In this document: piece by piece, positions 1 to 31,827 of the stretch
Position numbering within the stretch: position 1 is the first letter of the stretch
Layout of the letters: each line of letters begins with the position of its first letter
Program-made: the position numbers and the translations under genes
IMG/VR virus record: IMGVR_UViG_3300009603_000035
Span: 1-31,827 of that record
Length of the DNA stretch: 31,827 nucleotides
From: a virus
Reading direction: 5' to 3' (one strand)
The notes under the pieces: model-generated
Told to the model about the DNA's origin: nothing
Databases searched by the model: none
Seen by the model: the letters and a program-made list of their open reading frames with translations, nothing else

Positions 1-1344
1 AAAGAATACACTTTAAAAATTCAAAAATTATTATTAATACGCTTAAATGAACTTGAACGTGAAATACTTAATGTATCCGGTATGAAAAAATGGAATCGTG
101 ATATTCCAATAGCTTCCCCCAAACATGATGAAAAAGAATTTAATATATCTAGCCCAAAGCAAATCGGGGAAGTTTTCGCCTCTTTGGGAATAGAATCACC
201 AATAAAGACTGAAAAGGGGGCTGCTTCTTGGAATGAGGCGGCTTTAGTAAACATAAATCACCGTTTAGCCGGGTTAATACGGCAATACAGAGCATTACAG
301 AAATTAAAGTCCACTTATGTAGATAGATATGTAGATAAAGATGTTATGCGAACATCTTTTTGTAATTGGGGTACAGCAACAGGGAGACTTTCCAGTAGAG
401 ATCCAAATTTACAAAATATACCCAGGAATCATTTTCGTTTAGTTAGTCCTGAGTTAACTGAAGAAGAAAAACTTAGAATAAAAAACAAAATAGACGCTAT
501 GGTTTCATCAAAAGGTCAACAACTTAATGTAGAGTTATCTGATGATGTACTAGAAACTTGGGCATTTATTGGGGATGAATCTTATGATGATAGAGATGAA
601 AATCAAATATCTATTAGACGTTTATTTGTGCCCAGGTCCCATTATTCATTAGTTAGTTTTGATTATAATCAAATGGAAGTTCGAGTTTTTATGTCCTACT
701 TTAGAAATGAGACTATAGATGCATTACTTAACAAAGATGAGGTGGACTTTCATGGAGAGGCGGCTAAGTTAGCATTTAACATTACTGAAAACGATGAGCA
801 GTTTAAATTTTATCGACAACTAGCTAAAGGTATAACTTTCGGTACAATTTACGGTATCGGCAAAAATAGACTAGCAGAGCAGTTAAAAACAACTCCAGAA
901 GAAGCAGCAAGTTATAAAAGAAAATATTTTGAGGGTATGGTTGGATCTAAAAAATTTTTTAATGATGTTGTTGCTAGGGTTAAACAGAGTAAAAAGGGTA
1001 TAAAAAATAGATATAATCGTAGATATCATATAAAAGCAGATTTTGCTTATAAAGGAGTTAATTATCTTGTACAAGGAACTAGTGCTGACATTCTTAGTGA
1101 GAGAATGGTAGAAATTTCTAAATATTTACAAGATAAGAGATCCAATATAGTCTTACAAGTACATGATGAGATTATATGTGAGATACATGAATCTGAATTA
1201 GGCTTAATTCCAAAGCGAATCAAAGAATTACTTGAACAAAACAGTTTAGATATCCCTTTAAAAGTTGATATGGAGTTATGCGTTAAATCGTGGGCTAATA
1301 AAAAAGATTTTAAAGATATGTCATTTTTAGATTATTCAGATTAA
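1..1344 (+). CDS. polA: DNA polymerase I, family A, 5'-truncated by window edge
   Basis: Replicative family A polymerase domain. The frame is open to base 1, so the true start and any exonuclease domain lie upstream; the ATG at 82 is internal. Seen in order: the RLSSRDPNLQNIP motif (nt 385-423), motif A FDYNQMEVRV, motif B RQLAKGITFGTIYG and motif C QVHDE, which together carry the two catalytic Asp residues and the template/dNTP-binding residues. The motif B residue equivalent to E. coli Pol I position 762 is Phe. About 63 residues (nt 424-612) separate NIP from the IRR that precedes motif A, where E. coli Pol I has fewer than 10, so an extra acidic segment sits in the palm/fingers region. 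It heads a replication/recombination operon; the next gene starts 13 bases downstream. Confidence 0.96.
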   Translation, partial: KEYTLKIQKLLLIRLNELEREILNVSGMKKWNRDIPIASPKHDEKEFNISSPKQIGEVFASLGIESPIKTEKGAASWNEAALVNINHRLAGLIRQYRALQKLKSTYVDRYVDKDVMRTSFCNWGTATGRLSSRDPNLQNIPRNHFRLVSPELTEEEKLRIKNKIDAMVSSKGQQLNVELSDDVLETWAFIGDESYDDRDENQISIRRLFVPRSHYSLVSFDYNQMEVRVFMSYFRNETIDALLNKDEVDFHGEAAKLAFNITENDEQFKFYRQLAKGITFGTIYGIGKNRLAEQLKTTPEEAASYKRKYFEGMVGSKKFFNDVVARVKQSKKGIKNRYNRRYHIKADFAYKGVNYLVQGTSADILSERMVEISKYLQDKRSNIVLQVHDEIICEIHESELGLIPKRIKELLEQNSLDIPLKVDMELCVKSWANKKDFKDMSFLDYSD

Positions 1345-1357
1345 GGAAGGAATTATT

Positions 1358-1663
1358 ATGAAACAAAGTTACGAAGAAGCTTGCAGGGAAGCTGCATTAG
1401 AAATAGCCCAGGTTGTGATAAACAAACAACATGATTACGGGCATGACAACATACTAGCTTTTAGAGAAAAGGGATTAGTTGTTAGATTGTGGGATAAGGT
1501 GTCCAGGTTAAAAAACCTGATGTGGAAAAACGATTACGAGCCAAAGAACGAATCAGTAGTAGATACGTTTATAGATATCGCTGGATATGGTATAATTGCT
1601 TTAATGTTAGCTAAAGGGAGTTTCACTAATGAACTCCAAGAAAACAAGTCAATGGGGGATTAA
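1358..1663 (+). CDS. DUF1599/Nmad1-like protein
   Basis: A 101-residue protein with the pattern I associate with DUF1599 (nucleotide-modification-associated domain 1): KQHDYG near residue 28, then GLVVRLWDKVSRLKNL, then an acidic helix VVDTFIDIAGYGIIALML. The family is often phage-borne and found near DNA or nucleotide modification genes; its biochemical activity is not established to my knowledge. It may relate to all-alpha MazG-type nucleotide hydrolases, which is inference. The start has a strong AAGGAAGG site. It sits between polymerase and recombinase genes, which fits a role in nucleotide metabolism or modified-base handling. Confidence 0.7.
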   Translation: MKQSYEEACREAALEIAQVVINKQHDYGHDNILAFREKGLVVRLWDKVSRLKNLMWKNDYEPKNESVVDTFIDIAGYGIIALMLAKGSFTNELQENKSMGD

Positions 1664-1664
1664 T

Positions 1665-1886
1665 ATGTCTTTAATTTCAGTTAAAATTGGATTTACACAA
1701 AAAATGGCGGATTTTGAAAATCGCCGTATTGATGTCGAAATATCAGACATTGATACAGAGTTATCTTTAGAAGCTCAGTTAGCGGATGCGGATACTGCTA
1801 TAGATGCTAGTTTGGTGGTATTAAAAACCAAGCTAAGTGAACTATACAATAAAGGCAATAGTGATGATATAGAGGAGGATGAATGA
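1665..1886 (+). CDS. hypothetical acidic small protein
   Basis: A 73-residue protein of no recognised family. I chose the ATG at 1665 because GGGGGA lies just upstream and it follows the previous stop by one base; a longer in-frame start at 1629 would overlap the preceding gene. The N-terminal half looks beta-rich (MSLISVKIGFTQK), the middle is helical and acidic (LSLEAQLADADTAIDASL), and the tail is DDIEEDE. Its stop overlaps the start of the RecA-like gene, so translation is probably coupled. An acidic accessory to recombination is possible but not shown. Confidence 0.65.
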   Translation: MSLISVKIGFTQKMADFENRRIDVEISDIDTELSLEAQLADADTAIDASLVVLKTKLSELYNKGNSDDIEEDE

Positions 1887-2821
1887 AGAAAACAGCATCC
1901 GAGGTTATAAAACAACTACTTAAAAAACATAAAAACCTACAATCAGGGGATAGTGTTGGGTTAGAGTATGACAGGATTCCATTTAATATCCCAGCTTTGG
2001 ATAAATTAACTGGTGGCGGCATACCTAAGAAAAGATTCACTTTAATTTATGGGCCTACAAATGTTGGTAAATCATATTTAGCTTCACAGATTATTGTTAA
2101 TGTTCAAAAGCAGGGTGGAGTAGCTGCATGGATTGATACAGAACTATCTTATGATCCTAAGTGGGTTAAAAAATGTGGTGTGGATACAAAAAACCTCCTA
2201 TTTTTAGAACCAACTACTGGAGAGGAAGCTTTTAACACGATTAGGGAGTTAATGCTGGACGGTGTGGATATTATTGTATTGGATAGCATAGCTGGGTTAG
2301 TACCCACTACAGTATTAGATGAAGAGTTTAGTTATAACCCTATGGCTTGGCAAGCTAGATTTGTAAATAGTGCCTTACCTAAATTATTACCTAATCTTAA
2401 ACACGGATCCGCTTTTGTAGCTATAAACCAGGTAAGGTCCTCTGTGGGTCCTACAGCTTTAGATAACATGCCCGGGGGATTAGCTCAGAGTTTCTTCGCC
2501 CACTTCTTAATACAAGTTCGGAGACATGGTTGGATAAAAGAAGGTAAGCAGAACGTGGGTTTTGATATGGATATTAGGTTACGCAAAACGAAAGCAGGCG
2601 GTGAAAACTGGAATTCGGCAACTATTCCCTTTAGAGTTGAGGGTGGTATAGACATTATGGAAAGTTATATTCGGGAAGCAATTAAACAACGCATGATTAA
2701 ACAAGCTGGGCCTTGGTATACATATAATGATATTAAATTACAAGGTTTAAATGGGGTTAAAGAATTCTTTATTGAGAATAAGAAACTTTTTAAGGAATTG
2801 CAAAGTGGGCTTACTACCTAG
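1883..2821 (+). CDS. RecA-like recombinase
   Basis: A 312-residue RecA/UvsX-type ATPase for strand exchange and recombination-dependent replication. Walker A is GPTNVGKS (residues 57-64), Walker B is IIVLDSIAG (about 130-138). The NQVRSSVG stretch at 182-189 followed by NMPGG matches the RecA end-of-motif plus L2 DNA-binding loop, and LRKTKAG corresponds to the RecA KNK region. It is closer to RecA in these motifs than to archaeal RadA. Its ATG overlaps the stop of the preceding small gene (ATGA), with GGAGG only four bases upstream. It is followed by nuclease and resolvase genes, making a complete-looking recombination module. Confidence 0.92.
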   Translation: MKKTASEVIKQLLKKHKNLQSGDSVGLEYDRIPFNIPALDKLTGGGIPKKRFTLIYGPTNVGKSYLASQIIVNVQKQGGVAAWIDTELSYDPKWVKKCGVDTKNLLFLEPTTGEEAFNTIRELMLDGVDIIVLDSIAGLVPTTVLDEEFSYNPMAWQARFVNSALPKLLPNLKHGSAFVAINQVRSSVGPTALDNMPGGLAQSFFAHFLIQVRRHGWIKEGKQNVGFDMDIRLRKTKAGGENWNSATIPFRVEGGIDIMESYIREAIKQRMIKQAGPWYTYNDIKLQGLNGVKEFFIENKKLFKELQSGLTT

Positions 2822-3137
2822 AGATTTCACAAAGCAGGAGAATATAATTGCTGAGTGTTTATCTGATTTAGGGCTTAGATATACAGAACAATATGAGATT
2901 TATCCATATACCGCAGATTTCTATATACCAGAACTCCGAATGATTATTGAAGCTGACGGAACATATGGTCATTTTAAAAAGCGTGATTTAAAAAGAGATG
3001 CAAAGTTACAAGAATATAATGATGTGGAGTACATCTTACACATTAAAGAAACTAAGAGGAAAGCTATAAAGGAATTTTTATGCCAGGCATTATCAAATTT
3101 AACGATGCTAAAAGACCCAACAAGACCAGAACAATAG
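2805..3137 (+). CDS. DUF559/Vsr-like endonuclease
   Basis: A 110-residue small nuclease of the PD-(D/E)XK fold. YTADFYIPELRMIIEADG contains the D...E-x-D pattern of DUF559 and very-short-patch-repair-like nucleases, followed by a KRD-containing helix and a final strand YILHIKE. The GTG start at 2805 is supported by AAGGA at 2792-2796 with 8 bases of spacing; an ATG at 2751 lies well inside the RecA-like gene in another frame and is less likely. It overlaps the RecA-like gene by 17 bases and the next gene by 58. Such enzymes can act as nicking or repair endonucleases; the substrate is unknown. Confidence 0.75.
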   Translation: MGLLPRDFTKQENIIAECLSDLGLRYTEQYEIYPYTADFYIPELRMIIEADGTYGHFKKRDLKRDAKLQEYNDVEYILHIKETKRKAIKEFLCQALSNLTMLKDPTRPEQ

Positions 3138-3760
3138 AAATACAACCTGAAGATGTGTGGTTAAACACAGTATTAGATAAGTATTTAACAGGTACAATGA
3201 CCCCACCAAGAAATGGGGTTTTCCATCCATCCACATTAAGTAATAAGTGTGATAGAGCTGTATGGTTAATTTATCATGGGAAAATGCCTAAAGCCGTGTT
3301 AGATCCTAAATTAAATCGTGTATTCCAGAATGGTAGTTATTTAGAAAAACGGGTTGAGACTTGGTTTAAAGGGTTAGGTATTCTAATGGGTCAAGAGGTG
3401 AAGGTGAAACATGAAAACCCCCCAATGTCAGGAAGAATAGATTTCCTTATTAAACATAAAGAGTATGGACTAATACCGATAGAGTTAAAATCTATAAATA
3501 ACGCTGGTTTTGGGAGTTTAAAAGGGCCTAGAGAAGATCATAAAACTCAACTTCAAATATATTTGAATGTGGGGCGATATGATATAGGAACTGTTTTTTA
3601 CGAAAATAAAAATACTCAAGCTATTAAAACTTTTCTAGTTAAGAGGGATTTAAAACAATGGGATGCGATATTAACTAGATGTTTTAATATACAAAATATG
3701 AAAATACCACCAACCGAATGTACAGGATTAGTTTGGTGTGCGTGTAAAAAAGTTAAATAG
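3080..3760 (+). CDS. RecB/Cas4-like PD-(D/E)XK exonuclease
   Basis: A 226-residue protein with the RecB-family nuclease pattern: HPSTLSNKCDRAVWL (residues 49-63), then MSGRIDFLI with the active-site Asp, IELKSINN (ExK motif) and HKTQLQIYL (motif with Gln). A Cys in the N-terminal segment plus three near the C-terminus (TECTGLVWCAC) resemble the iron-sulfur ligands of Cas4/AddB nucleases, although the C-x5-C-x-C spacing is not identical. The start has AAAGGA six bases upstream. Probably a DNA end-resection nuclease working with the neighbouring RecA- and RuvC-like proteins. I see no CRISPR locus, so a Cas4 role in adaptation is not suggested. Confidence 0.85.
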   Translation: MPGIIKFNDAKRPNKTRTIEIQPEDVWLNTVLDKYLTGTMTPPRNGVFHPSTLSNKCDRAVWLIYHGKMPKAVLDPKLNRVFQNGSYLEKRVETWFKGLGILMGQEVKVKHENPPMSGRIDFLIKHKEYGLIPIELKSINNAGFGSLKGPREDHKTQLQIYLNVGRYDIGTVFYENKNTQAIKTFLVKRDLKQWDAILTRCFNIQNMKIPPTECTGLVWCACKKVK

Positions 3761-3771
3761 GAGAATTTATT

Positions 3772-4263
3772 ATGCAGGATTGGACAATAACAAAATCTTT
3801 AGAGAAGGCTAAACAAGAGGTAGACGCTCTTAATATACCTAGTTTTAGTATGGATTTACCCGAAAGAGATCATTTAGAATTCTCTAATTTAATGAATGTT
3901 GAAAATAGTCAATTAGAAACTTTTTTAACTATGTATGGGGGGTACAAAGCTTATCTAGAAACTGAATTAGCTGACCAGGACGCCTTAATGTGGGCGTTAG
4001 AAGCTTCTTTTGTGGAAGATTACAGTATAGCGCATTATAAAGTCGCTAAAGTGTATGAGGAGCTTTCCATACGAAAACCCACAAAAGAAGAGCTTAGAGG
4101 TGAGGTTTTAACTAAATTCCCAGCTATATTAGCTGCTAAACAAGAAATTATAGACGCTCAAGTTAAACTTAAGAAGATTTCCGGTTTATTAAATTCCCAT
4201 ACTACTGCATATAATACAGTTTCAAGAGTTGTTGCCTTAAGAACTTACAGGCCGAGTGTATGA
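3772..4263 (+). CDS. hypothetical helical protein in recombination module
   Basis: A 163-residue protein I do not recognise. It appears almost wholly alpha-helical, with long charged segments (LEKAKQEVDAL; AAKQEIIDAQVKLKKISGLL), an aromatic patch around residues 55-62 (TMYGGYKAYLE) and a basic C-terminus. It has no Cys and no obvious catalytic motif. The start is supported by AGGAG. It lies between the Cas4-like nuclease and the RuvC-like resolvase and overlaps the latter by four bases, so a recombination mediator or DNA-binding accessory would fit, by context only. Confidence 0.75.
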   Translation: MQDWTITKSLEKAKQEVDALNIPSFSMDLPERDHLEFSNLMNVENSQLETFLTMYGGYKAYLETELADQDALMWALEASFVEDYSIAHYKVAKVYEELSIRKPTKEELRGEVLTKFPAILAAKQEIIDAQVKLKKISGLLNSHTTAYNTVSRVVALRTYRPSV

Positions 4264-4715
4264 ATTATTTAGGTTTGGACTGTTCTTCGCTGGCTATTCA
4301 TGGGGTTTTATTAGATTCTGAAGAACAAATAAGTTCGATGCATAAATGGGGGAGCAAGAAAAAAGTTTTTGAGGAAAGATTCCCTGAAATATCGTTAGGA
4401 TTTTCCAAAGATTTGAGTAAAATAAAATTAACTGGTAAAGCTTCCATTGAAGCAGCGATTTTTATTCAAAATCCAAAGACGACTATCGCAATCGCTCATG
4501 TAGTTGGATTTGTTTGGGGTACTTTGTTACAAAAGGGTATTGATGCGATTAGGGTGGATAATAAACAATGGAAAAAAGGCGTTTTAGGTAAAGGAAATGC
4601 CTCAAAAGATGATATCAGACAATTTGCGGTAGATAAATGGGGAGATGTTTTCCCTGAGCAAGATTATGCGGATGCGGCATGTATAGCATTATGGAATAAA
4701 AGGAGATTAGACTAA
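4260..4715 (+). CDS. RuvC-like Holliday junction resolvase
   Basis: A 151-residue RNase H-fold endonuclease. Four acidic residues occur at RuvC-like places: D7 in LGLDCSS, E64 in SIEAAIFI, and D135/D138 in QDYADAACIAL. A basic stretch QWKKGVLGKGNASKDDIRQF precedes the last acidic pair, as in RuvC-family enzymes. It would cut branched DNA formed during recombination or before packaging. The ATG overlaps the previous stop by four bases, and its stop overlaps the next ATG (TAATG), so it is translated within the same operon. Confidence 0.87.
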   Translation: MNYLGLDCSSLAIHGVLLDSEEQISSMHKWGSKKKVFEERFPEISLGFSKDLSKIKLTGKASIEAAIFIQNPKTTIAIAHVVGFVWGTLLQKGIDAIRVDNKQWKKGVLGKGNASKDDIRQFAVDKWGDVFPEQDYADAACIALWNKRRLD

Positions 4716-5215
4716 TGGTAGGCGGTTTAAAAAAGGTAAGACCAGAAATTCAGATTCATTTTAACAGTAAAGCAGTAAAGAAAAAAAAGAAGTATGCGGA
4801 TAAATTCCCAAAGAAATTACCTACTTTAGAGGACGTGAAACAAGAACGTGGGGTAGTGGTTTGGTGTAAGTACATTGATTGTAAATATAACCAGGAAATA
4901 AAAGGGTTACAAAGAACTTCCGGAACGATATTAAAAAATAAATTGTATAGCCCTATAGCGGAACAGGAAGCTATATGGTCATCCATATGTACAAGAGATG
5001 AGATAGCTATTACTTATGATGAGGTATATATAGGAGCAGGGAAATTTAAAATTAAAGTGCCTACTTGCTTTACGTCATCTACGAAAAAAACAGGTCATTT
5101 TGATTTTACTAGTATCTTACAAGGTGATGGATCTCCTATTGGTGGTAACATCGACTCTCAACATGTTTCTGATGCTGGATATGGGGCATTAGACCCTAAC
5201 AGCATGTATGAATAG
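4715..5215 (+). CDS. hypothetical protein with four cysteines
   Basis: A 166-residue unrecognised protein. The N-terminus is very basic (KKKKKYADKFPKKL), followed by VVVWCKYIDCKY, ICTRDEIAITYDE and VPTCF, giving four Cys that could form one metal site across a beta-rich core. The C-terminal region is Gly/Ser-rich. AGGAG lies nine bases before the TAATG-coupled start. It sits between the resolvase and terminase small-subunit genes. Nucleic-acid binding is plausible from the basic tail and cysteines, but this is inference. Confidence 0.75.
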   Translation: MVGGLKKVRPEIQIHFNSKAVKKKKKYADKFPKKLPTLEDVKQERGVVVWCKYIDCKYNQEIKGLQRTSGTILKNKLYSPIAEQEAIWSSICTRDEIAITYDEVYIGAGKFKIKVPTCFTSSTKKTGHFDFTSILQGDGSPIGGNIDSQHVSDAGYGALDPNSMYE

Positions 5216-5224
5216 GAGGAGTAA

Positions 5225-5731
5225 ATGCCTAAAAAATTTCCTGAATCTGTAAAACTTGAGGCTATGAAATTATTTGTAGCTGGGGATAAAACTGCTAAAG
5301 AAATAGCAGAAATAATATCCAAAGAAAATAACACAGAAGTGAAGCCTGTGACTATTTATTCATGGGCGAAGCAATATAGTTGGGGTGAGCAGAAAGATGT
5401 TGCAAGATTTGATAATCAACAAGAAATAGCTGAATCAGAAGCGCAGAGATATCATAGAGTGCAACAGGAACAGCTTGAGAGGTATACAGAAGTATCTAAT
5501 AAAGCGTTTAAAGAATTAGGTGGGTTACCTTTTGATAGGGCTTTTGATGCTATAAAGGCTATAGATATAGGCATTAAAGGGCAAAGGGATGTTTTATCTG
5601 GACTGATAAATTTACAATTCGTTCAGGACGTTTTAGGGATTCTAGTTGAAGAGATACCCGATCAGGATATTTTAAATAAGATAGCCGTTAAATTAAAAAC
5701 TTTAGTACAAAATCAGGAGGAAGATAAATAG
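5225..5731 (+). CDS. terS: terminase small subunit-like HTH protein
   Basis: A 168-residue protein immediately upstream of the large terminase. Residues 5-55 form a helix-turn-helix-like unit (GDKTAKEIAEIIS...VKPVTIYSWAKQYSW) like those of many phage small terminases, followed by a long charged helical segment suited to ring oligomerisation and a C-terminal acidic helix. It would recognise the packaging site and regulate the motor. The start has a perfect AGGAGG site. The call relies on position plus HTH, since small terminases diverge strongly. Confidence 0.78.
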   Translation: MPKKFPESVKLEAMKLFVAGDKTAKEIAEIISKENNTEVKPVTIYSWAKQYSWGEQKDVARFDNQQEIAESEAQRYHRVQQEQLERYTEVSNKAFKELGGLPFDRAFDAIKAIDIGIKGQRDVLSGLINLQFVQDVLGILVEEIPDQDILNKIAVKLKTLVQNQEEDK

Positions 5732-5733
5732 CC

Positions 5734-7401
5734 GTGGCATCTGATGTAATAACAGTAGAAAATGCTTTTAATCTACTTTCGGAAGGTTTAAAGAAGCAGG
5801 AGAAATTTAAAGTTGGTTCTTTTAAAGATTTCCTTCAAAATATATGGTGTTATAGTTTTGACCATCCAGAGTATTTCCAAGCCTGGCATGTGGGGGTGTT
5901 AGCCGACGATATAGAGGAATGTCTGGAAACCGGAATGAATTATGTTGCGGTATTACCGAGATTCCATTTTAAATCTACTGTATTAGGACATGCGTTTAGC
6001 GTTTGGAGATTATTAACCGCACAAAGGGATTGTTCTGTACTTTATCTTAGCTATTCTGACGGAATGGCAAAATATCATATATCAGAAATTAATAAAGCGA
6101 TTTCCAGAAACCCTATTTTAAATGAGATACTAGTTAATAGAAGCCCCAAAGCAGATTTTTCAGCTAGATATTATTTAAACAATAAACCTGTGGAGATAAT
6201 GCATGGGGGGCTATTCAGCTTTAAACGTGGAATGCATGTTAATGGAGCATTAATAGCGGATGACGTATTACGTGATCCAGAGAATCCTTTAAATATAGGG
6301 CAGATAACTAAAGTGGAAGACCATTTTATGACAGAATCAATGTTCATTCCCTTACGGGGGACTCCAACTATTGTGTTAGGAACTCCGATGATGCCTGGAG
6401 ACATACTTTCTAAGCTCCAAGAAGACAGTCGTTTTAAATCAAGAGTGTTACCTGCTTTAGACCCTGTACCCGGTAGAAGGGTTTTAATGCCGGAATTATA
6501 TTCCGAGGACTGGTTATTACAACAGCAAAAAGCAAGACCTAAATCATTCGCTTCGGAATTCATGTTGATACCTCATTTTTCAACTGAATCTTATTTTGAC
6601 GAAGAGGATATACTTAAATGTCAGGATGAAATATTAAGGTCTGCCCCTGCCACTAAAGTTTTCAGCGACTTAGAAACTGGAGACCAAATATTTGGTGGGT
6701 TTGATGTGGGGAAGAAAAGACATCCATCTCATTTAGTTTTATTTAGAAAACGTGGGGAAAGAATAGAACAGATACATCAATCCTTTTTAGATGGTTGGTC
6801 ATATTCTGACCAGATTGAGTATCTTAATGAAGTTGCAGAAAATTTTAATTTAAATTCTGGATATATAGATAATACTAGAGGGGAGTTAGAAGATAGGGGG
6901 TTAGATACTAGGTGGTTATCTAAAATATTTAGTCGAAAGTCAAAAAACACTATGGCAGGTATATTTGAGAAATTTGTACATAGTGGTAATTTAAGATTAA
7001 TTAAAGATGAAAGACAAAAACAACAAATATTATCAGTAAGTAATGATTTGAAAGCTCCCGATACCCCACTAGGCCACGGAGACGCTTTCTTTTCAATAGC
7101 GATGGCATTAGAGGCAGTACATGATACTGCGTATAAGTTTGTGGATTTGGGCAGTGCGAATGATTGGTTTGAGGCTGTAAGTCCATATGAAACACCAGAG
7201 AGCAGGTTAGAGAAGCATGATAATTCAGGGTTAGGGAAGGTAAATAAAAATTCCCCAGCCCAGGCATTACAAATGGAACCTGTTAACGCTCAGGAACGCA
7301 TGTCTTCTGCACCTAATCCACAGTGCAAAGAAGCAGTTTGCAGTCCTTCTTTTTGGGTAGCGGAACGTGGTTTATGTTTATATTGTGGAATACGTAAATA
7401 A
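5734..7401 (+). CDS. terL: terminase large subunit with C-terminal zinc-finger-like tail
   Basis: A 555-residue packaging motor ATPase/nuclease. ATPase part: Walker A-like LPRFHFKST (residues 74-82), Walker B ALIADDVL (172-179) and coupling motif VLGTP (about 213-218). RNase H-like nuclease part: D324 in GGFDVG, D379 in GYIDNTRGE and D450 in GHGDAFF. The start is GTG at 5734 after AGGAGG with long spacing. The last 30 residues hold C531, C536, C548 and C551 (CKEAVC ... CLYCG), a probable zinc-binding appendix not part of the standard terminase fold. The reductase gene follows after only 17 bases. Confidence 0.95.
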   Translation: MASDVITVENAFNLLSEGLKKQEKFKVGSFKDFLQNIWCYSFDHPEYFQAWHVGVLADDIEECLETGMNYVAVLPRFHFKSTVLGHAFSVWRLLTAQRDCSVLYLSYSDGMAKYHISEINKAISRNPILNEILVNRSPKADFSARYYLNNKPVEIMHGGLFSFKRGMHVNGALIADDVLRDPENPLNIGQITKVEDHFMTESMFIPLRGTPTIVLGTPMMPGDILSKLQEDSRFKSRVLPALDPVPGRRVLMPELYSEDWLLQQQKARPKSFASEFMLIPHFSTESYFDEEDILKCQDEILRSAPATKVFSDLETGDQIFGGFDVGKKRHPSHLVLFRKRGERIEQIHQSFLDGWSYSDQIEYLNEVAENFNLNSGYIDNTRGELEDRGLDTRWLSKIFSRKSKNTMAGIFEKFVHSGNLRLIKDERQKQQILSVSNDLKAPDTPLGHGDAFFSIAMALEAVHDTAYKFVDLGSANDWFEAVSPYETPESRLEKHDNSGLGKVNKNSPAQALQMEPVNAQERMSSAPNPQCKEAVCSPSFWVAERGLCLYCGIRK

Positions 7402-7418
7402 CATTGGAGGATAAGAGG

Positions 7419-9353
7419 ATGACAAGCGTTGCTACAACAACATTAACAACACATAATAAGGCTTTATCAAAGCAGGCGGAAACAATCTTAGAACATAGGT
7501 ATTTATTAAAAGATACAAAGGGAAATGTTGTTGAAGATAGCAATACATTGTTTAAAAGAGTTGCTAAAGCAATTTCTTCTGTAGAAACTAATTACTACAC
7601 TTTACCGGTAGAAACGGAGTTAGTTGAAAACGACTTTTTTGAAATGCTTTCTAATCTTGAATTCATACCCAATTCCCCAACTTTAATGAATGCTGGAACA
7701 GAGCAGGGAACCTTATCCGCATGTTTCGTTCTACCTTTAGAAGATTCGATGGAAGGTATTATGAAAGCCGCTACTGACACAGCTATGGTACAAAAGTTTG
7801 GTGGTGGAACCGGATTCTCGCTCTCAAAAATTAGACCTAAAGGATCTAAAATTAAAACCACTCACGGAATTGCGTGTGGCCCGATAGAAGTATTAAAAAC
7901 ACTTTCACGGGTTTCCTCTATGATAACTCAAGGAGGTAAACGTGATGGAGCGAATATGGCTGTTATGTCTGTTTATCATCCTGATATTTTGGAGTTTATT
8001 ACTTGTAAGTCTAATGAAGGGGATATTCATAATTTCAATATATCAGTGGGAGTTGATTCACATTGGATGGATTGTGTGGTAAATGGATTAGATTATACTT
8101 TAATTAATCCCCATGATAACACGGTAGCCGGAAAATTAAATGCGGAGGATGTATTTAATAAGATAGTTGAGGGGGCGTGGAAAAACGGCGAACCAGGAAT
8201 GATTTTCTTAGATCAAGTCAATACAGACAATCATGTATCTGAAACTTACGGGGAAATGATTGCTACCAACCCATGTGGTGAGCAGCCTCTCTTAGGAAAT
8301 GAATCTTGTAATTTAGGTTCAATTAATCTAGCACAGTTTTATAGTAATAGGGATTTACAACTTGTAGAGGAACCCGTATGGAAAGCTCAAATAAACTGGG
8401 AAAGATTACAAAAAGTAACCCGTTTATCAACCAGGTTTCTAGACAATGTAATAGACGCTAATCACTATGCGACTCCTGACATAGAGCATATGACTAAAGC
8501 TACTCGAAAGATCGGTTTAGGGGTAATGGGATTTGCAGATTTATTAATTCAACTTAGAATTCCATATAATTCCGAAACAGCTAGAGAAGTTGGAAATGAA
8601 ATAATGTCCAAGATTAAAGAATGGGCTGATAATGAATCTTTGGATCTCGGTTCTCAAAGAGGAGCTTTCCCTGCTTGGGAAGATAGTACATTTAATAAAA
8701 ATTCCGAAATATACAGGAATCATTGTCGCTTGACTGTTGCTCCGACAGGGACAATATCTATGTTAGCCGATTGCTCAAGTGGGATAGAACCAACATTTGC
8801 ATTAGCCTGGAAGAAACAAAACATTTTAGAAGGTAAATCCTTTAATTATGTAAATAAGTATTTTGAATCGGATGCTAAAGAATACGGTTTTTATTCACAA
8901 GGGTTGATGGAGTATCTTGCTAATGGGGGTTCATTACAAGAATCCCAATATAATATACCCACATGGGTAAAAAATGTTTATATTACTTCCCCAGACATTT
9001 CACCGGAAGATCATGTATTAATGCAATCCACATTCCAAAAACATGTAGATTCTGGAATCTCTAAAACTATTAATTTTGCAAATAAAGCGTCAGTAGATGA
9101 TGTTAAAAATGCTTATATGTTAGCGTGGGATATGAAATGTAAAGGTATTACTGTGTATAGAGCCGGAAGTAGGGAGAAGGAAGTTTTAGTTAAAGGAACA
9201 AATGCAGGTAATCAATTAGAATTTACCTTACCGTTAACGAAAGAAGAAAATCAAACAAATACAGAGGATTGTTGCGCTAATCCATACATAGTGATGGAAT
9301 CAGGTTGTGAGACTTGTAAGGCTTGTGGCTTCAGTGCTTGTGTCATTGCTTAG
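7419..9353 (+). CDS. nrdJ: class II (adenosylcobalamin-dependent) ribonucleotide reductase
   Basis: A 644-residue enzyme that reduces ribonucleotides to deoxyribonucleotides for phage DNA synthesis. NPCGEQPLLGNESCNLGSIN carries the thiyl-radical Cys (C286), catalytic Glu (E288) and C297; C102 in GTLSACFVLP is the likely partner of C297 in the reducing disulfide. FGGGTGFSLSKIRPKG is a class II signature. The C-terminal cysteines (DCC, SGCETCKACGFSAC) would shuttle electrons from an external thiol protein. No N-terminal ATP cone is seen. I start at ATG 7419, eight bases after GGAGG (7406-7410); an upstream TTG at 7404 overlaps that site and is rejected. Confidence 0.95.
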   Translation: MTSVATTTLTTHNKALSKQAETILEHRYLLKDTKGNVVEDSNTLFKRVAKAISSVETNYYTLPVETELVENDFFEMLSNLEFIPNSPTLMNAGTEQGTLSACFVLPLEDSMEGIMKAATDTAMVQKFGGGTGFSLSKIRPKGSKIKTTHGIACGPIEVLKTLSRVSSMITQGGKRDGANMAVMSVYHPDILEFITCKSNEGDIHNFNISVGVDSHWMDCVVNGLDYTLINPHDNTVAGKLNAEDVFNKIVEGAWKNGEPGMIFLDQVNTDNHVSETYGEMIATNPCGEQPLLGNESCNLGSINLAQFYSNRDLQLVEEPVWKAQINWERLQKVTRLSTRFLDNVIDANHYATPDIEHMTKATRKIGLGVMGFADLLIQLRIPYNSETAREVGNEIMSKIKEWADNESLDLGSQRGAFPAWEDSTFNKNSEIYRNHCRLTVAPTGTISMLADCSSGIEPTFALAWKKQNILEGKSFNYVNKYFESDAKEYGFYSQGLMEYLANGGSLQESQYNIPTWVKNVYITSPDISPEDHVLMQSTFQKHVDSGISKTINFANKASVDDVKNAYMLAWDMKCKGITVYRAGSREKEVLVKGTNAGNQLEFTLPLTKEENQTNTEDCCANPYIVMESGCETCKACGFSACVIA

Positions 9354-9370
9354 GTAATTAACATAATTTG

Positions 9371-9380
9371 AGTATAATAA
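9371..9380 (+). promoter_or_regulatory. AGTATAATA promoter-like motif upstream of glutaredoxin
   Basis: AGTATAATAA lies in the only sizeable gap between reductase and glutaredoxin, 18 bases before the ATG at 9399, with a TATAAT core at 9373-9378. No TTGACA-like -35 box is visible at the expected distance. The same nonamer occurs before genes at 14,131, 15,011 and 22,810, which suggests a phage-specific promoter class. Confidence 0.5.
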
Positions 9381-9398
9381 GATTAACTGGGAGAATTT

Positions 9399-9635
9399 AT
9401 GGGGGTAATAATATATACATCCAATGGTTGTGCTCCATGCATGGCTACGAAATCTTGGTTAGGCAAAAATAATATTTCATATACAGAAAAAAATATTACA
9501 GAGGAAGAAAATAGGAAAGAACTCATTCAGAAGGGTTATCAATCAACACCGGTAACAATGATACAAAATGAGGGGGATATAACTTACATAGTAGGTTATA
9601 ACGTTAGGAAATTAGAACAAGCTTTTAGTATATAG
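9399..9635 (+). CDS. glutaredoxin/NrdH-like redoxin
   Basis: A 78-residue thioredoxin-fold thiol reductant. The N-terminal strand IIYTSNGCAPCMATKSWL has the redox CxxC (CAPC, residues 11-14), and QSTPVTMI supplies the cis-proline TPV typical of glutaredoxins; the tail YIVGYNVRKLEQAF resembles the GF/GY...L region of NrdH. Directly downstream of the class II reductase, it probably regenerates that enzyme's C-terminal cysteines. It has GGGAG seven bases before the ATG and its own candidate promoter. Confidence 0.9.
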   Translation: MGVIIYTSNGCAPCMATKSWLGKNNISYTEKNITEEENRKELIQKGYQSTPVTMIQNEGDITYIVGYNVRKLEQAFSI

Positions 9636-9648
9636 AGGAGAATTAATA

Positions 9649-10101
9649 ATGCCTATAGGAAACATGTTAGCTGGTGGAGAACTACAATACGTAGCATTAC
9701 AGGATGAAGCGGGAACGTGGAGGATATTAGATACATGGCATGATGACCTTAAGCAGGTTGATGCAGATGCTGACATTTCGGATGATAGTCCAGCAGTATC
9801 CGTACTTTCAGAGGGTCAGTTTCATGCTCTAGTAAAAGAAGCCGGTAGATTAGGGGTTTTACAAAACGCTAATCATGGGATAAACGAGGCGGAATTAGCT
9901 GAATTAGATGAGGGGATATTAAAAAGGGATGAAGATATACAATCTTTACATAACCAAATAACAAAACTAAAAGAAGAAAAAAATCAACGGGCACGCGACA
10001 CCTCACCCACAAATGATTATGAATTAAAAGAAAAAGCTATGAACACAATATTAAAATTAGTTTCAATACAGGACATGACCAATTTAGGCGATAAGGAATG
10101 A
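9649..10101 (+). CDS. hypothetical coiled-coil protein upstream of portal
   Basis: A 150-residue unrecognised protein. The first 35 residues look beta-rich (ELQYVALQDEAGTWRILDTW), followed by an acidic linker and a long coiled coil (about residues 80-115, EGILKRDEDIQSLHNQITKLKEEKNQ), then a short terminal helix. A strong AGAGGAG precedes the start. It sits between the glutaredoxin and portal genes and is spaced four bases from the portal, so it is presumably co-translated with head genes. A structural or assembly role is likely only by position. Confidence 0.75.
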   Translation: MPIGNMLAGGELQYVALQDEAGTWRILDTWHDDLKQVDADADISDDSPAVSVLSEGQFHALVKEAGRLGVLQNANHGINEAELAELDEGILKRDEDIQSLHNQITKLKEEKNQRARDTSPTNDYELKEKAMNTILKLVSIQDMTNLGDKE

Positions 10102-10105
10102 TTAT

Positions 10106-12001
10106 ATGAAGTTGTCAAAATACCTTCCCCAGGTTCCAAAAATGACACAACAGATGGCTGATTTAAATAAGCAGATTAGTTTGTTGGATGTGATGAAAGC
10201 AAGTGGAGACACTAATGTTGCGCCTACTATAGGGTTAGACCATGTAGTTAATACTTGGATACGCCATCAAATGGCCTATAGACAGCAACTTGTACAAGAT
10301 TTACAAACAATAGCCATGTCTGTAGAGGAGATTAGGGGGCCTTTGTCTCATATAACAAGTGAGGTTTTTAGGCGGGGATTGGAGTTTGTCCCAACTGTAG
10401 AAAATCCAGATATGGAACAAAAAGAAAAACTTAAGACCTGGACAGCAGATTGTAATGTATTTGACCAAAGTATAGAGGAAGTGTTACGACAGTTCCATTT
10501 CGATGTAAATTCTCTTGATGATGGTTTCTTATATTTAGCTAAGGAATATACAGATATGGGGGATGGTAAGGTTACCGCTAGGATGCAGGAGATTAGACGT
10601 TTAAATCCAGCTTTAATGGAATTCGATCTTGATACCGTGGGATTACCCAAAAACTCCCATTTCCTTTGCCCTATACATAGAGAAAATGTACATGAAGCTT
10701 CAGGGACATGTGAAAAGGATAATTGTGATATTGAATTACATCCTGCAATGTATAAGTATTACCACAGAAATAAACACATGTATTTTACAGATAGTGAGGT
10801 TATTCACCTATCTAAATTCTCTCCCACTGAAACATATGGTTGGAGTCCACTACTTACTATTTTTGAAAAAGCTTTAACATTAGTGGGTATGGATAAGAAT
10901 CTCTATAGGTATTTCTTTGAGAGGAAGATGCCAGCGGCTATGTTAATGGTAACTACGGATGACCCAGAATCATTGCGTAGAGAACGAGAGCATATAGCGG
11001 CTCAAACTCGGATAGATCCTAACTATATACCAATGGTAGCTGTATCTGCCAGGAATCAAAGGGGCCGTGTTGATTTGGTTCGTTTATTCCACACCCTTCA
11101 GGAGATGGATTATCTCCCTGTTCGAGATGAAATTAGAGAAAGGGTGGCGGCAATGTGGGGGGTAACCCCAGCTTGGCAGGGAGCACCTGAAGCTTTCGGA
11201 GGATTATCAAGTCAAACACAGCAATTAGTTGTTATGAGTCGTGTAGTAGAAGGTGACCAAAGATTATTCCATGAAAAGATTTTCCCTCAGTTATTAAAAG
11301 CATTTGGAATCACAGATTGGGAAATAAAACTCCCCAATCCAGAAGAGAAGGCGGAGAACACCAGATTATCATTTGCACAACAGAAAATTCAAATTGTTAA
11401 TCAGTTTGCTCAACTCGGCTTTGATATCAAGTTAAAGGAACAAGATGTGGATATATGGGAGGCTGATTTTGTTGTTAGTGGGGAATATGTACCTACAGCT
11501 AAATTAGCTGGAGAGCAGTTAGCTATGGGTATTGAACAACAACGTCAGTTATTAGAGGAGCCTGAAGAAATAGTTGAGGAGGAGGAAGATATACAGTTAA
11601 TGAGTAAAGCTATACCCAAACATAAACGTAAGTTTAAAGGTAGAACTGGTGGCGTAACTCCTAATTGGGCAGATAAAGCACCAAATGAGGAAAGAGATAT
11701 AGATGAATACGCAGAAGCTAGAGCTAAAAAGAATGAATTAACACTATCTAAATCCTGGATTGAATCATTAAGTTATCAAGGATTCACATCGCCGGTTATA
11801 AAAGAGATAACTTCAGATATGAGTAAAATGTGGTTTTCCCAAAATGATATTGAATATGTAGCTAATTTATCGCCTACAGGTGTTACTCATATTGAAAAAG
11901 CGGTATTTACAGATCCTAAGAAATTTAAGCGTAAAAGCAACAAACAGGAAAAAAACATTACCAAGCAATTGGCGGAAGTTGATGCTGGAATAGATTTTTA
12001 A
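10106..12001 (+). CDS. portal protein
   Basis: A 631-residue portal forming the DNA channel at one head vertex. The central part has the portal pattern: VIHLSKFSPTETYGWSPL, a long helix MDKNLYRYFFERKMPAAML, and the clip/stem-like stretch LPVRDEIRERVAAMWGVTPA followed by GGLSSQTQQLV. An insertion around residues 188-212 contains CPIHRENVH...CEKDNC, a possible zinc site. The last 130 residues after an acidic run (EEIVEEEEDIQ) are basic and unlike a minimal portal, perhaps interior-facing. Position after terminase and before scaffold/capsid supports the call. Confidence 0.9.
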   Translation: MKLSKYLPQVPKMTQQMADLNKQISLLDVMKASGDTNVAPTIGLDHVVNTWIRHQMAYRQQLVQDLQTIAMSVEEIRGPLSHITSEVFRRGLEFVPTVENPDMEQKEKLKTWTADCNVFDQSIEEVLRQFHFDVNSLDDGFLYLAKEYTDMGDGKVTARMQEIRRLNPALMEFDLDTVGLPKNSHFLCPIHRENVHEASGTCEKDNCDIELHPAMYKYYHRNKHMYFTDSEVIHLSKFSPTETYGWSPLLTIFEKALTLVGMDKNLYRYFFERKMPAAMLMVTTDDPESLRREREHIAAQTRIDPNYIPMVAVSARNQRGRVDLVRLFHTLQEMDYLPVRDEIRERVAAMWGVTPAWQGAPEAFGGLSSQTQQLVVMSRVVEGDQRLFHEKIFPQLLKAFGITDWEIKLPNPEEKAENTRLSFAQQKIQIVNQFAQLGFDIKLKEQDVDIWEADFVVSGEYVPTAKLAGEQLAMGIEQQRQLLEEPEEIVEEEEDIQLMSKAIPKHKRKFKGRTGGVTPNWADKAPNEERDIDEYAEARAKKNELTLSKSWIESLSYQGFTSPVIKEITSDMSKMWFSQNDIEYVANLSPTGVTHIEKAVFTDPKKFKRKSNKQEKNITKQLAEVDAGIDF

Positions 12002-12011
12002 AGGGATTAAC

Positions 12012-12632
12012 ATGAAAAAAGTTAAAAAAGAAGATGGATCTTTTGGAGATCAAGGGGGCGTAGCGTTTACCTCCACTGATTCAGGGATATTTTCACCAAC
12101 ATATGGTAGACATAAAGCACCGAAAAAGAAAACAAAAGGGAAAACTGGTATAGGCAGGCTTGCTGATTTCCTCACAGATAACAGCCCCGAACAAAAGATG
12201 AAGAAATCCAATACAAAACCTTTAGTGGATTTAATCAGTTGGGTTACCTTAGAGCTTCGTAAAGAGAGTAATTCACGTTTTACCCAACAAAATAGTGGTT
12301 CCTCGATAAATGACCAAATCCCAAGAATTGACTGGAAGAAAAAGAAGGAAGAATCTCCCGAAGATACTAATGTGGAGCCTTCAGAATTTGATGCGAAGCC
12401 AGATGAACAAGCTGCATTAAAACAAAACGATGAAATTAAACGCATTAAGCAATTAGATGATAGTCAAGATGATAAGGGGAATGATCCTAATGATACGGGG
12501 AAGGCTTCAACAGCAGCACCTGCGGGGTTAAATATAACATTAGATACCCCAGCTGATGAACTAGATTCCGATGAAGAAGAAATTGAAATTGAAATTCCGG
12601 AAGACGATGAGATAAAAAAAGATAGTTTCTGA
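12012..12632 (+). CDS. hypothetical charged protein, possible assembly factor
   Basis: A 206-residue low-complexity protein. It has a basic N-terminal third (HKAPKKKTKGKTG), a short structured part (PLVDLISWVTLELRKES), then a strongly acidic disordered half ending DELDSDEEEIEIEIPEDDE. Such charge separation is common in phage scaffold or internal proteins, but I recognise no family. It starts after AAGGGA, ten bases past the portal stop. A weak inverted repeat (ATCCAT/ATGGAT, 12646-12663) lies just downstream. Confidence 0.7.
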   Translation: MKKVKKEDGSFGDQGGVAFTSTDSGIFSPTYGRHKAPKKKTKGKTGIGRLADFLTDNSPEQKMKKSNTKPLVDLISWVTLELRKESNSRFTQQNSGSSINDQIPRIDWKKKKEESPEDTNVEPSEFDAKPDEQAALKQNDEIKRIKQLDDSQDDKGNDPNDTGKASTAAPAGLNITLDTPADELDSDEEEIEIEIPEDDEIKKDSF

Positions 12633-12695
12633 GAGAAAGAAGTTAATCCATCTTGAAATGGATCATACCCAACAAATTAAAGAAAAAGATTAATT

Positions 12696-12989
12696 ATGTA
12701 TTCTAAGTTATGTTTTAAATGCGATGGCCCTACCTATATAGACATAGATGGGGATTTACATTGTATTGTATGTGGGAGAACAGTTAATTTAAAGATCAGG
12801 AGAAATTATGATTCCAGAACAGGCAAAATCAGAGATAATAAAAAAACGTTCGGAGGGGATGACGTGGGATTCGATAGCGGATTGGGTGAACGAAAAGTAC
12901 GGAGTAAAGGTTCACAGAACGTCGATTCAACGTTGTCACGAGAAAGAATTATGGGCGGAAGAAGAGGAGTTCTTACCTCCAGAAGATAG
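12696..12989 (+). CDS. zinc-ribbon protein overlapping the phosphoesterase gene
   Basis: A 97-residue product. Its N-terminus is a clear zinc ribbon, CFKCDGPTYIDIDGDLHCIVCG (C6, C9, C23, C26), encoded in the otherwise non-coding space before the phosphoesterase. The remaining ~60 residues, rich in Arg, Lys and Gly, are read out of frame through the first 182 bases of the next gene. Only weak A-rich sequence precedes the ATG, so initiation is uncertain. The ribbon supports a real gene; the overlapping tail may be functional or simply the absence of a stop. Confidence 0.55.
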   Translation: MYSKLCFKCDGPTYIDIDGDLHCIVCGRTVNLKIRRNYDSRTGKIRDNKKTFGGDDVGFDSGLGERKVRSKGSQNVDSTLSRERIMGGRRGVLTSRR

Positions 12990-14118
12990 GATAAAATTAG
13001 ATAAAAAGGTTGCTCATTCTAAAGGTGAATCGACCTTATATAAAAAGTTATACCAGCAACTCCTTAAAGATAACATTAAAAAAGAATTAATAATTGATTC
13101 TATTAAACACCTAGCTCCCAGGTTTAAGCCTGTAGCTTCAGTTAGGTATAACCCCCCTAAAGGTAAATTTGTAGGTAAGCATACCCAAACTGTTGTGGCT
13201 CCGTTATCTGATACTCATATAGGAGAATCAGTAGATGCTGAACAGATGGTTGGTCTTAATACATATGATTTCAATATTTTTAATCAACGCTTATATGGGT
13301 GGGCGAATCAATTATTAAATCTAGTTAATTACCGAAGAAATATTGCTAAAGTAGATGATTTAATAGTTCCTATGCTTGGGGATATGATATCCGGAGATAT
13401 ACATGAGGAACTTGCCAGGTCAAATATATCTAACTGTATGGAACAGATGATAAGGGGTGCTAATTTGATAGCACAAGCCTTGATGTTTTTGGCTCCTCAT
13501 TTTAAATCCATACGAGTACCTTGCGTGGTTGGTAATCATGGTCGAATGACCAGGAAACCTCCTATGAAGGATAAGTATATGGACTGGGACTTTATGATGT
13601 ATCAATGGGTAAGTGTTTTTTGTAAAAACCAAAAGAATTTAATCTTTGACATCCCTAAAAGTTTTATAAACACATTCTCCATATATAACAATACAATATT
13701 AATTATGCATGGGGATAGTATTTCTGGAGCTGGTAGTAATATGTCCATTGCAAGAGCAATAACTTCTTTGCGGGGAGTTTTACAATATCAAAAGAACGTT
13801 AATAGTGAGGTGGGTAATCAAAATCCTTTTAATAAGGTAATACAATTTGATTCTGCTATTATTGGACATTTCCATCGTGTGGATGAGATTGATATAGGAA
13901 CTGGGTCTCTTCATATCGCAGGATGTATGAAAGGACCGGATGAATTTGCGTTACAAAGACTTCATGCAGCCACTAAACCGAAACAATTAGCATTATATTT
14001 TCACCCTAAGTATGGCTATATAGGTAAAGAAATAATTTATTTAAATAGATATGATAGGAGTAAAAATAAGTTTAATGATGATGTACCACTCATTTGGTCT
14101 TCTTTAATTGAAGAGTAA
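12808..14118 (+). CDS. HTH-metallophosphoesterase fusion
   Basis: A 436-residue calcineurin-like phosphoesterase. Metal-binding motifs in order: SDTHIG (D135, H137), LGDMISGDIH (D192), GNHGR (N243, H244), MHGD (H301) and GHFH (H354, H356), the complete set. The N-terminal 50 residues form a helix-turn-helix (GMTWDSIADWVNEKYGVKVHRTSIQR). The family includes nucleases such as Mre11/SbcD and nucleotide phosphatases. The HTH suggests a DNA substrate or DNA-guided action; this is inference. A good AGGAG site supports ATG 12808. It lies inside the head operon between portal and gp10-like genes. Confidence 0.9.
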   Translation: MIPEQAKSEIIKKRSEGMTWDSIADWVNEKYGVKVHRTSIQRCHEKELWAEEEEFLPPEDRIKLDKKVAHSKGESTLYKKLYQQLLKDNIKKELIIDSIKHLAPRFKPVASVRYNPPKGKFVGKHTQTVVAPLSDTHIGESVDAEQMVGLNTYDFNIFNQRLYGWANQLLNLVNYRRNIAKVDDLIVPMLGDMISGDIHEELARSNISNCMEQMIRGANLIAQALMFLAPHFKSIRVPCVVGNHGRMTRKPPMKDKYMDWDFMMYQWVSVFCKNQKNLIFDIPKSFINTFSIYNNTILIMHGDSISGAGSNMSIARAITSLRGVLQYQKNVNSEVGNQNPFNKVIQFDSAIIGHFHRVDEIDIGTGSLHIAGCMKGPDEFALQRLHAATKPKQLALYFHPKYGYIGKEIIYLNRYDRSKNKFNDDVPLIWSSLIEE

Positions 14119-14130
14119 CTAAATTTTTTA

Positions 14131-14140
14131 AGTATAATAA
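14131..14140 (+). promoter_or_regulatory. AGTATAATA promoter-like motif, possibly leaderless transcript
   Basis: AGTATAATAA lies in the 27-base gap before the gp10-like gene. The TATAAT core (14133-14138) ends seven bases before the ATG at 14146, so a transcript started at the usual distance would begin at or next to the start codon. No Shine-Dalgarno site is visible. The sequence after it, CTATTATGGTTAA, resembles that after the copy at 22,810. Confidence 0.5.
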
Positions 14141-14145
14141 CTATT

Positions 14146-14724
14146 ATGGTTAAAGCTAAAAGAGATATTTTAAACGAACCTTTTACACAAGAGATGATTA
14201 ATATATTCGAGTCTGAGTTACTTAGATTAGAAAAACCTTACTTTAAAAAATTAGGTAATTCAACATACAAAACCGCTCAAGAAGAAGTACCTTTACAAAG
14301 CGGTAATTTAAGAGATAGCGCGACTTTATCCGAAGCTGATTATACTAAGGGAGAGGCTTTTAGTATTAAATATGCTGCCTCATATGCATACGCATTACAT
14401 GAAGGTGAACAGGTGACACCACAAGAACTTGATGCAACTGGTCAATATCCGTGGAGCGCTTATACTAGATCTTACATGAGACAGGGTAAGAGGGTAAGAG
14501 AACACTTTAAAACTTATAAGAAATATTATAAACCAGTGTATGTAAATAATAGTTTTTGGGCCTCACTAGACCAGGGGAAAATAAAACACAAAGGGAATAA
14601 ATGGCTTCAAAGGGTTTGGAAGTATACACTTAGCAGTGAAGATAGTTTAGCTAAAAAACTATTTCCCAAAAAACTTACAATAAAAAAATTAGAAACAGAT
14701 CAAATCAGATCAGGGATAGGATAG
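14146..14724 (+). CDS. HK97 gp10-like head-tail/minor capsid protein
   Basis: A 192-residue protein. Residues 45-90 show the gp10/neck-protein pattern VPLQSGNLRDSA...YAASYAYALHEGE, in which a 'vp.rtG.LrdS' turn is followed by strands ending in HEG. The C-terminal half is basic and aromatic (RVREHFKTYKKYYKPVYV). The family joins head and tail or completes the connector. There is no Shine-Dalgarno site before the ATG; instead a promoter-like motif lies seven bases upstream, so initiation may be leaderless. Confidence 0.72.
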   Translation: MVKAKRDILNEPFTQEMINIFESELLRLEKPYFKKLGNSTYKTAQEEVPLQSGNLRDSATLSEADYTKGEAFSIKYAASYAYALHEGEQVTPQELDATGQYPWSAYTRSYMRQGKRVREHFKTYKKYYKPVYVNNSFWASLDQGKIKHKGNKWLQRVWKYTLSSEDSLAKKLFPKKLTIKKLETDQIRSGIG

Positions 14725-14746
14725 TTTCTTAAACCCGGAGGAAATA

Positions 14747-14965
14747 ATGGTAGATATTAGTAAAGTAACACCAACACAAGAATATATAGTGGCTATACAT
14801 AGTAGAATGGTAGGTAAGGTATTAGATTTAATTGAAGCATTTACGCCCGAAGGCACTCAAGTAGAAAAACAAAAGAAACTTATACAAGTACCCCTATATG
14901 ATTTTAGAAAAGAAATGATCTTTTTAGACGCAAATGGACTACCCAAGACCCACGATACACACTAA
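14747..14965 (+). CDS. hypothetical small protein before scaffold
   Basis: A 72-residue protein with a strong GGAGG site before the ATG. It appears helical in the middle (YIVAIHSRMVGKVLDLIEAF) with a conserved-looking C-terminal strand region (LIQVPLYDFRKEMIFLDANG). I recognise no family. It ends the transcription unit before a 166-base leader, and sits among head genes, so a small connector or capsid accessory is possible. Confidence 0.7.
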   Translation: MVDISKVTPTQEYIVAIHSRMVGKVLDLIEAFTPEGTQVEKQKKLIQVPLYDFRKEMIFLDANGLPKTHDTH

Positions 14966-15131
14966 ATATATTATACCTTATATAATTCTGTAGGATTTTC
15001 AAGTTTAATGAGTATAATATATTGACGTTATTTTATAGCGTTATATTTAGTTCTATTATGAAGGTCGGAGGTGGCTCAGACCAACCTTCACGATGGATAA
15101 AAAGTAATTTATCTCATGGAGGTATGGTTTT
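14966..15131 (+). promoter_or_regulatory. promoter and structured leader upstream of scaffold and capsid
   Basis: This gap holds AGTATAATA at 15011-15019 (TATAAT core) and another TATAAT at 14981-14986. Downstream, TGAAGGT (15059-15065) can pair with ACCTTCA (15084-15090), with a possible inner TGG/CCA pair, forming a leader hairpin. A 28-codon ORF from ATG 15058 to 15144 contains the hairpin and overlaps the scaffold start by 13 bases; it lacks a ribosome site and is doubtful. The scaffold gene has its own GGAGG. High expression of scaffold and capsid would fit a dedicated promoter. Confidence 0.5.
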
Positions 15132-15896
15132 ATGGCAGATGTAACAGAACGCATCGAAAAACAAATGGAAGGTACTAACCTTGCACTTGCCGCTGTAGCA
15201 GAAGTTTTACAGAAAATGGATGTTAGATTAGCAAAAGAGGAATCTTATGCTATTGAGAAGGCGCAAGCAGAAGCTAGTGAAGCTGCTAAAGCAGACCTAG
15301 TTAAATCAATTGCAAGTGAAGTTCTTTCTGTTTTGAAAGACGAAATGGCTGGATTAGATGTTAGTGGTGATTCTCGACCTGCTGATTCCGTTGGAACCGC
15401 AGCTGATGCGGATGACAGCTCAGAGGATGCAGACATTTCTACTGATATAGAAGAGCAACAAAATACAATACAAGCAAGTATTAAGAAAGAAGATGATGAG
15501 GAAGAGGAAAAAGAAAAGGGTGGAATGGCTTATGCAGTCAAAGATGATGAGGATGATGAAGCAGCTGATGTTCCTGAAAAAGATGGAGAAGACGAAGAAG
15601 AGTCAGACGAATTGAAGTCGATGAAGAAGCAGATTGCTGCTTTGGAGAAAGCTCTTACTAATAGTAACGATCTAGCAGAAGAGCGCCTACGAAAAATGGG
15701 TTTCACTGAATTGACTTCACTTAAAGCTCCTAAAGTATCCGAAGGTCTAGGAGTAGATACTACTCCACTAGTTAAATCCGATAATGGTGATGTTGCCGAC
15801 CAATTGACTTCATTATCATATAAGGAACTTAGGGATCTACAGCACAATATCCACACAGGTAACACTGATGGAGTGCCCCAGGAACTTTTAGGTTAA
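15132..15896 (+). CDS. scaffolding protein
   Basis: A 254-residue acidic, largely helical protein directly before the major capsid gene. An N-terminal helix (residues 1-75, VTERIEKQMEGTNLALAAVA) is followed by a highly acidic disordered centre (KKEDDEEEEKEKG, DDEDDEAADVPEKDGED) and a C-terminal coiled coil (ELKSMKKQIAALEKALTNS), then a conserved-looking tail that could bind capsid. Composition and place fit a head scaffold degraded by the protease encoded downstream. It uses GGAGG nine bases before the ATG. Confidence 0.78.
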   Translation: MADVTERIEKQMEGTNLALAAVAEVLQKMDVRLAKEESYAIEKAQAEASEAAKADLVKSIASEVLSVLKDEMAGLDVSGDSRPADSVGTAADADDSSEDADISTDIEEQQNTIQASIKKEDDEEEEKEKGGMAYAVKDDEDDEAADVPEKDGEDEEESDELKSMKKQIAALEKALTNSNDLAEERLRKMGFTELTSLKAPKVSEGLGVDTTPLVKSDNGDVADQLTSLSYKELRDLQHNIHTGNTDGVPQELLG

Positions 15897-15933
15897 ACAA
15901 TTAATTAATAAATAATCAGGAGGATATTGGCTA

Positions 15934-17268
15934 ATGGCTAATCCAAGTCTATCAGAATATCTGGCGCAGTCCAAACGAGGATTGTATCAGTCAGTATTTG
16001 GTGAAGAGTATCTGCAAAAGCAGTCATACTTTACCGTTGATACTGCTACAGGTATTTTTAACACAACTTATGGACGAAAAGTCTGGCAGGCTCTAAACAA
16101 CCAAACCAGATTTTTCAACGCTATTCCCCGCGTCGTATGGGGAAACACAGCAGGTTGGAGGGTAAGGACCGATAGAGGTTCCGGACGTTCACGACCTGTA
16201 ACTGAGACTGGAACTCTACCAACAGTAGATGTCTCTAATATAGAAACAGTTCAGAGTTTACCTAGAATTGTTTCAACCACTTTCGGTGCTTCCGTGAAGT
16301 CAGTCTTCACAGCACAATTAGAGGGTGGTGTTGGAGATGTTCTGGCACTGGAGAACGAAAATGCTCAGTTAGACCACATCAAGGAAATAAATGAAGAAAT
16401 AATGGCTGGTTCAGCTTATTTAACATCTGCTGGAGCAACGACTTCATTCACAGTTCCTGCTGCTATTGCAAAACACTTCAAAATTGGAGATGCAGTATCG
16501 CAGTATGACGTTTCGGCAACTGGACACGATAGAACTTCTGGTTCTGCTGTATCCGCAGTTAACACCTCAACTGGTGTAGTTACCGTAGCTTCTGGCACAA
16601 CCTTTGCTGACGGTGACGTAGCATACATATATTCCAGAGCTGGAATGACTTCAATTGACGACATCGTCTCTGAAGACGGTGCTGCTGTTGGTGGTGGTGT
16701 TGCTAGAACAAGAGCTTATGACCTAACATTAGCAGGCAGAACTGCTGGTGATTGGGATGCTGGTGCTTCCGTATCATATAACAGTGGTACAGGAAGGTCT
16801 CTATCTTTGAATTTGATAGATACAGCTATACAGAAAGTAAGGCAGAATGGTGGAGAGCCAAAACTAATACTTTTGGGTCACGATCAATATTTCAATCTTG
16901 AAAGATTGCTCAACTCTAACCAAAGGTATATGGGACAAGAAGAATATCAAGTTGGCGTAGGATCCGAACGGACCTATCCAGGTACTAGAACAGGACTTGT
17001 TTTAGCTACTTATCAGGGTATTCCGATACTCCCAGATGCTGATGTGCCTAAATCTGTATCTACAGCAGATGCTGTTCTAGGTTCTAACGTCTATGTACTC
17101 GATACGGATTATATAGAGGTGGCTGTGGCTCAGCCTACTCAATATATAGAGAACAGGGATTACTTCGCTGCTAATGCTCTAGTGGTACGGGGCTTGCTCT
17201 ATACCATGGGTGAGATGCGATGTAAGAATATTTGGGTGCAAGCTAAGATTGCCGATCTTAGTGCATAA
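15934..17268 (+). CDS. major capsid protein, HK97 fold
   Basis: A 444-residue shell protein. The N-terminal arm is followed by E-loop-like sequence (GWRVRTDRGSGRSRPVTETGTLPTV; longer than quoted elsewhere), a spine-type helix (ALENENAQLDHIKEINEEIM), and a P-domain/A-domain C-terminus with GEPKLILLGHDQYFNLERLL and YQGIPILPDADVP, patterns common in HK97-type capsids. Residues about 165-235 form a Ser/Thr/Val-rich insertion (VSATGHDRTSGSAVSAVNTS) likely to be a surface beta domain. A GGAGG site precedes the ATG and a strong hairpin follows the stop. Codon use is less AT-biased than neighbours, fitting high expression. Confidence 0.9.
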   Translation: MANPSLSEYLAQSKRGLYQSVFGEEYLQKQSYFTVDTATGIFNTTYGRKVWQALNNQTRFFNAIPRVVWGNTAGWRVRTDRGSGRSRPVTETGTLPTVDVSNIETVQSLPRIVSTTFGASVKSVFTAQLEGGVGDVLALENENAQLDHIKEINEEIMAGSAYLTSAGATTSFTVPAAIAKHFKIGDAVSQYDVSATGHDRTSGSAVSAVNTSTGVVTVASGTTFADGDVAYIYSRAGMTSIDDIVSEDGAAVGGGVARTRAYDLTLAGRTAGDWDAGASVSYNSGTGRSLSLNLIDTAIQKVRQNGGEPKLILLGHDQYFNLERLLNSNQRYMGQEEYQVGVGSERTYPGTRTGLVLATYQGIPILPDADVPKSVSTADAVLGSNVYVLDTDYIEVAVAQPTQYIENRDYFAANALVVRGLLYTMGEMRCKNIWVQAKIADLSA

Positions 17269-17282
17269 TCTTAGGGTTTATT

Positions 17283-17312
17283 AATGAAGGGTGGGGAAAC
17301 CCACCCCTCATT
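17283..17312 (+). terminator. hairpin terminator after major capsid gene
   Basis: AATGAAGGGTGGG (17283-17295) pairs with CCCACCCCTCATT (17300-17312) around a GAAA tetraloop: a 13-pair stem with one mismatch. There is only a short T pair at the base rather than a long T tract, so it may act as a partial terminator or an mRNA-stabilising 3' hairpin that raises capsid transcript levels relative to downstream genes. Confidence 0.75.
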
Positions 17313-17341
17313 ATAATGAAAATAATGAACATTTATATGTC

Positions 17342-17361
17342 GGCGGTACAATAAAATCGCC
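17342..17361 (+). promoter_or_regulatory. leader hairpin upstream of 17380 gene
   Basis: GGCGGT (17342-17347) can pair with ATCGCC (17356-17361), one G-T wobble, around an 8-base loop that includes TACAAT, a fair -10 box. The hairpin ends 18 bases before the ATG and just before GGAGG. It may be a processing or 5' stabilising hairpin, or the TACAAT may belong to a promoter. Evidence is structural only. Confidence 0.35.
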
Positions 17362-17379
17362 ATAATTTGGAGGAATTAA

Positions 17380-18087
17380 ATGGTAAAACATTCATTTAAA
17401 ATGTCTGATGTAACTGGTGATACTAGGGTACTTGCCCGGTCTTCATTAGGTTATGACTTTAACTATTTCGCTGATGATGAAACTATCATTTTTGGTACAG
17501 GTAGTGATGCTACAATTGCATGGGATGGAGATTCTCTTAATGTGACATCAGCAGCTACCGAATTTACTGGTACTGTAGCATTAGGAACTACAGCTCAAAT
17601 GACTGCGGGAACTGGTGTTACTACTGGTACTGGCACTCTTTATAAAGCTGGAGTAGTACAGCAAGGTACTATTATTGAGACAACTCTCGTTTTTGATATA
17701 ACTGGTCTCGCTTCTAATGTTGCTGGTGATATTATTGGTAAAGATGGTGGGACTGCAAACTGTCACTTTGGTCAAATAACCGCCGCTACAAACGGAACTA
17801 TATTAGGTGGGTATATGACATGCATTGAAGTACCCGCTGGCGGGTCAACAGACATTGATGTTTACTCAGCTACTGTAGCTACCGGTGCAGAGGACGCAGC
17901 AATTGCAGACCTAACAGAAACAGCTTTGTTAGCCCATGGTGGGGCTTGGACTGCTGCAGCATCACAAGGATTTACTACTGTGCCCCCAGCAGATGGATAT
18001 TTATATCTAACTAATGGTGGGTCAACGTCAGATAATGCGTATACAGCCGGTAAATTTGTAATTAAACTTTACGGTTACGATGCATAG
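17380..18087 (+). CDS. structural protein, possible capsid decoration/stabilisation protein
   Basis: A 235-residue Gly/Thr/Ala-rich, beta-predicted protein. The N-terminal motif DDETIIFGTGSDATIAWDGDSLNV resembles the 'fG.d.d..i.wdG..l' repeats found in many phage virion proteins. No Lys/Glu-rich coiled coil and no signal peptide are present. The capsid hairpin lies upstream and a strong terminator downstream, making this a separately expressed cistron with GGAGG ribosome site. Position just after the capsid gene favours a decoration or capsid-surface role. Confidence 0.72.
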   Translation: MVKHSFKMSDVTGDTRVLARSSLGYDFNYFADDETIIFGTGSDATIAWDGDSLNVTSAATEFTGTVALGTTAQMTAGTGVTTGTGTLYKAGVVQQGTIIETTLVFDITGLASNVAGDIIGKDGGTANCHFGQITAATNGTILGGYMTCIEVPAGGSTDIDVYSATVATGAEDAAIADLTETALLAHGGAWTAAASQGFTTVPPADGYLYLTNGGSTSDNAYTAGKFVIKLYGYDA

Positions 18088-18102
18088 TAAATAATTATCT
18101 AG

Positions 18103-18134
18103 CCACGCCCCAAATTGGGGCGTGGTTACTTTTA
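18103..18134 (+). terminator. rho-independent terminator
   Basis: CCACGCCCC (18103-18111) pairs perfectly with GGGGCGTGG (18117-18125) around AAATT; outer A-T and G-T pairs can extend it. TTACTTTT follows. A GC-rich 9-pair stem with a U-rich tail in this AT-rich genome is a convincing intrinsic terminator ending the decoration-protein cistron. Confidence 0.88.
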
Positions 18135-18169
18135 AATTTATTTGTAAATTTTAATCGGGAGATAAATTT

Positions 18170-18187
18170 ATGGGACTGAATAAATAA
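18170..18187 (+). other. five-codon minicistron coupled to 18187 gene
   Basis: ATG GGA CTG AAT AAA TAA follows CGGGAG with good spacing, and its stop overlaps the next gene's ATG in TAATGA. The following membrane-protein gene has no better site of its own, so its translation may depend on ribosomes finishing this short frame. It could equally be an in-frame accident near the true start. Confidence 0.3.
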
Positions 18188-18450
18188 TGAGCAGTATAGT
18201 AAATTCAACCGAAATAAACTTAGCAGTTTATATGGAACGCCTCGATGCTTATATTGAAAGTCAAAATACTTTAAATGCTACTTTATGCTCTAGTTTAGAA
18301 AGCGTTCATAATTCTCTTGATGATTTTAAGATGTGGAGAAGCAGAATATATGGCGGTAAAACAGTAGTTATAGCTTTAAGCGTATTAATACTCCACACAT
18401 CCGCTGTAATGGGTGGTTTTATAACCCTAATTAATTTCATGGACAAATAG
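18187..18450 (+). CDS. small membrane protein, holin-like
   Basis: An 87-residue protein with a helical hydrophilic N-terminus (LAVYMERLDAYIESQNTLNATL...LDDFKMWRSRIYG) and a single C-terminal membrane segment at about residues 58-82 (TVVIALSVLILHTSAVMGGF). Such topology fits phage holins, antiholins or virion-associated membrane proteins. Position between two structural genes, behind a terminator, does not decide which. The initiation site may be coupled to a five-codon upstream frame. Confidence 0.7.
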   Translation: MSSIVNSTEINLAVYMERLDAYIESQNTLNATLCSSLESVHNSLDDFKMWRSRIYGGKTVVIALSVLILHTSAVMGGFITLINFMDK

Positions 18451-18459
18451 GAGTATTAC

Positions 18460-19404
18460 ATGGCTAATGAAAGACATACAGATTATAAAGAATGGGAAAT
18501 AGACCCATCTACAAGACAATCTGTACACGCGTACACAAAATATTATCCCTTTAGAGAAGCTACTTCCACTACAGCATCCACCATTTTATCTGCTGCTCAA
18601 GGGGAAATAGCAACAAACTGGGTAACTAACCCAAGAGTTGAGACGGCACTTAGTTCTGCTGATGGGTTCACTGCTACGGGTAGCTCTATAACTAGGGACA
18701 CAGGACAACAGTCCGTTGGTGCCGCTTCTTTACTAGCAAATCCTGACAACAGTGCGGCAGGTGAAGGTTGGTACTGGGAATCTCCCACAGTTCCTGTTAG
18801 TGTTAACCCCCAACATTTATCTGTAAATGTAGAACATCGTGGTGCTTCAGCTTCAGGTACTGTTAAATTAGAGATTCGAGATGCTGCTGGTACAAGTGTA
18901 TTAGCAACATCAGGTTCTAGTGACCTAGCAACCTCTTGGACTAGAATAACTGCTGCTTACACAATAGCTGGACTCACAGCCGCTGCAAAATATAGATTAT
19001 ATTTAACTTCATTTGCACAACATAACATCAATTTTTACGCTGATAAGATTATGTTTGAAGTAAGGGAAGATACCACAGCAGTTTCCACCTACTTAGATGG
19101 ATCTACGGGGGTTAATTATGAATGGTCAGGAACTGCTAATGCTTCTACTTCAAGAAAAAGACCCGGCATAACGGTTATAAAAGGTATTAAGATAACTAAC
19201 GAATCCACTACAAGCGGAGACATACTTTATCTAGCTTTTGACCAAACAGCAACTTCATCAACTGGAGTACCAATATTACCTAAAATTGCTACTTCTTCTG
19301 AAGGGGTATTTGAAACACATTTTCCGTTGCACTTCACTGAGAAGGTTTCAATAATAGCAGCACAAAACACTCCAACAGTTAGTGGAGTAATCTGGGGTAT
19401 TTAA
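18460..19404 (+). CDS. structural protein with carbohydrate-binding-module-like domain
   Basis: A 314-residue beta-rich protein. Residues about 50-200 resemble a CBM_4_9-type jelly roll: NWVTNPRVETAL, then SVGAASLLANPD, a central YWESPTVPVS strand, VKLEIRDAAG and TSWTRITAAYTI. This is followed by the YEWSGTANASTSRKR motif that I associate with phage virion surface proteins, and a C-terminal domain VIKGIKITNESTTSG. Likely a head decoration or fibre-like protein that binds glycans; the ligand is unknown. An AGGAG site precedes ATG, and the protease gene follows by one base. Confidence 0.75.
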   Translation: MANERHTDYKEWEIDPSTRQSVHAYTKYYPFREATSTTASTILSAAQGEIATNWVTNPRVETALSSADGFTATGSSITRDTGQQSVGAASLLANPDNSAAGEGWYWESPTVPVSVNPQHLSVNVEHRGASASGTVKLEIRDAAGTSVLATSGSSDLATSWTRITAAYTIAGLTAAAKYRLYLTSFAQHNINFYADKIMFEVREDTTAVSTYLDGSTGVNYEWSGTANASTSRKRPGITVIKGIKITNESTTSGDILYLAFDQTATSSTGVPILPKIATSSEGVFETHFPLHFTEKVSIIAAQNTPTVSGVIWGI

Positions 19405-19405
19405 A

Positions 19406-20581
19406 ATGACTACAGAAACCATTCAAACATCAGTTGCGCCAATACCAAACCCATCAAATTGGGCTAATTATTATGTACCGGATGATGATAGTCCGGTTAT
19501 CTTTTTAGAGAAAGCTACTGATGGAAGAACCACTTTAGATGATATTAAACCTGCTTTAGACGAATATAAACGTTTACATAAAGCTGGGATATCCAGTCCA
19601 GCGGAATTACTTACATTATGTAGGGCTTACCCTGACAACAAAACTTACTCGAAAGCATTAACTAAAATGAACATAGGTGATGACGATTCCTTAGTGGTTG
19701 GTGGTCCCGCCTCAATTGAATTAGTTGATAGGGAAGGACACCTTATAACTACAGATGCTTTAGGGAAAGCATTTACAAAATATATGGATAATTTCCGTAC
19801 AAGAAATGCTATGGTATTACATTCCGATGTTCAGGTAGGTTGGGCTTTACCAGCATACATTTCAAAGGGCGGACAGATCTTTAAGTCCGGTGTGGATGAT
19901 AAAGGTTTATTTTTCATTACAGAGCTTAGGAATGATACTAAAATCGCTAAGAAAGTAATGGAACAGATTCATGAGGGTAAATTAAAAAGCTATAGTATCG
20001 CGGGTAGTGCTACAAAAACACAAACTATACAAAAGGGGCTTCAAAGTATAATGCAGGTAGATGAATTAGAACTTGCTGAGGTAACTGTATGTGAAAAGGG
20101 TGTCAATCAAGGAGCCTCTTTCGATATATTAAAAACTGAGGATGCCGCAACTTCTTCTTGTATAGACGGCAGTTGTTTAGTATCTAAAGAAGAAACACAC
20201 GAGAAAGGAGTTGAACTTATGTATAAATCAGATGGAGATATTAACTTCACTAAATCATTTCTTAATTTTATGAGAAAGGAAGTGGAGGAAATTTCCCCCA
20301 CAATTAATTACCCCAACTCTACAGATGCTGGTGTTTTTGATTTAGGAGACGTATTCCCAACCTTAGAAGATGAGGAAGGGAGACGAAAAGTCCATGCAGA
20401 TTTCTTGGGGGAATACGGATTCCCTTCAGGAGCGCCGACTCATATTTCTCCCCCCTGGATAGTTAATAATGCTGGAGATGATATAGTTTCCGCAAATGAT
20501 GTTAATAACATAGACATATCCGAAATACAAGATGCTGTAATAGATAGTATAAGAGAACAGTTTAATGGTAACGGCAAGTAA
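19406..20581 (+). CDS. prohead maturation protease (U35/XkdF-like) with C-terminal extension
   Basis: A 391-residue protein. Residues 100-245 form a U35-type prohead serine protease: strand VDREGHLITTDALG, then VLHSDVQVGWALP with the probable catalytic His (H139), KLKSYSIAGSA with the probable nucleophile (S197), and LELAEVTVCEKGVNQGASF closing the core. It would cleave scaffold and capsid during maturation. It lies downstream of the capsid gene, whereas most HK97-type phages place it before. Residues 246-391 are an extra acidic region beginning with a Cys pair, and an internal start at residue 272 may make it separately. Confidence 0.82.
   Translation: MTTETIQTSVAPIPNPSNWANYYVPDDDSPVIFLEKATDGRTTLDDIKPALDEYKRLHKAGISSPAELLTLCRAYPDNKTYSKALTKMNIGDDDSLVVGGPASIELVDREGHLITTDALGKAFTKYMDNFRTRNAMVLHSDVQVGWALPAYISKGGQIFKSGVDDKGLFFITELRNDTKIAKKVMEQIHEGKLKSYSIAGSATKTQTIQKGLQSIMQVDELELAEVTVCEKGVNQGASFDILKTEDAATSSCIDGSCLVSKEETHEKGVELMYKSDGDINFTKSFLNFMRKEVEEISPTINYPNSTDAGVFDLGDVFPTLEDEEGRRKVHADFLGEYGFPSGAPTHISPPWIVNNAGDDIVSANDVNNIDISEIQDAVIDSIREQFNGNGK
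20219..20581 (+). CDS. possible internal in-frame product of the protease gene
   Basis: ATG 20219 (codon 272 of the protease gene, same frame) is preceded by AAAGGAG at 20204-20210 with eight bases of spacing, a stronger site than that of the full-length protein. It would yield a 120-residue acidic protein starting MYKSDGDINFTKSF. Nested C-terminal products of protease genes are known, as with lambda C and Nu3, where the short form is a scaffold. Here another scaffold candidate exists upstream, so function is open. Confidence 0.45.
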   Translation: MYKSDGDINFTKSFLNFMRKEVEEISPTINYPNSTDAGVFDLGDVFPTLEDEEGRRKVHADFLGEYGFPSGAPTHISPPWIVNNAGDDIVSANDVNNIDISEIQDAVIDSIREQFNGNGK

Positions 20582-20918
20582 TTTTATACAAGCTTATGAT
20601 AATTTAATATCAACTCTTACTGGCATACCCATTAAGAAGATAGTATTACCTATAACTGTTTCTAAGACTGATTTCCTTAATGACTGGGTAAAAAATGACC
20701 CACTAAATCAAACCAAACATTTAGTAAAAGATTCATGTATGTGTGAAAACTGTTTCCAGAAAAAAAGTAATTACATGAGTATAATACAATTAGATGTAAA
20801 GAATAATCCTTTTGCGATTGCAACAGCGCAAGCTAAAAAGCAAGGTTATGAAGACTTCTCAGAAGGTAGTGCCGGAGCTAAAAAACGGGATGAGATTGCA
20901 GAAGCACTAAAAGAATAA
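20565..20918 (+). CDS. hypothetical protein with NPFAIA...KKRDEIAEAL tail
   Basis: A 117-residue protein overlapping the protease gene by 17 bases. It has a central CMCENC cluster (about residues 58-63) and a C-terminal motif NPFAIATAQAKKQGYEDF followed by SAGAKKRDEIAEALKE, which looks like a short conserved phage module of unknown role. The ribosome site is weak. An AGTATAATA copy lies inside at 20778-20786, possibly a promoter for the downstream membrane-protein cassette, possibly chance. Confidence 0.68.
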   Translation: MVTASNFIQAYDNLISTLTGIPIKKIVLPITVSKTDFLNDWVKNDPLNQTKHLVKDSCMCENCFQKKSNYMSIIQLDVKNNPFAIATAQAKKQGYEDFSEGSAGAKKRDEIAEALKE

Positions 20919-20948
20919 TTTAATATAGTTTAAGGGAAGAAGACTGAA

Positions 20949-21107
20949 ATGAAATTTATCGGTAAATTTAGACCACAAATATTTTTAGCTATTTTAGTCT
21001 TAGGAGTTTTAGCTTATATTGGGGCTACTAATGGTATGCCGGAGATCGCAACAGGTACAATAGGTGGCGTAATAGCTTTGGGAATGAAAGTCCTGGAAAA
21101 TGAATGA
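20949..21107 (+). CDS. small membrane protein, holin-like
   Basis: A 52-residue protein: short basic N-terminus (MKFIGKFRP), a hydrophobic segment QIFLAILVLGVLAYIGA, a short turn, and a second apolar helix GTIGGVIALGMKVLENE. Small proteins of this form are frequent in environmental phages near lysis or virion cassettes. GGGAAG lies upstream of the ATG. Its stop overlaps the region where the Cys-rich protein begins. Holin function is inferred from topology alone. Confidence 0.65.
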   Translation: MKFIGKFRPQIFLAILVLGVLAYIGATNGMPEIATGTIGGVIALGMKVLENE

Positions 21108-21117
21108 GGTTGTTGTT

Positions 21118-21300
21118 ATGACATTAATGAATAACGATTGTGACTGTGTAGAAACCGGCGAATGCATATGTATAGAAACATTATGCGTATGCGATTGTGA
21201 CTGTTATGACTGCTCTCAAGAAATTATATCATCTTGTATTTGTGGGAATGGTCAGTGTTTATGTGAAGACGACGATTTAGATAAGGAGAATCTATTATGA
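21118..21300 (+). CDS. Cys-rich metallothionein-like protein
   Basis: A 60-residue protein with 13 Cys (22%), at 8, 10, 16, 18, 23, 25, 27, 29, 32, 40, 42, 47 and 49, giving seven CxC motifs, among them ECICIETLCVCDCDCYDC. It has many acidic residues and few aromatics, as in metallothioneins, which bind Zn, Cd or Cu in thiolate clusters. I chose ATG 21118 because GAGGT lies seven bases upstream; an in-frame ATG at 21100 is possible. It sits between two membrane/hypothetical genes. Low similarity to other classes means the family assignment is by composition only. Confidence 0.7.
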   Translation: MTLMNNDCDCVETGECICIETLCVCDCDCYDCSQEIISSCICGNGQCLCEDDDLDKENLL

Positions 21301-21521
21301 ATATAATTAGTTTAATTATTACGTTTGTTCAGTTAAATTCAGGGCAAACATCTCAAGGTAAGAAAGTTTTAAAAGAGGGGATGGACGTTATAAAAGCTCT
21401 TGGGGCTGCGTTGAAAGATAAAAAGATTACTATGGCTGAGAAAAAAGTAATTGTAAAGGAACTAAAAGAGTTTAGTACTAGCGCAATAAAACTTATAGAC
21501 AACATAGTAATTCCTGAGTAA
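21297..21521 (+). CDS. hypothetical small amphipathic protein
   Basis: A 74-residue protein whose ATG overlaps the previous stop (ATGA), after an AAGGAG site. A short apolar N-terminus (NIISLIITFVQL) is followed by two charged amphipathic helices (SQGKKVLKEGMDVIKALGAAL; KITMAEKKVIVKELKEFS). No family is recognised. It belongs to a five-gene run of membrane, Cys-rich and coiled-coil proteins whose genes overlap or abut. Confidence 0.7.
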   Translation: MNIISLIITFVQLNSGQTSQGKKVLKEGMDVIKALGAALKDKKITMAEKKVIVKELKEFSTSAIKLIDNIVIPE

Positions 21522-22168
21522 TGAATTTACAAGACATGAAAATCCCCATAGCCGTCGTTGCGATTATAATTGCACAGGCGTTCGGAATAATTTGGTATGT
21601 AGCCACCCTGGATAGTACGGTAGGTCAGTTAAATGCAACCGTTGAAGAGATGAGACAGAAGACCGCAGAAACTTCTGTTGCTGTTTTACAATCCGAAGTA
21701 GATAACATTAAAGCTAACATAACAAAGTTGGAGGAAGACACAGGTATAGATTTAGCTCCTCTAACACTTAGAGTTAGTGAACTTGAATCCAAAGTAACTA
21801 CAGGTGGTGATACATATATTTCAGGTGGGGGTGGGAGTTATTATGATGATTACCCACTTTGGGAAGAAGTAAATCAGCTTCACATGCTACTTGATGAATT
21901 GAACTGGCAATTTGAGGATATGAGTTATAGATTTGATGTGTTAATGGATATTCCGTATTACGATGACTCATCTCTTTGGTATGCTATTGATGATCTATGG
22001 TATGCAATAAACGATATTCCCCAAAGTGATAATATGGATTCAGCGGAGCTTGAGAAGTTAATTTACAACTTTCTGGACTCAAAGGGGTCAGCATGGAATA
22101 AATCTGGCTTAAAAGAGCGTATAGAAGCCTTAGAACGTGAAGCTGGTATTAAGTGGGTAGCAAAATAA
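21521..22168 (+). CDS. membrane-anchored coiled-coil protein, paralog A
   Basis: A 215-residue protein. Residues 7-29 form a membrane anchor (KIPIAVVAIIIAQAFGIIWY), followed by an extracytoplasmic-type coiled coil (DSTVGQLNATVEEM to about residue 92), a glycine linker with SGGGGSYYDDYP, an aromatic repeat (SSLWYAIDDLWYAINDIP) and a final helix. The first 30 residues are nearly identical to those of the next gene. Possible roles are a spanin-like, host-surface or virion membrane protein; none is demonstrated. The start overlaps the previous stop. Confidence 0.75.
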   Translation: MNLQDMKIPIAVVAIIIAQAFGIIWYVATLDSTVGQLNATVEEMRQKTAETSVAVLQSEVDNIKANITKLEEDTGIDLAPLTLRVSELESKVTTGGDTYISGGGGSYYDDYPLWEEVNQLHMLLDELNWQFEDMSYRFDVLMDIPYYDDSSLWYAIDDLWYAINDIPQSDNMDSAELEKLIYNFLDSKGSAWNKSGLKERIEALEREAGIKWVAK

Positions 22169-22585
22169 ATGGACTTCACAAAGATTAAATTACCTATAGC
22201 AGTTATTGGAATAATAGTTGCCCAGGCTTTCGGGATAATCTGGTATGTAGCAACCTTAGATTCTACTGTTAATAACCTCGACATAGCGGTTGCTGAGATG
22301 CAGGCTTCTATGACTGACACTTCTATTGCAGTATTAGAAACTGATTTAGGGAATCTTAAAATTATAGTAGATCAAATCGAAATCCCTGAAGTAGACCTTG
22401 ATGATGTTTGGGAATCAATTGAAGATTTTGATGACCGCCTAGATGATATTGAAAAACAACAGGCGATTATAGAAAACGAAATGCGTAGCATAATGTCAGA
22501 CCACCAGAGTTTTAATAAAGTCTTAGAAGATTTAGGAAAGGGTGGATATGCCGATACTAGAGAGTACGGTAATTACGATTATTAA
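22169..22585 (+). CDS. membrane-anchored coiled-coil protein, paralog B
   Basis: A 138-residue protein starting immediately after the stop of paralog A. It shares its anchor and first coiled coil: KLPIAVIGIIVAQAFGIIWY, then YVATLDSTV, and TSIAVLETDL against TSVAVLQSEV. It lacks the glycine linker and tryptophan-rich section and instead has an acidic coiled coil (DDVWESIEDFDDRLDDIEKQ) and a Tyr-rich tail. The pair looks like a tandem duplication with diverged outer domains. It closes the operon; a promoter follows. Confidence 0.75.
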   Translation: MDFTKIKLPIAVIGIIVAQAFGIIWYVATLDSTVNNLDIAVAEMQASMTDTSIAVLETDLGNLKIIVDQIEIPEVDLDDVWESIEDFDDRLDDIEKQQAIIENEMRSIMSDHQSFNKVLEDLGKGGYADTREYGNYDY

Positions 22586-22590
22586 TAGGT

Positions 22591-22628
22591 TTGACTGATT
22601 AGGCATACTTAACTTAAAATAAGTTAAG
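22591..22628 (+). promoter_or_regulatory. TTGACT/TAAAAT promoter with palindromic operator
   Basis: TTGACT (22591-22596) and TAAAAT (22615-22620) are separated by 18 bases, one mismatch each from consensus. A perfect inverted repeat CTTAACTT (22608-22615)/AAGTTAAG (22621-22628) with loop AAAAT spans the -10 box and predicted start, an arrangement typical of repressor operators. It could also be a weak hairpin at the end of the preceding operon, but there is no T tract after it. Confidence 0.55.
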
Positions 22629-22637
22629 GGGTATTCC

Positions 22638-22811
22638 ATGTCAAACATTATGCAGTATCTAATTCAAATGTCTGATGAGTTTAGAGAATCTTATGAAGAG
22701 ATTAAAAAGATGCATATTGAACTCATGGACAAGGTAGATACCTTAACTTATAGAGTTAGAGAGTTAGAAGACCAAACAAACATTAATCTCCGTAATGATA
22801 AGAAGTTTTAG
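22638..22811 (+). CDS. small coiled-coil protein
   Basis: A 57-residue helical protein (MQYLIQMSDEFRESYEEIKK, then MDKVDTLTYRVRELEDQTN), probably one continuous coiled coil. AAGGGG lies six bases before ATG, and the candidate operator-promoter just upstream would drive it. Its TAG stop is part of the next promoter-like motif (TAGTATAATA). No family recognised. Confidence 0.6.
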   Translation: MSNIMQYLIQMSDEFRESYEEIKKMHIELMDKVDTLTYRVRELEDQTNINLRNDKKF

Positions 22812-22818
22812 TATAATA
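22810..22818 (+). promoter_or_regulatory. AGTATAATA promoter-like motif, possibly leaderless transcript
   Basis: The motif overlaps the preceding stop; its TATAAT core (22812-22817) ends five bases before the ATG at 22823. It shares AGTATAATATATT with the copy at 15,011 and the following TTATGGTTAA with the copy at 14,131. There is no Shine-Dalgarno site before the ATG, so any transcript from it would be essentially leaderless. Confidence 0.5.
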
Positions 22819-22822
22819 TATT

Positions 22823-22975
22823 ATGGTTAATTTAAAACACTGGGTATGTAGATTAAAGGGACACCAGGCAGATCCTCCCCTTATAGAAGTGTGGGAGGCT
22901 AATAATTCAATGCAGAAAAGTGTTTTTCTTTGTAGACGCTGTTTTATACAGATAGGAGAAAAGCCCTATGCCTAA
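22823..22975 (+). CDS. small zinc-finger-like protein (DUF1660-like)
   Basis: A 50-residue protein with C9-x4-H14 (WVCRLKGHQ) and C37-x2-C40 (FLCRRCF), a likely single zinc site. The arrangement resembles small phage DUF1660-type proteins, though that is recalled from pattern rather than tested. No ribosome site; an AGTATAATA motif ends a few bases upstream. It overlaps the next gene by eight bases. Confidence 0.6.
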   Translation: MVNLKHWVCRLKGHQADPPLIEVWEANNSMQKSVFLCRRCFIQIGEKPYA

Positions 22976-23486
22976 TCAAGAGTATTATCAAGACGAAGAA
23001 GAAATCTTATCTGAAGTTAAATTATTAACATTAACAGAAAACGAATTACTATATCTAAGTGATTCAATAACGTTATTAATGGAACACACCCCTGAACACG
23101 GTAAGATGCATATACCTGCCAGACAATTAATGCCTAGTGCTGGCGTTCCAGTACCAGTAGATTTAATTCAAACAATTGGTCTGGGAGTCTTAATTGCTAC
23201 AGATCCGGTTAACACATCTCAAGAAGCCACACTTTCTTTTAATATAGCAGATTTATATCTACTCAGAGAATGTTGTCAGTCTTTTGTGAAGATAAATAAG
23301 GAATTAGTAGGATACAATCTTTTACGTAAAATATACACAGCAATATTAGCTGATAGTATGGAAGAAAGGAGTTTTATAGATAACTTAACCAGTGGGATAG
23401 ATTTTAGTTTACAGAATTTCCAAGAAGTAAAAAGTTTTAAAGAATTAGAGAAGTCAAAAGAACAGAAAGATGACACAACACAATAA
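22968..23486 (+). CDS. hypothetical protein
   Basis: A 172-residue protein with AGGAG upstream of ATG. The N-terminus is acidic, the middle holds TPEHGKMHIPARQL and a possible core strand PVDLIQTIGLGVLIAT, and helical sequence follows (IADLYLLRECCQSFVKINKEL). It ends in a charged tail. There is no recognisable motif. It overlaps both neighbours and belongs to a run of small genes between the two regulatory regions at 22.6 and 24.4 kb. Confidence 0.7.
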   Translation: MPNQEYYQDEEEILSEVKLLTLTENELLYLSDSITLLMEHTPEHGKMHIPARQLMPSAGVPVPVDLIQTIGLGVLIATDPVNTSQEATLSFNIADLYLLRECCQSFVKINKELVGYNLLRKIYTAILADSMEERSFIDNLTSGIDFSLQNFQEVKSFKELEKSKEQKDDTTQ

Positions 23487-23850
23487 TATACCGAACCCCC
23501 AGACAATTGAAGAATGTTTGCAAATACAAGCTCATTTTATAGGGATACCCAAAATCACCAAGAAAAACTATAGGGAGTTCCACAGAAGGGGAAAAACCTT
23601 ACAGATTTTAAATCTTGGTTGGGTAACAAAAGATGTAGATTCGTCTATGGAGAAGGGACATGGAAGGATGCCTTCTCTTAAAGAAGTTGAAGATAATATA
23701 AATTTTGAGGAGTCGACAGCCCCCCACTTTGATAAGACTAAGTGGAAAAACGCTTTACATGACGTGCTTAACATGATAACAGATAATCTTATTACTGAAG
23801 AGAATAAACCAACTACGGAAACTCCAGATAAAGCAGAATATCCCCACTAG
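23470..23850 (+). CDS. hypothetical protein
   Basis: A 126-residue hydrophilic protein overlapping the previous gene by 17 bases. It has a basic segment ITKKNYREFHRRGKTL, a GHGRMPSLKEVEDNI motif and a helical C-terminus with an acidic/Pro-rich tail. Only A-rich sequence precedes the ATG. I recognise no family and infer no function. Confidence 0.62.
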   Translation: MTQHNNIPNPQTIEECLQIQAHFIGIPKITKKNYREFHRRGKTLQILNLGWVTKDVDSSMEKGHGRMPSLKEVEDNINFEESTAPHFDKTKWKNALHDVLNMITDNLITEENKPTTETPDKAEYPH

Positions 23851-23859
23851 AGGATTAAT

Positions 23860-24132
23860 ATGGATTCGTTTGTATTAGGTACTTTATTAGTTAGTATATG
23901 TTTAGGAAGCCTCACTTTATTCCTAACCTGGATAAATTGGAGAATTTTAAAGATTTCGGAAAATATCCTAAATATTAGTATCAAAATGCTTGAAGAAACC
24001 ATCATAATTAGAAAAGAAACGATTTTAATTAAAGAGATATCTGAAGATGTTTTAGTTGAAAGTATAAGATTAAGGAAGGCTTTAGGAGATCCGGAAGAAG
24101 AAACCGCAAAAATGGATAAGCAGACTAAATGA
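23860..24132 (+). CDS. membrane-anchored coiled-coil protein
   Basis: A 90-residue protein with an N-terminal membrane segment (residues 4-27, FVLGTLLVSICLGSLTLFLT) and a charged helix with regular Ile/Leu spacing (ISENILNISIKMLEETIIIR), probably a coiled coil. An AGAGGA site lies upstream. It overlaps the next gene by four bases. The topology parallels the two anchored paralogs at 21.5-22.6 kb, without clear sequence similarity. Confidence 0.68.
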   Translation: MDSFVLGTLLVSICLGSLTLFLTWINWRILKISENILNISIKMLEETIIIRKETILIKEISEDVLVESIRLRKALGDPEEETAKMDKQTK

Positions 24133-24356
24133 CATTATCTAAGCAACAACCTAAAGTAAACATATACATACTAAAACCTTTTCCAGAAATAATAAAAGCT
24201 TGGTTTTTAAACGAGAAAAATTTCATAAATATGAATTTAACTTATATAGCAGATATAGCTGTGAGTTTAGCTATGGAATATAGCTTTGTTAATGATACTA
24301 TATCCAGATTAAAGGGATATGGTTTAAAAGACGCAAAAGATTTCATAGTAATTTAA
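24129..24356 (+). CDS. hypothetical small protein
   Basis: A 75-residue protein whose ATG overlaps the previous stop. Mixed helices with an aromatic middle (FPEIIKAWFLNEKNFINMNL) and a C-terminal segment ISRLKGYGLKDAKDFIVI. No metal or catalytic motif. It ends the 22.6-24.4 kb unit; a promoter region follows. Confidence 0.6.
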   Translation: MTLSKQQPKVNIYILKPFPEIIKAWFLNEKNFINMNLTYIADIAVSLAMEYSFVNDTISRLKGYGLKDAKDFIVI

Positions 24357-24377
24357 TAAAACTCACCCCAACACCAC

Positions 24378-24423
24378 TTGACATCCCCTTTAGTTCCATG
24401 ATACTTTAATTAATATTAATTAA
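24378..24423 (+). promoter_or_regulatory. TTGACA promoter with 18-bp perfect palindrome
   Basis: A perfect -35 TTGACA (24378-24383) lies 18 bases before TACTTT (24402-24407), which is weak but preceded by TG as in an extended -10. Immediately after it, 24406-24423 is a perfect 18-base palindrome (TTAATTAAT/ATTAATTAA) covering the expected transcription start, a likely operator. AAGGAG for the next gene begins right behind it. Confidence 0.5.
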
Positions 24424-24437
24424 GGAGAGTATTGAGT

Positions 24438-24629
24438 ATGGATAGATTATTCGGTAACCCAGAACATCCCCCTAGAGATGAGGATATACCAGTAATTGTG
24501 CATGATAATGATAAACCATTAATGATGCCAGCTAATATTTTATCCTTAGCATTAGAACGAGGTTGGTTAAAGGGAAAGGAACAGATGGATAAAGGAGGTT
24601 CACTGACACACAACAACGTACCAAATTAG
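24438..24629 (+). CDS. hypothetical small protein, first gene of accessory operon
   Basis: A 63-residue protein. I chose ATG 24438, ten bases after AAGGAG; a TTG at 24432 is too close to that site. The sequence has a Pro/acidic start (NPEHPPRDEDIPVIVHDNDK) and one helix (PANILSLALERGWLKGKEQM). No family recognised. Being first behind a promoter with an operator-like palindrome, it could be an early regulator or host-interaction protein, by context only. Confidence 0.6.
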   Translation: MDRLFGNPEHPPRDEDIPVIVHDNDKPLMMPANILSLALERGWLKGKEQMDKGGSLTHNNVPN

Positions 24630-24681
24630 TTAATAAAAACAATGAAAAAGAAAAGATAAGATTATTTAAAGGAGAGTAAAG

Positions 24682-25698
24682 ATGATTACAGCACGGAAAC
24701 AATGGAATAGAACACAAACACAAAAATTAGAATTGGGGGATGAATTTATCCTGCCAGAAATAAATGGGAAAACCATCACAGGAATTGTCCAGGAAATTTC
24801 TCCTAGAGAAGCAGAGTATCTATTAAAAACTTCGGTAGGGAACAGGGGAACCAAAATAAATAGTTTGGGCAGACTAATAGAAGATATGGAAAGAGATGAG
24901 TATTTGGAGCATATTTTTGATCCAATTAGAATTTCAACCGAAGGTAGATTGCTGGATGGGCATCATAGGTTAGAAGCAATTAAAGAGTCAGGAGTTCCGC
25001 AAATTTTGCTTTGTTTGTATGGCTATACTATGGATGATATGGTTGTGTTTGATCAAAATAAAAATCGGACAACAGCAGATAACATGAAAATACAGGGGAA
25101 GGCTTATATTACCGAAAGAGCTTCTATCATAAAATGGATTTACTCAATGTTATATGATGCGGATCTGAGAGGATCGAATGCTAAAGGACCTAATAGAGCT
25201 ATAGTGCCTGGAAACAAGGACGCACAACGTATCAGTGATTACTTTTCAGGTGATGTGTGGCGATCTCAGATTTTGTGGTATAAAAATAATGTAAAAAGTT
25301 ATTATAAACTCTCAATAGGGCCTATTATTGCCGCAAAACTTTTGTATGACATTGTAAATCCCGAAGTGAGTGGAGATTTTTGGGATGGCGTGTTCCTTGG
25401 AAAAGATAACACTTATTTAGATGAGAATAAAGGTGATGCGAGAAACGCACTCCACACCAAACTTGTTAACGTGTCTAACCTAGATGATCCTAGTAGTATT
25501 CATAAAACTGACAGATATGCTTTAATAAAATGGATTCATTTTGCATGGATGAAGTTTGAAACAGGTCAACCAGTTCAACGAATGTCTGTACACAAACACA
25601 TTTATGATAGGGCTTGGATTGATATGCGTTTATTAGCCAAAAAACATTTTGTTATAGATTTCGGACAAAATAACTATTCCGGAAAGGTGTTACCTTAA
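24682..25698 (+). CDS. ParB-like N-terminal domain protein
   Basis: A 338-residue protein. Residues 35-105 match the ParB/sulfiredoxin-type fold: EISPREAEYLL, SLGRLIEDMERDEY, DPIRISTEGRLLDGHHRLEAI, with the nucleotide-binding GHHR at 93-96. Some relatives act as CTPases in segregation, others as nucleases or regulators of DNA modification. The helical C-terminal two thirds, ending in a Trp-rich section (ALIKWIHFAWMKFETGQPVQ), replaces the usual ParB dimer domain. AAGGAGAG precedes ATG. It could guide or partner the methyltransferase 3 kb downstream, which is speculation. Confidence 0.8.
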   Translation: MITARKQWNRTQTQKLELGDEFILPEINGKTITGIVQEISPREAEYLLKTSVGNRGTKINSLGRLIEDMERDEYLEHIFDPIRISTEGRLLDGHHRLEAIKESGVPQILLCLYGYTMDDMVVFDQNKNRTTADNMKIQGKAYITERASIIKWIYSMLYDADLRGSNAKGPNRAIVPGNKDAQRISDYFSGDVWRSQILWYKNNVKSYYKLSIGPIIAAKLLYDIVNPEVSGDFWDGVFLGKDNTYLDENKGDARNALHTKLVNVSNLDDPSSIHKTDRYALIKWIHFAWMKFETGQPVQRMSVHKHIYDRAWIDMRLLAKKHFVIDFGQNNYSGKVLP

Positions 25699-25772
25699 TG
25701 TCTAAACAAGTTACCTACCCTAAATGTAGAGGCTGGATATGTAACGAAGGCATAGGAGAACAAAATGAATGA
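25698..25772 (+). CDS. possible 24-residue peptide
   Basis: ATG overlaps the ParB-like stop (TAATG), and the stop overlaps the next ATG. The peptide MSKQVTYPKCRGWICNEGIG has two Cys. The tight overlap at both ends suggests translation as part of the operon, but the length is so short that chance is equally likely. It has no separate ribosome site. Confidence 0.3.
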   Translation: MSKQVTYPKCRGWICNEGIGEQNE

Positions 25773-25965
25773 GGTCGACGTAGATGAGATTATAAAAACC
25801 ATCAAAGACATTATTTATATAGAAGATTTAAAAAGGCAATCCGTACCTCGTATAGCTGGGAAGGGGCGGTTAGATTCCTTAAAAATCCTACAAGAATTAG
25901 AATCACAACTCCTAAAGAGATTTGAGAGTTTTAAAGTTGAGGAGAGTAATGGGGAAACAAAATAA
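25765..25965 (+). CDS. hypothetical helical protein
   Basis: A 66-residue charged helical protein with GGAG seven bases before ATG. SLKILQELESQLLKRFESF is probably amphipathic. The segment AGKGRLD is encoded by a GGAAGGGG octamer at 25859, the first exact copy I found in the window. It overlaps the next gene by 17 bases. Unknown function. Confidence 0.6.
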   Translation: MNEVDVDEIIKTIKDIIYIEDLKRQSVPRIAGKGRLDSLKILQELESQLLKRFESFKVEESNGETK

Positions 25966-26155
25966 ATGTTCAAAATGCCAAGGATTTTTATTCCTGGAAA
26001 CAGATAATAATGGTAAGTATTATAAATGTTTAAATTGTGGTTTCTATGACAATATATATTTTAATATTGGTATTCAAACCGTAAAGCAGTTATCTAAGAG
26101 AATCGCAGTTCAACCCACATCAAAATGGGGTTTAAATTATAAAGGAAATAAGTAA
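25949..26155 (+). CDS. zinc-ribbon protein
   Basis: A 68-residue protein with a four-Cys ribbon, CSKCQGFLFLETDNNGKYYK followed by CLNCG, and a C-terminal tail without obvious fold. I chose ATG 25949 after GGAG; a longer in-frame start at 25922 lacks support. It stops directly before the next ATG. Such single ribbons often bind nucleic acid or act as protein adaptors. Confidence 0.7.
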   Translation: MGKQNKCSKCQGFLFLETDNNGKYYKCLNCGFYDNIYFNIGIQTVKQLSKRIAVQPTSKWGLNYKGNK

Positions 26156-26452
26156 ATGACAATAGCAACAGATAGAATATTAAAGTATAAGGAAAACAAT
26201 CCGACAGCTAGTTTAAGATCTATAGGGAAGGCAGTAGAAACTTCTCATGAGTACGTTAGATTAGTATTAAAACAACACGATATAAGTACCCAGTATGTGA
26301 GAAATGAACGTGTATATTGCGCTATAGATGATTGTAATAATGTATTATCCACATATCAAAAGAGACATACTAAAATGTGTACTATTTGTAGAAGGCGCTT
26401 ATTAAGAATACAAAAAGCACAAAGAGATTTTATTTTTTCCGATGGTAAGTAG
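26156..26452 (+). CDS. HTH plus zinc-finger DNA-binding protein
   Basis: A 98-residue protein. Residues 16-45 form a helix-turn-helix (TASLRSIGKAVETSHEYVRL), resembling the Resolvase/Sigma-4-type HTH, followed by YCAIDDC and MCTIC cysteine pairs, likely one zinc site, and a basic tail RRRLLRIQKAQR. Probably a transcription regulator. It begins immediately after the preceding stop and is in the early-type zinc-ribbon run. Confidence 0.75.
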   Translation: MTIATDRILKYKENNPTASLRSIGKAVETSHEYVRLVLKQHDISTQYVRNERVYCAIDDCNNVLSTYQKRHTKMCTICRRRLLRIQKAQRDFIFSDGK

Positions 26453-26456
26453 TAAG

Positions 26457-26615
26457 ATGGAAATAAGAAACGATTCATTTGAAAATCCTCAAACCATTAA
26501 TTGTCCAAATGATAGATGTGAAGAGGAAATTAAAGAAACGGATACAAAATGCCCCACTTGTTTTTGTGATGTTAGGGGAGTAATAAAGGCAAAGGAGTTA
26601 TTATTATGGGATTAG
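26457..26615 (+). CDS. zinc-ribbon protein
   Basis: A 52-residue protein with C16-x4-C21 (INCPNDRCEEE) and C32-x2-C35 (KCPTCFC), a four-Cys zinc ribbon. There is no strong ribosome site beyond GTAAG, and it begins two bases after the previous stop, so coupling is likely. It overlaps the next gene by ten bases. Too short to place in a family. Confidence 0.62.
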   Translation: MEIRNDSFENPQTINCPNDRCEEEIKETDTKCPTCFCDVRGVIKAKELLLWD

Positions 26616-26803
26616 ATTTTTCTCAGCTTGACCCACAGATAGAAGAATGGGTGAAGAGGTTGAAGGAAGAGGAAGATAATAAGATACATGAGAAGGAGGC
26701 GGATTGGAAGACATGTGGGGAGTGTGGAGAACTTAGATATCAGGATGCTAGAGTCGAAGGTGGTCTAAAGTGTGGGCATTGTACTTATGAGGGAATGTCA
26801 TAA
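26606..26803 (+). CDS. zinc-ribbon protein
   Basis: A 65-residue protein with an acidic helical N-terminus (QIEEWVKRLKEEEDNKIHEK) and a C-terminal ribbon CGECGELRYQDARVEGGLKC followed by GHC, i.e. CxxC...CxxC. AAAGGAG precedes ATG. Its stop overlaps the next ATG. Similar layout to its neighbours but no obvious sequence identity beyond the cysteines. Confidence 0.68.
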   Translation: MGLDFSQLDPQIEEWVKRLKEEEDNKIHEKEADWKTCGECGELRYQDARVEGGLKCGHCTYEGMS

Positions 26804-27027
26804 TGGAAGATATTAATGAAGGATATATAAAGGTAACTGTGGAATATGAATTTCCTAAAAAGTATACTCCTCCACGCGACTCAAATTTAAATGGTGAATG
26901 GCCTAGAGAAAATTGGGAAGAAGGGGATTTAAATTGGAATGAAATTCTAAAAGATGTTGTTTATAGAAGATCCATAAAAGTGGAGAAAGATAAGAAAACA
27001 TTATTTACCAAGTTAATGTTAACGTAG
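26803..27027 (+). CDS. hypothetical protein
   Basis: A 74-residue protein, TAATG-coupled to the preceding gene with GAGGGA upstream. It has a beta-like start (GYIKVTVEYEFPKKYTPP), a Trp-rich acidic middle (GEWPRENWEEGDLNWNEIL) and a final basic strand. No Cys. Unknown function. Confidence 0.62.
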   Translation: MEDINEGYIKVTVEYEFPKKYTPPRDSNLNGEWPRENWEEGDLNWNEILKDVVYRRSIKVEKDKKTLFTKLMLT

Positions 27028-27040
27028 GAAAGATAGAAAA

Positions 27041-27271
27041 ATGCGCGAAGTACCATCAAAAATATTAAGGAAGCGTTTGCTAACTATAATGGTAGATGAT
27101 TTTTGGGAAGCTAAAGAAAGAGAATTAAATGCCAACATCTACGATATCACCACCACAAAAACCCAGGTGACGCAATACATTAAAAAGTTAAGGGAGAGGT
27201 GGGAAGACGTAGAGTTGTTTTGGAAGGACTATGCTTTGTATTGGGAAGGAAGGGGTTATAGTAATGGTTAA
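27041..27271 (+). CDS. hypothetical helical protein
   Basis: A 76-residue charged, Trp-rich helical protein (FWEAKERELNANIYDITT; YIKKLRERWEDVELFWKDY). GGAAAG precedes the start. Its 3' end (EGRGYSNG) is encoded by a GGAAGGGG octamer at 27248 that also serves as the ribosome site of the next gene. Unknown function. Confidence 0.62.
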   Translation: MREVPSKILRKRLLTIMVDDFWEAKERELNANIYDITTTKTQVTQYIKKLRERWEDVELFWKDYALYWEGRGYSNG

Positions 27272-27485
27272 GGACGGGGAGATAATAGATATATCCCAGT
27301 ACAGGAATACAGAACAGATGGAAGACTGGCAGGAGGACATGAGACATCCAATAGAGGCACTTATAGATGCCAGAAGAGACCAGGCTACTACCTTTAATTA
27401 TTTAGAAGCTTTAGATGTAATACATCTTAAGATGAATACTTTAGAGAACAGGATAAAGGCTTTGGAAGAGGGAAGGGGGGATTAG
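27264..27485 (+). CDS. hypothetical coiled-coil protein
   Basis: A 73-residue protein. I chose ATG 27264, nine bases after GGAAGGGG. It has a beta-like N-terminus (MVKDGEIIDISQYR) and a C-terminal coiled coil (LDVIHLKMNTLENRIKALEE). The last codons (GRGD) contain another GGAAGGGG copy at 27471. It overlaps the previous gene by eight bases. Unknown function. Confidence 0.62.
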   Translation: MVKDGEIIDISQYRNTEQMEDWQEDMRHPIEALIDARRDQATTFNYLEALDVIHLKMNTLENRIKALEEGRGD

Positions 27486-27489
27486 AGAT

Positions 27490-27777
27490 ATGATGTTCCA
27501 TACTCGTTGTACTTGTCGAACCTGCTGGAGAGATGCTTTCTGTAGACACCAACAGGATGAATTCTTATATAACAATATTGAAGACATGAGTCAGGCACAC
27601 CGAGAACTACATTACAACACAATCAATTTATTTTCTGATGGTGATATATGTAATGTGAAAGTTTGTTCGTTTTGTGATGCTATAACTAAACACTGTACTA
27701 ATTCAGATGAATGTATCTACAGAAGAGGTTATGAAATATGGGATTCATCATTGGAGGAGGATGGGGTAGTTGCCTAA
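27490..27777 (+). CDS. Cys-rich probable zinc-binding protein
   Basis: A 95-residue protein with two cysteine clusters: CTCRTCWRDAFCRH (C7, C9, C12, C18, H20) and CNVKVCSFCDAITKHC with further Cys in NSDEC. This could hold two zinc sites. The G-rich run at 27471-27480 precedes the start. Its end is followed by 54 A-rich bases before the next gene. No family recognised. Confidence 0.68.
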   Translation: MMFHTRCTCRTCWRDAFCRHQQDEFLYNNIEDMSQAHRELHYNTINLFSDGDICNVKVCSFCDAITKHCTNSDECIYRRGYEIWDSSLEEDGVVA

Positions 27778-27831
27778 CTACACCAAAAATAAATAAAGAA
27801 ATAATGATAATAGAAAAGAAGGAGCTAAGTA

Positions 27832-28572
27832 ATGACAAGACGTAAAACTCGCAATACCAGAGCGTCTTTGGATGCGATAGCCGCAATAGAGCGATTAAAA
27901 AAGAGTACCGGGATGACAAGTGCAGAGATATTGGATGATGCTTTAAAGAATTATTCAGAAGCGGATACTTCATCTCTATCTGAACAAAAAGCCTTTAAAC
28001 AATCGGTAATTGGGCAAGCATTAGAGACCCCATGGGTAAAAGATGCTATTGCAGCTATACCGCAGATTAACAACGATGAGAAGTTAAGGAAACAATACAG
28101 GGCTGAATTTCGTAAAGACCTTCAGGATGATCCTAGGTACATTAGGTTAGATAATACGAAACCACCAAATGTAATTATCGACGCTGCTATAGTAAGCCTG
28201 TGGAGAGATAAGCCCGGAGATAAATCTCGTAAAGATGTCCTCGAGTTTGTAATAAAACAGATGCAAGCTCCAACAATGGATATCCGACCTAATTGGCTAA
28301 GCCCAACATGGGCAACTTATCCCGGCACCAGTAAGTGGTTTGATTCTCATACGAAGTATAAAGGCAAGTTTGAGTTAACAGTGAATAACCGGATCAATGC
28401 CTTAATACGAAATCAGATTCTCGAACCCGTCAAAGGCTCCAGGGGTATGTATAAACTCTTTCGCAATCTTCTTCAGGATGAATGGGACAGAATTGATGGG
28501 ATACAAAAGTTGACTCCTCAAAGAGGGATAGTCATACCAAATTTTTGGAAGAGGACTAGGTTAGTTGCCTAA
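27832..28572 (+). CDS. probable DNA-binding protein, RHH-like N-terminus
   Basis: A 246-residue protein. Residues 10-45 look like a ribbon-helix-helix unit (TRASLDAIAAIERLKKSTG, then MTSAEILDDALKNY). The remainder has a helical part and a basic C-terminal half (NNRINALIRNQILEPVKGSR, MYKLFRNLL) that could be winged-helix. AAGGAG precedes ATG. It may be a repressor or regulator of the accessory genes. The last 100 residues are less AT-biased in codon use than nearby genes. Function is inferred from the N-terminal motif only. Confidence 0.68.
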   Translation: MTRRKTRNTRASLDAIAAIERLKKSTGMTSAEILDDALKNYSEADTSSLSEQKAFKQSVIGQALETPWVKDAIAAIPQINNDEKLRKQYRAEFRKDLQDDPRYIRLDNTKPPNVIIDAAIVSLWRDKPGDKSRKDVLEFVIKQMQAPTMDIRPNWLSPTWATYPGTSKWFDSHTKYKGKFELTVNNRINALIRNQILEPVKGSRGMYKLFRNLLQDEWDRIDGIQKLTPQRGIVIPNFWKRTRLVA

Positions 28573-28759
28573 GTATGAATATATATGTGACAACTGTGAG
28601 GAAGGGGTATTTTGGTTAAAGCAGTCTTTCAGTTCAAAGCCGGTAGCAGATTGCCCGAATTGTGGGAAGGCATGTAAAAGGAAAATCAGCCAGGTATCTG
28701 TAGTGTTTAAGGGATCCGGCTGGTATGTGAATGATAATAGAAAAGAAAAGGAAGAATAA
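28565..28759 (+). CDS. FmdB-like zinc-ribbon protein
   Basis: A 64-residue protein with the FmdB/CxxC_CxxC_SSSS pattern: MPKYEYICDNCEEGVFWLKQ, then DCPNCGKACKRKIS, then VVFKGSGWYVND. The TTG start at 28565 is chosen because the family begins MPxYEYxC; no ATG fits. It overlaps the previous stop by eight bases. Family members are small regulators or adaptors; the exact role in phages is unknown. A GGAAGGGG copy at 28600 encodes EEGV. Confidence 0.85.
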   Translation: MPKYEYICDNCEEGVFWLKQSFSSKPVADCPNCGKACKRKISQVSVVFKGSGWYVNDNRKEKEE

Positions 28760-28760
28760 A

Positions 28761-29657
28761 ATGAGTTATATTAAAAAAGCGGATGTAACAGGAAAAACTA
28801 AAGAAGTTTTAGATTCTGCACGAGACTTTAATTTTAAAGATCGTTTTGGCACAATTCCAAAATCAATAATGAAATTTAAAAAAACTGAAGAATTAATGTC
28901 ATTAATTAATTATGATAATTCTGAACTTGGAAAGATTGAAGGGAAAGCAGTTGCTAGAGGAGGTGGTTATGCAAAATCTATTAGATATTCAATATATAAC
29001 CCAGACCAAGCGCATTTTATCTTAGATTATTATACTAAACCAAATGACCTTATACTTGATCCATTCTGTGGTAGAGCTACAAGACCATTAGTTTCATTAT
29101 TTTTAAATAGGAGATATATTGGGTGTGATATTTCTAAAGAAACAGTAGAATTGAATAAGGAATTAATCATTGAAAAAATGCCCCATAAAAAAGAAAAGGT
29201 AGATTGGGGTATCCTTAATGAAGATGGGATTTATTTAAAAACGCTTGATAATAAAAAAGATTATGTTGATGGAATTTTTACTTGTCCCCCATATTATAAT
29301 ATTGAAAAATATGGTGGGGAAGTAGGAGATTTAAGCAGAAAATCCTATTCTTCATTTAATGACAGTATACAGATTTTATTTGAGACTCTATATAGATTAA
29401 TAAAACCTTCTAATTATAAAACACTTGAATTCCATCCAGTTATTTTAACTGTGGGATCAGTTAGGAAAGGGGCTTCTGGTTTAATAGATATGGATTATAT
29501 CTTTCAAAATATCGCTTTAAAGTGTGGTTTTGTATTACACGATAAATTATTTACAGAAAACATTACCCCAGGAGCTGGTTTTACTTTTAGGAGAAATTAT
29601 TGTTATTCTTATGTTACAAAAAATTTTGAAACAACTCTTATATTTTTAAAATATTAA
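28761..29657 (+). CDS. DNA methyltransferase (N4-cytosine/N6-adenine type)
   Basis: A 298-residue AdoMet-dependent enzyme. Motif I DPFCGR (residues 100-105) is followed by strand YIGCDISKETVELN, and motif IV is TCPPYYN (174-180); RYSIYNPDQAHFILDYY before motif I resembles motif X. The I-then-IV order and (T)CPPY fit an amino-methyltransferase, target not predictable. AAGGAAGA supports ATG 28761 over an in-frame ATG at 28731. Codon use is markedly AT-rich and it lacks GGAAGGGG copies, unlike the genes either side, hinting at later acquisition. It may protect phage DNA from host restriction. Confidence 0.88.
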   Translation: MSYIKKADVTGKTKEVLDSARDFNFKDRFGTIPKSIMKFKKTEELMSLINYDNSELGKIEGKAVARGGGYAKSIRYSIYNPDQAHFILDYYTKPNDLILDPFCGRATRPLVSLFLNRRYIGCDISKETVELNKELIIEKMPHKKEKVDWGILNEDGIYLKTLDNKKDYVDGIFTCPPYYNIEKYGGEVGDLSRKSYSSFNDSIQILFETLYRLIKPSNYKTLEFHPVILTVGSVRKGASGLIDMDYIFQNIALKCGFVLHDKLFTENITPGAGFTFRRNYCYSYVTKNFETTLIFLKY

Positions 29658-29658
29658 A

Positions 29659-29690
29659 TTGACAATGGATTTGATTTAGTTATGGATTAC
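29659..29690 (+). promoter_or_regulatory. possible promoter downstream of methyltransferase gene
   Basis: TTGACA at 29659-29664 begins right after the methyltransferase stop. The best -10 candidates are TATGGA at 29681 (16-base spacing) or TGGATT at 29683 (18-base spacing), both poor, so only the -35 box is convincing. It would drive the genes rich in GGAAGGGG. GAGGA for the next gene follows at once. Confidence 0.35.
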
Positions 29691-29701
29691 GAGGATACCA
29701 A

Positions 29702-29896
29702 ATGAAGAAAGTTAATGGAAGCATAGGAAGGGGCCACGAGGTAGGAGCCTATTCGTTAATGAGCTTTATAGTATGGGAAGGGGAGGAAGAGGAAGCGTGC
29801 CAGGCGTTAAAAGGTTTGGTGGGAAGGGTTAAAGTACAACAATTTAATAACTCAATTATGACAGGAGAGTACATTGCTGAAGTCTCTAATAAATAA
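29702..29896 (+). CDS. hypothetical small protein
   Basis: A 64-residue protein with GAGGA upstream. It is Gly-rich at the start (SIGRGHEVGAYSL), then has an acidic stretch (WEGEEEEACQAL) and a beta-like end (YIAEVSNK). Exact GGAAGGGG octamers at 29726 and 29776 encode GRG and WEG respectively, in different frames, and a variant lies at 29822. It overlaps the next gene by 23 bases. Function unknown. Confidence 0.58.
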   Translation: MKKVNGSIGRGHEVGAYSLMSFIVWEGEEEEACQALKGLVGRVKVQQFNNSIMTGEYIAEVSNK

Positions 29897-30209
29897 TCTC
29901 TTAGGAAGGGGAAGGAACAAACAACCTTGGGAAGGGGAGGAAGAGGAGGAGGTTATAGTATTCACGGCTAGTGAGGGAGGGAAGGAATGGAAAAGGGATA
30001 ATATTCTAATCGTAGACAAGGGGATTACCGGCTGCTTAGTATACATATATAACCAAGATGAAATAACTTCTCTATGGCCTGAAGAGCTATATTTAAGAGC
30101 ACATGAAGATACAATCATATGTGACGTTCCCAACCTAGTTGTGTTAAGGGAATTTCTTACAAGACTTTATAACGACAGACCGCCAAGATTCTATACAGGG
30201 AATTATTAA
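29874..30209 (+). CDS. hypothetical protein, probable TTG start
   Basis: A 111-residue protein. The TTG at 29874 follows AGGAGAG (29863-29869) by four bases; no ATG is available near the start of the frame. N-terminal residues are basic and low complexity (LGRGRNKQPWEGEEEEE), partly due to GGAAGGGG copies at 29904 and 29930; the rest (NILIVDKGITGCLVYIYNQD, EELYLRAHEDTIICDVPNLV) looks like an alpha/beta fold. Unrecognised. Confidence 0.6.
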   Translation: MLKSLINNLLGRGRNKQPWEGEEEEEVIVFTASEGGKEWKRDNILIVDKGITGCLVYIYNQDEITSLWPEELYLRAHEDTIICDVPNLVVLREFLTRLYNDRPPRFYTGNY

Positions 30210-30210
30210 T

Positions 30211-30549
30211 ATGTCATTTAAAATAGTAGATAGGACAGGGTTTGAAATTAAATTAGATAATGGCTGGACAATTGCAGCTAGGTTTGGCTCCACCGCTTAC
30301 TGTAGTAACAACACATCTTTGAGTGGTGGGAAGGAGCAACTCGAAGTTAATCTTCAGGGGGAGTCTTGGGAAGGGGCTAATGTGGAAGTACGGGCATTTA
30401 CCAATAACAAGGAATATATATTTCAACAAACCGGGAAGCCTTACAAAGGTTGGGTAGGGGTAGAGGAGTTTATATCCTTTGTTACTATGGTAAGTCACTG
30501 GCCGGACAGTAAATATAACTGGCCTAGCTCCGTTGCCCCTTGTTCTTAG
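30211..30549 (+). CDS. hypothetical beta-rich protein
   Basis: A 112-residue protein starting just after the previous stop. It has a strand-rich N-terminus (FKIVDRTGFEIKLDNGWTIA, ARFGSTAYCS), the segment SWEGANVEVRAF (GGAAGGGG at 30369), and a C-terminal WVGVEEFISFVTMVSHWPD helix. Its TAG stop is the start of TAGGAAGGGGAAGGGG, which serves as the ribosome site of the next gene. Unrecognised. Confidence 0.6.
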   Translation: MSFKIVDRTGFEIKLDNGWTIAARFGSTAYCSNNTSLSGGKEQLEVNLQGESWEGANVEVRAFTNNKEYIFQQTGKPYKGWVGVEEFISFVTMVSHWPDSKYNWPSSVAPCS

Positions 30550-30564
30550 GAAGGGGAAGGGGTA

Positions 30565-31065
30565 ATGAATACTCAAACTGATAACCATACTAAATTCCTA
30601 TCTCATTTAGATTCAAGCATAGATACTATGTTTATAGCTGCCCGACTTTTATATAACAACGGTTATTCAGTTAAGATAAATCAGATGACCAGGGCACAAA
30701 AGCATAATGATTGGAAGAGGCACGCAGATGCTGGGGATCTAACAATCTTGATACATGAGGAAGGGGAGCTACCAACGGAAGAGAGGATTGAGGTAAAGGG
30801 GTTATCTATAGACTTCACAAATGAAAACGACTGGAAGTATAAAGATTTTATAGTATGCGCTACCCATTCATATGACAGGGCAACATTAAAGCCTTACGCT
30901 TATATGATCTTTAACAGAAACAAAACTCACTGTGCCATAGTCTATGGAAGGGACAAAGATAAATGGACTATTGGGAAGAGGGTCGATACCAGGTACAAAG
31001 GGATAGAGCAGCAGTTTTACTTTAGCCCTTTTGAATATGTGAGGTGGAAGGAAGTAAGCATCTAG
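30565..31065 (+). CDS. PD-(D/E)XK-like nuclease
   Basis: A 166-residue protein. HADAGDLTILI (D58) followed by RIEVKGLSIDF (E76-x-K78) and YKDFIVCATH gives the D...ExK pattern of restriction-endonuclease-like folds. An N-terminal helix (SSIDTMFIAARLLYNNGYSV) precedes the core. A DNA-targeting nuclease is likely; the substrate is unknown. Its start follows a doubled GGAAGGGG, one octamer lies inside (30759, EEGE), and its TAG stop runs directly into the octamer array. Distinct from the nucleases at 2.8-3.8 kb. Confidence 0.6.
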   Translation: MNTQTDNHTKFLSHLDSSIDTMFIAARLLYNNGYSVKINQMTRAQKHNDWKRHADAGDLTILIHEEGELPTEERIEVKGLSIDFTNENDWKYKDFIVCATHSYDRATLKPYAYMIFNRNKTHCAIVYGRDKDKWTIGKRVDTRYKGIEQQFYFSPFEYVRWKEVSI

Positions 31066-31271
31066 GAAGGGGAAGGGGTCTGGGAAGGGGACTTAGGAAG
31101 GGGACTTAGGAAGGGGACTTAGGAAGGGGCGGTTCATAACCAGGAAGGGGCAGATTTATAAACATTGGGAAGGGGATCGTATTGATTCTGGGAAGGGGCA
31201 ATATATGAAACCTGGGAAGGGGCAATTTTAGGAACTTGGGAAGGGTCAAAAATCGAGTTATTGGGAAGGGG
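31065..31271 (+). repeat. GGAAGGGG octamer array
   Basis: Eleven exact GGAAGGGG copies in 207 bases, starting at 31065, 31071, 31083, 31096, 31109, 31122, 31143, 31168, 31191, 31215 and 31264, plus a variant ending in T at 31239. From 31083 the unit GGAAGGGGACTTA repeats three times at 13 bases; from 31122 onward copies are 21-25 bases apart with unrelated AT-rich spacers, usually as TGGGAAGGGGC. All on one strand. The spacers are not conserved and repeats are too short for CRISPR. Possible iteron, Chi-like or protein-binding array. Confidence 0.95.
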
Positions 31272-31284
31272 CAATTTTCCGGAT

Positions 31285-31614
31285 TTTTTAGCCTAACAAA
31301 TATAAGACAAGTTTAAGACAAGTTTAAGACATATGTTAATCACATTTTTAAACAAGTATAAAATTTTTCTCAAACAAAGATTAATTATTTCCCGACTAAA
31401 TAAAATATTTGTTTAAACTTTTGAGTAACAAAAAATCTAATAACAGTTTCAAAAAAATCTAATACATGTATAATTTTTTAATTGGTATGGATTACAAAAA
31501 TATTAACCAGGGATTTACCGCATTATACAGGCGTTAACATACTGATCTAGTTATTTTTAATTACCTGGATAACATAGGATTTATTTTTACTAGTATAAAA
31601 ATAGATTAAAACAC
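31285..31614. other. AT-rich non-coding region with direct repeats, possible origin
   Basis: About 330 bases without a supported gene on either strand. It holds tandem AAGACAAGTTT (31304-31314, 31315-31325, with a partial third AAGACA), a pair of AAAAAATCTAATA (31430-31442 and 31452-31464, 22 bases apart), and several TATAAT/TATAAA-like strings. With the G-rich octamer array on its left and a strong promoter on its right it resembles a replication-origin or early regulatory region. No hairpin terminator is seen. Confidence 0.45.
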
Positions 31615-31644
31615 TTGACATTAAGTTAATCTAGGCCTTAAAAT
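31615..31644 (+). promoter_or_regulatory. strong TTGACA/TAAAAT promoter
   Basis: TTGACA (31615-31620) and TAAAAT (31639-31644) are 18 bases apart; the same -10 and spacing as the promoter at 22,591. The predicted start (about 31651) is followed by AGAGGT and the ATG at 31666. It probably drives rightward transcription leaving the AT-rich region. Confidence 0.7.
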
Positions 31645-31665
31645 TCGGTATAGAGGTAAAAAACT

Positions 31666-31815
31666 ATGAATACATTAGCAATACACTGGCCTACTAGTAA
31701 CAAGCGAGATCCACACGAACCGCGTTTAGTCACACATTTAATCACAGATTCAAAACTTGATACGACAGATATAATCCATCAAAAATACTACGCTAAAAAA
31801 CGCATCAAGGTTTAA
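31666..31815 (+). CDS. hypothetical small protein behind strong promoter
   Basis: A 49-residue basic protein (MNTLAIHWPTSNKRDPHEPR ... YYAKKRIKV) with AGAGGT eight bases before ATG. It begins the transcription unit after the non-coding region. No recognisable family. Small basic products in first position of early phage operons often act on host machinery, which is only a contextual guess. Confidence 0.6.
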   Translation: MNTLAIHWPTSNKRDPHEPRLVTHLITDSKLDTTDIIHQKYYAKKRIKV

Positions 31816-31818
31816 ATT

Positions 31819-31827
31819 ATGATAATC
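31819..31827 (+). CDS. start of next gene, cut by window edge
   Basis: ATG ATA ATC begins three bases after the preceding stop and runs off the window. Nothing about the product can be said. There is no strong ribosome site, so it may be coupled to the preceding gene. Confidence 0.3.

Follow-up and report, generated by a model that had tools for sequence, protein, structure and literature searches.

A strand-polar, purine-rich octamer at gene-content differences in an uncultured marine tailed phage group

The octamer GGAAGGGG, found on a single strand of a phage genome, probably acts as, or records, joints for the gain and loss of small genes, as several gene-content differences between close relatives coincide with its same-strand copies. 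The DNA analysed (the window) is a single incomplete IMG/VR phage record of 31.8 kb, to which "genome" counts refer. The copies are polar, enriched at the DNA level and recurrent in relatives, and they are associated with indel junctions, with flanking direct repeats and with gene starts and stops. For the whole recombination-joint explanation in this uncultured marine tailed phage group, we estimate a probability of about 0.45; inference covers recombination as the mechanism, whether the changes are gains or losses, and whether the array serves any selected role.

A recount of the window recovered the 23 exact copies of the earlier note, each at its listed position on the + strand and downstream of the structural genes, with no reverse complement (23/0) and no copy before 25,859, so that 81% of the window is empty. 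The claim that this is far above chance was borne out: dinucleotide shuffles gave 0.98 copies on average and never more than 4, and Markov models predicted 0.9–1.6 copies on + and about 0.1 on −. When the array was left out, 12 isolated copies were counted in 25.7–31.06 kb against 0.3–0.8 expected from the region's own composition. With its letters in reverse order, the pattern is found at 5 sites on + and at one on −. Within genes the octamer is translated in differing frames, with GRG, GKG, EEG and WEG all present, as had been described, and the proposal that selection acts on DNA or RNA rather than on protein is supported, as enrichment at the nucleic-acid level, by a coding-opportunity test. 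Among peptides able to encode the octamer, 8 of 11 do so in the motif region and 0 of 7 elsewhere (p about 0.004). Because such peptides are also about 7.6 times denser in this region, and mostly realised there, the DNA word imposes the residues. A ribosome-binding role, another earlier suggestion, is partly borne out: 4 of the 12 isolated copies precede a predicted start by 8–25 nt (p about 0.002), with anti-Shine-Dalgarno pairing of −7 to −8.5 kcal/mol, typical of this phage. Half of the isolated set falls within genes, off the gene joints.

Table 1. Motif copies, repeats, indels and neighbouring features, in window coordinates.
Feature	Positions	Strand	Remarks
Isolated copy	25859..25866	+	Within ORF 25765-25965 (GKG); kept in G039
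Indel C	27067..27252	+	Segment between AAGGAAG copies (27067, 27246), missing from G039
Isolated copy	27248..27255	+	C-terminal codons of ORF 27041-27271; Shine-Dalgarno position of gene starting 27264
Indel D	27461..28554	+	Segment between TTTGGAAGAGG copies (27461, 28544), missing from G039; exact path ambiguous
Isolated copy	27471..27478	+	Last codons of ORF 27264-27485; Shine-Dalgarno position of gene starting 27490
Isolated copy	28600..28607	+	Within zinc-ribbon ORF 28565-28759 (EEG); kept in G039
Two isolated copies (29726, 29776)	29726..29783	+	Within ORF 29702-29896; both kept in G039
20-bp repeat TGGGAAGGGGAGGAAGAGGA	29774..29793	+	Second copy 29928-29947
17-bp repeat TCTTAGGAAGGGGAAGG	29899..29915	+	Second copy 30544-30560
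Two copies (29904, 29930)	29904..29937	+	Just 3' of ORF 29702-29896 stop; G039 similarity stops here at GGAAGGG
Indel F	29911..31064	+	Three ORFs between GGAAGGGG copies, missing from G039; G039 array starts here
Isolated copy	30369..30376	+	Within ORF 30211-30549
Left 17-bp perfect direct repeat TAGGAAGGGGAAGGGGT	30547..30563	+	Contains octamers 30549, 30555; TAG is stop of ORF 30211-30549; also Shine-Dalgarno of ORF 30565
166-aa ORF, candidate cassette	30565..31065	+	Exactly flanked by 17-bp TAGGAAGGGGAAGGGGT repeats; contains octamer 30759
Right 17-bp copy of TAGGAAGGGGAAGGGGT	31063..31079	+	TAG is stop of ORF 30565-31065; first array units
Terminal array	31065..31271	+	11 exact GGAAGGGG and 1 degenerate; non-coding; directly 3' of ORF 30565-31065 stop
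AT-rich non-coding stretch 3' of array	31280..31660		TAAGACAAGTT repeat, 2.6 copies, 31303-31331
Promoter-like TTGACA-18-TAAAAT	31615..31644	+	11/12, consensus match alone; upstream of small ORF 31666-31815

The close relative G039 (71.5 kb) is collinear with the window at about 91% identity and keeps the motif feature at the same place. Even density, equal rates on both strands or a lack of conservation in close relatives had been named in the earlier note as arguments against a signal. In the window the copies are on + only, and in G039 all 8 share one strand and fit into 1.35 kb of the matching region, about 98% of that genome being without copies. The series runs into an array where a ~53-kb co-directional gene block reaches its 3' end, at a convergent junction with a flip in GC skew. 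G039 has four G-rich arrays, among them those at 116-461, 2656-2986 and 71371-71506, all four on the same strand and differing in unit (GGAAGGGG or GGAGGGGA, the latter confined to arrays); in the array at 2656-2986, situated in a gap between + genes, the G strand is opposite those genes. Records G001, G002, G043 and G044, close to the window and from the same virus, all stop short of the motif region.

Three segments of the window that are missing from G039 end at motif copies (indels C, D and F, Table 1). In indel C, the predicted deletion product agrees with G039 at 49 of 50 nt, and the chance of at least 7 bp of junction homology is 0.001; as in a direct-repeat-flanked cassette, the segment has a perfect repeat at either end, of which the relative without it retains one. 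For indel D the chance of at least 11 bp of junction homology (TTTGGAAGAGG/TTTGGAAGAGG) is 2e-5, and its path is ambiguous because TAGTTGCCTAA at 27767/28562 likewise repeats. No clear motif was seen at three further indels: 24570-25726, 26058-26797 and, at its right end, 28757-29696. As one relative alone is close enough for junction analysis, the sample consists of three motif-associated indels, and since repeats give rise to indels wherever they are present, these junctions are no proof that the repeat exists for that purpose.

Longer direct repeats (17, 17 and 20 bp) link motif copies in pairs, and 25 of the 43 repeated 11-mers in the motif region carry a motif fragment, whereas five comparison blocks of similar size have just 4–21 repeated 11-mers each. 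The candidate cassette between the two TAGGAAGGGGAAGGGGT copies gave no family match and is not present in G039; an empty site matching this 17-bp pair was not seen. A gene segment between direct repeats in one phage, with a single copy in a relative, is also known from LRRHood, where 29-bp direct repeats flank a 1.35-kb segment, and short conserved boundary sequences have been described as well (PMC3029335). Unlike that segment, the same word family here stands at several joints, in multiple copies that culminate in an array. The PeSL elements of T4-like phages, mobile cassettes with a promoter and a stem-loop in each unit, resemble it as repeated intergenic elements tied to small-gene shuffling, and a similar motif occurs in HGTV-1 (PMC3950731). 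The present motif has neither promoter nor stem-loop: the word is purine-only and the array structure ordinary.

In the array, the spacings are 6, 12, 13, 13, 13, 21, 25, 23, 24, 24 and 25, with tandem units of 13 and 24 bp, and the degenerate copy at 31,239 is GGAAGGGT. G-quadruplex formation was discarded as a conserved property, one three-tier motif being found in the window array and none in those of G039, G035, L153 and L164. Structured RNA was likewise rejected, with no unusual folding of the array RNA (z about 0); Rfam and tRNA searches gave no match, and no terminator-like signal was found 3' of the window array.

The exact octamer is lineage-specific, though its purine-rich core GGAAGG recurs. 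The 38 relatives first tested have 0–3 copies each, with zero in 29. Distant relatives show polar GGAAGGRR clusters with changed letters (GGAAGGAA, GGAAGGAG), while others in the family lack the arrangement and several have no motif in the corresponding region. In G035 the word is GGAAGGAA and the co-directional genes run on past the array; in L153 the expansion passes through a low-complexity C-terminal tail; and in L164 a motif copy is seemingly, as judged by eye, the 5' arm of an intrinsic terminator (AAGGGGAAG...CTTCCCCTT, then a T-run). Neither the recombination junctions nor the change of word between relatives had been described in the earlier note. An IMG/VR exact-array scan with a tandem core gave no match. 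A looser three-copy scan gave 96 loci, most of the inspected AT-rich ones being coding-type periodic repeats (15-bp units etc.), and only L255 and L164 resemble kin with polar arrays; in bacterial and archaeal genomes it gave varied matches with no visible common host, judged by titles alone. No relatives were found via the last gene or the ParB-like gene, no DNA similarity to named phages was detected, the terminase search gave no match, and the capsid showed just 26–32% to haloarchaeal viruses and a Methanofastidiosa virus.

According to the recombination-joint explanation, GGAAGGGG would be this lineage's version of a short direct repeat, purine-rich and strand-polar, at the gene-flux end of a long co-directional block, with copies that may have spread as 8- to 20-bp patches through local duplication or recombination. 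At several gene joints one patch would provide the stop or last codons upstream and the Shine-Dalgarno region downstream, and recombination or annealing between copies could insert or remove the small gene cassettes in between. The window encodes a RecA-like protein (1883-2821) and a Cas4-like one (3080-3760), and these two phage products, the second as an exonuclease of Cas4/RecB type, could promote such cassette exchange. In the terminal array this repeat may have expanded most densely, where the block ends on its 3' side beside a non-coding regulatory gap.

The main rival is a polar site under selection, bound by a protein or translocase of the phage or its host, as in SAS, stoperators, KOPS or AIMS; isolated copies would then give direction or regulation along the block, with the array as the loading site. 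We consider this possible but unlikely. Strict polarity, a density that climbs to the block end and the GC-skew switch, the one strand shared by the four arrays of G039, and letters that vary among relatives, as expected from different partners, all speak in its favour. The SAS (start-associated sequences) of cluster K mycobacteriophages, of unknown function, are also short asymmetric repeats in one orientation, among non-structural genes only, some at ribosome-binding positions or overlapping upstream stops, but they have a fixed 13-bp consensus and nearly all lie 3–7 bp from starts (PMC3203893); here just 4 of the 12 isolated copies are near starts, many are within genes, the series ends in an array and close relatives differ in the letters. 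Stoperators of cluster A mycobacteriophages, asymmetric, mostly intergenic or at gene ends, in one orientation relative to transcription and numbering 23–36 copies, bind a known repressor and have no arrays described (PMC3029335), whereas here no repressor was identified and half of the isolated copies are in genes. KOPS (GGGNAGGG, PMC2680272) and AIMS (PMC5993296) are chromosome-wide, G-rich polar octamers, denser toward the terminus, that act with FtsK. The E. coli KOPS consensus is matched by GGGAAGGG, within TGGGAAGGGG (15 on +, 0 on − in the window; PMC2680272), but G035 has GGAAGGAA instead, and the copies are local and one-sided, restricted to the last 1.35–6 kb with no gradient along the arm and no mirror-image copies on the opposite arm of G039. 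No FtsK/SpoIIIE above cut-off and no tyrosine recombinase/integrase family was found in G039, G035 and G038, nor was any dif-like site exceeding shuffled maxima, and several relatives lack the motif in the same region. The ParB-like protein, an earlier candidate partner, is unsupported because G039 lacks its gene and still has the motif. A phage addressing system, with several arrays on one strand, each with its own word, and sprinkled copies pointing to the block end, appears improbable, as does its being read by a DNA motor (a packaging or host segregation translocase) or polar-binding protein whose specificity varies among related phages.

Essentially neutral, satellite-like expansion of purine-rich DNA by slippage or short duplications, without a selected role and tolerated at gene ends and gaps, is a doubtful alternative. 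It would suit the unit differences seen from one close relative to another, and even among the arrays of G039, the low-complexity tail in L153 and the 13- and 24-bp tandem units, but exact octamers are scattered through unrelated genes, in different frames, across 5 kb, GGAGGGGA stays within its arrays, isolated copies are associated with start sites, and the arrangement recurs at the block end in several divergent phages. There is little probability that the array serves as a signal for replication, R-loops or packaging, with non-template-strand G-clusters beside an AT-rich, repeat-bearing gap: the skew switch and convergent junction in G039, the gap adjoining the window array and the 45–65% G reached in array windows of AT-rich genomes agree with it, while the co-directional genes beyond the G035 array, the scarcity of three-tier G-quadruplexes and the in-gene isolated copies do not. 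Even less probable is an RNA element, either a decoy that captures ribosomes or a CsrA-like, GGA-binding regulator, or a control of transcript 3' ends; the transcript end would be sense-strand, C-poor and GGA-rich (14–76 GGA per array), with the putative terminator arm in L164, but the reversed G strand at 2656-2986 in G039 and the negative folding, Rfam and terminator results oppose it. A Chi-like host octamer orienting recombination, which a polar G-rich word may suggest, is rejected as extremely improbable. True Chi sites would be genome-wide, and no copy occurs in 25.8 kb of the window, in the remaining ~70 kb of G039 or in 29 of the 38 relatives, with no raised density in relatives.

It has long been asked how phages that use no site-specific recombinase gain and lose their small accessory genes, and phage gene junctions are mostly without shared sequence. 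In this group several joints carry a recurring word that gives start and stop signals and varies among relatives, which makes the joint idea directly testable in strains. If the arrays are binding sites, they would represent a fast-evolving polar signal of tailed phages.

All 23 octamer positions reported in the earlier note proved correct, with every copy on the + strand of the window and none on the − strand. About one copy is expected in the window from shuffles, and 0.9–1.6 on + from Markov models; for the 12 copies outside the array, local composition predicts 0.3–0.8. Within the array the octamers are spaced by 6, 12–13 and 21–25 bp, and Tandem Repeats Finder recovered units of 13 bp and 24 bp. 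The enrichment acts on DNA, not on protein: 8 of the 11 peptides able to encode the octamer do so at 25.7–31.06 kb against 0 of 7 elsewhere (p ~0.004), and the region is also denser in such octamer-compatible peptides themselves, so the word imposes residues.

The window is an entire IMG/VR virus record, yet incomplete. It derives from a tailed phage encoding a family-A DNA polymerase, a RecA-like protein, a Cas4-like exonuclease, terminase, ribonucleotide reductase, portal and an SU10-type capsid protein, for which the nearest named-phage proteins, 26-32% identical, come from haloarchaeal tailed viruses and a Methanofastidiosa virus. IMG/VR holds many relatives. Every record of the same virus (99.8–100%) ends by 24.3 kb, and the motif region therefore rests on the window contig. 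Support for it comes from G039, a 71.5-kb relative collinear with the window at ~91%, whose array is carried unchanged by a second contig, L377 (99.9% identity over 8.3 kb, no gaps).

Compared with G039, the one close relative, three window-only segments terminate at motif copies. For the shortest, the predicted deletion product equals G039 at 49/50 positions, and random junctions would share at least 7 bp with a chance of 0.001. The exact path of the second is ambiguous, because TAGTTGCCTAA also repeats. At the third joint, 29,911, from which three ORFs are missing in G039, similarity ends at GGAAGGG, exactly where G039's own array starts. Three other indels lack a clear motif. The TAGTTGCCTAA and AATGATAATAGAAAAGAA repeats possibly mark another cassette boundary without the purine octamer. 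Perfect 17-bp repeats, TAGGAAGGGGAAGGGGT, flank ORF 30565–31065, each copy supplying the preceding gene's stop codon and the left one also a ribosome-binding region.

Coordinates of segments, repeats and genes in the window and related records
Feature	Record	Position	Remark
Major capsid protein (SU10_MCP, Pfam)	Window	15934-17268	
Window-only segment	Window	27,074–27,245	AAGGAAG at both ends
Window-only segment	Window	27,477–28,543	TTTGGAAGAGG at both ends, 11 bp, chance 2e-5
TAGTTGCCTAA and AATGATAATAGAAAAGAA repeats	Window	27763-27829, 28559-28748	Both sides of gene 27832-28572
DNA methyltransferase-like gene	Window	28764-29657	No G039 match
TAAGACAAGTT, repeated 2.6 times	Window	31303-31331	AT-rich gap 3' of array
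GGAGGGGA array	G039 (L158)	116–461	Same strand as GGAAGGGG
GGAGGGGA array	G039 (L158)	2656–2986	Same strand as GGAAGGGG
GGAGGGGA array	G039 (L161 end)	71371–71506	Same strand as GGAAGGGG
TGTGA-N6-TCACA clusters	G039 (L158)	536-839, 3018-3106, 4330, 4542	
TGTGA-N6-TCACA cluster	L153	8299-9454	
TGTGA-N6-TCACA cluster	L150	8871-9155	
Promoter-like block with AAAACTTTTTTG, repeated	G035 (L127)	~2900-11000, minus strand	5' of many small genes

In G039 a ~53-kb co-directional block terminates at the array, where GC skew flips and beyond which genes are convergent. Three more arrays (55-65% G) use another word, GGAGGGGA, with 25 copies on one strand and 0 on the other; they share the GGAAGGGG strand, yet the neighbouring genes between 0.7 and 10.8 kb face the opposite direction. 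GGAGGGGA is confined to its arrays, and only GGAAGGGG is sprinkled through genes. Because the G039 contig ends inside one, arrays seem to break assemblies. Palindromes of CRP/FNR-like operator shape, TGTGA-N6-TCACA, adjoin G-rich arrays in the gene-flux end of some relatives (6-10 per phage against ~0.08 expected per 32 kb) and are absent from the window, G035 and G038.

The first relatives to be tested showed no enrichment of the exact octamer. G039 has eight copies, on the coding strand only, inside 1.35 kb. In the related phage G035 all 24 copies of GGAAGGAA are on the coding strand, mostly at 21.0–27.6 kb, and the phage has its own terminal array; L153 has 36 GGAAGG within its final 5.6 kb, mostly in a low-complexity protein tail. 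A like pattern is present in L150, L255 and L164, and weakly in G038, and the coding strand of downstream stretches in L148, L149, L152 and L155 has zero copies. The arrangement is thus recurrent but patchy, with varying letters around GGAAGG.

The main rival is that the octamer is a putative polar binding site. There is a resemblance to SAS (PMC3203893), stoperators (PMC3029335) and KOPS/AIMS (PMC2680272, PMC5993296). SAS, however, accompany gene starts at nearly all copies, whereas 4 of the 12 isolated octamers lie 8–25 nt 5' of a predicted start (p ~0.002); they pair with a standard anti-Shine-Dalgarno at -7.3 to -8.5 kcal/mol, a usual value in this phage. The motif lacks the graded arm-wide distribution of KOPS/AIMS, and neither partner, FtsK or dif, was found. 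Stoperators are defined by repressor binding. The ParB-like protein, whose binding the earlier note suggested testing, finds no support as a partner, being absent from G039.

In the reading with most support, the octamers form a family of direct repeats, short and polar, at whose copies small genes are gained or lost. What is shown for it is the location and polarity of the copies, their enrichment at the DNA level, the indels bounded by repeats and the association with gene starts. Such repeats would spread locally, and some copies may double as translation signals. Recombination, with the phage's own RecA-like protein and exonuclease as candidate agents, may have produced the indels, and the array itself may have a selected role.
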